Shown: positions 1 through 43,638 of the stretch, in pieces
Layout of the letters: each line of letters opens with the position of its first letter
Position numbering within the stretch: position 1 is the first letter of the stretch
Origin: an uncultured Pelagibacteraceae bacterium
GTDB taxonomy: Bacteria > Pseudomonadota > Alphaproteobacteria > Pelagibacterales > Pelagibacteraceae
Length of the DNA stretch: 43,638 nt
Reading direction: 5' to 3'
Assembly (NCBI GenBank): GCA_902592715.1
Contig: CACJFS010000009.1
Span: forward strand, 1-43,638
Notes under the pieces: generated by a model
Seen by the model: the letters and a program-made list of their open reading frames with translations, nothing else
Told to the model about the DNA's origin: nothing
Databases searched by the model: none
Position numbers and translations under genes: made by a program

Positions 1-1
1 T

Positions 2-751
2 ATCTGTAATCTTAACAAAATTGATAACAAGCAATTAAAAGAAATTAAGTCTACACTTGATAAGTATGGGATGATTTATTTTCCAAAACAAAAACTTAGT
101 TCCAAGAATTATCTTAATTTTGCAAAAAAATTTGGTAAACCAGCTAATTATCCAAGATTGAAAGGTTTAAATAAAAAATATCCTCAAATAACTGTTGTAC
201 AACGTAAATCTACTGACAAAGGACCTAGCTTTGGTGAACAATTTCACACAGACTCTTCTTATACAAAAAAACCTCCTAGATACACGATGTTACTTTCTAA
301 ACTAGTACCTAAAAAAGGTGTTGCTAATACTGACTTTTCTTCGCAGTACTTAGCTTATGAAAAATTATCAAAAAATTATAAAAATAAGCTTAAAAAATTA
401 AAAGGCATCTACTCTTCACATGGACCAATATCAATCACAACAGTGGAGAGAGAAAAAGAAAAAGGAAAAATATCTAAAGAGCTGATTTCCAGACATAAAA
501 TAATAAGAACTATTAAAAATAAAAAAACTATATACTGTAGCCCAGGACACTTTTTAAAATTTAATACATATATGACTAAACAAAAAAAAGACTTAAAGAA
601 GTTCTTATTTAATCATCAGACAAAAAAAACCTTTCAATATTCATTAGAATGGGAAAAAGATCAGCTCGCTATTTGGGATAATAGAGCCATGCTCCATCAG
701 GCTACACCGTTTAAAGGTAATAGAATACTTCATAGAATAACAATACTTTAA
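2..751 (+). CDS. TauD/TfdA-family Fe(II)/2-oxoglutarate dioxygenase, 5' end cut by window edge
   Basis: The frame is open from base 2, so the gene starts outside the window; 249 codons are visible. The family (TauD, TfdA, clavaminate synthase-like) hydroxylates small organic substrates using 2-oxoglutarate and oxygen, for example taurine or chlorophenoxyacetate. The iron-binding HxD is seen in EQFHTDSSY (H82, D84 of the visible part). The distal His lies in AMLHQATPF near the C-terminus, followed by an Arg-rich RILHRITI strand that would hold 2-oxoglutarate. The internal ATG at 71 would remove the first strand, so I do not use it. It is followed 4 bases later by an AEC permease, suggesting linked uptake and oxidation. 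Family is clear; substrate is unknown. Confidence 0.88.
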   Translation: MCNLNKIDNKQLKEIKSTLDKYGMIYFPKQKLSSKNYLNFAKKFGKPANYPRLKGLNKKYPQITVVQRKSTDKGPSFGEQFHTDSSYTKKPPRYTMLLSKLVPKKGVANTDFSSQYLAYEKLSKNYKNKLKKLKGIYSSHGPISITTVEREKEKGKISKELISRHKIIRTIKNKKTIYCSPGHFLKFNTYMTKQKKDLKKFLFNHQTKKTFQYSLEWEKDQLAIWDNRAMLHQATPFKGNRILHRITIL

Positions 752-755
752 TAAA

Positions 756-1682
756 ATGTATTCAATATTTCTTGGGTTAACGCCTTTTATCTTTATCACA
801 CTATTTGGTTTTGTTTTTGGAAAACTTAAAATTTTTGATTTAGGTCATGCAAAAGTTTTAAATTTGTTTTTATTCTATGTAGCGGTCCCTGCCTTAATAA
901 TTAAATTTGTTGCTCAAAGTGAAATAGGCCAAGTCGATATAAAACAGATAGTTTCATATTTTTTAATGCAAGGAAGTCTTGGGTTTTTAACATTTTTATT
1001 AACATCAAAGTTTTTTAAAAGACCTATTCCAGAATCTATTATATGGGCATTAATGGTAGCACTATCAAATCATGTAACATTATTATTACCTATTACAAAA
1101 ATCTATTTTGGAACGGAAGTAATTACTCAAGTAACAAGTATAATATTAATGGATGGGGTTATTTTATTGTCTGTAATTGCTTTTTTTTTAGAACTCACAA
1201 CTAAAAAAAATATTCGATTAACTACATTTATAAAGAACATAGTTCTTAATCCAATGATATTTTCAATCTTGATTGGTCTTTTACTATTTGTGTTTAAGGT
1301 AAATATCGATGATACGCCAATAGACTACGTTCTTTCTGTTTTGGCAGCTTGTGTTTCTCCTATAGGACTTTTCGCAATTGGTATCACATTATCTTTTTAC
1401 ACACATAAAGTTATTAATAAACTAACTGCTTCTGTATCTATATTGAAATTAGTAGTTTCCCCAATCGTCCTCTTGATAATCGGCTTTATAATATTTGATG
1501 CTGGACAACCTGAAAAAATTCCTGGCGCTTTTTTTGTTAGTGTTGCACCCTGTGGTCATACAGCTGTAGTATTGTGTTCTGCCTATAATGTAAGCCCTGA
1601 GAATATAATAAAAGCTTTATTTATCTCAACTTTTGCATCATTTGCTACCATATTTTTTGCTATTCAATATTTAACAACTTAA
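756..1682 (+). CDS. AEC-family permease (auxin efflux carrier / malonate-malate permease type)
   Basis: A 308-residue integral membrane protein of the AEC (MdcF-like) family, which carries dicarboxylates or other organic anions across the inner membrane. It shows about ten hydrophobic segments in two halves. An N-terminal FGFVFGKLKIFD segment is followed by the conserved LNLFLFYVAVPALIIK region, and APCGHTAVVLCSAYNVSP lies near the C-terminus, matching the usual family layout and length (about 310). It starts 4 bases after the dioxygenase stop, so the two are probably cotranscribed. It faces a convergent dehydrogenase whose stop lies 1 base past its own. Direction of transport and substrate cannot be read from sequence. 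Confidence 0.85.
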   Translation: MYSIFLGLTPFIFITLFGFVFGKLKIFDLGHAKVLNLFLFYVAVPALIIKFVAQSEIGQVDIKQIVSYFLMQGSLGFLTFLLTSKFFKRPIPESIIWALMVALSNHVTLLLPITKIYFGTEVITQVTSIILMDGVILLSVIAFFLELTTKKNIRLTTFIKNIVLNPMIFSILIGLLLFVFKVNIDDTPIDYVLSVLAACVSPIGLFAIGITLSFYTHKVINKLTASVSILKLVVSPIVLLIIGFIIFDAGQPEKIPGAFFVSVAPCGHTAVVLCSAYNVSPENIIKALFISTFASFATIFFAIQYLTT

Positions 1683-1683
1683 A

Positions 1684-2751
1684 TTAATTAATATTATCTA
1701 AGATTTTATTAGCACATTCATTTGTATTGCTATCACCATCTAGATCTTTAGTTCTATTTTGTTTTTCTAGCAAAGTTTTTTCGATTGAACTTACTATTCG
1801 TGTGGCAGCTTCTTTTTCGCCTAAATAATCTAACATCATAGCGCCAGACCAAATTTGACCTATTGGATTTGCAATACCTTTTCCAGCAATATCAGGTGCT
1901 GATCCATGAACAGGCTCGAATAAAGAAGGATATTTATTTGTTGGGTTAATATTTCCTGATGGAGCTATACCAATTGTTCCCGTACATGCTGGACCCAAAT
2001 CGGATAAAATATCTCCAAATAAATTTGATGCTACGACAACATCAAACCACTCTGGTGTTAAAACAAATCTTGCAGCTAAAATATCGATATGAAATTGATC
2101 TGTTTTAATCTCAGGAAAATCTTTTTTATTTTCATAAAATCTTTGGTCCCAGTATGGCATGGTTATAGAAATACCATTTGATTTTGTGGCATTAGTTAAT
2201 TTTTTTCTATCTCTTGTTTTTGCTAATTCAAATGCAAATTTTTGAACTCTATCTATTCCATGTTTAGACATTATAGTTTCTTGTATAACAATTTCTCTTT
2301 CAGTATTTTGATACATTTTTCCACCTACCGAAGAATATTCGCCCTCAGTGTTTTCACGCACTATCATCATATCTATGTCACCAGGTTTTTTATTTGCTAA
2401 GGGTGCATTTACTCCTTCAAATAATTTTACTGGCCTTAAATTAATAAATTGATCAAATTCTCTTCTAAACTGTAGTAGGGAACCCCATAAAGTAATATGA
2501 TCTGGATATTTATCTGGCATACCTACTGCACCAAAAAATATCGCATCGTGATTACCAATTTGTTGTTTCCAATCATCAGGTAGCATTTTTCCATGCTTTT
2601 CATAATAATCGCATGATGAAAAATCAAATTCATCTATCTTTAATTTAAATTGATGTTGATTTGCTACTTCTTTAAGTATTTTTAAAGCCTCTGGAACAAC
2701 CTCTTTTCCAATACCATCTCCAGCAATTGAGGCGATTTTGTATTCTTTCAT
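1684..2751 (-). CDS. Tartrate dehydrogenase / D-malate dehydrogenase-like decarboxylating dehydrogenase
   Basis: A 355-residue member of the isocitrate/isopropylmalate dehydrogenase superfamily. It oxidatively decarboxylates a 2-hydroxy diacid with NAD and a divalent metal. Visible motifs are the N-terminal GDGIGKEVVPEAL, the substrate arginines in LLQFRREFDQFINLRP, the ENTEGEYSSVGG loop, and metal-binding aspartates near D223, D247 and D251 in FHIDIL and SNLFGDILSDL. The signature FEPVHGSAPDIAGKGIANP is also present. The spacing resembles tartrate/D-malate dehydrogenase (TtuC, DmlA) more than LeuB. It lies 2 bases downstream of the GMP reductase on the same strand. Assignment among D-malate, tartrate and isopropylmalate is inference; LeuB is the main alternative. 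Confidence 0.85.
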   Translation of the reverse strand: MKEYKIASIAGDGIGKEVVPEALKILKEVANQHQFKLKIDEFDFSSCDYYEKHGKMLPDDWKQQIGNHDAIFFGAVGMPDKYPDHITLWGSLLQFRREFDQFINLRPVKLFEGVNAPLANKKPGDIDMMIVRENTEGEYSSVGGKMYQNTEREIVIQETIMSKHGIDRVQKFAFELAKTRDRKKLTNATKSNGISITMPYWDQRFYENKKDFPEIKTDQFHIDILAARFVLTPEWFDVVVASNLFGDILSDLGPACTGTIGIAPSGNINPTNKYPSLFEPVHGSAPDIAGKGIANPIGQIWSGAMMLDYLGEKEAATRIVSSIEKTLLEKQNRTKDLDGDSNTNECANKILDNIN

Positions 2752-2753
2752 CC

Positions 2754-3788
2754 TTACTTAGTAAAAGTATCGTTAAATTGTTTAGCTACTCTTACAAAAG
2801 TAGTACATTTACTAAGTTGTTTAAGAGAAGGGGCCCCCACATAAGTACAGCTACTTCTGACACCACCTAGAATATTATTTATCGTATCTTTAATTTTTCC
2901 TCGATATTTAATTCTCACTGTTCTACCCTCACTACTTCTATAGTCAGACAAACCCCCGTAATGTTTCTTATTTGCTATGTCAGAACTTGATCCATAAAAT
3001 TCTATAAATTTATGACCATTTGATTTTATTAGCTTACCTTCACCTTCATCGTGACCAGCAAACATTCCTCCAAGCATAACAAAATCTGCACCTCCACCAA
3101 AAGCTTTTGCGACATCACCCGGACAAGTACAACCTCCATCAGCAATTATATGTGCCCCTAAACCATGGGCAGCATCAGCACATTCAATGACAGCACTTAA
3201 CTGAGGATAACCAACACCTGTTTGAATTCTTGTAGTACAAACACTACCTGGTCCAATTCCAACTTTTACAATATCTGCTCCTGATAATACTAATTCTTGC
3301 GCCATATCAGCTGTTACCACGTTACCAGCAATAATAGTTTTAGTAGGATATTTATCTCTTACAGATTTTAAAAATTTACTAAAGTGTTCAGAATAACCAT
3401 TAGCAACATCAATGCAGATAAATTTTATGAAACTATATTCTTTTAAAATTTTATCTAAATTTTCAAAATCTTCTTTTTTTATTCCTATACTCAAAGCAAT
3501 ATTTGGATGAATAGATTTTATTTTTTTAAATTTTTTTATTTTTTGAATATTATGCTGTTTAGTTAAACAAGTGATCATTCCGTATTCAGAAAGCTTTTCA
3601 GCTATACCAAGTTCACCAACGCCATCCATATTTGAGGCCATGATAGGAATTCCAGACCATTCATTATTACTATACTTAAATCTATAAGTTCTTTTTAGAT
3701 TTACATCTTTACGACTTTGAAGAGTACTTCTTTTAGGTCTAAAAAGTACATCTGAGTAGTCTAATTTTAGTTCTTCTTCAATTCTCAC
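2754..3788 (-). CDS. guaC: GMP reductase
   Basis: Converts GMP to IMP with NADPH, deaminating guanine nucleotides for reuse as adenine nucleotides; cytosolic. The 344-residue length fits the family (E. coli GuaC is 347). The start EEELKLDYSDVLFRPKRSTL is diagnostic of GMP reductase and there is no CBS domain insertion as in IMP dehydrogenase. The catalytic loop is GIGPGSVCTTR with C184 and T186. ADGGCTCPGDVAKAFGGGAD and MFAGHDE follow, the latter also typical of GuaC. It is the first gene of a two-gene minus-strand unit with the dehydrogenase downstream (2-base gap). The 102 bases upstream separate it from a divergent hydrolase gene and presumably contain both promoters. Confidence 0.93.
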   Translation of the reverse strand: MRIEEELKLDYSDVLFRPKRSTLQSRKDVNLKRTYRFKYSNNEWSGIPIMASNMDGVGELGIAEKLSEYGMITCLTKQHNIQKIKKFKKIKSIHPNIALSIGIKKEDFENLDKILKEYSFIKFICIDVANGYSEHFSKFLKSVRDKYPTKTIIAGNVVTADMAQELVLSGADIVKVGIGPGSVCTTRIQTGVGYPQLSAVIECADAAHGLGAHIIADGGCTCPGDVAKAFGGGADFVMLGGMFAGHDEGEGKLIKSNGHKFIEFYGSSSDIANKKHYGGLSDYRSSEGRTVRIKYRGKIKDTINNILGGVRSSCTYVGAPSLKQLSKCTTFVRVAKQFNDTFTK

Positions 3789-3890
3789 GAGTCCGAATTT
3801 ATACAGGGGCTCAAAGCAAATTCAAATTAATTATTAATATTGATGCAGCGTTTTCATTGGCTTTAATTTAAAAAATACATATTATTAGGC

Positions 3891-4769
3891 ATGTTTAATG
3901 GTTTTAAGTCAAAGTACGTAAAAGTAAAAAAGGGCAAGGTTTTTTGTAGAGTTGGTGGTGAAGGTCCACCATTACTTTTACTACACGGATATCCACAAAC
4001 ACATTTAATGTGGCACAAAACAGCCCCTGAGTTATCTAAAAGATTTACAGTGGTTGCTGCAGATTTAAGAGGATATGGAAATAGTCTTGCTCCAACATCA
4101 GATAGCAAACATTACAACTACTCAAAAAGAGAAATGGCAAGTGACATGAAACAGATGATGATAAAATTAGGGTTTAACAAATTTTTTGTTGCGGGACATG
4201 ATAGAGGTGGAAGAGTTGCTCACAGGTTAGCAAGAGATCATAGAAAAAATATAATAGCTCTTAGTGTTTTAGATATTTGTCCAACATTAGATATGTACGA
4301 GCTAACGACGAGAGATTTCGCTAAAGCTTACTTTCATTGGTTTTTTTTAATTCAACCAAAATGGCTACCTGAGAAAATGATAATGAGCGATCCACGTAAA
4401 TGGATGAAAAGTTGTTTAGATAAATGGTCAGGTAATCACAAATTTGGAAAAGTTGAAGAAAATTATTTAAAATGTTTCAAGCAACCAAAAAGAATTCACG
4501 GATCTTGTGAAGATTATAGGGCGTCTGCGACTATTGATTTGGATCATGATAAAAAAGATAGAAAGAAAAAACTAAATATTCCAGTCCAAGTGTTATGGGG
4601 AAGCAAGGGAGTAATTGGAAAGCAGTTCAAACCAATAAAAATTTGGCAAAAATATACTAAAAGAAAAGTTATAGGTTATCCAATAAACTCAGGTCACTTC
4701 ATTCCAGAGCAAAATCCAAAGGCAACTATTAAACATCTAAGTGATTTTTTTTTGAAGAAAATTAAGTAA
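3891..4769 (+). CDS. Alpha/beta hydrolase, haloacetate (fluoroacetate) dehalogenase type
   Basis: A 292-residue alpha/beta hydrolase. The N-terminal oxyanion region is LLLLHGYPQTHLMWH and the nucleophile elbow is VAGHDRGGR with D104 as nucleophile. The remaining catalytic residues are D128 in VLDICP and H269 in NSGHFIPEQ. The residues known in fluoroacetate dehalogenase to bind the carboxylate (two Arg after the nucleophile, here R105 and R108) and the halide (His-Trp and a Tyr, here H149-W150 and Y209) are all present. This is stronger than a generic hydrolase match. Epoxide hydrolases share the fold, but the DRGGR elbow and HW pair argue for dehalogenase. Start is the first ATG after the gap; it is monocistronic by spacing (75 bases to tldD). 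Confidence 0.83.
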   Translation: MFNGFKSKYVKVKKGKVFCRVGGEGPPLLLLHGYPQTHLMWHKTAPELSKRFTVVAADLRGYGNSLAPTSDSKHYNYSKREMASDMKQMMIKLGFNKFFVAGHDRGGRVAHRLARDHRKNIIALSVLDICPTLDMYELTTRDFAKAYFHWFFLIQPKWLPEKMIMSDPRKWMKSCLDKWSGNHKFGKVEENYLKCFKQPKRIHGSCEDYRASATIDLDHDKKDRKKKLNIPVQVLWGSKGVIGKQFKPIKIWQKYTKRKVIGYPINSGHFIPEQNPKATIKHLSDFFLKKIK

Positions 4770-4844
4770 TTAGCCTTACTTGATGTGATCAATAATCGCG
4801 CATATCATTCTTGATAATATTAAATTCACCTTTAAATATAGCTA

Positions 4845-6257
4845 ATGTCCTCTTTACTTAAAAATTCAGAATTAACCTCAGAAAAAGCAGATAGCATTGT
4901 TTCTGAAACTCTAAATAATTGTGATGATGGTGAGCTTTATATAGAGGATACAAAATCTGAGACAATTGTATTAGATGATAACAAAATTAAAAGTTCAAAT
5001 TATACGTCTGACTTAGGTTATGGCTTCAGAGCTGTGACAGGTGATACAGTCGCTTATTCTCATTCAAATGAAATTTCAGAAAAATCATTAAAAAATTCTA
5101 GCGAAAATCTTAAGTCAACTTTAAAAAATAATAGCGGAACATATAACTCAGAAATTAAAAAAACTAATCAGAAACTTTATAAAGACGTTGATCCAATTGA
5201 GAGCAAGTCGATGAAATCAAAAATTGAATTGCTGAACAATATGAATGAATATGCAAGATCAAAAGATAGTTCAGTTAAACAAGTAACAGCTAGCCTTCTA
5301 GCAGAAAAGAAAAATGTTGAGATCATTAGATCTGGAGGAGAATTATTATCAGATAATAGACCTTTAGTTAGAATAAATATGTCAGTAATGGTTGAAAAGA
5401 ATGGTAGAAAAGAAACTGGTGTTTTTGGTATTGGTGGAAGACAGGATTATGATGAATATCTTAAAAATGATAATTGGAAAAAAGTTTGTGATGAAGCTTT
5501 TAGAATTGCAAGTACAAATATAGAAAGCAAACCTTCTCTTGCGGGAGAAATGAAAGTTGTTCTAGGACCTGGTTGGCCTGCAATTTTAATTCATGAAGCT
5601 GTAGGTCATGGACTAGAAGGTGATTTTAATAGAAAAAAAACTTCAGCTTTTCATGATTTAGTTGGTAAAAAAGTTGCGAGCGATGGAGTTACAATAATCG
5701 ACGACGGAACATTAGATAATAGAAGAGGTAGTTTAAATATTGATGATGAAGGAACACCAACAGAAAGAACAGTTTTAATTGAAAATGGTATCTTAAAAAA
5801 TTTCATGCAAGATAGATTAAATGCAAGACTCATGAATACAAAATCAACAGGAAATGGAAGAAGAGAGAGCTATAAACATGTCGTGATGCCTAGAATGAGA
5901 AATACGATAATGTTAGGTGGATCAAACACCCAAGAAGAAATGATTAAGTCAGTAGATAAAGGTATTTTTGCTGTAAGTTTTGGTGGTGGTCAAGTTGATA
6001 TTACCTCTGGAAAATTCGTTTTTAACTGTACAGAAGCTTATGAGATTATAAATGGAAAAATTGGATCTCCAATTAAAGGAGCTACTTTAATTGGTGATGG
6101 ACCATCTTCTTTAAAAGAAATTTTAATGGTTGGAAATGATATGATGTTAGATCCTGGCATTGGAACGTGTGGTAAAGCTGGACAAGGTGTACCAGTTGGT
6201 GTTGGACAACCATCTTTGCTTATTAATAATATGACTGTTGGCGGAACACAACTATAG
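4845..6257 (+). CDS. tldD: Metalloprotease TldD
   Basis: TldD forms a heterodimer with TldE/PmbA that processes peptides (microcin B17 maturation, CcdA degradation in E. coli); it carries the catalytic zinc. The 470-residue length is usual. The zinc motif HEAVGHGLEGD is visible with H250, E251 and H255. The Gly-rich C-terminal part ends with VGVGQPSLLINNMTVGGTQ, as in the family. The partner gene follows after 4 bases, which confirms the assignment. It is the first gene of a long plus-strand run ending with the SOUL gene at 11305. Confidence 0.95.
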   Translation: MSSLLKNSELTSEKADSIVSETLNNCDDGELYIEDTKSETIVLDDNKIKSSNYTSDLGYGFRAVTGDTVAYSHSNEISEKSLKNSSENLKSTLKNNSGTYNSEIKKTNQKLYKDVDPIESKSMKSKIELLNNMNEYARSKDSSVKQVTASLLAEKKNVEIIRSGGELLSDNRPLVRINMSVMVEKNGRKETGVFGIGGRQDYDEYLKNDNWKKVCDEAFRIASTNIESKPSLAGEMKVVLGPGWPAILIHEAVGHGLEGDFNRKKTSAFHDLVGKKVASDGVTIIDDGTLDNRRGSLNIDDEGTPTERTVLIENGILKNFMQDRLNARLMNTKSTGNGRRESYKHVVMPRMRNTIMLGGSNTQEEMIKSVDKGIFAVSFGGGQVDITSGKFVFNCTEAYEIINGKIGSPIKGATLIGDGPSSLKEILMVGNDMMLDPGIGTCGKAGQGVPVGVGQPSLLINNMTVGGTQL

Positions 6258-6261
6258 TAAA

Positions 6262-7581
6262 ATGATTAAAGATCAACAGTATCTCAAAAAAATTGCAGAT
6301 ATATGCCTCAGTAAATCAAAAAAATTAGGTTCATCTGATGCAAATATATTAGTGCAAAGTTCTGTTTCTGAAAATGTAAATGTAAGGAATAAAAAACTTG
6401 ATGGATCTGAAAGGTCTGAAAATCTTGGAGTAGTTCTTACTACTTATTTAGGCAAAAGGAAGTCTTCAATTGCCTCATCAAATCTTAAAGAAAGTAATTT
6501 AGACGAGTTAGTAAATAGATGTATTGAAACAATGAAAATTACTCCTGAGGATGAATATAATTCATTACCAGATAAAGACCTCCATTTTAAAGGATTAAAA
6601 GACTTAGACTTGTATGATGAAACTCATTTAAGTAATGAAGATAAGATTAATTATATAAAAGAGGCAGAGGAGGAAGCTTTTTCAAATGATAAAATAATAA
6701 ATACTAATGGATCTGGATTTGGTGAGAACAAATCAAATTTTTTATTAGCCAATTCAAATGGATTCGCTGATGGATATAAAACTTCACAATTTACTGCATA
6801 CTGTGAAGTTGTTTCAAAAAGTAATGGAAGCATGGAAAGAGATTATGAATATACAAGTAAAAGGTTTTATAGTGATATTTTGAAACCTAAACAACTTGGA
6901 TCTATTGCAGCGGACCATGCAGTGAAGAAATTAAATCCTAAAAAAATAAAAAGTGAAAAAATTAGTCTAATATTTGATAAAAGAATATCAAAAAATTTTC
7001 TATCTATTTTTGCAAGTGCAATATCATCAAGTGCAATAGCAAAAGGAACAACATTCTTAAAAGAAAAATTAAATCAACAAGTTTTTAACTCTGAAATAAA
7101 TATATTAGATCACGGTAATATAAGAAAAGCCAATGGATCTCGTTACTTTGATAGCGAAGGTATAGCAGTGGTTAACCTTGATTTGATAAAGAACGGTATT
7201 CTCCAAGACTATTTAATTGATACTTACAATGGTAAAAAAATAAATAGAAAATCTAATGGTAGGGCAAGTGGAACAACAAATTTATATTTTCAAAATGGAT
7301 CAAAAACATTTAAAGATCTAGTAAAATCAGAAAATAAAATCTTGTATATTAAAGAAACTATTGGACATGGTACAAATATTATTAACGGTGATTATTCTGT
7401 AGGAGCATCTGGCATGATGATTGAGAATGGAGAGTTTTCATATCCAGTAAGCGAAATTACAATTGCTGGAAACTTAAATAATATTTTTAAAAATATAACT
7501 TTAGCCGACGATTTGGAATTTAATTATGCAACGAATTCACCGACAATGATGGTTGAAGGTATGGTTGTAGGTGGAAAATAA
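6262..7581 (+). CDS. pmbA: TldE/PmbA, partner of TldD
   Basis: A 439-residue protein of the PmbA/TldE family, the subunit without the HExxxH zinc site that completes the TldD protease tunnel. The sequence has no HExxxH motif, as expected. It has the family C-terminal pattern, including GNYSVGASG-like NGDYSVGASGMMIENGE, YPVSEITIAGNL and a final SPTMMVEGMVVGGK. I chose ATG 6262 (MIKDQQYLKK), 4 bases after the tldD stop. The frame extends upstream to a TTG at 6238 inside tldD, but this would force an overlap and has no family support. Confidence 0.94.
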   Translation: MIKDQQYLKKIADICLSKSKKLGSSDANILVQSSVSENVNVRNKKLDGSERSENLGVVLTTYLGKRKSSIASSNLKESNLDELVNRCIETMKITPEDEYNSLPDKDLHFKGLKDLDLYDETHLSNEDKINYIKEAEEEAFSNDKIINTNGSGFGENKSNFLLANSNGFADGYKTSQFTAYCEVVSKSNGSMERDYEYTSKRFYSDILKPKQLGSIAADHAVKKLNPKKIKSEKISLIFDKRISKNFLSIFASAISSSAIAKGTTFLKEKLNQQVFNSEINILDHGNIRKANGSRYFDSEGIAVVNLDLIKNGILQDYLIDTYNGKKINRKSNGRASGTTNLYFQNGSKTFKDLVKSENKILYIKETIGHGTNIINGDYSVGASGMMIENGEFSYPVSEITIAGNLNNIFKNITLADDLEFNYATNSPTMMVEGMVVGGK

Positions 7582-7588
7582 TTTCTAA

Positions 7589-8137
7589 ATGAAAAAAATA
7601 ATAACCATTTTTTTTGCAATTTTTTTTATTACTAACTCATCAAACTCTAATGAATACGAAATAAGATTAAATAACTTATTTGAAAAATTAAAAATTCAAA
7701 ACCATTCAATTGCAATCGATACAGAGATGAAAATTTGGGATATTTGGACAAAACATCCCACTAATCAAAATTTAACTTCTTTGCTATCAAGAGGAACAAA
7801 ATTTATGAATCAAGAGCAATATTCAGTTGCTGTAGATATATTCACAACAGTAATTAAAAAAGATCCTGCTTGGGCAGAAGCTTGGAATAAAAGAGCAACT
7901 GTTTTTTATTTAATGGGCAAATATCAAGATTCTCAAAATGATATAGACAACGTATTAAAACTTGAGAAAAGACATTTTGGAGCATTATCAGGACAGGGTC
8001 TCGTTCAAATAAAGTTAAAAAATTACGAAAAGGCTTTAAAGAGTTATGAAAAAGTAAAAGAGATTTATCCGTCTATGAGGTCACCACAAATAATGATACC
8101 ACAGATTAAAAAGTTGATTAAAAATCAATCTGTGTAA
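7589..8137 (+). CDS. Secreted tetratricopeptide-repeat protein
   Basis: A 182-residue protein beginning with a Lys-rich stretch and a hydrophobic segment (IITIFFAIFFITNSSNS) that looks like a signal peptide, so it is probably periplasmic. Residues about 60-160 contain TPR-type helices. Recognisable repeats include YSVAVDIFTTVIKKDPAWAEAWNKRA, then LMGKYQDSQNDIDNVLKLE and LKNYEKALKSYEKVKEIYPS. TPR domains bind partner proteins; no catalytic residues are seen. It sits 7 bases after tldE and abuts the histidine phosphatase, so it is probably translated with both. Specific function is unknown. Confidence 0.8.
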   Translation: MKKIITIFFAIFFITNSSNSNEYEIRLNNLFEKLKIQNHSIAIDTEMKIWDIWTKHPTNQNLTSLLSRGTKFMNQEQYSVAVDIFTTVIKKDPAWAEAWNKRATVFYLMGKYQDSQNDIDNVLKLEKRHFGALSGQGLVQIKLKNYEKALKSYEKVKEIYPSMRSPQIMIPQIKKLIKNQSV

Positions 8138-8686
8138 ATGAAAAAACTGCTAATAATATTTTTTATCAATATTCTTGCAGTTAATTCTGCTTATTCTGTA
8201 GAAGAAGTCCTTACCTCTTTAAAAGAAGGAGGAAAAATAATTTTTATTAGACATGCGCTTGCACCAGGGAATGGAGATCCAGAAAATTTTGATTTAAATG
8301 ATTGTTCTACCCAAAGAAATTTAAATCAAAGAGGAATTGAACAGTCAAAATTTATTGGAAGTATATTTAATAAAAACCAGATTAAAATTGAAAATGTCTA
8401 TTCAAGTGAATGGTGCAGATGTATAGATACTGCTAAATTTGCTTTTAAAAATTATCAAACATTTAGCGCACTAAATTCTTTTTATGATATTAGATTTGAG
8501 GTAAATGAAGAGAGGCAAATAACTCAACTAAAAGAGTTTATTAATCAATGGAATGGTAAAGAAAATATAATTTTTGTTACTCATTTTGTTGTTATATCTT
8601 CAATGCTAAATATAGGGACTTCTTCAGGAGAAATAGTAATAACCGATAAGAATTTAAATATTATTGGATCAATTGATACTTTGTAA
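8138..8686 (+). CDS. Secreted histidine phosphatase superfamily protein
   Basis: A 182-residue protein with an N-terminal signal-peptide-like segment (LLIIFFINILAVNSAYS) and a histidine phosphatase domain. The catalytic RH pair is in IIFIRHALAPG (R38, H39). A second Arg is in YSSEWCRCIDTA (R94) and the second His is in NIIFVTHFVVISS (H149). These fit the phosphoglycerate mutase/SixA superfamily, which removes phosphate through a phosphohistidine intermediate. The start codon directly follows the TPR gene stop (TAAATG). The signal peptide argues for a periplasmic phosphatase, possibly phosphate or phosphoester scavenging; substrate is unknown. Confidence 0.84.
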   Translation: MKKLLIIFFINILAVNSAYSVEEVLTSLKEGGKIIFIRHALAPGNGDPENFDLNDCSTQRNLNQRGIEQSKFIGSIFNKNQIKIENVYSSEWCRCIDTAKFAFKNYQTFSALNSFYDIRFEVNEERQITQLKEFINQWNGKENIIFVTHFVVISSMLNIGTSSGEIVITDKNLNIIGSIDTL

Positions 8687-8704
8687 TATATTAACTTAAG
8701 ATTT

Positions 8705-8896
8705 ATGAAAACAATATTTATTATAGGATCAAAAAAGCATACTTTAAAATACACTAGAAAAATGCCTGAAGGCGAAGTAAAAAAAATGAAATCTTTTGTA
8801 ACTAATAAAGGTCAAAAGTTAGAAAAAACATCCAAGTTTAAAATTCTAAATATTTCAGACGAAAAAACAGCAAGAGTGTTTAAGATCAGTTTATAA
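8705..8896 (+). CDS. Small hypothetical protein, 63 aa
   Basis: I do not recognise this protein. It is 63 residues, basic (many Lys), with no membrane segment and no cysteine. It alternates short predicted strands (TIFIIGSKKHTLKYTRK, KFKILNISDEKTARVFKISL) around a Lys-rich helix, suggesting a small folded domain. It lies in line with its neighbours: 18 bases after the phosphatase and 25 before the aminotransferase. It uses the same AT-rich codons, and no competing reading frame covers the gap. It is likely real on context, but similarity evidence is absent. Confidence 0.55.
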   Translation: MKTIFIIGSKKHTLKYTRKMPEGEVKKMKSFVTNKGQKLEKTSKFKILNISDEKTARVFKISL

Positions 8897-8921
8897 TATT
8901 TAATCCAGAAATAAAAACTAA

Positions 8922-10073
8922 ATGAAGAAATCTAAAAGAAGTAATGTAGACCCATTTATTGTAATGGATGTAATGGAGTCTGCTAGAAAAGCAGAAGCTA
9001 ATGGCAAGCATGTAATTCATATGGAAGTAGGTCAACCAGGAACACCAGCACCAAAGCGTGCCAAACAATTTATTTCAGATGAAATTTCTAATAATGATCT
9101 TGGCTATACAGTTACTTTAGGTTTGCCAGAATTACGAAATAGAATTTCTAAATTGTATGGAGATTGGTACAATATTGATTTAAACCCAGACAGAATAATT
9201 ATAACAACTGGATCTTCAGGAGCATTTATACTTTCTTTTGCAGCATTATTTGATGTTGGAGATAGAGTAGGCATTGCCGCTCCAGGCTATCCTAGCTATA
9301 GACAAATTTTAAAGTCTCAAGATTTAATTCCAATTGATATTTTTACAGAGTTGCAAAATAAATTTCAGCCTATACCGAAAGATATTAAAGAAAATAATTT
9401 AAATGGTTTATTAGTTGCTTCTCCTGCAAATCCCACTGGTTCAATGCTTGGTAAAAAAAAACTAGAAGAACTTATCAATACTGCGCATGAAAATAAAGTG
9501 AGTTTTATTAGCGATGAGATTTATCATGGAATTCAATATGAAAATAATCCTACATCTGCATTAGAAATTTCAAATGAATGTTATGTTATAAATTCATTTT
9601 CTAAATATTTTTCTATGACAGGTTGGAGAGTAGGCTGGATGATTGTTCCCGAAGATCATGTGAGACAAGTAGAAAGATTATCTCAAAATCTTTTTATTTG
9701 TCCTCCTCATGTTAGTCAATTAACTGCTCTATTTGCAATGGATGCAAAAGAGGAATTAAATACAAATGTAGAGGTTTATAAAAAAAATAGATCAATTTTG
9801 TTAGAAGAGTTACCTAAGGCTGGTTTAAATAAATTTTCTCCCCCAGATGGTGCTTTTTATATCTACATTGATATTTCAGAGTATTCAAAAGATAGCCTTA
9901 ACTTTTGTAAAGAAGTGCTTGATAAAGCAGGAGTAGCAATAACTCCTGGACTTGATTTCGATCAAAAAAGAGGAAATTCTACAATAAGGTTTTCATACGC
10001 TAGAAGTACTGAGGATATAATTGAAGGAGCAAATAGAATAAAAAAATTTATGAAAGAAGAGTATTTAAAATAA
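8922..10073 (+). CDS. PLP-dependent aminotransferase, class I/II fold type I
   Basis: A 383-residue cytosolic enzyme that moves amino groups between amino acids and 2-oxo acids. The PLP-binding lysine is K228 in NSFSKYFSMTGWRVGWMI. The upstream cofactor contacts are seen as TGSSGAFILSF (phosphate-binding), the ASPANPTGSML asparagine region and the aspartate in FISDEIYHGIQY. The C-terminal substrate arginine is in TIRFSYARS. Length and motifs match the aspartate/tyrosine aminotransferase-like subgroup often annotated as general aminotransferase. Substrate is not determinable. It is 2 bases upstream of an NAD(P)-binding protein. Confidence 0.9.
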   Translation: MKKSKRSNVDPFIVMDVMESARKAEANGKHVIHMEVGQPGTPAPKRAKQFISDEISNNDLGYTVTLGLPELRNRISKLYGDWYNIDLNPDRIIITTGSSGAFILSFAALFDVGDRVGIAAPGYPSYRQILKSQDLIPIDIFTELQNKFQPIPKDIKENNLNGLLVASPANPTGSMLGKKKLEELINTAHENKVSFISDEIYHGIQYENNPTSALEISNECYVINSFSKYFSMTGWRVGWMIVPEDHVRQVERLSQNLFICPPHVSQLTALFAMDAKEELNTNVEVYKKNRSILLEELPKAGLNKFSPPDGAFYIYIDISEYSKDSLNFCKEVLDKAGVAITPGLDFDQKRGNSTIRFSYARSTEDIIEGANRIKKFMKEEYLK

Positions 10074-10075
10074 TA

Positions 10076-10732
10076 ATGAAAACCGCTGTTTTATTTGGCT
10101 CATCTGGGTTAATTGGTTCTAATTTACTAGATAATTTAATCAACAATAATACTTACAACAAAATAAAAATATTTGTTAGAAAATTACCTTCTATTGATAA
10201 TTCAAAAGTTGAAGTGATCAATACAGATTTTTTAGATTTGGATACTTTAAAAGAAAAGTTAACAGGTGATGATTGTTTTTTTTGCATTGGTACAACTCAC
10301 AAAGACACACCCGATAAAAACGAATATAGAAGAATAGAATATGACTTGCCTGTACAGTTAGCAAAAATTGCAAAATTTAATTCAATTAGTAATTTTATTT
10401 ATGTCTCCTCAATTGGAGCAAACCCAAAAGCTTCAAGTACATATTTAAAAAATAAAGGTCAAGTAGAGGAGGAGCTAAAAAAGATTGGGTTTTCTAACCT
10501 AAGCATTATTCAACCCTCATTTTTAGTTGGCAACAGAAAAGATTTTAGAATTGTTGAGGTTTTAGGAATTCCAGTTATGAAATTTCTATCCTTATTCTTT
10601 TTTGGTGGATTTAAAAAATATACTCCAATAAAAGTTGAGATAGTTGTGAATGCAATGATCAAACTTGCCTCAGGAAATAATAGTGATCAAACTTATTTAT
10701 CTGATAGGTTGCAAGAGTTAGGATCTAACTAA
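10076..10732 (+). CDS. NAD(P)-binding Rossmann protein (atypical SDR, HTATIP2/HIM1-like)
   Basis: A 218-residue protein with the dinucleotide-binding signature AVLFGSSGLIGSNLL at the N-terminus, a cofactor-side loop in KIKIFVRKLPS, and FIYVSSIGANPKASSTYLKNKGQVEEEL. The YLKNKGQ segment places a Tyr-x-x-x-Lys pair, the short-chain dehydrogenase catalytic dyad. FSNLSIIQPSFLVGNR follows, typical of atypical SDRs related to HTATIP2 (TIP30). Substrate and biological role are unknown. It starts 2 bases after the aminotransferase stop and ends directly at the next ATG, so it is in the same operon. Confidence 0.82.
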   Translation: MKTAVLFGSSGLIGSNLLDNLINNNTYNKIKIFVRKLPSIDNSKVEVINTDFLDLDTLKEKLTGDDCFFCIGTTHKDTPDKNEYRRIEYDLPVQLAKIAKFNSISNFIYVSSIGANPKASSTYLKNKGQVEEELKKIGFSNLSIIQPSFLVGNRKDFRIVEVLGIPVMKFLSLFFFGGFKKYTPIKVEIVVNAMIKLASGNNSDQTYLSDRLQELGSN

Positions 10733-11305
10733 ATGAGAAAATCAATAATATCGATATCTTTTTTGATTTATATATTCTGTATTTTACCTTACTCTACTTC
10801 AATGGCTTATGAGGAATCTCAATATGATGTAGTATATAAATCTGAAATATACGAAGTGAGACATTATAAAGACCGTCTAGTTGTCGAAGTTGTAAGTAGA
10901 AATGATGACAGTAGTTTTAGAAAACTTTTTAAATATATCTCGGGTCAGAATAATAAATCCCAAGAAATTAAAATGACTGTGCCAGTAACACAGGGTGAGA
11001 AGGATAATGGATACTATATGCAATTTTATCTTCCATCAAAATTTACAAAAGAGAATGCGCCTATACCCACAAATTCAGATGTTAAAATCTCAACAATAGA
11101 AGAAGGTTTTTTTGCTGTAATAGAATATTCTGGAAGAGCCTCAGATAATAATTTCTTCAAACATAAGGAAATTCTAAATAAAAAACTCTTACAGGATAAA
11201 GTAATTATTAAAGGACCTCCAATAAGAGCAACCTATAATGGGCCTTTTACGCTTCCTATGATGAGACGCAACGAAGCTATGTTTAAAGTTGAGTGGAGTA
11301 AATAG
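10733..11305 (+). CDS. SOUL-family heme-binding protein
   Basis: A 190-residue protein with an N-terminal hydrophobic segment (IISISFLIYIFCILPYSTSMA) that looks like a signal peptide. A SOUL domain follows: YEVRHYKDRLVVEVVSR, FRKLFKYISGQN, then KMTVPVT and the C-terminal RATYNGPFTLPMMRRNEAMF. SOUL proteins bind heme or tetrapyrroles; the bacterial versions are poorly characterised. The motif with a conserved MTVPV and the PMMRRNE end is a good match to the family. It is the last gene of the run starting with tldD; a small imperfect hairpin follows at about 11333. Confidence 0.87.
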   Translation: MRKSIISISFLIYIFCILPYSTSMAYEESQYDVVYKSEIYEVRHYKDRLVVEVVSRNDDSSFRKLFKYISGQNNKSQEIKMTVPVTQGEKDNGYYMQFYLPSKFTKENAPIPTNSDVKISTIEEGFFAVIEYSGRASDNNFFKHKEILNKKLLQDKVIIKGPPIRATYNGPFTLPMMRRNEAMFKVEWSK

Positions 11306-11332
11306 ATTACATTTTGCCATATATATTAATTT

Positions 11333-11346
11333 CTATCGCCTGATAG
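11333..11346 (+). terminator. Possible weak terminator after the SOUL gene
   Basis: A perfect 5-base-pair inverted repeat (CTATC/GATAG) closes a GCCT tetraloop, followed by a TTTAATTTC stretch. It lies between the last gene of the long plus-strand run and the cupin gene, which has its own Shine-Dalgarno. The stem is short and AT-rich, so it could be chance. Confidence 0.3.
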
Positions 11347-11375
11347 TTTAATTTCATTAATCAGAAAGGTATTTT

Positions 11376-11777
11376 ATGAAAAAATTATTTCTAATTTTAT
11401 TTGTATCATTTGGTTTAAACAGCTCTGTTTTTGCTGATGGTCATGTAAAAAGAATTTTATCAACTAGCCAGACTGGTATGGGTAACGATATTGTTTATCC
11501 ATCCGGAAAAGCAAAGATCACAGCTTTTGAATTTACTGTGCCCGTAGGAGGCCCTGTAGTTCCGCATACTCACTCGTTCCCTGTTTTAATAATTATACAA
11601 CAAGGAGAAATTGAACTTACTCAAGGTGGCAAAAGCTATGTTTATAAAGCTGGAGATGCATTTATTGAAGATGTAGGTGTAGCTCATGAATCTAAAAATA
11701 TTGGAGATGTTCCTGTTAAAGCAATTGTTGTTGCTATGGGGGTTGAAGGTCAAAAAATTATGACTCCAGTAAAATAG
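11376..11777 (+). CDS. Secreted cupin-domain protein
   Basis: A 133-residue protein with a clear signal peptide (LFLILFVSFGLNSSVFADG) and a single cupin barrel. Cupin motif 1 is in VVPHTHSFPVLIIIQQGEIEL, with the HxH and the downstream Glu positions for a metal. Motif 2 is in AGDAFIEDVGVAHESKN, with the distal His. The small barrel probably binds a metal and a small molecule in the periplasm. A good Shine-Dalgarno AGAAAGG lies at 11363-11369, 6 bases before the ATG. This is unusual among its neighbours and suggests strong independent translation. It is not the DMSP lyase DddK by sequence. Function is unknown. Confidence 0.82.
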   Translation: MKKLFLILFVSFGLNSSVFADGHVKRILSTSQTGMGNDIVYPSGKAKITAFEFTVPVGGPVVPHTHSFPVLIIIQQGEIELTQGGKSYVYKAGDAFIEDVGVAHESKNIGDVPVKAIVVAMGVEGQKIMTPVK

Positions 11778-11786
11778 AAAGAAAAA

Positions 11787-11818
11787 ATATGGGGCAGTTA
11801 TTTTTACATGCCCCATAT
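11787..11818 (-). terminator. Rho-independent terminator for the small 63-aa minus-strand gene
   Basis: A perfect 10-base-pair inverted repeat (ATATGGGGCA at 11787-11796 with its complement at 11809-11818) has a 12-base loop. Read on the minus strand it is followed directly by a T-rich run (TTTTTCTTTC), the intrinsic terminator pattern. Read on the plus strand the flank is not T-rich, so it terminates the minus-strand transcript first of all. It may also mark the end of the cupin transcript by structure. Confidence 0.8.
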
Positions 11819-11831
11819 CTCATCCTTTAAG

Positions 11832-12023
11832 CTATATTTTTTTACTCTCTTTTTTCAAATGTCCTAATGTTTCCCCAGAATTTTTTCCTGATTTGATAAC
11901 GTACCCACTTGTACCGTTGGCATTAGTTTCTACAGTTTTCAAATTTCGAAACATTAATTGATTTAGCCTAGCGTTCTTTGAGCCTCGGCTAAACGAACTT
12001 AAAACTCTGTGCATTCTTTTCAT
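11832..12023 (-). CDS. Small basic protein, 63 aa, with strong ribosome binding site
   Basis: I do not recognise this protein. It is 63 residues and very basic: the first third is Arg-rich (MKRMHRVLSSFSRGSKNARL) and the tail Lys-rich (HLKKESKKI). It has no cysteine or membrane segment. The central part is Gly/Ser/Asn-rich and probably flexible. Evidence that it is real is contextual. AAGGAGAG stands 5 bases before the ATG, the strongest Shine-Dalgarno noticed in the window. A good minus-strand terminator follows the stop. Its base composition is less AT-rich than its surroundings. A nucleic-acid- or ribosome-binding role would suit the charge but is a guess. Confidence 0.65.
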   Translation of the reverse strand: MKRMHRVLSSFSRGSKNARLNQLMFRNLKTVETNANGTSGYVIKSGKNSGETLGHLKKESKKI

Positions 12024-12036
12024 ACACTCTCCTTGT
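12016..12036 (-). promoter_or_regulatory. Strong Shine-Dalgarno and leader of the 63-aa basic gene
   Basis: On the minus strand the sequence before the ATG reads ACAAGGAGAGTGT, an almost consensus ribosome binding site at ideal spacing. Most genes here lack a recognisable Shine-Dalgarno or abut an upstream stop, so this stands out. Further upstream in the 182-base gap (12024-12205) is a short palindrome, CCGAT/ATCGG at 12062-12076. It could be a leader hairpin or operator. The rest of the gap is AT-rich with no further gene seen. Confidence 0.6.
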
Positions 12037-12205
12037 TTGTTTTTCCAAAACTCGCTTTTAACCGATGCGATATCGGCCTCTTTTTCACCATGAGATATGG
12101 TTATATTAATTTATCTTTACTTATATTTATTTTCAAATAATAAAAAAAATTAAAGTGACCATAATAGGCCTTAATTTATTAAAAAATTTTATTAAAATTA
12201 AATCA

Positions 12206-12904
12206 TTACTTTTCGATAAAAAGTATTAAGTTAGAGGTAAAAAAGAAGAGATTTTGCCTAATTATTTTAAAATTTTTTATCTTCAAATCTTTACAAATTT
12301 TAATTAAATCTTGATTTGTCATTAAATTAAGATTTTCCTCTGATGAATAAAACTTTAGTCCAATTAATTTAAGTATTTTTCTGTGAGTTTTTTTTGGTAA
12401 CCAATGAATCAGAGGAATAGTTGTATGAAAATCGATTGGATAATATCTGTTAGGAGTTTGTATAAAAACAAATTTCTTTGAAATTCTTAAACATTCTTTG
12501 ACAAAGATTGTCTGATTAGTATATGACCCAACATGCTCAATAGTTGCATTAGAGTGAACTATATCAAAACTATTGTCGAGAAACTCTGTTTTTTTTCCAT
12601 CCCCTATTTTAAAATCTTTAACGTTAGGATATTTTTTTTTAAGTAAACTACAATCTTGATTAGATATACAAGTTATATTTAAATTGTCTTTAGTATTTTC
12701 TAGAAATATATTTTGCTCAATATCTGTTGATGGGGTGGTTCCAATATCTAAAACAGAATTATTTAGGTTATAATTTGTTAAATTTTTAAGTTTAATAAAA
12801 AATCTTTCACGAGCACTAATTATTATTTTTTTAATTAAATTATGTAAGTATGTTTTTTTTACTTCAGAGTATGTTTGATATCTATCTTTATTATTTTCTG
12901 TCAT
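12206..12904 (-). CDS. Class I SAM-dependent methyltransferase (type 11)
   Basis: A 232-residue protein with the SAM-binding motif I in SVLDIGTTPSTDIEQ (a variant with Thr-Thr in place of the common Gly-x-Gly). An acidic loop and FDIVHSNATIEHVGS correspond to motif II, followed by LRISKKFVFIQTPNRYYPIDFHT. HSNATIEHV resembles the UbiE/type-11 methyltransferases acting on small or lipid-like acceptors. The NRYYPIDFHTTIPLIHWLP segment is characteristic of a group found near sugar and surface polysaccharide genes, but no such genes are here. Substrate unknown. It lies 62 bases after the operon to its right and is probably separate. Confidence 0.83.
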   Translation of the reverse strand: MTENNKDRYQTYSEVKKTYLHNLIKKIIISARERFFIKLKNLTNYNLNNSVLDIGTTPSTDIEQNIFLENTKDNLNITCISNQDCSLLKKKYPNVKDFKIGDGKKTEFLDNSFDIVHSNATIEHVGSYTNQTIFVKECLRISKKFVFIQTPNRYYPIDFHTTIPLIHWLPKKTHRKILKLIGLKFYSSEENLNLMTNQDLIKICKDLKIKNFKIIRQNLFFFTSNLILFIEK

Positions 12905-12966
12905 TTATTAAATCATCAGTTTAAATTTAAATCTAATTGGTATGAATTGTATTAATAATTTGTTTC

Positions 12967-14118
12967 TTAAAGTACAATTAAATCCGTCTTGTGATTACCC
13001 AGCCTTTCATTACCTTTTTTAGTTACGATATAAGTTTCACCTAAGTTCATAGCTAACTCATTTTTACTATCCATTAGAATCATATGCATAAAAAAAACAT
13101 TTCCTGGTTGAATGACATAAGTATTGCCTGTGTAAAGCATTGGCCAATCCATCCAATTAGGGGAAAATGTTGCGCCTAATGAATATCCACATGCATTCAT
13201 CCGACAATCTTTATAACCTAAATTATCAAATATTTTTGCGTGTATATCAAAGACATCTCCAATTTTATTGCCAGGTTTTAGAGTATTTTCACAGTTTTTT
13301 AGTGCTTCTACGCAGGCCTCGTGCATTTCATAATGTTTAGGATTTGCTTTTCCAATTGGTATAGTTCGGAACATTGCAGAATGATAATGTCTATACGTTC
13401 CAGCCCACTCAATAGTGAGTTGATCTTCATTATTAAGTATCCGTTTTTCCGATTGGTATCTGCACAATAGTGCGTTATTACCGGATCCTATTATAAATTC
13501 ATTTGCAGGATAGTCCCCACCTCCTTCAAAAATTACTCTATTCATTTCTGCAAGAATTTTACTTTCACTCACTCCTTTTTTAGCAAATTTCCAAACTTCA
13601 TCTAAAGCTTTGTCGGCAAGGGTTGCTGCTTTCTTAACATAAACTATTTCTTCAGGAGATTTAATTACTCTGAGTTTTGTTATTAATTCAGACTTATCAT
13701 TCAAAGAGCAAAAACTTTCTAATGATTTATTTAAATTAATTGCATTACGTCCAGTAAGTCCATAAGCTTCATACTCAATCCCTATATTTTTGTCATTTAA
13801 GTTAAGTTCATTTAAAATTTGTTTTAGATCTTCAGTGGGTTTAGAATCATCTTTATCAACCCAAATTCTTATATCTTCTATATTTGATGTGTTTTGTGCT
13901 TGTCTTAAATCAGGAGCTCTAGTTAATAATATTAAATTACCTTTTTGGTCTAATATTAAAGACTGAAAAAAAACATAACCAAATGTATCGTAACCAGTTA
14001 ACCAATACATAGACTCTTGTCTAAACATGACCAAGGCATCTATTTTTTCCTCTTTTAATTTAGTGATAACTTTATTTTTTCTACTTTTGAATTCTTGTGA
14101 GGAAAAATGAAGACCCAT
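12967..14118 (-). CDS. M24/creatinase-fold hydrolase lacking the metal site (ectoine hydrolase/creatinase-like)
   Basis: A 383-residue pita-bread-fold protein with a creatinase N-terminal domain (residues about 1-145) and an M24 C-terminal domain. Four of the five metal ligands of true M24 peptidases are replaced. The two Asp become E237 (IEWAG) and A248 (YHSAMFRT), the GHxxG His becomes Y312 (CGYSLGATF), and the EPG Glu becomes Q337 (VIQPGN). Only E361 (LGETYIVT) remains. Non-metal members include creatinase and, from memory of the family, ectoine hydrolase DoeA, whose GYS-G and RYH features resemble this one. I infer a C-N hydrolase for a small guanidino or amidine-type compound, not a peptidase. 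It overlaps the upstream hydratase stop by 1 base (TAATG). Confidence 0.8.
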   Translation of the reverse strand: MGLHFSSQEFKSRKNKVITKLKEEKIDALVMFRQESMYWLTGYDTFGYVFFQSLILDQKGNLILLTRAPDLRQAQNTSNIEDIRIWVDKDDSKPTEDLKQILNELNLNDKNIGIEYEAYGLTGRNAINLNKSLESFCSLNDKSELITKLRVIKSPEEIVYVKKAATLADKALDEVWKFAKKGVSESKILAEMNRVIFEGGGDYPANEFIIGSGNNALLCRYQSEKRILNNEDQLTIEWAGTYRHYHSAMFRTIPIGKANPKHYEMHEACVEALKNCENTLKPGNKIGDVFDIHAKIFDNLGYKDCRMNACGYSLGATFSPNWMDWPMLYTGNTYVIQPGNVFFMHMILMDSKNELAMNLGETYIVTKKGNERLGNHKTDLIVL

Positions 14119-14888
14119 TAATTGATAGTGGTTCTAACTGATCCGATTTTATCAACTTTGCCTATATATTCGCCCTTATTTTTTATTGGAACTACTCCTA
14201 CCGTTGAGCCAGTGAACACGTAGAAATCTTTTTCTAATTTTACTTTTTCTTTCCTAATTTTATTTAAGACAAATTTTAAAGAATTAAGAGGGTTTATATA
14301 TACAGTATTTGTATTACCTTTGACATTTAACCCCTTATTATTTTTTAAATTTGTTTTTAAATTATTTAAATTTAATTTTTTAAACTTCTTTTTTGGTCCT
14401 GTAATAAATTTAATATTTACTCCGAAATCACTGCATAAATCACCTAAATACTTAATACCTGGTTTCTTCTGTCTAAAACCTACTACCTCAATGCAAGGTC
14501 CCATATGGGTTATAAATTTTGTGACATTTTTTGGATTTAGCCTACCTTTAAAATCAAAAAAGGATTTTTTAATAATGTAATAAACTTCTACTTCAATACC
14601 GAGAGCATATTTATTTACCTTAACTTTACCCCCTGTTTTAATAAGATTTTTTTGAAATACAGTTGAATGAAAAGGTTCTTTTTCTTTTAATTTTTTTAAC
14701 AGAGCAAAAATAGTTCCACCTGCTTTAAATCCTATTTTGTTATCATTAATTTTACTTTCACATAACAATCTTAATTTATGTGCAAGTTTAATATTTTTAC
14801 AAAATTTCTCTGGTATTGGATTGATTAATTTATTTTTATTGTAGGCATTAACTAGCTTTTTTGAAACTGATTGGATATCATTTTTCAT
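14118..14888 (-). CDS. 2-keto-4-pentenoate hydratase / fumarylacetoacetase-fold enzyme (MhpD-like)
   Basis: A 256-residue protein of the FAH/MhpD family. These enzymes hydrate or decarboxylate 2-oxo-enoic acids with a divalent metal, usually in catechol meta-cleavage or related acid pathways. The metal-binding acidic pair is in ALGIEVEVYYII (E-x-E). A further ligand candidate is the Glu in GPCIEVVGFRQ. The C-terminal FVFTGSTVGVVPI resembles the VLTGTHGGV-type strand of the family. It starts 9 bases after the M23 gene in the same run and overlaps the M24-like gene by 1 base. Unusually Lys-rich surface, as in other proteins here. Substrate unknown. Confidence 0.82.
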   Translation of the reverse strand: MKNDIQSVSKKLVNAYNKNKLINPIPEKFCKNIKLAHKLRLLCESKINDNKIGFKAGGTIFALLKKLKEKEPFHSTVFQKNLIKTGGKVKVNKYALGIEVEVYYIIKKSFFDFKGRLNPKNVTKFITHMGPCIEVVGFRQKKPGIKYLGDLCSDFGVNIKFITGPKKKFKKLNLNNLKTNLKNNKGLNVKGNTNTVYINPLNSLKFVLNKIRKEKVKLEKDFYVFTGSTVGVVPIKNKGEYIGKVDKIGSVRTTIN

Positions 14889-14897
14889 AACAATAGA

Positions 14898-15686
14898 TTA
14901 TTGAATAACTGTCATTGGATCAAGTCTAGTTTGAAACCAATTAACTCTAAAGTCTAAATGAGGACCTGTTGATCTACCAGTAGAACCTACAGTACCAATT
15001 ATATCACCTTGTTTTATTAAGTCTCCAACGTCAACCATTACATTTTCTAAATGTGAATAGATTGTTGAAATGCCATGGCCGTGGTCCATTATGATTGTTC
15101 CACCAGTATAATAAAGATCATTTTCAGCCATTGTAACAACTCCAGTTCCAGATGACTTTATCGGTGTCCCTTTTTTTGCTGCAATATCTATACCATAGTG
15201 AGGCCATCTTGGTTTACCATTTAGAATTCTTTGACTTCCATAAACTCCACTTATTATTCCTTTAACTGGCATAATGAATTTATTGCTAAAATAATTTAAA
15301 TCTGAATTTATGGCCCTTGCTTCACCTATTTTTCCATTCTCTTTTTTTATTCTTTTGTAAACAGACTCTGGGGGTGTTACTTTATTTTCAGGTAATCCAT
15401 CTATTCTTTGAATATTGTATTTTCTTTTAAATACACGTTTAGTAATTTTTTTAGTTTTACCATTTGAAATTTTTGTAATTAATACATCGTATTTTCTATC
15501 TCTATCTATACCAAATACAAAGAAACCATTTTTGGATACTTTTATTTTTTTTTTATCAATTATAATTTTTGAACTTGGATCAGTTTTACCTAAAATATAA
15601 TGTCCTTGAATAAACTTACCGGTAAATTCAATCGCTAGAATGTTTGTTGGAAATAAAATTGCTATGATAAGCAATATTTTTTTCAT
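14898..15686 (-). CDS. M23-family peptidase (LytM/murein hydrolase type), secreted
   Basis: A 262-residue protein with a signal peptide (KKILLIIAILFPTNILA), a middle region with IKVSKNGFFVFGIDRDRKYD, and a C-terminal LytM domain. The zinc ligands are H163 and D167 in PHYGIDIAAKKG. Catalytic H212 is in YSHLE and H243 in TGPHLDFRVNW. The usual HxH pair is HxD here (D245 replaces the last zinc His), a pattern I recall in a proteobacterial M23 subgroup with the same FRVNW ending. I chose ATG 15686, which overlaps the SDR stop by 1 base and opens the signal peptide; the longer frame starting at 15764 lies inside the SDR gene. Likely cuts or binds cell-wall peptides. Confidence 0.88.
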   Translation of the reverse strand: MKKILLIIAILFPTNILAIEFTGKFIQGHYILGKTDPSSKIIIDKKKIKVSKNGFFVFGIDRDRKYDVLITKISNGKTKKITKRVFKRKYNIQRIDGLPENKVTPPESVYKRIKKENGKIGEARAINSDLNYFSNKFIMPVKGIISGVYGSQRILNGKPRWPHYGIDIAAKKGTPIKSSGTGVVTMAENDLYYTGGTIIMDHGHGISTIYSHLENVMVDVGDLIKQGDIIGTVGSTGRSTGPHLDFRVNWFQTRLDPMTVIQ

Positions 15687-16444
15687 TATTTTGCAGTCCA
15701 CCCACCGTCTATTTTTATAGATGTTCCTGTTATCATAGCTGCTGCATCTGAGGCTAAAAAACAAACTGCGGTTGATACATCACTCTCTTTTGCAGTTTTA
15801 CCCATGGGAATATTTCCTAGGGCTAATTTTCTAAAATCTTTATTTTTAAAAAATTTTTTCACCATTGGTGTTTCAACAAAAGTTGGTGCTACAGTATTTA
15901 CTCTTATATTTTTTGTGGCAAGTTCCACACCCATTCCTTTGGTTAGTCCTTCAATACCAAATTTAGTCATATTATAAACGTTTCTGCCGGACATTCCTAC
16001 ATGTCCTAGTTGCGATGACATGTTTATGATAGATCCACCTCTTTTCTTATTTTTTATCATCTTTTTTACAACTATTTGAGCAACATTAAATGCGGCTCTT
16101 AAATTTAAATCTATCAAATAATTTAAGCTTTCTTGTTTTACTTTATCAAATGGTTCTGGAATATTAGTCCCAGCATTGTTTACCAAAATATCTATTATTT
16201 TTATTTTTTTTAATTTTTTATTTAAATCTTGGTAATCCATTACATCACAGTTTATTTTTATTAATTTACTTTTTACTTTTTTTATATCTTTTTCTAGTTT
16301 ATCTAAATCCGAGGAAGTTCTGCTTAGTCCTATTATTGTTGCACCAGCCTCAGCCATTGCAATAGAACAAGCTCTTCCCAATCCTTTTCCAGCTCCAGTG
16401 ACAAGAGCATATTTATTTTTAAGATTAATTTTTTTTAAATACAT
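15686..16444 (-). CDS. Short-chain dehydrogenase/reductase (classical SDR)
   Basis: A 252-residue NAD(P)-dependent oxidoreductase. Motifs in order are the cofactor loop VTGAGKGLGRA, LVNNAGTN, the catalytic Ser in IINMSSQLGHVG, and the Tyr-Lys dyad in NVYNMTKFG. The C-terminal FLASDAAAMITGTSIKIDGG is typical of the gluconate/3-oxoacyl reductase-like group. The start directly follows the TerC stop (TAAATG). It is the third gene of the minus-strand operon after the GMC oxidoreductase and TerC, so it may act on an alcohol or ketone related to the GMC product. Confidence 0.9.
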   Translation of the reverse strand: MYLKKINLKNKYALVTGAGKGLGRACSIAMAEAGATIIGLSRTSSDLDKLEKDIKKVKSKLIKINCDVMDYQDLNKKLKKIKIIDILVNNAGTNIPEPFDKVKQESLNYLIDLNLRAAFNVAQIVVKKMIKNKKRGGSIINMSSQLGHVGMSGRNVYNMTKFGIEGLTKGMGVELATKNIRVNTVAPTFVETPMVKKFFKNKDFRKLALGNIPMGKTAKESDVSTAVCFLASDAAAMITGTSIKIDGGWTAK

Positions 16445-17020
16445 TTAAATAAAAAGTTTTAAGTCTGTGTAAATTAATTCAACTGCAACAAACAATATAG
16501 CAAATAAACCAACCCATGCTATCCATTTATATTCTTTTATCCATTTAGAAATTAATGTTGCAGCAGTAGCCATTAAAATAATAGACAAAACAAGACCAAA
16601 TATTAAAAGGAAATAATGATCTTTAGCAGCACCAGCAACACCTAGCACATTATCTAAACTCATCGTAAAGTCAGCTAGTAGAACAGTCCAAACAGCTTTC
16701 AACATTGATGAGTTATCAACTTTGATATTTTCCTCACTATCACTTGAATTTTTAATTACATCTACATAAAGTTTATACACTATGTAAAGAAGCAACAGAC
16801 CGCCAATTAATCTTAAACCTGTAATCTGTAAAAGATATGCTGTTATGAGAGTTAATAAAATTCTTAATATTACTGCTCCACTAATGCCCCAAAAAATAAT
16901 TTTTTTTCTTTGTTCAGGAGGAAACTTTGAAGCAACCATTCCTATAATAATGGCATTATCTCCAGCTAAAATTAAATCTATAAATATTATTTGAAAAAAA
17001 ATTGTTATTTCTTCGGTCAT
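16445..17020 (-). CDS. TerC/YjbE-family integral membrane protein
   Basis: A 191-residue membrane protein of the TerC family. Helices 1-2 contain LIFIDLILAGDNAIIIGMVAS, the family hallmark with the Asp and Asn in GDNA. A second copy of the acidic feature is in LLADFTMSLDNVLGVAGAA. TerC-family proteins move divalent metals (manganese export, MeeF/MeeY-type) or act in metal loading and stress; tellurite resistance is only the historic name. It overlaps the upstream GMC gene by 4 bases (ATGA) and abuts the SDR, so it is in the operon. No yybP-ykoY-like riboswitch was found, since the gene is internal. Confidence 0.86.
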   Translation of the reverse strand: MTEEITIFFQIIFIDLILAGDNAIIIGMVASKFPPEQRKKIIFWGISGAVILRILLTLITAYLLQITGLRLIGGLLLLYIVYKLYVDVIKNSSDSEENIKVDNSSMLKAVWTVLLADFTMSLDNVLGVAGAAKDHYFLLIFGLVLSIILMATAATLISKWIKEYKWIAWVGLFAILFVAVELIYTDLKLFI

Positions 17021-18618
17021 CTAGCATCTTCTATTATCATATCTGCTGCTTTTTCAGCAATCATAATAGTAGGTGCATTAGTATTTCCTGAGGTTATTGA
17101 TGGCATAACAGATGCATCAACAATTCTTAAATTTTCTAAGCCATGAGCGACTAATCGATCAGATACAACTGCATTTTCATCAGTTCCCATTCTACATGTA
17201 CTCACAGGATGAAAAATAGTACTACAAAATTTTCCAGCTTCTTTAGCCAATTCCTCATTATCCGTAATATGAATACCAGGTCTATATTCCTCAGGCTCAT
17301 ACTCTTTATAAGCTTTTGAATTCATAACAATATTTCTTGTGATTTTTAGCGCTTTGCCTGCAATTTCTCTATCTTCGTCTGTAGATAAGTAATTCATCTT
17401 AATTTCTGGAGATACTCTTGTATCAGATGATTTTAACTTAATTGAACCTCTGCTAGTTGGTCTTACATTTGTTATGCTGGGCGTAAATGCCGTAAATTTA
17501 TGAAGGGAACCTTTACCTAACACGTCCGTGCTAGCTGGAGATACATGGAATTGCAAATTAGGAGTTGCTAAATGATCATCACTTTTTACAAATCCACATA
17601 AATAACTAGCCCCAACTGTTAGTGGTCCTTTTCTAAATAAGAAATATTTTAGTCCAGTCATAAACTTTTTAGTCATACTATAATAAATGTCATTTAAGCT
17701 TTCTAAATTTTTAACTTTATAAACTGGTCTTAACATTAAGTGATCTGTTAAATTCATGCCCACACCAGGATGATCTTTGATTACATTTACATTATTTTTT
17801 TTTAAAAGGTCGCCCGGACCAATACCAGAAGCTTGAAGTATATGAGGTGAGCCTATTGTGCCAGAACTTAAAATTACTTCTTTATTTACTTTAACAGTAA
17901 TTACATTCTCACCAATCCAATAATTCACTTTGTCTGCTTTTTTATTATCAAACTCAATGTTCTTTACATGAGCATTCGTTACAACTTTTAAATTTTTTCT
18001 TTTTTTAACTGGATTGAGATAGCCTACGGCAGTACTACATCTTAGACCATTTCTTACTGTAAAAGGAAAATAACCCATTCCTTCATTGTCACCATTATTA
18101 AAATCATCAGTTCTTTTGTGACCAAATTCTTCTGCTGCATCCATAAATAGATCGCACACTTTAAAAGTTCCTCTTATTTGCTGAACTGCCAAAGGACCAC
18201 CAGATCCATGAAATTCATTTTCACCAAATTGAAAATCTTCAGATTTTTTAAAATAGGGAAGCACATCTTCCCATGACCATCCTACATTACCAAGCTGTCT
18301 CCAATAATCAAAATCGTTAGATTGACCTCTAATATAAAGCATTCCATTTATTGAGGAACTTCCACCTAAAGTTTTACCTCTTGGATAAACCATTTCTCTG
18401 TTGTCGCAAAATTCTTCTTTTTCAGTCTGAAAACACCAATCCGTTTTTGGATTCAACATTGTTTTAAAATATCCACCAGGAATATGTATCCATGGATTTG
18501 TATCTTTACTACCTGCTTCAATTAATAATACCTTGTGATTTGGATTAGCACTTAATCTATTTGCTAAAACACACCCAGCTGAACCAGCTCCTAAAATTAT
18601 ATAATCAAAGTTTTCCAT
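17017..18618 (-). CDS. GMC-family FAD oxidoreductase, choline-dehydrogenase-like
   Basis: A 533-residue flavoenzyme. FAD is bound by YIILGAGSAGCVLANRLS (G10, G12, G15). The GMC signatures are YPRGKTLGGSSSINGMLY (about residues 78-95) and SSGTIGSPHILQASGIGP. The catalytic His is in STIFHPVSTCRMG, and the C-terminus has LRIVDASVMPSITSGNTNAP. This arrangement is that of choline dehydrogenase (BetA) and related polyol/alcohol dehydrogenases. I do not name it betA because no betaine aldehyde dehydrogenase betB sits next to it. It is the first gene of a six-gene minus-strand run; 66 bases upstream separate it from the divergent PhyH gene. Confidence 0.9.
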   Translation of the reverse strand: MENFDYIILGAGSAGCVLANRLSANPNHKVLLIEAGSKDTNPWIHIPGGYFKTMLNPKTDWCFQTEKEEFCDNREMVYPRGKTLGGSSSINGMLYIRGQSNDFDYWRQLGNVGWSWEDVLPYFKKSEDFQFGENEFHGSGGPLAVQQIRGTFKVCDLFMDAAEEFGHKRTDDFNNGDNEGMGYFPFTVRNGLRCSTAVGYLNPVKKRKNLKVVTNAHVKNIEFDNKKADKVNYWIGENVITVKVNKEVILSSGTIGSPHILQASGIGPGDLLKKNNVNVIKDHPGVGMNLTDHLMLRPVYKVKNLESLNDIYYSMTKKFMTGLKYFLFRKGPLTVGASYLCGFVKSDDHLATPNLQFHVSPASTDVLGKGSLHKFTAFTPSITNVRPTSRGSIKLKSSDTRVSPEIKMNYLSTDEDREIAGKALKITRNIVMNSKAYKEYEPEEYRPGIHITDNEELAKEAGKFCSTIFHPVSTCRMGTDENAVVSDRLVAHGLENLRIVDASVMPSITSGNTNAPTIMIAEKAADMIIEDAR

Positions 18619-18684
18619 TAATTTTCAATTTCTCTAATTCTATTAACATATAGATATTAATATTTATATCTGCTAAATTTAACC
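18619..18684. promoter_or_regulatory. Divergent promoter region between GMC oxidoreductase and PhyH genes
   Basis: A 66-base AT-rich gap separates the 5' ends of two large divergent operons. It must contain both promoters, since no other room exists. The centre reads like overlapping TATA-type elements (AACATATAGATATTAATATTTATATC) containing short palindromic steps. No -35 match worth assigning was found. The position makes coordinated control of both operons possible. Confidence 0.45.
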
Positions 18685-19446
18685 ATGTTAAATGAGGATC
18701 AAATTAAACTTTATAAAAATGAAGGTTTAATTAAAAGCCCAACTTGTTTATCCAAAAATAAAGTGGAAGAGCTAAACTCTGCACTCGACAAATATCTTCT
18801 TGATCATAAAAATGAAAATAATGAATTTGTAAGTGGTTTATACGAGAGAGACGAAGCTTTTTTAAGATTTGCACTTTATCCTGAGATAATTGAGGAAGTT
18901 AAACAATTAATAGGTGAGGATATAATTTTATGGGGATCCTCACTTTTCTGCAAAGCTAAAAAAACAGGCAATGAAACACCTTGGCATCAGGATGGAGAAT
19001 ATTGGCCTATTAAACCACTAGAGTCTGTAACTATATGGCTAGCAATTGATGAAGTTACACCTGAAAATGGACCATTACAATATATTCCTGGGTCACATTT
19101 AAATAAAAATCTTGCTGAACATAAAACCCTTGATAAAAAAAATGTAACACTAAACCAGACTTTAAAAAATATTGATCAAATAAAAGACAAGGCAAAGTTT
19201 GTTACTTTGCAGCCAGGAATGTTTTCTATACATGATGTATACTTATATCATGGTTCAAAACCTAATTATTCAGGAAATAGAAGGGCTGGATTAACATATA
19301 GGTATATGCCGGCTACAAGTTTATTCGATCACCAGGGTGCAAAAAAAATTGAAGAAAAAATTGGTTATTCGTTACAACGCCAATTACACCTAGTAAGTGG
19401 ATCCGACAGAGCTAAAAATAAAATTTTTAAAGATCATACTAAATAA
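18685..19446 (+). CDS. Phytanoyl-CoA dioxygenase (PhyH) family Fe(II)/2OG oxygenase
   Basis: A 253-residue non-heme iron oxygenase. Iron ligands are H101 and D103 in TPWHQDGEYWP and H189 in LYHGSKPN; the 2-oxoglutarate-binding Arg is in GNRRAGLTYRY. The N-terminal DQIKLYKNEGLI and ENGPLQYIPGSH segments are characteristic of PhyH proteins, which hydroxylate small molecules such as phytanoyl-CoA, ectoine or alkylphosphonates. It opens the plus-strand operon and is 6 bases before a Baeyer-Villiger monooxygenase. The substrate is not readable from sequence; ectoine hydroxylase is one possibility, but no ectoine synthesis genes are in the window. Confidence 0.88.
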   Translation: MLNEDQIKLYKNEGLIKSPTCLSKNKVEELNSALDKYLLDHKNENNEFVSGLYERDEAFLRFALYPEIIEEVKQLIGEDIILWGSSLFCKAKKTGNETPWHQDGEYWPIKPLESVTIWLAIDEVTPENGPLQYIPGSHLNKNLAEHKTLDKKNVTLNQTLKNIDQIKDKAKFVTLQPGMFSIHDVYLYHGSKPNYSGNRRAGLTYRYMPATSLFDHQGAKKIEEKIGYSLQRQLHLVSGSDRAKNKIFKDHTK

Positions 19447-19452
19447 TTTTAA

Positions 19453-21048
19453 GTGAAAAAATTTGATTGTATAATAGTAGGGGCTGGATTTTCAGGACTA
19501 TATCAACTTCATTGTTTGAGAAATAAATTAAAATTAAACACTTTGGTCTTAGAAGAAGGAGATGATCTAGGAGGTACATGGTATTGGAATAGATACCCAG
19601 GAGCCAGATGCGACTCAGAAAGTTTTACTTATGGTTTTACTTTTTCAAAAAAAATATTTAAAAACTGGACTTGGAAAGAAAGATACCCAAAGCAGAATGT
19701 AATTTTAAAATATCTTAAATATTTTTCAAAAGAATTAAATCTTAAAAAAAATATAGTTTTTAAACAAAAGGTAATTTCTGCACAATATTTTGAAAAAGAA
19801 AACTTATGGAAAATAAAAACCAATAATAAGAAAATTTACTTGGCAAAATATTTAATATGTGCAGCTGGATCACTTTCATCAATTAATGTTCCAAAAATAA
19901 AAGGAATTAATCAATTTCAAGGTCAATTACACCATAGTGGAAGATGGCCTAAAAAAAATATTAATTTTAAAAATAAAATTGTTGGACAAGTTGGAACGGG
20001 CTCCACTGGAATCCAGATTGCACCAGAAATTGCCAAAAAAGCAAAAAAATTGATTTTATTCCAGAGATCTCCAAACTTTAGTATTCCAGCAAGAAATAGA
20101 AAATTATCCGCCGCAAACATTAAAAACTACAAAAAAAATTTTAATAAATTAAGAAGCTATTTAAAAAGGACACCGGGCGGTCATCCTTTTGAATTTCCAA
20201 AAAAATCAGCGTTCGATTTTGACGAAGCTAGAAGAAATTTAATGTACGAAAAATCTTGGCAGTATGGAACCTTATCCTTTAGAGCAACTTTTAATGACAT
20301 AGTAAAAACCATCAAAGCAAATAAAACAGCAGTTAAATTTATTGAAAATAAAATATACTCAACAGTTAAAAATAGAGAGTATGCAAAGATCCTTACTAAT
20401 TTTGACCACCCATTTACTGCTAAAAGACCAACCTTAAATACAAATTATTATGAGATGTTTAATAAAAAAAATGTTGAATTAGTTGATTTAAAAGAAAACC
20501 CAATAGTAAAAATCACTAAAAAAGGGATTAAAACAAAAAAAAATGAATACACACTAGATAAAATCATATTTGCAACAGGTTTTGATGCTTTGACAGGTTC
20601 AATTGAAAAATTAAATATAACTGGAAAAAAGGGAATTAAATTGACTAGATATTGGAAAAGTGGACCTAAAAGTTTTTTAGGACTTCTTGTTCCTAACTTT
20701 CCAAATATGTTTATAGTTAGTGGTCCAGGAAGTCCCTCAGTATTAACAAATGTACCAGTGCAAATAGAACAGCATGTTGAATGGATTACTAAATGTATTA
20801 AGTTTTTGGAAAATAATAAAAGACAAAGTATAGAAAGTACAAATGAAGCAGCAAAAAAATGGCAAAAAGAAATTACGAGCTCAGTTAAAAAAACATTATT
20901 TATGAAAGCAAAAAGCTCGTGGTATAAAGGCGACAATATACCTGGCAAGTCGAAGTCCTTTTTACCTTATCCTGGGGGAATGCCAAAATATAGAAAAGCT
21001 TGTTTAAAAGTTCAGAAGACTAATTATAAAGAATTAAAAATAATCTAA
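19453..21048 (+). CDS. Baeyer-Villiger flavin monooxygenase (cyclohexanone monooxygenase-like)
   Basis: A 531-residue FAD- and NADPH-dependent enzyme that inserts oxygen next to a ketone to give an ester or lactone. FAD motif: IIVGAGFSGLYQLH. GGTWYWNRYPGARCD is the classic CHMO signature. The Baeyer-Villiger fingerprint FxGxxxHxxxWP is perfect at F155, G157, H161, W165-P166. The NADPH site is VGQVGTGSTGIQIAPEI. Length fits type I BVMOs. It starts with GTG (19453), 6 bases after the PhyH stop; no upstream ATG fits. Its stop abuts the FKBP-rhodanese start. The preferred ketone is unknown. Confidence 0.92.
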   Translation: MKKFDCIIVGAGFSGLYQLHCLRNKLKLNTLVLEEGDDLGGTWYWNRYPGARCDSESFTYGFTFSKKIFKNWTWKERYPKQNVILKYLKYFSKELNLKKNIVFKQKVISAQYFEKENLWKIKTNNKKIYLAKYLICAAGSLSSINVPKIKGINQFQGQLHHSGRWPKKNINFKNKIVGQVGTGSTGIQIAPEIAKKAKKLILFQRSPNFSIPARNRKLSAANIKNYKKNFNKLRSYLKRTPGGHPFEFPKKSAFDFDEARRNLMYEKSWQYGTLSFRATFNDIVKTIKANKTAVKFIENKIYSTVKNREYAKILTNFDHPFTAKRPTLNTNYYEMFNKKNVELVDLKENPIVKITKKGIKTKKNEYTLDKIIFATGFDALTGSIEKLNITGKKGIKLTRYWKSGPKSFLGLLVPNFPNMFIVSGPGSPSVLTNVPVQIEQHVEWITKCIKFLENNKRQSIESTNEAAKKWQKEITSSVKKTLFMKAKSSWYKGDNIPGKSKSFLPYPGGMPKYRKACLKVQKTNYKELKII

Positions 21049-21792
21049 ATGAATAAAATCAAATTCTTAATAATATATTTCTATTTGGTTTGTAATGTTT
21101 TTGCAGCAGATATAGAAATTATTGTTGATAAGCCAGGTGAAGGAAAAAAAATTATTAATCACTCATGGGTTCAAATTGAATACACAGGTTCTTTTGTTGA
21201 TGGAAAAGTTTTCGATACCAACGTTGGAAAAGATAGACCTTTAGTTGTTCAAATAGGTATGAAAGAAGTTATACCTGGTTTTGAAATGGGTATAGTTGGA
21301 GCCAATAAAGGAACTGTCAGAAAAATTAAAATACCTGCTGAACTAGCATATGGAGCAACAGGTGCTGGAAATATAATACCGCCAAACTCTGATCTTATTT
21401 TTGAGTTCAAGATTATTGATGTTCTAGATCCAAATTATAATTTAATCACATCTGACGAATTAAATAAATTATTGAATAAAAATGCAGTAGTTTTAGATAT
21501 TAGAACAGAAGACCAATGGATAAAAACTGGTGTAATTAAAGAGTCGTTTCAAGAAACAGCTTTCGATAAAAATGGAAAATTTAATGTTTATCTAATGGAT
21601 AGAGTAAGAGCTTTAGCTGGTGCAGAGTCTCAAAATATTGAAATTATTTTTGTTAGTCATGATGGTGAAACAGCATCAATTTTAGGCAATGCTTTTGCAG
21701 AAGATCTTGGTTTTAAAAATGTTTACGTTCTAGATGGAGGAATTAAAGCTTGGATTAGTGAGAAAAAAGCATTAGTTTCCTTCTTAAAATAA
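21049..21792 (+). CDS. Secreted fusion of FKBP-type peptidyl-prolyl isomerase and rhodanese domain with Cys-to-Ser active site
   Basis: A 247-residue protein with a signal peptide (FLIIYFYLVCNVFAA). It has an FKBP domain at about residues 30-125 (VQIEYTGSFVDGKVFDTN, VIPGFEMGIVG, AYGATGAGNIIPPNSDLIFEF) and a rhodanese-like domain at about 132-245 (AVVLDIRTEDQW, VYVLDGGIKAW). The position of the rhodanese catalytic cysteine carries Ser (S203 in IIFVSHDGETAS), so sulfur transfer by the usual mechanism is unlikely and the domain may bind a partner instead. Its FKBP active-site aromatics look largely intact. The start directly follows the BVMO stop, so expression is tied to the catabolic operon. 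Function is not established. Confidence 0.87.
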   Translation: MNKIKFLIIYFYLVCNVFAADIEIIVDKPGEGKKIINHSWVQIEYTGSFVDGKVFDTNVGKDRPLVVQIGMKEVIPGFEMGIVGANKGTVRKIKIPAELAYGATGAGNIIPPNSDLIFEFKIIDVLDPNYNLITSDELNKLLNKNAVVLDIRTEDQWIKTGVIKESFQETAFDKNGKFNVYLMDRVRALAGAESQNIEIIFVSHDGETASILGNAFAEDLGFKNVYVLDGGIKAWISEKKALVSFLK

Positions 21793-21810
21793 CGTCAAAT
21801 CATTTAAAAA

Positions 21811-22590
21811 ATGAAACTTAAAGATAGGGTAGCAATAGTTACAGGCGGAGGAAAAGGAATAGGACAAGAAATTTGTCTTGGTCTTGTAAAAGAAGGTGCA
21901 AAGATTGTTATCGCAGAAATAGATATTGAAAATTCAGAAAAAGCAAAAAAAAAAATTATAGAGGCAGGCAGTGAAGCAATAATTATAAAAACTGACGTTT
22001 CAAATCAAAAGAGCATTAACGAGATGGTAGATCAAACTATCAAACATTACGGTAAAATTGATATTCTAATAAACAATGCAGGAATAAGACATGTTAAGAA
22101 ACTTTTAGATCACACAAAACAAGATTGGGATGATATGATTTCTGTAAATCTTACAGCACCTTTCCTTGCTAGTCAGGCTGTAATTCCTCATATGATTAAA
22201 AATGGAAAAGGCAAAATTATTAACTTTGGGTCTATAGCAAGTTTTATGGGAAGGCCAGATAGGGTGGGATATGTAGCTGCTAAGAGCGGTGTCTTAGGCT
22301 TAACAAGAGCATTATCTGTCGATCTAACTGGAAAAAATATTAATGTAAACACTATTTGTCCAGGTTTAATTTCTACCTCATTTAATCAAAAATATGCTGA
22401 AGATCCAACACATGGCGAAGCCTGGGGAAAAGAAACTGTGGTAGGTAGATGGGGAGAACCAAAAGATATAGTTGGAGCAGCAGTATTTTTATCAAGTGAT
22501 GAATCTGATTTTATAAATGGATCTGAAATTAAAATTGATGGTGGGTGGCTCTCTTCAAAAGTTAGAAGAGGTGAATTAGATAATGAGTAA
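21811..22590 (+). CDS. Short-chain dehydrogenase/reductase
   Basis: A 259-residue classical SDR. It shows the cofactor loop in AIVTGGGKGIGQEICLG, LINNAGIRH, catalytic Ser in NFGSIASFMG and Tyr-Lys in VGYVAAKSGVLGL, then FINGSEIKIDGGW. It oxidises or reduces a small alcohol/ketone with NAD(P). It overlaps the following aldehyde dehydrogenase by 8 bases, so translation is coupled. The upstream gap of 18 bases links it to the BVMO-FKBP pair. Together with the ALDH and hydroxyacid dehydrogenase it forms a textbook oxidation chain, but the starting compound is unknown. Confidence 0.92.
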   Translation: MKLKDRVAIVTGGGKGIGQEICLGLVKEGAKIVIAEIDIENSEKAKKKIIEAGSEAIIIKTDVSNQKSINEMVDQTIKHYGKIDILINNAGIRHVKKLLDHTKQDWDDMISVNLTAPFLASQAVIPHMIKNGKGKIINFGSIASFMGRPDRVGYVAAKSGVLGLTRALSVDLTGKNINVNTICPGLISTSFNQKYAEDPTHGEAWGKETVVGRWGEPKDIVGAAVFLSSDESDFINGSEIKIDGGWLSSKVRRGELDNE

Positions 22591-24100
22591 CTTTGAAAAA
22601 AATCTTGAACAAGCGCTTATTAATGCAAAACGATTAACGGATAAAATTTTAATTGATGGCAAATTAGTATCTGCTCAATCAAAAAATAAAATACCAGTAT
22701 TAAATCCAAGCACAGGTGAAAATATTGGTTCTGCTCCTCAATGTGATAAAAGTGATGTTAATATTGCAGTTGAGTCGGCGCACAAAGCTTTTCAAAAATG
22801 GAAAAAAATACCAGCAAGGGAAAGAGGAAAAATGGTTGCTGCCGGAGCAAAAAGATTAGAGGAAAGAAAGTCTGAAATAGAAACTTTATTATCATTAGAT
22901 ACAGGTAATGCTTTAAGAACACAGGCCATACCAGAAACAGGTGCCTCCATTGAACTTACAAATATGTTTGCTGGTTTGTCTGGAGAGTTAAAAGGGGAAA
23001 ATTATCCAACCAATATTCCAAATAGTATTCATTACACCACTAGAGATCCAATTGGCGTTGTTTGTGCAATCGTCCCTTGGAATGCGCCATTATTTTTAAC
23101 AGTAGCAAAAATTGCTCCAGCTATTGTAGCAGGAAATAGTGTTGTTTTAAAAACAGCTGAACAAGCTCCATTTTGTGCTCTTCTACTATCGGAGATATTT
23201 CAACAAGAACTTCCTCCGGGTGTTTTAAATGTAATTTCAGGCTATGGAGAAGAGTGTGGCGAACCTCTGGTAACTCATGATAAAGTAAGAAAAGTAACGT
23301 TTACTGGATCTTTTACTGTAGGAAAGATTATAGCACAAAAAGCAGCTCCTAAATTATGTCCAGTTACTTTAGAGCTTGGAGGAAAAAATCCAAATATAAT
23401 AATGAGTGATGCAGATTTAGATATTGCAATTCAAGGGGTTATTGATGGAATGAGATATACACGACAAGGACAAGCATGTACTGCTGGATCAAGAGTTTAT
23501 ATTCAAGAAAAAATTTATGACAAAGTTTTGGATGGAGCTGTTGAAAAATTAAGTAAATTAAAAATGGGTAATGCTCTAGATGAAAGTTCTGATATAGGAG
23601 CTATTATTTCCGAAGAACAACTGAAAAGAACTTTATATTATATGGATATTGCCAAAAAAAACTCTACAACCAACGTTGTGCATGGTGGCAATCAACTAAG
23701 AGGTGGTGATTATAAAAATGGTTTCTTTTATGAGCCTACATTGATGTCAGGTGTTCCAGTAAGCTCTCCAGTTTGCCAAGAAGAAATATTTGGTCCTGTT
23801 GCTTGTGCAATACCATTTAAAACATTTGATGAAGTAATGAACAGTGCAAATGATACACCATTTGGATTGTCAGCGGTATTGTGGACACAAAATTTATCTA
23901 GAGCTTTACAGTTTGTTGAAGAAATTGAAGCAGGTTTCGTTCAAGTGAATCAATGTGTAGCGCCTAGAGCTAATGTTTCATATGGTGGATTAAAAATGAG
24001 TGGCTTAGGAAAAGAGTATGCATTTGATAGTATGGTTAATCATTTTACTCAAAGTAAAACAGTTTTGATTAATAGAGGAAAATCAAATATAGATAATTAA
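22583..24100 (+). CDS. NAD(P)-dependent aldehyde dehydrogenase
   Basis: A 505-residue ALDH that oxidises an aldehyde to its acid. The catalytic Cys is C299 in GQACTAGSR and the general-base Glu is E264 in TLELGGKNPNI. The cofactor region is VVCAIVPWNAPLFLTV, with KTAEQAP and the FTGSFTVGK loop. Length and motifs fit the betaine-aldehyde/glycine-betaine-type ALDH superfamily, but the substrate cannot be fixed. It overlaps the SDR by 8 bases and is 2 bases from the hydroxyacid dehydrogenase. It is not next to a choline-specific partner on this strand, so a betB label is not justified. Confidence 0.92.
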   Translation: MSNFEKNLEQALINAKRLTDKILIDGKLVSAQSKNKIPVLNPSTGENIGSAPQCDKSDVNIAVESAHKAFQKWKKIPARERGKMVAAGAKRLEERKSEIETLLSLDTGNALRTQAIPETGASIELTNMFAGLSGELKGENYPTNIPNSIHYTTRDPIGVVCAIVPWNAPLFLTVAKIAPAIVAGNSVVLKTAEQAPFCALLLSEIFQQELPPGVLNVISGYGEECGEPLVTHDKVRKVTFTGSFTVGKIIAQKAAPKLCPVTLELGGKNPNIIMSDADLDIAIQGVIDGMRYTRQGQACTAGSRVYIQEKIYDKVLDGAVEKLSKLKMGNALDESSDIGAIISEEQLKRTLYYMDIAKKNSTTNVVHGGNQLRGGDYKNGFFYEPTLMSGVPVSSPVCQEEIFGPVACAIPFKTFDEVMNSANDTPFGLSAVLWTQNLSRALQFVEEIEAGFVQVNQCVAPRANVSYGGLKMSGLGKEYAFDSMVNHFTQSKTVLINRGKSNIDN

Positions 24101-24102
24101 AA

Positions 24103-25029
24103 ATGACAGATCAAATAGCATTTATCGGTGTAGGTAACATGGGTAACCCAATGGCAGACCAATTAGTTAAAGCTGGTAAAAAAGTTAAAGCTTACGATGT
24201 TTCGCCAGAAATGATTCAAAAAGCAAAAGATGCTAATTTATATGTTGTTGACTCATTAGATGAGGTGCTTGAAGGGGCAAATTTTGTAATCTCAATGTTG
24301 CCTGAAGGTAAACATGTAAAATCACTATTTTTAGGAGATAAAGGTATAATAGATAAAATTTCAAAAGATGCTCTAATAATTGACTGTTCAACAATAGATA
24401 TTGAAACTTCTTTACTACTAGGCAAGGAAGCAAAAAATAGAGGAATTAAAATGATTGATGCACCTGTTACTGGAGGTGTTATGGGAGCAAGAGTTGGAAA
24501 ATTAAATTTTTTAGTTGGTGGGGATGATGAGGCTGTAAATTTAGCCAGACCATTAATGGATATTATGGGACAAAAAATTTTACATGCAGGACCACAAGGA
24601 AGTGGAGTTGGAGTAAAGATTTGTAATAATATGTCTTTAGGAATTTCAATGATAGCAGCATCAGAAGCTTTAATGTTGGCAAAAAGACTTAAGATGGATT
24701 TAAAAAAAGTTCACGAAATCATGAAGAATGCATCAGGAAATAATTGGGCATTATCAACTTATACTCCTTTACCTAATTTAACTGATGGTGTTCCATCAAA
24801 TAATAAATATCGTCCTGGTTTTTCAGCTGCAATGATGACCAAAGATCTTAAATTAGCTAATGATGCTGCGAAATCAGTAAATGCTTCAACACCATTAGGG
24901 AAACATGCCTTAGATATATTTAATGAATTTTGTGAGGGTGGTGATAGCGAAACAGATTATTCAGGTATATCCAAAAAAATCGGTGGAGATGCTTGGGATT
25001 ATCCTTTTGACCCCAAGGGTAACAAATAG
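24103..25029 (+). CDS. 3-hydroxyisobutyrate dehydrogenase family protein
   Basis: A 308-residue beta-hydroxyacid dehydrogenase. The NAD-binding motif is IAFIGVGNMGNPMADQL. The substrate-binding segment is DAPVTGGVMGARVGKLNFLVGGD, and the catalytic Lys is in GVGVKICNNM. It oxidises a beta-hydroxyacid to a semialdehyde; valine breakdown (mmsB) is the classic case, but the other valine genes are absent here. Its likely partners are the two upstream dehydrogenases and the TRAP transporter downstream (124-base gap). Family certain, substrate inferred only from context. Confidence 0.9.
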   Translation: MTDQIAFIGVGNMGNPMADQLVKAGKKVKAYDVSPEMIQKAKDANLYVVDSLDEVLEGANFVISMLPEGKHVKSLFLGDKGIIDKISKDALIIDCSTIDIETSLLLGKEAKNRGIKMIDAPVTGGVMGARVGKLNFLVGGDDEAVNLARPLMDIMGQKILHAGPQGSGVGVKICNNMSLGISMIAASEALMLAKRLKMDLKKVHEIMKNASGNNWALSTYTPLPNLTDGVPSNNKYRPGFSAAMMTKDLKLANDAAKSVNASTPLGKHALDIFNEFCEGGDSETDYSGISKKIGGDAWDYPFDPKGNK

Positions 25030-25153
25030 TTACTATTAAACTTCAAGTTGTATTAATTAAGAGTGTTGCAATTAATCGTTTTACATTTAGTGACCAATGA
25101 GTTTTACTTCCACAATTATTAAGACTTAATAACAATAAAGAGAGGGATAAATA
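25030..25153 (+). promoter_or_regulatory. Promoter and ribosome binding region before dctP
   Basis: A 124-base AT-rich gap separates the dehydrogenases from dctP. Just before the dctP ATG stands AAGAGAGGG (about 25138-25146), a clear Shine-Dalgarno 7 bases upstream, which is rare here and fits the high expression typical of substrate-binding proteins. TATA-like stretches lie in the middle, but I cannot assign a -35/-10 pair with confidence. No terminator is visible after the dehydrogenase gene. Confidence 0.45.
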
Positions 25154-26242
25154 ATGAAAAAAATCACATCAATGATTTTAGCTTTAGTATTTGCAGTTTC
25201 AGTAATTGGATCTGCTTCTGCTAAAACATTAAAAATCCAACTTACTTTTCCTAAAACATCATACGATGGACAAATCGTAAAAATGTGGACTGACAGAGTA
25301 ACAAAATTAACTCGTGGAGAGTTAAAATTTGAACTTCTTTCTAAAGGTGAAGTTGTTGGTATGAAAGAAACACTAGAAGCTGTTGACAAAGGTCTAGTAG
25401 ATGGTGGTGCAGCATGGACTCACTACTGGTCAAACTATCACCCAGCCGCGATGCTATTTGGATCGCCAGTTGCTGGTGGAGGAATTGGTTTAAGTACTAA
25501 ATCTTGGTTAGCATGGTATTTCGATAATGGTGGTAAAGAATTATACGACCAATTATGGAGCGAAATGGGAATGAATGTTAAAGGTTTCGTGATGGCATCA
25601 TCAGGACCTGAAGCATTAGGTTGGTTCAAAGAGCCAATTAAAAACATGGATGATTTCAGAAAATACAGATTTAGAACTCCTCCAGGAATTCCAGGACAAA
25701 CATACAAAGATATCGGTATTGCATCAGTATCTTTATCAGGTGGTGATATATTACCAGCACTTGAAAAAGGAACTATCGATGCTGCTGAATGGTGTTGTCC
25801 AAAACCAGACTCAGTTTTTGGTTTTCAAAAAGTTCTTAAAAACTACTATCTACAAGGATTACACCAAAACGTAGTTAATGGTGATATCTATATTAATGGA
25901 GATGTTTACAATTCTTTAACTGACCATCAAAAATATGCAATGGAAGTTGCATCTGAAGCGATGATCACAAGAAACATCACTAATAGAGCTGTAGAAAATG
26001 GGAAAGCGTTAATTGACCTTACTGAAAATCACGGTGTAAAACTTTGGGATACACCAGCTGATTATTTCACTGAGTACATGAACGCTGCTCAAGCAACTCT
26101 TAAAAAGAATGCTGCATCGAATGCTTTCTTTAAAGAAGTTTATGAGCACATGACTGCACATGCTAAAATTGTAGTACCTTTTATTGCACAAATGGAAACG
26201 TCTGATGCATCAATTGGAACTGCATTCGCATCACAACAGTAA
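25154..26242 (+). CDS. dctP: TRAP transporter periplasmic substrate-binding protein (DctP type, TakP-like subgroup)
   Basis: A 362-residue protein with a signal peptide (MKKITSMILALVFAVSVIGSASA). The mature part has the DctP layout, with the conserved Arg region FRKYRFRTPPG. The ALEKGTIDAAEWCCPKPDSVFGFQKVLKNYYLQG segment resembles TRAP binding proteins for 2-oxo and hydroxy acids (TakP-like). It captures an organic acid in the periplasm for DctQM. It has a strong Shine-Dalgarno and is followed by a terminator, both consistent with higher expression than the membrane subunits. The ligand is not determinable; a carboxylate is likely because of the conserved Arg. Confidence 0.93.
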   Translation: MKKITSMILALVFAVSVIGSASAKTLKIQLTFPKTSYDGQIVKMWTDRVTKLTRGELKFELLSKGEVVGMKETLEAVDKGLVDGGAAWTHYWSNYHPAAMLFGSPVAGGGIGLSTKSWLAWYFDNGGKELYDQLWSEMGMNVKGFVMASSGPEALGWFKEPIKNMDDFRKYRFRTPPGIPGQTYKDIGIASVSLSGGDILPALEKGTIDAAEWCCPKPDSVFGFQKVLKNYYLQGLHQNVVNGDIYINGDVYNSLTDHQKYAMEVASEAMITRNITNRAVENGKALIDLTENHGVKLWDTPADYFTEYMNAAQATLKKNAASNAFFKEVYEHMTAHAKIVVPFIAQMETSDASIGTAFASQQ

Positions 26243-26251
26243 GCAAAATAT

Positions 26252-26289
26252 AAAAACGGGGATTGTGTTTAAAAATCCCCGTTTTTTTT
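26252..26289 (+). terminator. Rho-independent terminator/attenuator between dctP and dctQ
   Basis: A perfect 12-base-pair inverted repeat (AAAAACGGGGAT with its complement) surrounds an 11-base loop and ends in eight T residues. It lies 9 bases after the dctP stop and before the dctQ start at 26322. This would stop most transcripts after the binding protein and let a fraction read through to the membrane subunits, as is common in binding-protein-dependent operons. Confidence 0.92.
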
Positions 26290-26321
26290 ACAAATTTAAT
26301 TTAAATAAATATACTTGTTAA

Positions 26322-26978
26322 ATGGTTGATAAAGACTCAGAACCAAAGGTTAAAGAAAATCTAGATATCACAGATGAGCTTATAGCTGAAAGAAGAACAA
26401 GTTTAAAAATGCCAGAGGATATGACTCCTTGGATGGCAAAAACAATAGAATTTATAGACTCGAAAATGTTGATTACCGGCAAGATATTTGCCTGGTTAAC
26501 TATTTTTCTGATTTATGCAATGATCCATGAGGTTATTGGAAGGCATTTTTTTAATAGACCAACTTTATGGTCATTTGACATAAGTAGAATGTTGGCAGGT
26601 GCTTTATTTATGCTTGGAGCAGCATATACATTATCAAAAGGTATTCATATTAGAGCTGATTTTCTTTATCGAAATTGGTCAGTAAAAAATCAGGCAAGAG
26701 TAGATTTATTTTTATATTTAATATTTTTTATACCAGGGTTTCTCGTATTTTTCTTTGTGAGTTTTGATTATGCTTATACCTCAATTTGTGGAAGGTCCAA
26801 TTTAGAAGAATGTTTAGGTGGCAAAGTAAGAATTCAAAGAGCAATGGATACAACTTGGATGCCAATTATGTGGCCTTTAAAAAGTTGTATGCCAATTGGC
26901 GCATTTTTACTTTTAGTACAAGGTGTATCCGAAATTTTAAAAACTTATTATGCTTTTGTTAAGGGGAGATGGCCATAA
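26322..26978 (+). CDS. dctQ: TRAP transporter small membrane subunit DctQ
   Basis: A 218-residue protein with a long polar N-terminus (about 60 residues rich in Asp/Glu/Lys) before four hydrophobic segments. Recognisable DctQ parts are WLTIFLIYAMIHEVIGRHFFNRPTLWSFDISRMLAGALFMLGAAYTLSKGIHIRADF. It pairs with DctM in the inner membrane; transport is driven by a sodium or proton gradient. The N-terminal extension is longer than in many DctQ proteins. Its stop overlaps the chosen dctM start (TAATG). Confidence 0.9.
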   Translation: MVDKDSEPKVKENLDITDELIAERRTSLKMPEDMTPWMAKTIEFIDSKMLITGKIFAWLTIFLIYAMIHEVIGRHFFNRPTLWSFDISRMLAGALFMLGAAYTLSKGIHIRADFLYRNWSVKNQARVDLFLYLIFFIPGFLVFFFVSFDYAYTSICGRSNLEECLGGKVRIQRAMDTTWMPIMWPLKSCMPIGAFLLLVQGVSEILKTYYAFVKGRWP

Positions 26979-28309
26979 TGGATTTCTTTAGTCCAGAAAT
27001 TATCGGAGCAATAATGATCGGTTGCATGCTATTTGCAATCTTTGTCGGGTTTCCAATTTCATTTACTTTAATATTTTTAGGCCTTGTTTTTGGATATTGG
27101 GGTTTTGGTAAATTAGTATTTTACTTAATGACCCTTCAATTCAATATGATTATGACGGAGAACACACTCGCTGCCGTGCCACTCTTTATTTTTATGGGAA
27201 TTTTAATGGAACAAGCAGGTCTAATGGAACGATTGTTTAATGCAGTTCAATTAATGCTTTCTAAGACAAGAGGAGCTTTGTTTTATGCAGTAATGTTTGT
27301 CTCAACAATTTTTGCAGCTGCAACTGGAATTGTTGGTGCATCAGTTACAATCTTAGGGATTATGGCAGGCAAAACTATGATTAGAACTGGTTATGATACT
27401 AGGCTATCTGCTGGTTTAATCTGTGCTGGTGGAACTCTTGGAATATTAATTCCTCCAAGTATAATGTTAGTTGTAATGGGACCTGTTTTAGAAATTCCTG
27501 TTACAGATTTATTTGCTGCTGCTATAATGCCAGGAATTTTATTAGCATGCTTGTATGCTGCTTATACAACATTAAGATGTTATCTTAATCCAAAACTTGG
27601 ACCTGTTTTACCAGCAAACGAACAACCAACTAATATGGCTAAGGTTTGGTATGAATTTATTATGGGATTAATTCCCCCTGCAGGTTTAGTTTTTTTTGCA
27701 CTAGGAAGCATTCTATTTGGTCTTGCTACTCCAACCGAAGGAGCTGGTATGGGAGCGTTTGGTGCCATCTTACTTGCACTAGCATATAAAAAATTAACTC
27801 TCCCAGGTTTGAAAGATGCTCTTTTAAAAACTTTAGAGATTACAGCTTTAATAATGTTTTTAGTTGCTGCATCGAACTTTTTTGGAGCAGTATTCTCAAA
27901 ATTAGGAACTCCATCTCTGTTAACTGATTTCCTTTTAAATTTAGAGGTAAATAGATATGTAATATTAGCAATTATAATGGCTGCTATTTTTTTATTAGGA
28001 TGGCCTTTAGAGTGGGTACCAATAGTTTTAATAGTATTGCCAATTGTATTACCTTTAGTAATAGAGTTAGGATTTAATCTTACTTGGTTTGCAATATTAG
28101 TGGCCGTTAATCTCCAAACCGCCTGGCTCTCACCTCCTGTCGCATTATCTGCTTATTTCTTAAAAGGTGTAGTTCCAGAGTGGGATTTAAAAGATATTTA
28201 TCTTGGCATGATGCAATTCATGGTTATCCAAGTCATTGGTTTAGTATTAATTATAATATTTCCAAAAATAGCATTATGGTTGCCTGGGGTAATGTACCCA
28301 TCACCTTAG
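26978..28309 (+). CDS. dctM: TRAP transporter large membrane subunit DctM
   Basis: A 443-residue protein with about twelve hydrophobic segments, the transport-forming subunit. Typical DctM stretches include GLVFGYWGFG, AAATGIVGASVTILGIMAGK, CAGGTLGILIPPSIMLVVMGP and ATPTEGAGMGAFGA. I chose ATG 26978, which lies 9 bases after an AAGGGGAG Shine-Dalgarno and overlaps the dctQ stop by one base. The slightly longer frame from 26969 would place its ATG directly against that site. It completes the dctPQM set; the downstream gene is convergent and overlaps by 4 bases. Confidence 0.93.
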   Translation: MDFFSPEIIGAIMIGCMLFAIFVGFPISFTLIFLGLVFGYWGFGKLVFYLMTLQFNMIMTENTLAAVPLFIFMGILMEQAGLMERLFNAVQLMLSKTRGALFYAVMFVSTIFAAATGIVGASVTILGIMAGKTMIRTGYDTRLSAGLICAGGTLGILIPPSIMLVVMGPVLEIPVTDLFAAAIMPGILLACLYAAYTTLRCYLNPKLGPVLPANEQPTNMAKVWYEFIMGLIPPAGLVFFALGSILFGLATPTEGAGMGAFGAILLALAYKKLTLPGLKDALLKTLEITALIMFLVAASNFFGAVFSKLGTPSLLTDFLLNLEVNRYVILAIIMAAIFLLGWPLEWVPIVLIVLPIVLPLVIELGFNLTWFAILVAVNLQTAWLSPPVALSAYFLKGVVPEWDLKDIYLGMMQFMVIQVIGLVLIIIFPKIALWLPGVMYPSP

Positions 28310-29199
28310 CTAGGCTTATTTATTTGAGGTATAATAGTTCCAATTAAAATTATTGCTAAGGATATAAAAACCTTTGTTGAAATCGGAGAGTCGATTATTA
28401 ACCAAGACATTGTAGCGCCAATAGGACCTGTTAAAGGATACATCAAACTAATTCTACCCACCGGAACTCTTCTAAGAGCAAAATTATAAAATAAATATGC
28501 TCCAAATGTTATACAAGATAAAGTTATAGCTGCTAAAACTGGAGGTGAAAAATTTAGATAATTTTGATATTCAAAACTTGAATTTGGCCAAATTATAAAA
28601 AGAACTAATAAAGAAAGTATAGCACCAATAAAATATTGATAAGTATTAACCCCCAATTGATCAACTTTAGTTTGCATAAATCTTCTTCCCAAAACTTCGT
28701 TAACAGAAACGCAAATCATTCCTAAAAAAATTATTAAATCACCAACGTAATTTCCTTGTCCCGACTTTGTTTGACTTGTAAGTAAAATTAAAGTTCCAAT
28801 AATTGTTATAAATGCTCCAATAATTACTTTTATTTCAATTTTTTCTTTTAAAAAAATTCTTGCAACAAATGGTTGCCATATTGGCAAAGTACTAATTAAA
28901 GCAACTCCATTTACTGGTGAGGTTAACAGAAGACCAATATGAAAACTTAAAGTAACTAGAAAAGGGTTTAATAAACCCATTAAGAAGGGCGTAAACCCAA
29001 TTCTTTTAATTTTTAAATCTGCTCTCATGATCAAAGCAAAAATTAACATCAAACTAAATGCTAAAGAGAATCGTACCGCCATTAAGTCCATTACATAAAA
29101 TTCCTGTAATGCTAATTTTACAAATGGCGGACCTGATCCAAAGCCTATCACTGCCACGAACATAGAAACGTAGCCGATATTGTTTTTTAGAAAATTCAT
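28306..29199 (-). CDS. DMT-superfamily transporter (EamA family)
   Basis: A 297-residue membrane protein with ten hydrophobic segments arranged as two EamA repeats. Clear parts are FVKLALQEFYVMDLMAVRFSLAF in the first half and RRVPVGRISLMYPLTGPIGATMSW in the second. Such proteins move metabolites, often exporting amino acids or their derivatives. It is monocistronic by layout: it converges with dctM (4-base overlap) and diverges from the NCS1 permease with 65 bases between. Substrate and direction are unknown. Confidence 0.87.
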   Translation of the reverse strand: MNFLKNNIGYVSMFVAVIGFGSGPPFVKLALQEFYVMDLMAVRFSLAFSLMLIFALIMRADLKIKRIGFTPFLMGLLNPFLVTLSFHIGLLLTSPVNGVALISTLPIWQPFVARIFLKEKIEIKVIIGAFITIIGTLILLTSQTKSGQGNYVGDLIIFLGMICVSVNEVLGRRFMQTKVDQLGVNTYQYFIGAILSLLVLFIIWPNSSFEYQNYLNFSPPVLAAITLSCITFGAYLFYNFALRRVPVGRISLMYPLTGPIGATMSWLIIDSPISTKVFISLAIILIGTIIPQINKPS

Positions 29200-29264
29200 G
29201 TAATTACAAAATTTTGGTTATCGCTATTATAGACATATAAAAATTTTAGTTTAAGGTTACATTA

Positions 29265-30716
29265 GTGAGTCAGAATATAGAATTAAAAAATTTTGAATTA
29301 GCCACAGTAAATCCAAGCAACAAAACATGGACATCAATTGATTTATTTTGCTTTTGGGCTAATAGTATACAAACCATTGCGGGTTTCGCATTAATAGCCT
29401 CTTTGTATTTAATATATAACCTTAGTACGGTACTTGTCTTAACTTCTTCATTAGCCGCCTCTATATTGATTTATTTTTTTATTTCATTGATTGGCAAACC
29501 ATCACAGAAGCATGGATTACCTTTTCCCGTTATGCTTAGAATGTCTATGGGCTTAAATGGAGCCAAATTTTTAAGTCTTTTAAGATCTGTTATTGGTATT
29601 TTTATGTTTGGTATTCAAACATTTTTCATATCAAAATCAATTACATATCTAATTAGAATTTTTATTTACTATAACTTGGATAGTCAAATTTTAGATGGTC
29701 AAGTATTTTTAGCTTTTTTTCTAGGGTTAAATATTATCGACTGGGTTTCATTAATATTAACTTTTGTTATTCAATATTTTTTATTTACAAACGGACAAAG
29801 GTTTAATCAAAGATTTTTACAGTTTTCAGCCATTTTCGTTTATTTAGGTTTATTTATTTTTTTTTTAATTTTAACTTCTGAAAATCACACACAAATTTTT
29901 CAGTCTCTTAAATCAAATACAACAGACGGAAATTTTTTTTCAAGATCTAACATTTTACCTTTTATAGTTTTAACGGGTACAATATTCTCTTACTTCTCCA
30001 TTGTGTTGTTAAATTTTGGAGATTTTTCTAGATACGTCAAAACAGAAAAAGATCTAAAATTGGGAAATCTAAATCTTTTTCTAAATATGATTTTGTTTTC
30101 TTTTTTAGCAACAACTATAGTTGTTGGAGTTGATGTAGTTTTAAATCAAAAGCTTATTGTTGTTGATCAAATACTCACTAAACCAATGGATATTATTGGA
30201 AAATTAGACAACACTGGCCTAACTGTTTTTGTTCTAATTTTTATAATTTTCTCATCTCTATCTACTAATTTAATTTCTAATTATGTGCCTACACAAAACA
30301 GTATAATAAATTTTATTCCTAATAATTTAGATCTTAAAACTTCTGGATTATTAATTTTATTAATTGGTTTTATTGCTGGAGGTTTGTGGCCTTCTTTTTT
30401 AAGTCAAATAGGTGTAATAAATATTATTGATAGCTTGGCAGCTTTTTTTGGCCCTATCTTTGGCATTATAATTGCAGATTACTACTTAGTGAAAAAAGAG
30501 AAGGTAAATCACAAAGATCTATTTTTCTTAAGAGAGGGAAATGAGTACATGTACGCTAGTGGCTGGAACTATAAAGCGTTGTATTCACTTCTTATAGGCT
30601 TTATTTTTTCATTTTCATTGCTTTGGAACATTAATTTTTCAGATATAAAATCGTTTTCTTGGATTATAGGATTTGTCGTTTCGTTTTTTATATATTATCT
30701 TCTAAATGAAAAATAA
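29265..30716 (+). CDS. NCS1-family nucleobase/hydantoin:cation symporter
   Basis: A 483-residue membrane protein with about twelve hydrophobic segments and the NCS1 pattern. These include FCFWANSIQTIAGFALIASL in helix 1, the GLPFPVMLRMSMGLNGAKFLSLLRSVIG stretch, NFGDFSRYV in the middle and ADYYLVKKEKVNHKDLF near the end. NCS1 members import cytosine, allantoin, hydantoins, uracil or thiamine-type compounds with sodium or protons. The GTG start at 29265 is the first available codon. It is followed 2 bases later by a zinc alcohol dehydrogenase, so the two could serve one substrate. Nucleobase type unresolved. Confidence 0.87.
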   Translation: MSQNIELKNFELATVNPSNKTWTSIDLFCFWANSIQTIAGFALIASLYLIYNLSTVLVLTSSLAASILIYFFISLIGKPSQKHGLPFPVMLRMSMGLNGAKFLSLLRSVIGIFMFGIQTFFISKSITYLIRIFIYYNLDSQILDGQVFLAFFLGLNIIDWVSLILTFVIQYFLFTNGQRFNQRFLQFSAIFVYLGLFIFFLILTSENHTQIFQSLKSNTTDGNFFSRSNILPFIVLTGTIFSYFSIVLLNFGDFSRYVKTEKDLKLGNLNLFLNMILFSFLATTIVVGVDVVLNQKLIVVDQILTKPMDIIGKLDNTGLTVFVLIFIIFSSLSTNLISNYVPTQNSIINFIPNNLDLKTSGLLILLIGFIAGGLWPSFLSQIGVINIIDSLAAFFGPIFGIIIADYYLVKKEKVNHKDLFFLREGNEYMYASGWNYKALYSLLIGFIFSFSLLWNINFSDIKSFSWIIGFVVSFFIYYLLNEK

Positions 30717-30718
30717 TT

Positions 30719-31723
30719 ATGAAGGCATTAGTTTATACAGGCGTTGAAGAACTGATCTATAGAGATGAAAAAGATCCAGTTGAGACAAGTGGAGAGAGCA
30801 TATTAAAGGTCCATGCATCTGGCATATGTGGGTCAGATATGCATGCATATCACGGCAAAGATGAGAGAAGAATTGCTCCTTTAATAATTGGTCATGAAGT
30901 GAGTGGTGTAATTCAAAATGGTAAATTCCAAGGAAAAAATGCTGTTTTGAATCCATTAATTACTTGCGGAAAGTGTGAATATTGCACAAGTGGAAGAGAG
31001 CATTTGTGTCCACACAGAGTTCTTCTAGGTATGAACAGACCATACGAGAGACAGGGTGTCTTTGCTGAATTAGTCTCTTCTCCTAATCAAAATATTTATG
31101 AGGTTCCAGATCATCTAAATCTTAATGAAGCGGCTATAGCAGAACCAACAGCAGTTGCTTTGCATGCTGTCTTAATGGGAGAAAGTTCGCTTACGAAACC
31201 TTTATCTGAATGTAGAACTTTAGTTCAAGGTGCTGGAGCAATTGGATTATTGTGCTCTTTAATATTATCTAAAACTAAAGGAAATACAGATATTGTTATG
31301 TCTGATCCAAATAATTTGAGACTAACAAAATGTTCAAAATATTTCGATGGAAAATTTGTTCATCCATCAGACAAAGAAATACAAAATGATAGTTTTGATA
31401 TTGTATTTGATACAGTAGGCTTAGAAGTTTCAAGACAACAATCGATCTCGGTTATAAAACCTGGTGGTACCATAATACATATTGGGTTAACTCAACCAGC
31501 TGGGCAGTTCAATTTTAGAAAAGCAACTTTACAAGAAGTCACCTTTATTGGGACTTATTGTTATACTAATAAAGACTTTGAAAACACCATCAAAATTCTA
31601 GCAGATAAGAAAATTGGAGAATTAGACTGGATTGAGTATAGAGAGTTAAAGAAAGGTGCAGAAGCCTTCAAACAAATTCATGATGGAAGTTGTTCATCAC
31701 CAAAAATTGTTCTGTTACCTTAG
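30719..31723 (+). CDS. Zinc-dependent alcohol dehydrogenase (MDR family)
   Basis: A 334-residue medium-chain dehydrogenase. The catalytic zinc site is C37 in GICGSDMHAY and H59-E60 in IIGHEVSG. The structural zinc cysteines are C83, C86, C89 and C97 in CGKCEYCTSGREHLC. The NAD-binding part is LVQGAGAIGLLCSLI with an acidic residue in DIVMSDPNN pointing to NAD. It resembles sorbitol/threonine/galactitol dehydrogenase-like members. Its gene lies 2 bases after the NCS1 permease. Substrate unknown; a polyol or hydroxyl amino acid is a guess. Confidence 0.9.
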   Translation: MKALVYTGVEELIYRDEKDPVETSGESILKVHASGICGSDMHAYHGKDERRIAPLIIGHEVSGVIQNGKFQGKNAVLNPLITCGKCEYCTSGREHLCPHRVLLGMNRPYERQGVFAELVSSPNQNIYEVPDHLNLNEAAIAEPTAVALHAVLMGESSLTKPLSECRTLVQGAGAIGLLCSLILSKTKGNTDIVMSDPNNLRLTKCSKYFDGKFVHPSDKEIQNDSFDIVFDTVGLEVSRQQSISVIKPGGTIIHIGLTQPAGQFNFRKATLQEVTFIGTYCYTNKDFENTIKILADKKIGELDWIEYRELKKGAEAFKQIHDGSCSSPKIVLLP

Positions 31724-31768
31724 AGGTAAATTTTAAATTTTAGTTGATAAATTGAAATATTTTATTAT

Positions 31769-32431
31769 ATGAGATCCGTGTTTAAAAAATTTATCAAATT
31801 AATAGCAATTTATTTTTTACTTGTAACTCCGGTTACTGCTGAAGAACTAATGGTTTTTAATTTCACTGAGGAGGAATTAAATTCATTAGATGTCAGAAAA
31901 GTAAGAGGAGCTGATGCAAAAACAGCGTATTCTATTGGAAATAATGAGAAAGGAAATTATTTAAAAGCAGTAGCAGAAAATGCAGCATCAGGAGTAGGCA
32001 AAGAAATAAAAATTAATTTAGACAAAACCCCTTTTATAAATATTACTTGGAAGATTGAAAAAGATCTTAAAGGTATAAAAGAGAATACAAAAAAAGGACA
32101 TGATTTTGCTGCTAGAGTTTTTGTAATCAAAAAAACTGGTGCAACCCCGCTATCAAATAGAGCTATTAATTATGTTTTTTCAAGCAATTCTAATGTAGAT
32201 GAGACATGGCCCAGCCCTTATACAAAAAAATCTATTGATCGTGTCTTGGCTTCAACAAAGTTAAATTTAAATGAATGGGTTACGGTAAAAGCTAATGTGA
32301 AGGAAGACTTTAAGAAATTTCATGATTTAGAAGTTAAAGAGCTTTCTGGAATTGCAATTATGGCAGATACCGATAATTCAAAACTAACAGCAGTTAGTTA
32401 TTACCAAAATATTTTTTTTTCCTCTGAGTAA
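31769..32431 (+). CDS. Secreted DUF3047 protein
   Basis: A 220-residue protein with a signal peptide (FIKLIAIYFLLVTPVTAEE). The domain pattern is DUF3047: YLKAVAENAASGVGKEI, ITWKIEKDLKGIKENTKKGHDFAARVFVI, NYVFSSNSNVDETWPSPYTKKS, and the end VKELSGIAIMADTDNSKLTAVSYYQNIFF. It looks like a beta-sandwich carbohydrate-binding-like fold and is probably periplasmic. No function is known for the family. A 45-base gap separates it from the alcohol dehydrogenase. Confidence 0.82.
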   Translation: MRSVFKKFIKLIAIYFLLVTPVTAEELMVFNFTEEELNSLDVRKVRGADAKTAYSIGNNEKGNYLKAVAENAASGVGKEIKINLDKTPFINITWKIEKDLKGIKENTKKGHDFAARVFVIKKTGATPLSNRAINYVFSSNSNVDETWPSPYTKKSIDRVLASTKLNLNEWVTVKANVKEDFKKFHDLEVKELSGIAIMADTDNSKLTAVSYYQNIFFSSE

Positions 32432-32435
32432 AAAT

Positions 32436-32573
32436 TTAATTTAGGTACTTTTTTAAACCAAAACTTAATAAAGATAGTATTATTGCAGCCAAAACATCAA
32501 GGATTGGAGCAGCTTCAGGATATCCAAAGTTCCATAATATTACTCCAATTAACCAAATTATATATATTTTCAT
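32436..32573 (-). CDS. Small membrane protein, 45 aa
   Basis: A short minus-strand gene in the gap between DUF3047 and ybgC. It encodes 45 residues: a hydrophobic start (MKIYIIWLIGVILWNFGYP), a short turn (EAAPILD), a second hydrophobic stretch (VLAAIILSLLSFGL), then a basic KKYLN end. The two-helix pattern and the Trp/Gly/Pro use look like a genuine inner-membrane protein and not random AT-rich translation. It converges with DUF3047, with 4 bases between the stops. No Shine-Dalgarno is visible. Function unknown. Confidence 0.6.
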   Translation of the reverse strand: MKIYIIWLIGVILWNFGYPEAAPILDVLAAIILSLLSFGLKKYLN

Positions 32574-32626
32574 ATCGTATTAATCATTAGTATAAAAAAT
32601 ATTTTCACTTTGATATCATTATTTTT

Positions 32627-33022
32627 ATGAAAAAATTTAAATCAAGTTTTAAAGTCTACTATGAAGATACAGATGCTGGTGGAGTAGTTTATTACGCAAA
32701 TTATTTAAAATTTATCGAGCGTGCAAGAACTGATGCCATGGCTTCTGTAGATTTTACAAATTATAACTTGAGAGAAAATTATGGAATACATATAATTGTC
32801 AAATCTTGTAATTTAAATTTTATAAAACCTTCAATGTTAGAGGATAAACTTGATATTTTTTCTGAAATTGTAGAAGTAAAGAATGTATCAATTAAAATGA
32901 AGCAAGATATTTTTATAAAAGATAATTTAATTTTAACTGCAGATGTTCATTTAGCTACAATTAATAAAGAAGGCAAACTAACAAAAATGCCTGAGAAACT
33001 CAAAGATCAATTAATTAAATAG
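32627..33022 (+). CDS. ybgC: YbgC-type acyl-CoA thioesterase
   Basis: A 131-residue hotdog-fold protein. The motif YYEDTDAGGVVYYANYLKFIERARTD is the YbgC signature, with the catalytic Asp at D16 in EDTDAGG. YbgC hydrolyses acyl-CoA and is linked to the Tol-Pal cell-envelope system in many bacteria, where it sits beside tolQRAB. Those genes are not in this window, so it is separated from its usual neighbours. Its 3' end overlaps the convergent uracil-DNA glycosylase by 8 bases. Confidence 0.92.
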   Translation: MKKFKSSFKVYYEDTDAGGVVYYANYLKFIERARTDAMASVDFTNYNLRENYGIHIIVKSCNLNFIKPSMLEDKLDIFSEIVEVKNVSIKMKQDIFIKDNLILTADVHLATINKEGKLTKMPEKLKDQLIK

Positions 33023-33689
33023 TATTTTTTACTTTAATAAATAAATTAGTCATTTTATTTACATTAATTCTGCCTGTATTAACATTTCTTGGACTTGGGT
33101 GATAAGAACCTACCAATAAAATATTATTTGGAAGCTTAAAGAATTTACTATGCCCAAATTTGACATTTGAATCAATTTTGTAATGTTTTTTATAAAACTC
33201 TATACAAGCATCAAATGCAATTTTCCCAAGTGCAACAACAATCTTTAAATTTTTTAAGTATTCAATTTCATTATTAAAATATTTAAAGCAAGTGTTTAGC
33301 TCTTTTTTTGATGGTTTGTCTCCAGGTGGAACACATTTTAAAGCAGTAGTAATAAATATATTTTTTAATTTAAGTCCATCATTTCTGTGGTCTGAATTTG
33401 GTTGGTTAGATAAATTTGCCTTGTATAGACATTTATATAAAAAATCAGACGATCTATCTCCTGTAAAAACTCTTCCAGTTCTATTGCCCCCGTGTGCAGC
33501 TGGCGCTAAACCAACAAATAAAATCCTAGCTTTTGGGTCGCCAAACCCAGTTATTGGTTTTCCCCAATATTTTTCATTTATGTATTGTTTTCTTTTATCT
33601 TTAGCTATCTTATTTCTAAATCTGACTAGCCTAGGGCATTTTTTGCAGCTTACTATCAAATTTTCAAGTTTTTCAAAATCATTAGTCAT
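33015..33689 (-). CDS. Uracil-DNA glycosylase, family 5 (UdgB type)
   Basis: A 224-residue DNA repair enzyme that removes uracil and related deaminated bases. Motif 1 is GLAPAAHGGNR (residues 60-70), the family-5 form lacking the usual polar catalytic residue. The later loop is GSYHPSPRNVNTG with its His. Four cysteines fitting the iron-sulfur cluster are C15, C18, C119 and C134. A family-4 assignment is less likely because its motif is GEAPG-like. It is a single gene, divergent from the hydroxyacid dehydrogenase at 33739. Confidence 0.9.
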   Translation of the reverse strand: MTNDFEKLENLIVSCKKCPRLVRFRNKIAKDKRKQYINEKYWGKPITGFGDPKARILFVGLAPAAHGGNRTGRVFTGDRSSDFLYKCLYKANLSNQPNSDHRNDGLKLKNIFITTALKCVPPGDKPSKKELNTCFKYFNNEIEYLKNLKIVVALGKIAFDACIEFYKKHYKIDSNVKFGHSKFFKLPNNILLVGSYHPSPRNVNTGRINVNKMTNLFIKVKNTI

Positions 33690-33738
33690 AAATATTAATT
33701 TTTAATCTCTATGTCTTATACTATAATTAAGTTAGATT

Positions 33739-34593
33739 ATGAATGTTGGTTTTATTGGTGTTGGTTATATGGGTTATGGAATAGCCAAAAATATTTTAAA
33801 AAAAGGAAATAACCTATTTGTTATTGCAAATAAAAAAAGGGTACCAATAGATAAAATTGTAAGTGATGGTGCTATTGAGGTAAAATCTTACAATGAATTG
33901 TGTGAAAAAAATTTAGATGCATTATTTCTTTGTGTAACAAATACACCAATTGCTCTTAGTATTGCTGAAAAAGTCTCAACTTTACTAAAAGACAATACAT
34001 TAATTATTGATGTTACAACACACAACCAAAATGGATCTATTCAGATGGAACAGATTTTTTCAAAACAAAAAATTAACTACATTGAATGCCCCGTAATGGG
34101 AGGTCCCGTTCAAGCAGAAGAAGGTGTTTGTGGAGGTATTGTTGGAGCATCAGAGGAAAATTTTAAAAAATCTGAAGTTTATTTAAAAACTTTTTGTAAA
34201 GATTATTTCCATTTCGGAGAAGTGGGTAAAGGAGCAAAGTCAAAGTTACTAAATAATTTTTTGTCACTCGGTACCGCAACAAATGTTATTGAATTCATCA
34301 AGAGCGCAAAAAAATTAGATATTGATTTAGAAAAACTTTTTGCAGTAGCAAAATTAGGATCTGGAAACTCAACAGCTTTAAATAGAATTTTTGATAATGT
34401 GCTTAAAGACGATTATACTGGATTTAAATTTTCAACTTCCAATACTTTAAAAGATCTTACTTATATCCATGAAATGCTAAAAGATTTAGGTAATGCAGAA
34501 AAATTAGCTGATGTAAAAAAATCTTTTTACAAAAAAGCAGTAGAAGACGGTAATGGAGATTTATTTATAAGTGAACTAATACAAAAAGATTAA
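33739..34593 (+). CDS. NAD(P)-dependent beta-hydroxyacid dehydrogenase family protein
   Basis: A 284-residue second member of the 3-hydroxyisobutyrate dehydrogenase family in this window. NAD(P) motif: VGFIGVGYMGYGIAKNIL. Substrate segment: ECPVMGGPVQAEEGVCGGIVGA. The catalytic Lys is in GAKSKLLNNFLSLG. It is clearly diverged from the copy at 24103, so it is a paralog for another hydroxyacid (for example tartronate semialdehyde or succinic semialdehyde-type). It stands alone; the next gene (minus strand) starts at its stop. Confidence 0.87.
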   Translation: MNVGFIGVGYMGYGIAKNILKKGNNLFVIANKKRVPIDKIVSDGAIEVKSYNELCEKNLDALFLCVTNTPIALSIAEKVSTLLKDNTLIIDVTTHNQNGSIQMEQIFSKQKINYIECPVMGGPVQAEEGVCGGIVGASEENFKKSEVYLKTFCKDYFHFGEVGKGAKSKLLNNFLSLGTATNVIEFIKSAKKLDIDLEKLFAVAKLGSGNSTALNRIFDNVLKDDYTGFKFSTSNTLKDLTYIHEMLKDLGNAEKLADVKKSFYKKAVEDGNGDLFISELIQKD

Positions 34594-34764
34594 TTATTCT
34601 TTTTTTTTATCAGCAAATACAATAGCTATAAGCAATAATGCTGTCCAAAACATCGCAGCTAAACTTTTTAAAGCACTCGTTTCAGCACCCCACAAATCAA
34701 AAAAAAATGCTCCGATAAGGATTCCAATTATATAAATTATTACTACTAATCTAGTTTGAGTCAT
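34594..34764 (-). CDS. Small membrane protein, 56 aa
   Basis: A short minus-strand gene just after the hydroxyacid dehydrogenase. It encodes 56 residues: MTQTRLVVIIYIIGILIGAFFF is a first hydrophobic helix, DLWGAETSALKS a loop, LAAMFWTALLLIAIVFA a second helix, and DKKKE a basic tail. The two-helix hairpin with charged ends is a typical small inner-membrane protein. Its start lies inside the last codons of the DUF1289 gene (14-base overlap, different frame), which suggests translational coupling. The stop is adjacent to the convergent dehydrogenase stop. Function unknown. Confidence 0.68.
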   Translation of the reverse strand: MTQTRLVVIIYIIGILIGAFFFDLWGAETSALKSLAAMFWTALLLIAIVFADKKKE

Positions 34765-35008
34765 TTAGTTGCTTCTTTTTAAATAACGACATTCCATTAT
34801 TTTTTTTATGTTCATAGGATTCTTTAAAACTTTCCAACTGCCATCCTTGCATTCTCTTCTGAATATCTTCTAAATTTTGTTTTTTCCAATCATCTTTGGT
34901 GTTCTGGTCTTTCCAAATCTTCTTTTCATCATTGTCTCTTCCACAGCCATAACAATATCCAGTTACAGGATCCATTTTGCAAATGCTTATACAGGGTGAA
35001 ACTATCAT
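34751..35008 (-). CDS. DUF1289 small protein with a four-cysteine motif
   Basis: An 85-residue protein of the DUF1289 family, whose members often sit beside other metabolic genes in proteobacteria. The N-terminus has SPCISICKMDPVTGYCYGCGRDNDEKKIW, with four cysteines arranged C-x3-C and C-x2-C, suggestive of a bound metal such as zinc or an iron-sulfur cluster. The C-terminus is Lys/Gln-rich and probably flexible. It is divergent from the tRNA-Leu gene at 35090. Role not established. Confidence 0.87.
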   Translation of the reverse strand: MIVSPCISICKMDPVTGYCYGCGRDNDEKKIWKDQNTKDDWKKQNLEDIQKRMQGWQLESFKESYEHKKNNGMSLFKKKQLNDSN

Positions 35009-35047
35009 TTTTTTATATATTTATATCCTTTTACACTATTATTCTGA

Positions 35048-35076
35048 TTGGACAAATTAGATCAATACTATATAAA
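35048..35076 (+). promoter_or_regulatory. Sigma-70-type promoter for tRNA-Leu and trigger factor
   Basis: TTGGAC at 35048-35053 and TATAAA at 35071-35076 are separated by 17 bases, close to the housekeeping consensus TTGACA-N17-TATAAT. Expected transcription start is about 7-9 bases later, a few bases before the tRNA at 35090. It would serve the tRNA and possibly the trigger factor gene 10 bases downstream of the tRNA. Confidence 0.65.
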
Positions 35077-35089
35077 ACAGCATAAATTT

Positions 35090-35174
35090 GGGCGAGTGGC
35101 GGAATTGGTAGACGCGTTGGTCTTAGGAACCAATAGTGCAAGCTGTGAAGGTTCGAGTCCTTTCTCGCCTACCA
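35090..35174 (+). tRNA. tRNA-Leu (anticodon TAG)
   Basis: The 85-base gene folds as a tRNA. The acceptor GGGCGAG pairs with CTCGCCT (one G-T at the end). The D-arm is GGCGGAATTGGTAGACGC. The anticodon stem TTGGT/ACCAA has loop CTTAGGA with TAG in positions 3-5. A longer variable arm, as in leucine tRNAs, and a T-arm with GGTTCGAGTCC follow. CCA is encoded. It reads CTN-type leucine codons. Confidence 0.95.
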
Positions 35175-35184
35175 TAAATAGATT

Positions 35185-36642
35185 ATGAAAGTAACAATAG
35201 AAAATAAAAAAGGTTTAGAAAAAGATCTTAAAGTATTCATAGATAAAAAAACAATCTCAGGCTATATGGATGAAAAATATGAAGAAATAAGAAAAGATGT
35301 TGTCATAAAAGGTTTCAGACCCGGCAAGGTGCCTACCGAAATATTAAAAAGACAATTTGGTAAAGCTGTTTACGGTGAAGTAATTGATAAATTACTAAAA
35401 GATACAACAACAAAAGCTCTAGAAGAAAATAAAATCAAACCAGCTGGACAACCAAAAATAGATTTAAAGTCTTTTGGTGAAGGCAAAGATTTAGAATACA
35501 TCATATCAGTAACCGAACTGCCAGAGGTTTCTGCAAAAGGACTAAGCTCAATTAAAGTAGATGAGTATGTTGTAAAAATTGATCCAAAAGAAACAGATAA
35601 AAGAATTAATGAAATTGCAAAAAATCAGAATAATTTCAAGGATGCAGAAACAAATTATAGCTCAAAAATTAATGATCTTGTAATTTTTGATTATAAAGGA
35701 ACTATTGACGGCAAAGAATTTAAAGGTAACGAGGGTAAAAATACTCAATTAGTTCTTGGAAAAGATTTATTTATAAAAGGTTTTGATAAACAATTAGAAG
35801 GCGTTAAATCAGGTGATACAAAAAATGTAGAAGTAAATCTGCCTGAAAATTTTCCTGAAAAAGAACTTGTTAATAAAAGTGCTGTGTTTGAATGCAAGGT
35901 TACAGCAGTAAGAATTCCAGAAGAAGTAAAAATTAATGATGATTTTGCTAAAAATATGGGTGCAAAAGATTTAGTAAATTTAAAAGAACTTATTTCAAAA
36001 CAAATTAATGATGAATATAAAAATTCATTAGATATGATTACAAAGAAAAGTATTCTTGAGCAAATAGAGAAAGAGAAATTAGACCAATTACCTGGTAATT
36101 TAATTGAACAGGAAGTCAAAATATTATCTCAGGGAATGAAGGAAGATGAAGTTAAAAAGAACCAAAAATCATTAGAGGAGCAAGCTAAAAAAAGAATTAA
36201 AACTGGATTAATCTTAAACGCTTTTGGTGAGGAAAATAAAATTAATGTGTCCCAGGAAGAAATTAATGTGGAAATACAAAAACAATTCAGAATGATGCCA
36301 GGTCAAGAGAAGATTGTTAAAGATTATTATGAACAAAATCCTGCAGCCATAGATAGTTTAAGAGGACAAATTTACGAAGAAAAAATAATTGAAGAAATTA
36401 AGAAAAAAGCAAAAACTACTAAAAAAGAAATTACCAAAGAAGAAGCTGAGAAAATTCTAAAACAAGAAAACGAAAATAACATTAAAGAGCAAGCTAAACT
36501 TTCTAAAAAAGAAGGTGATGAAAAAAATAAGAAAAAAATAGATACTAAAAAAAAAGAGGTAAAAACAAAATCGAAAGAAACTAAAAAAACTAAAACACCC
36601 GCATCAAAACCAAAAAAAGTAAAAAAGGTTAGCAAAAAGTAA
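35185..36642 (+). CDS. tig: Trigger factor (ribosome-associated chaperone) with Lys-rich tail
   Basis: A 485-residue ribosome-bound chaperone that receives nascent chains. The N-terminal domain has the ribosome-binding signature GFRPGKVP (about residues 44-51). An FKBP-like prolyl isomerase domain runs from about 155 to 245, with [28 protein letters not shown] and [10 protein letters not shown] helical C-terminal domain follows. After about residue 398 the protein continues into a charged tail; the last 58 residues contain about 24 lysines and look disordered. Family members are usually about 430-450 residues. The start is ATG 35185, 10 bases after the tRNA. It leads the tig-clpP-clpX-lon block. 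Confidence 0.94.
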
Positions 36643-36674
36643 TCACAAGTTGTATAAGAATAATCGAATCGATT

Positions 36675-37286
36675 ATGTCTATTAAAATTCCAGAACAATT
36701 AAACACCCTTATCCCTATGGTTGTCGAACAATCAAGTAGAGGAGAAAGGGCATATGACATTTATTCTAGACTCTTAAAAGAGAGAATTGTATTTGTAGTT
36801 GGTCCCATAAATGATGCGGTTGCATCATTAGTTACTGCGCAATTATTATTTTTAGAATCAGAAGATCCTAAGAAAGAAATTTCTTTATATATAAATAGTC
36901 CTGGTGGACTTGTAACAGCTGGACTTGGTATTTATGATACAATGCAATACATCAAACCAGAAATAAGTACTTTGTGCATAGGTCAAGCGGCAAGCATGGG
37001 TTCATTTTTACTTGCAGCTGGCGCTAAAGGAAAAAGATTTTCATTGCCAAATTCTAGAATAATGGTTCATCAACCCTCTGCTGGTTTTCAAGGACAAGCG
37101 ACAGATATTGAAATTCACGCTAATGAAGTTTTATCTTTAAAGAAAAGATTAAATGAAATTTACTCAAAACATACTGGAAAATCAGTTGATGAAATTAAAT
37201 CAGCATTAGAGAGAGATAACTTTATGACTCCTGATAATGCAAAAAGTTTTGGTCTTATAGATAAAGTGGTAGAAAAAAGAGAATAG
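36675..37286 (+). CDS. clpP: ATP-dependent Clp protease proteolytic subunit
   Basis: A 203-residue serine protease that forms the tetradecameric chamber fed by ClpX. The catalytic triad is visible: S107 in [10 protein letters not shown]132 in MVHQPSAG and D180 in LERDNF. The conserved YINSPGG segment (oxyanion/handle region) precedes it. Length is normal. It follows trigger factor after 32 bases and precedes clpX after 88, the conserved order in proteobacteria. Confidence 0.97.
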
Positions 37287-37374
37287 GTCACAATATATAG
37301 TTTGTCCACAACCTATACTTGATTACTTTGCATCATATGTATTAAAGTATAAAAATTGATTCGAATAAAAAATT

Positions 37375-38634
37375 ATGAGCAACAATAAAAATATTCTTTA
37401 CTGTTCTTTTTGCGGCAAGAGCCAACACGAAGTTAGAAAATTAATTGCCGGTCCAACTGTGTTCATTTGTGACGAATGCGTAGAACTTTGTATGGACATC
37501 ATAAAAGAAGAAAGCAAAGATAATTTTGTAAAACATCAAGATGGCTTACCTTTACCAAAAGAAATATGTAAAGTTCTTGATGATTATGTTATCGGACAAT
37601 CTCATGCAAAAAAAGTTTTATCAGTTGCAGTTCATAATCATTACAAAAGATTAAATTACGAAAATAAAACAAGCAAAACTGTTGAACTGTCAAAATCGAA
37701 TATTATGCTGGTAGGACCAACAGGATGTGGAAAAACATTATTAGCGCAAACTCTAGCAAGAATACTTGATGTACCTTTTACAATGGCTGATGCAACAACA
37801 TTAACTGAAGCGGGCTACGTAGGAGAAGACGTTGAGAATATAATTCTAAAGTTATTACAGGCTGCAGATTATAATGTTGAAAAAGCTCAAAGAGGAATTG
37901 TTTATATAGACGAAGTTGATAAAATTAGCAGAAAATCAGAAAATCCATCCATCACAAGAGATGTATCTGGTGAAGGAGTTCAGCAAGCTTTATTAAAAAT
38001 TATGGAAGGAACAGTGGCAAGCGTTCCTCCTCAAGGAGGAAGAAAACATCCCCAACAAGAATTTCTACAAGTAGACACAACCAATATACTATTTATTTGT
38101 GGAGGAGCTTTTGCTGGACTAGATAAAATAATATCTCAAAGGGACAAAGGGTCTTCTATTGGATTTGGAGCAGAAGTAAAAACTTTAGAAGATAAAAAAA
38201 CTGGAGAATGGATGAAAAATCTAGAGCCTGAGGATTTATTAAGATATGGGCTGATCCCAGAATTTATTGGTAGACTTCCAATCACAGCTACACTGGAAGA
38301 CTTAGATGAGAAATCTTTAGTAAAAATTTTACAAGAGCCAAAAAATTCTTTGATTAAACAGTACCAAGAATTATTCAGATTAGAGGGTGTTAAATTAACA
38401 TTTAAAGATCAAGCTGTTAAAGATATTGCTAACAAAGCAATAAGTAAGAAAACTGGGGCTAGAGGATTGAGATCAATTTTAGAAAATTTATTACTTAAAA
38501 CTATGTTTGACCTTCCTGGTCAAGAGAACATAGAAGAAGTTATTATTGATGGTGGAGCAACTAAGGGTACCTCTCAGCCAATAATTGTTCATACTAAGAA
38601 CAAATCAAAAACAGAAAAGACTTCTGCGGCTTAA
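37375..38634 (+). CDS. clpX: ClpX unfoldase, ATP-binding subunit of ClpXP
   Basis: A 419-residue AAA+ unfoldase. The N-terminal zinc-binding domain has C10, C13, C32 and C35. Walker A is GPTGCGKT and Walker B is [10 protein letters not shown]. Other signatures are [12 protein letters not shown], the [20 protein letters not shown] region and the sensor-2 segment [13 protein letters not shown]. It recognises tagged substrates and feeds them to ClpP. The 88-base gap before it contains no clear promoter; TTGATT and TATTAA are weak candidates. Confidence 0.97.
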
Positions 38635-38690
38635 TAAGAGTTAATAAACAAAAGTTTCCTATTGCATTATAAAATATAATATCCATATTT

Positions 38691-41084
38691 ATGGGTATGG
38701 AAGTTAAATTAACTCAACCCTTATTACCATTAAGAGACATCGTAGTGTTTCCAAGCATGGTAATTCCACTATTTGTTGGAAGAGACAAATCTATAACTGC
38801 TTTAAACGAGGTAATGAAAAGTGACAAAAAAATAATATTAGTTACTCAAAAGAATTCAGAAGTTGATGATCCAAAAAAAAATGATGTATTTTCTTATGGA
38901 TGTGAAAGCAATATATTGCAACTTTTAAAACTTCCAGACGGCACAGTTAAGGTTTTGGTTGAAGGAATAAAAAGAGTAAAAATAATTGATTTTAAAGATG
39001 ATGAAAAATTTATTACTTGTACATATGAACATCAAAAAGATGTTCTAAACAAAGATGAAGATCTATTACCTCTAGCCCTTACAGCTGTAAAAAGATTAGA
39101 AAAATTAACGTCTGTAAATAAAAAAATTTCATCAGAAACAATTAGCAATATTAAACAATTAAAAGATCCATCCAAAATTGTAGATAATATTGTTTCAAAC
39201 CTAAACGCGTCGATATCTGAAAAGCAACAAATATTTGAAACATTGGATGTTAAGAAAAGATTAAATGCAGCTATTAAAATGATGGAAAGTGAAACGAGTA
39301 TCATTGGTGTAGAAAAAAGGATTAGAGGAAGAGTTAAAACTCAAATGGAAAAAACCCAAAGAGAGTACTATTTAAACGAGCAACTAAAGGCAATCCAGAA
39401 AGAATTAGGTGAAATTGAAGATGGCAAGGATGAAACTACTAACTTAAAAAAATCAATTCAAAAAGCTAAAATGCCAAAAGAAGTTGAGAAGAAGTGCATG
39501 TCAGAGCTTAAGAAATTAAAAAATATGAGTCCCATGTCTGCAGAAGCAACAGTTGTTAGAAATTATTTGGATTGGATGATTGATCTTCCGTGGTTTAAAA
39601 AAGATAATGTAGATATTGATTTAAATAAAGGTCTTAAAATTTTAGATGAAGATCATTTTGGTTTAGAAAAAGTAAAAGAGAGAATTATTGAGTTTCTAGC
39701 TGTTCAAAAAAGAATGGAAAAAATTAAAGGACCAATTTTATGTTTGGTTGGACCCCCAGGAGTTGGAAAAACATCACTTGGAAAATCTATAGCTAAAGCT
39801 ACTAACAGACAGTTTATTAGAATGTCGTTAGGAGGTGTAAGAGATGAGGCTGAAATAAGAGGTCATAGAAGAACATACATTGGGTCTTTACCAGGAAAAA
39901 TAATTCAAATGATGAAGAAAGCTGGTACCAAAAATCCTTTATTTTTGTTAGATGAAGTAGATAAAATCGGAAACGACTATAGAGGAGATCCATCATCAGC
40001 TTTGCTAGAAGCATTAGACCCTGAACAGAATACAGCTTTCAATGATCACTATTTAGAAGTTGATTATGATTTGTCTGATGTAATGTTTGTAACAACTGCA
40101 AATACTTTAAATATTTTACCACCACTTCTTGATAGAATGGAAGTTATAAGAATTCCTGGATATACAGAAGATGAGAAGATAAATATTGCAAATAAGTATC
40201 TGTTACCCAAACAAGTAAAAGAAAATGGAGTGAAAGAGGGTGAGCTAAATTTAGAAGATGGGACAATAAAAGAGATAATTAGAAGTTATACAAGGGAGTC
40301 TGGTGTTAGAAATTTAGAAAGAGAAATTTCTAAAGTAACAAGAAAAGTTGTTAAGAAAGTAGTAAGTGGTGAAGTTGAAAAGGTTCAAGTAAACGATAAA
40401 AATATTCCAGACTTTTTAGGAATTAAAAAATTTAAATTTGGTGAAGTAGAAGATAAAGATAAAACTGGAATAGTAATAGGACTAGCGTGGACTGAGGTAG
40501 GAGGAGAAATTCTTAAAATCGAGACTGTTAATATGCCAGGCAAAGGTAGAATGCAAATAACAGGTAAACTTGGTGATGTCATGCAAGAGTCAGTTAAAGC
40601 TGCAAAATCATATGTCAGATCAAAAAGTTTGGAATATGGTATAATTCCACCGTTCTTTGAAAAAAAAGATTTTCATATTCATGTTCCTGAAGGAGCTACA
40701 CCTAAAGACGGACCATCAGCTGGTATAGCTATGGTTACATCCATAGTTTCATCAATCACAAATATTCCTGTGAATAGAGAGATTGCTATGACTGGTGAAG
40801 TAACAATTACAGGACAAGTTTTACAAATTGGTGGTTTAAAAGAAAAATTATTAGCTGCACACAGAGCAGGGGTTAAAAAAGTATTAATACCTAAAGAAAA
40901 CGAAAAAGATTTAGTAGACATTCCAAAAAAAGTAAGAGAAGACATAAAAATCATTCCAGTAGAAACAGCAGAAGAAGTGCTTAAAATTGCCCTTACAAAA
41001 GAGCTAAAACCCGTGGAATGGACTGAAGTTGATAAAATATCAGAGGGTAAAAAGGACGACAAATCTCAAGCTAGTATTCAGTAA
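38691..41084 (+). CDS. lon: ATP-dependent protease Lon
   Basis: A 797-residue AAA+ protease (E. coli 784). It has an N-terminal substrate domain (LPLRDIVVFPSMVIPLFVGR), Walker A GPPGVGKTS (around residue 353), Walker B with FLLDEVDKIG, and the proteolytic domain. The catalytic dyad is S676 in KDGPSAGIAM and K719 in LKEKLLAAHRAG. It degrades damaged and regulatory proteins. It starts 56 bases after clpX, and two tRNA genes follow its stop by 48 bases. Confidence 0.97.
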   Translation: MGMEVKLTQPLLPLRDIVVFPSMVIPLFVGRDKSITALNEVMKSDKKIILVTQKNSEVDDPKKNDVFSYGCESNILQLLKLPDGTVKVLVEGIKRVKIIDFKDDEKFITCTYEHQKDVLNKDEDLLPLALTAVKRLEKLTSVNKKISSETISNIKQLKDPSKIVDNIVSNLNASISEKQQIFETLDVKKRLNAAIKMMESETSIIGVEKRIRGRVKTQMEKTQREYYLNEQLKAIQKELGEIEDGKDETTNLKKSIQKAKMPKEVEKKCMSELKKLKNMSPMSAEATVVRNYLDWMIDLPWFKKDNVDIDLNKGLKILDEDHFGLEKVKERIIEFLAVQKRMEKIKGPILCLVGPPGVGKTSLGKSIAKATNRQFIRMSLGGVRDEAEIRGHRRTYIGSLPGKIIQMMKKAGTKNPLFLLDEVDKIGNDYRGDPSSALLEALDPEQNTAFNDHYLEVDYDLSDVMFVTTANTLNILPPLLDRMEVIRIPGYTEDEKINIANKYLLPKQVKENGVKEGELNLEDGTIKEIIRSYTRESGVRNLEREISKVTRKVVKKVVSGEVEKVQVNDKNIPDFLGIKKFKFGEVEDKDKTGIVIGLAWTEVGGEILKIETVNMPGKGRMQITGKLGDVMQESVKAAKSYVRSKSLEYGIIPPFFEKKDFHIHVPEGATPKDGPSAGIAMVTSIVSSITNIPVNREIAMTGEVTITGQVLQIGGLKEKLLAAHRAGVKKVLIPKENEKDLVDIPKKVREDIKIIPVETAEEVLKIALTKELKPVEWTEVDKISEGKKDDKSQASIQ

Positions 41085-41132
41085 TAAACAATTTACTTTA
41101 TTAATCCGTTGATGTAATAGTACCAAGATTTT

Positions 41133-41208
41133 GGGTGGTTAGCTCAGTTGGTAGAGCATCTCGTTTACACCGAGGGGGTCAAAGGTTCGAGTCCTTTACT
41201 ACCCACCA
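41133..41208 (+). tRNA. tRNA-Val (anticodon TAC)
   Basis: The 76-base gene folds as a tRNA. Acceptor GGGTGGT pairs with ACTACCC. The D-arm is AGCTCAGTTGGTAGAGC. The anticodon stem TCTCG/CGAGG (one G-T pair) has loop TTTACAC with TAC. The T-arm has GGTTCGAGTCC, and CCA is encoded. It lies between lon and tRNA-Asp. Confidence 0.95.
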
Positions 41209-41219
41209 TTTACACCTGT

Positions 41220-41296
41220 GGGGGTGTAGCTCAGTTGGTTAGAGCACCTGCCTGTCACGCAGGGGGCCGAGGGTTCGAGTCCCTTCACTCCCGCCA
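41220..41296 (+). tRNA. tRNA-Asp (anticodon GTC)
   Basis: The 77-base gene folds as a tRNA. Acceptor GGGGGTG pairs with CACTCCC (one G-T). The D-arm is AGCTCAGTTGGTTAGAGC. The anticodon stem CCTGC/GCAGG has loop CTGTCAC with GTC. The T-arm GGTTCGAGTCC is followed by discriminator G and CCA. Only 11 bases separate it from tRNA-Val, so the two are probably cotranscribed. Confidence 0.96.
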
Positions 41297-41324
41297 TAAT
41301 TCGAGTAAAACTAGGCATAAAAAT

Positions 41325-41355
41325 GTGACATATCTTCACTTTTAGTTGATATAAT
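41325..41355 (+). promoter_or_regulatory. Sigma-70-type promoter for the nuo operon
   Basis: GTGACA at 41325-41330 (5 of 6 to TTGACA) and a perfect TATAAT at 41350-41355 are separated by 19 bases, slightly long. The predicted start lies about 20 bases before the nuoA ATG. An AGGA ribosome binding site is at 41367-41370, 5 bases before the ATG at 41376. Confidence 0.6.
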
Positions 41356-41375
41356 AGTTGTTACATAGGAATCAA

Positions 41376-41744
41376 ATGCTTGCGGAATTTTTAAAAGATT
41401 ATCTACCAATAATATTATTTTTGATAATAGCTTTAGGCTTGAGTCTTGCTTTTGTGGCAATTAATTATATTGCTGCTCCTAGCAAACCTGATCCTGAGAA
41501 ACTTTCAGCCTATGAATGTGGGTTTGAACCTTTCAATGACTCAAGGATGGAATTTGATGTCAGATTTTATTTAGTTGCAATATTATTTATAATTTTTGAT
41601 TTAGAAATTGCATTTTTATTCCCATGGGCGATCTCACTGGGTGAAATTGGTTTATACGGTTTCTGCTCTATGATGTTATTTTTATTTATTTTAACTGTTG
41701 GATTTATTTACGAGTGGAAAAAAGGTGCTTTAGACTGGGAATAA
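41376..41744 (+). CDS. nuoA: NADH-quinone oxidoreductase subunit A (complex I)
   Basis: A 122-residue membrane subunit with three hydrophobic helices. The loop between helices 1 and 2 carries the conserved [41 protein letters not shown] pattern of NuoA. I chose ATG 41376, which has an AGGA ribosome binding site; the longer TTG frame from 41358 has none and adds no family sequence. It begins the nuoABCD... operon of complex I. Confidence 0.96.
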
Positions 41745-41745
41745 T

Positions 41746-42267
41746 ATGAATTTACAAGACAGAAAAAAAGATATTCCAGATGAGTTTAAACAGCTAGCAC
41801 AAGACTTTAGTGATAACGGTTTTATAACAACATCACTAGACAATCTTGTTAATTGGGCAAGAACTGGTTCATTGCATTGGATGACGTTTGGACTAGCTTG
41901 TTGTGCTGTTGAAATGATGCAAACATCTATGCCAAGATATGATCTTGAAAGATTTGGTGCAGCACCGAGAGCATCACCACGTCAATCAGATGTCATGATA
42001 GTAGCAGGTACGCTAACAAATAAAATGGCTCCTGCATTAAGAAAAGTTTACGACCAGATGCCTGAACCTAGGTATGTAATATCTATGGGAAGTTGTGCAA
42101 ATGGTGGAGGCTATTATCATTATTCATATTCTGTAGTGAGAGGATGTGATCGAGTGGTACCTGTTGATGTATATGTCCCTGGATGCCCTCCCTCAGCTGA
42201 AGCACTACTTTATGGAATTTTACAGTTACAGAAAAAAATTAGAAATAAAGGTTCTTTAGAAAGATAA
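41746..42267 (+). CDS. nuoB: NADH-quinone oxidoreductase subunit B (complex I)
   Basis: A 173-residue subunit that holds iron-sulfur cluster N2, the last electron carrier before ubiquinone. The cluster ligands are visible in [10 protein letters not shown] (paired Cys), [18 protein letters not shown], and [16 protein letters not shown]. The [20 protein letters not shown] stretch is typical. It starts 1 base after the nuoA stop. Confidence 0.97.
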
Positions 42268-42269
42268 TA

Positions 42270-42860
42270 ATGAAAAATCTTGAGGACTTGGAAAAGTTTA
42301 TAAATTCCGAATTGACATCTAAAATAAATAATTCGTTAATAAAGCATGAAACTATTTATATAAACATAGATCATGATGAATTGATCGATGTTATTTCTTT
42401 TTTGAAGAACAATAAAGAAACTAAATTTAGGCAATTAATCGAAATTACAGCTGTAGATTACCCTGAAAATGAAAATAGATTTAAGATGGTTTATTTATTA
42501 TTAAGTCATGAATATAATCAAAGAATTATTATTGATTATTCAATAAAAGAAAATGAAGTAATTTCATCAATAACTTCAATATTTCCAGCAGCCAATTGGA
42601 TGGAGAGAGAAGTGTTTGATATGTATGGGTTAAACTTTAAGAATCATCCTGATTTAAGAAGAATTTTAACTGATTATGGTTTTAAGGGGCATCCTTTAAG
42701 AAAAGATTTTCCTCTTACTGGCCATAATGAGGTTCGTTATAGCGAAGAACAAAAAAAAGTGATCTATGAACCTGTAAAATTAGAACAAAATTACAGAAAT
42801 TTTGATTATGAGAGTCCTTGGGAAGGAACCAAATATATTAAAGAAATTAAAAAAAGCTAA
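42270..42860 (+). CDS. nuoC: NADH-quinone oxidoreductase subunit C (complex I)
   Basis: A 196-residue peripheral-arm subunit. The signature is [42 protein letters not shown] at about residues 110-152. The C-terminal tail ends with [10 protein letters not shown]. It starts 2 bases after nuoB and its stop overlaps the nuoD start by one base (TAATG). It is a stand-alone NuoC, not the NuoCD fusion seen in some gammaproteobacteria. Confidence 0.96.
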
Positions 42861-43638
42861 TGGCAAAAGAAAAAAAAACACTAAATCTAAATTTTGGACC
42901 ACAACATCCTGCAGCACATGGTGTTTTAAGATTAATACTTCAATTAGATGGAGAAGTTGTAGAAAAAGCTGATCCTCATATAGGGTTGTTGCATCGAGGC
43001 ACTGAGAAGTTAATAGAAAATAAAACTTACATCCAAGCTGTTCCTTATTTTGATCGTCTTGATTATGTAGCACCAATGAACCAAGAGCATGCATTTGCTT
43101 TAGCTATAGAAAAAATTCTAAAAATCGAAGTACCTTCTAGAGCAAAATATATAAGAGTAATGTTCTGTGAAATAGGTCGAATTTTAAGTCACATATTAAA
43201 TGTAACTACTCAAGCAATGGATGTTGGGGCGTTAACACCAACTTTATGGGGATTTGAGGAAAGAGAAAAATTAATGGGATTTTATGAGAGGGTATCTGGA
43301 TCAAGATTGCATGCTAATTATTTTAGAGCTGGTGGAGTACATAAAGATCTTCCTGCTGGACTTGATAGTGATATCAGTGAATTTTGTGAAAAATTTCCAA
43401 AAATTATTGATGATTTAGAAACTTTACTTACTGATAACAGAATATTTAAACAGAGAAATGTAGATATAGGAATAGTATCAAAACAAGATGCGCTAGATTA
43501 TTCTTTTTCAGGAGTTATGTTAAGAGGGTCTGGTGTAGCTTGGGATTTAAGAAGAAGTCAGCCTTATGATTGTTATGACGATTTAGAATTTAAAATTCCT
43601 ATTGGAAAAAATGGAGATTGTTATGATAGGTATCTTTG
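42860..43638 (+). CDS. nuoD: NADH-quinone oxidoreductase subunit D (complex I), 3' end cut by window edge
   Basis: The first 259 codons of the 49-kDa subunit, which lines the quinone pocket. Visible features are [15 protein letters not shown] at the start, the [14 protein letters not shown] helix, and the quinone-pocket region [24 protein letters not shown]. The family is about 390 residues, so roughly one third lies beyond the window. The ATG overlaps the nuoC stop by one base. Confidence 0.95.

What the first reader, a model, noticed from the sequence alone, without database searches (positions are those of the whole stretch)
18685..28309. Oxygenase-dehydrogenase-TRAP locus for an unidentified organic substrate
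PhyH dioxygenase, Baeyer-Villiger monooxygenase, FKBP-rhodanese fusion, SDR, ALDH and a hydroxyacid dehydrogenase run on one strand with gaps of 18 bases or less, some overlapping. A TRAP importer follows after 124 bases. The enzymes form a logical chain: hydroxylation, oxygen insertion next to a ketone, ester or lactone product, alcohol to aldehyde to acid. I know of no described pathway with exactly this set. The missing piece is an obvious esterase/lactonase; the hydrolase at 3891 is distant.
Basis: partly seen in the sequence, partly recalled or inferred. Interest (0 to 1): 0.72.

Follow-up and report, generated by a model that had tools for sequence, protein, structure and literature searches.

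The report
SAR11 oxygenase and uptake gene cassette
A minority of SAR11 ocean bacteria carry a compact set of oxidising-enzyme genes tied to its own version of a nutrient importer, probably to eat one still unidentified small organic acid.

Summary
Observation confirmed: nine co-directional genes at the stated coordinates, in a Pelagibacteraceae genome. Interpretation partly supported. In 43 of 43 fetched loci without the enzymes, a GMC gene and the TRAP genes are directly divergent, 110-148 bp apart. A BVMO is in 20 of 297 genomes of the order; in 18 of these 20, BVMO-FKBP/rhodanese-SDR-ALDH-HIBADH-DctPQM-EamA stands together at that site (one genome is cut by a contig end, one has its BVMO elsewhere). 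The importer belongs to the set: block DctP and DctM each fall on one side of a branch, apart from the other TRAPs at the site, while the flanking GMC tree needs at least four changes. A 17-bp palindrome at 25116-25132 precedes block dctP only. Against one fixed pathway: PhyH is in only 8 of the 20, an HxlR gene splits the set in some loci, and the rhodanese domain lacks its cysteine. Likely chain, inferred: SDR, BVMO, unknown hydrolysis, HIBADH, ALDH, on an imported oxo- or hydroxy-carboxylate. The substrate is unknown.

The parts
18685..19446 (+). PhyH-type Fe(II)/2-oxoglutarate dioxygenase; optional member
   Evidence: PF05721 105 bits; H101, D103, H189 invariant in 7 aligned; in 8 of 297 genomes, all 8 with BVMO
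19453..21048 (+). Type I Baeyer-Villiger monooxygenase
   Evidence: phenylacetone monooxygenase E 1e-143, D54 and R325 align with PAMO D66 and R337; 20 of 297 genomes
21049..21792 (+). FKBP-rhodanese fusion with signal-like start; rhodanese part without catalytic Cys
   Evidence: PF00254 and PF00581; Ser at the Cys place in 24 of 24 block copies
21811..22590 (+). Short-chain dehydrogenase (SDR)
   Evidence: PF13561/PF00106; 73-100% identical in the 12 block loci compared
22583..24100 (+). Aldehyde dehydrogenase
   Evidence: PF00171 506 bits; in 21 of 297 genomes, including all 20 with BVMO
24103..25029 (+). 3-hydroxyisobutyrate-type dehydrogenase (HIBADH)
   Evidence: TIGR01692 350 bits, cut-off 291.6; over-cut-off copy in 7 of 7 block and 0 of 3 non-block genomes tested
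25116..25132 (.). Operator-like palindrome TTATTAAG-A-CTTAATAA before dctP
   Evidence: exact in the window and in 22 of 23 block loci, 1 mismatch in G011; best match 4 or more mismatches in 43 of 43 non-block loci; at up to 1 mismatch one site in 4 of 5 whole genomes, two in G011; reversed control 2 in G000, 0 in the other four
25154..26242 (+). DctP, TRAP solute-binding protein of TakP-like type, block-specific group
   Evidence: PF03480; alignment to TakP; tree; model vs PDB
26322..26978 (+). DctQ, small TRAP membrane subunit
   Evidence: PF04290
26969..28309 (+). DctM, large TRAP permease
   Evidence: PF06808, TIGR00786 over cut-off; block group in tree
28306..29199 (-). EamA permease that goes with the block
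   Evidence: PF00892; in 23 of 23 block rows that reach it, in none of 43 non-block loci
17017..18618 (-). GMC oxidoreductase, left border of the site (flank, not cargo)
   Evidence: PF00732/PF05199; borders dctP directly in 43 of 43 non-block loci

Best explanation
A lineage-variable catabolic cassette that sits between a GMC gene and the TRAP genes of Pelagibacter and goes with its own TRAP type and an EamA permease. SHOWN by comparison: the enzymes and their DctP/DctQ/DctM/EamA are inherited together at one site, and dctP is preceded by a conserved palindrome that other SAR11 dctP genes at the site lack. INFERRED: DctP binds a small carboxylate with an oxygen next to the carboxyl group together with a cation, as TakP does; DctQM import it; the SDR makes a ketone; the BVMO inserts oxygen to give an ester or lactone; this is hydrolysed spontaneously or by an enzyme not in the cluster; HIBADH oxidises the released hydroxyacid to a semialdehyde; ALDH makes the acid for central metabolism. 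PhyH, where present, adds a hydroxyl and widens the substrate range. The FKBP/pseudo-rhodanese is a periplasmic folding helper, perhaps for DctP. The cassette claim I hold at about 0.8, the reaction order at about 0.3; the number below is for the whole.
For: Same order in 18 of the 20 BVMO genomes, the other two being cut (G056) or displaced (G011). ALDH in all 20 BVMO genomes and in 1 of 277 others (Fisher 3e-30, kinship not corrected). 43 of 43 non-block loci have GMC|dctP with nothing between. DctP (24 of 67 rows) and DctM (23 of 66 rows) of block loci fall on one side of a branch with SH-aLRT 100 (quick trees), whereas the GMC tree needs 4 changes. 4-fold sites are near random between sub-lineages for most genes, so the order has been kept for long. 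BVMO catalytic D and R conserved. DctP: TakP R177, Y100, E214, W215 kept as R174, Y91, E212, W213; best PDB folds are TakP and relatives, among them alpha-ketovalerate- and lactate-binding proteins. Palindrome.
Against: No lactonase or esterase in the cluster. TakP Q156 and E240 are swapped to E153 and Q238. G011 has FKBP-SDR-ALDH-HIBADH-TRAP at the site but its BVMO (56%) lies elsewhere next to xsc. G131 and G279 have the block TRAP but no BVMO was found; their contigs break inside the block. The DctP model is weak (pLDDT under 50) around the binding site. The block is in 1 of 11 genera sampled, so independent events are few. No expression data.
Confidence: 0.45

Rival explanations
1. Two functional modules side by side: a core SDR-ALDH-HIBADH-TRAP-EamA catabolic set, and an accessory (PhyH-)BVMO-FKBP set with another substrate.
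For: HxlR gene between FKBP and SDR in 3 loci (L066, L067, L071) and wider 62-63 bp spacing there in 3 more (L068, L069, L098); BVMO away from the site in G011; PhyH in 8 of 20; among the block loci scanned whole, no palindrome within 2 mismatches other than the one before dctP, apart from one 13 kb off in the window and one in L070.
Against: BVMO never found without the ALDH in 297 genomes, also when displaced in G011; FKBP-SDR gap of only 20-26 bp in the window clade and L097.
Confidence: 0.27
2. BVMO oxidises a small volatile ketone (acetone- or butanone-like) that enters by diffusion; the TRAP serves another acid.
For: Acetone monooxygenase is a BVMO acting on small ketones (PMC6215540, abstract start in a listing); microbial acetone oxidation in seawater is reported (PMC4033308, abstract start in a listing).
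Against: The TRAP type is tied to the block; a volatile ketone needs no dedicated carboxylate importer (inference); closest solved relatives are phenylacetone and steroid monooxygenases.
Confidence: 0.13
3. Mere neighbourhood: cargo genes inserted at a variable site, no link with the TRAP.
For: Accessory genes vary (PhyH, HxlR, PanB-like).
Against: No other cargo in 43 of 43 non-block loci; DctP/DctM subtype follows the cargo and not the flank.
Confidence: 0.08

Closest known systems
Cyclopentanol/cyclohexanol degradation clusters (cpn, chn; gene content recalled, from no call)
   Same: alcohol dehydrogenase, type I BVMO, hydroxyacid dehydrogenase and aldehyde dehydrogenase in one cluster
   Different: no lactonase gene here; the hydroxyacid dehydrogenase is of HIBADH type; a TRAP importer and FKBP/pseudo-rhodanese are added
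TakP TRAP binding protein of Rhodobacter sphaeroides (PMC1839085, passages)
   Same: best sequence and fold match; Arg, Tyr, Glu, Trp of the cation/2-oxoacid site kept
   Different: Gln156 and Glu240 exchanged for Glu and Gln; here linked to oxidative enzymes and a palindrome
SAR202 BVMO/SDR model for recalcitrant DOM (PMC5395668, passages)
   Same: SDR makes ketone, BVMO makes lactone, further oxidation to acids, in ocean bacteria (a proposal from genomes)
   Different: SAR202 enzymes are FMN/F420-type (type II) paralogue families, not one FAD-type BVMO in a run with a TRAP
Phenylacetone monooxygenase (1w4x)
   Same: whole-length match, catalytic D and R
   Different: other context; the place of PAMO R258 holds Pro in the window

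Membership tests
Type I Baeyer-Villiger monooxygenases | fingerprint F-x-G-x-x-x-H-x-x-x-W-[P/D] (recalled) | tested here: met
   window residues 155-166; pattern found in 24 of 25 BVMO rows scanned; L097 has Y for F
Type I Baeyer-Villiger monooxygenases | catalytic Asp and Arg (PAMO D66, R337; roles recalled) | tested here: met
   D54 and R325, invariant in 7 aligned
Type I Baeyer-Villiger monooxygenases | converts ketones to esters with NADPH and O2 | not testable with these tools
   needs assay
PhyH 2-oxoglutarate dioxygenases | HxD...H iron triad (recalled) | tested here: met
   H101, D103, H189 invariant in 7
TakP (cation-dependent 2-oxoacid TRAP binding protein) | Arg177, Tyr100, Glu214, Trp215 | tested here: met
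   R174, E212, W213 in 23 block and 43 non-block rows; Y91 in 8 rows; TakP roles
TakP (cation-dependent 2-oxoacid TRAP binding protein) | Gln156 and Glu240 as cation ligands | tested here: not met
   E153 and Q238 in 23 block and 43 non-block rows; so 'TakP-like', not filed as TakP
3-hydroxyisobutyrate dehydrogenase (TIGR01692) | score over curated cut-off | tested here: met
   350.4 vs 291.6 bits
Active rhodanese | catalytic Cys in the active loop (recalled) | tested here: not met
   Ser in 24 of 24 block copies; Cys kept in 5 of 11 other alphaproteobacterial fusion hits
cpn/chn cycloalkanol clusters | lactonase in the cluster (recalled) | tested here: not met
   no hydrolase among the block genes
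Choline dehydrogenase BetA (GMC neighbour) | TIGR01810 cut-off | tested here: not met
   483.5 vs 732.1 bits

The most novel reading that the evidence does not exclude
Some SAR11 lineages carry a movable, separately controlled cassette that imports and opens small alicyclic or branched oxo/hydroxy-carboxylates of the slowly degraded DOM pool (CRAM-like) by a Baeyer-Villiger route, with a TRAP subtype evolved for that ligand class.
Probability: 0.12. Interest if true: 0.8.

Novelty: new variant of a known kind. Interest (0 to 1): 0.52.

Why it matters
SAR11 is usually seen as a streamlined eater of simple labile compounds (general knowledge). A cassette with a BVMO, tied to its own TRAP subtype where most relatives examined have the ordinary TRAP, marks a substrate difference between SAR11 lineages and gives a short, testable protein set (DctP, SDR, BVMO, HIBADH, ALDH) to identify it.

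Tried and rejected
Hydrolase 3891-4769 as the missing esterase: a first look gave 6 of 6 genomes with BVMO at the site and 0 of 4 others, but with the wider test it was 17 of 20 BVMO genomes against 22 of 61 non-block genomes, ten of the latter with copies 87-89% identical (Fisher 2e-4, kinship not corrected); G131 and G279 also have it and were left out of both groups. The 61 were picked by me (54 of the genus, 7 of other genera), not drawn at random. Its nearest solved relatives are Alr0039 (3qyj) and fluoroacetate dehalogenases. Rejected as a dedicated partner.

Sulfonate link through xsc beside the G011 BVMO: xsc is in 9 of 10 genomes tested, so the nearness says little.

FKBP-rhodanese fusions outside the window (10 of 384 other class genomes) are 30-39% identical and, within about 1.5 kb, show no block gene except an SDR-like stretch in L090. 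ALDH relatives in the class and ALDH and DctP relatives on plasmids are under 60% identical; their neighbourhoods were not read.

Recent transfer as the cause of DctP identity: 4-fold sites are near the random level (37-45%, worked out for three genes) for most genes against L066-L069 and L098; DctP alone stays at 65-73%, with strong codon bias; not resolved. RNA hairpin at the palindrome: none favoured. PhyH structure model failed (pLDDT 32). Promoter and terminator consensus scan: fewer than in shuffles (31 vs 45; 3 vs 5.2).

Papers: searches (no hit), 45, 71, 72, 75, 93; passages only of PMC12636525 (no 'monooxygenase' or 'TRAP' in its main text), PMC5069961 and PMC2704228, PMC1839085, PMC10703444 and PMC5395668; no paper was read whole. 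I found no description of this gene set in those searches of the held open-access library; most subscription papers are not held, among them a 2024 study of SAR11 binding proteins that I know from recall and did not see.
Full report
Observation. One search gives the nine ORFs at the stated coordinates on the + strand. Pfam and NCBIfam confirm the families (DctQ by Pfam only). The enzymes are separated by 6, 0, 18, -8 and 2 bases; DctP follows after 124, DctQ after 79, DctM overlaps by 10. A converging EamA gene overlaps the end of DctM by 4 bases. The window is contig C9 of a 1.08 Mb, 78.5% complete genome. A named single-cell genome with the same block and neighbours at 93-100% identity (L094, AG-908-D05) is Pelagibacteraceae.

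Distribution. The BVMO is in 20 of 297 genomes sampled from the order, the window's included, all of one genus. ALDH at E<=1e-220 is in 21 of 297: the same 20 plus G131. DctP relatives at 86% or more are in 21: 19 of the BVMO genomes plus G279 and G131; G056 has no match at the threshold, and its BVMO and ALDH lie at contig ends. PhyH is in 8 of 297, all BVMO genomes. So ALDH, BVMO and the DctP subtype go together; PhyH is an option.

Gene order. I fetched the loci of all 19 other BVMO genomes and of G279 and G131. In 18 of the 20 BVMO genomes (the window, L052-L064, L066-L069) the order BVMO-FKBP/rhodanese-SDR-ALDH-HIBADH-DctP-DctQ-DctM-EamA is kept; in L066 and L067 an HxlR-type regulator gene stands between FKBP and SDR and a PanB-like gene between GMC and PhyH; L068 begins at PhyH, so its GMC is not seen. 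The other two: G056 is cut by a contig end, and G011 (one contig, 99% complete) has FKBP-HxlR-SDR-ALDH-HIBADH-TRAP at the site without PhyH and BVMO; its BVMO, 56% identical, lies after xsc, about 13 kb before FKBP and 18 kb before dctP. G131 and G279 are cut by contig ends. The single-cell loci L094, L095 and L098 have the full order, L096 and L097 as far as their contigs go; they may overlap with the G genomes.

The empty site. In 43 of 43 loci from genomes without the block (3, 40, picked from the listed DctP matches at 60-63% identity, so genomes without such a match were not looked at), the GMC gene and dctP are directly divergent with 110-148 bp between and no EamA. The enzyme block thus occupies a junction that is otherwise empty in those examined.

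The TRAP belongs to the block. A quick tree of 67 DctP puts all 24 block copies on one side of a branch with SH-aLRT 100; DctM (66 rows, 23 block) likewise (roots are midpoints). The tree of the flanking GMC (67 rows, 24 block) needs 4 changes of the block label, and starred branches force 4. For example, GMC of the window and L066 are 63% identical, as are those of the window and non-block L074, but DctP is 96% against 63%. There are 91 fixed differences between 23 block and 43 non-block DctP. Either the block with its TRAP moved among lineages by recombination at this site, or an old polymorphism was sorted; both say that enzymes and importer are kept together. A quick TerC tree is poorly resolved: 6 changes, only 1 forced.

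An operator-like element. Between HIBADH and dctP a perfect palindrome, TTATTAAG-W-CTTAATAA (window 25116-25132), begins 37-41 bases before the dctP start. It is exact in the window and in 22 of 23 block loci and has one mismatch in G011; the best match before dctP in 43 of 43 non-block loci has 4 or more mismatches. Against the window the palindrome keeps 16 or 17 of 17 bases in 8 of 8 loci compared, while the 60 columns before it keep 26-39 of 54-60 in 7 of the 8 and 54 of 60 in the near relative L052. In whole genomes, at up to one mismatch, it occurs once in G000, G088, G141 and G250 and twice in G011 (one of the two inside a permease-like ORF); the reversed control pattern gave 2 in G000 and 0 in the other four, so single one-mismatch matches can be chance. 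RNA folding does not favour a hairpin there. I read it as a binding site for a regulator not yet known; HxlR is seen in only three block loci.

What the proteins say. The BVMO aligns over its length with phenylacetone monooxygenase; D54 and R325 match PAMO D66 and R337. The SAR11 BVMOs group together, G011 as the outermost with moderate support (SH-aLRT 90, quick tree). PhyH keeps its iron triad. HIBADH of the block is the only copy over the NCBIfam cut-off in 7 of 7 block genomes tested; 0 of 3 non-block genomes have one. The FKBP-rhodanese begins with a signal-like stretch (by eye), and the rhodanese loop has Ser for Cys in 24 of 24 block copies. DctP aligns best with TakP; TakP binds pyruvate with a cation through Arg177, Tyr100, Glu214, Trp215, Glu240 and Gln156 (PMC1839085, passages). 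The window has R174, Y91, E212, W213, but Q238 and E153, an exchange of the last two, in block and non-block alike. A model with mean pLDDT 67, under 50 in 149-157, 171-178, 182-223 and 236-241, which hold most of the site, matches TakP (Z 25.5) best and, further down, proteins with alpha-ketovalerate (Z 23.7) and lactate (Z 22). So a carboxylate with a neighbouring oxygen is the likely ligand class for both TRAP types, with a different best ligand; this is inference.

Mechanism. I propose: import by the TRAP; SDR makes a ketone; BVMO makes an ester or lactone; hydrolysis by an enzyme outside the cluster or spontaneously (a ketone with a hydroxyl next to it gives an ester that falls apart into acid and aldehyde; general chemistry, not shown here); HIBADH makes a semialdehyde; ALDH the acid. 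This mirrors the cyclopentanol and cyclohexanol routes (recalled) without their lactonase, and the SDR-BVMO logic proposed for SAR202 (PMC5395668, passages).

Verdict. Not an artefact and more than chance. A new variant of a known kind of catabolic cluster; the main new points are the block-specific TRAP subtype at a shared locus, the palindrome, the optional PhyH and the dead rhodanese. 

Noticed in passing
window 3891-4769: Alpha/beta hydrolase of the fluoroacetate-dehalogenase-like family; found in 17 of 20 BVMO genomes and 22 of 61 non-block genomes tested.
   Followed up: yes
L070 6188-11687 (G011): xsc, then BVMO, SDR and a DAO-type oxidase in a row; upstream a UxaA-type protein (PF20629) and, by eye only, AprA-like and TauE-like ORFs.
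   Followed up: partly
window 17017-18618: The GMC oxidoreductases of the window clade (18 rows) sit on a long branch (0.89) apart from the other 49 SAR11 GMC copies in the tree.
   Followed up: no
window 25154-26242: DctP keeps 65-73% identity at 4-fold sites with sub-lineages in which most neighbouring genes are near random; those third positions are almost only A or T.
   Followed up: partly
window 29265-31723: After the NCS1-type permease stands a zinc ADH in most block loci, but an SDR (30-38% to the block SDR) in most non-block loci and in G011 and G279.
   Followed up: no
L066 3342-4160: PanB-like gene between GMC and PhyH, seen only in L066 and L067 among the block loci and in none of 43 non-block loci.
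   Followed up: partly
L083-L093: FKBP-rhodanese fusions in other Alphaproteobacteria: 5 of 11 hits keep the rhodanese Cys, 6 of 11 have lost it.
   Followed up: no
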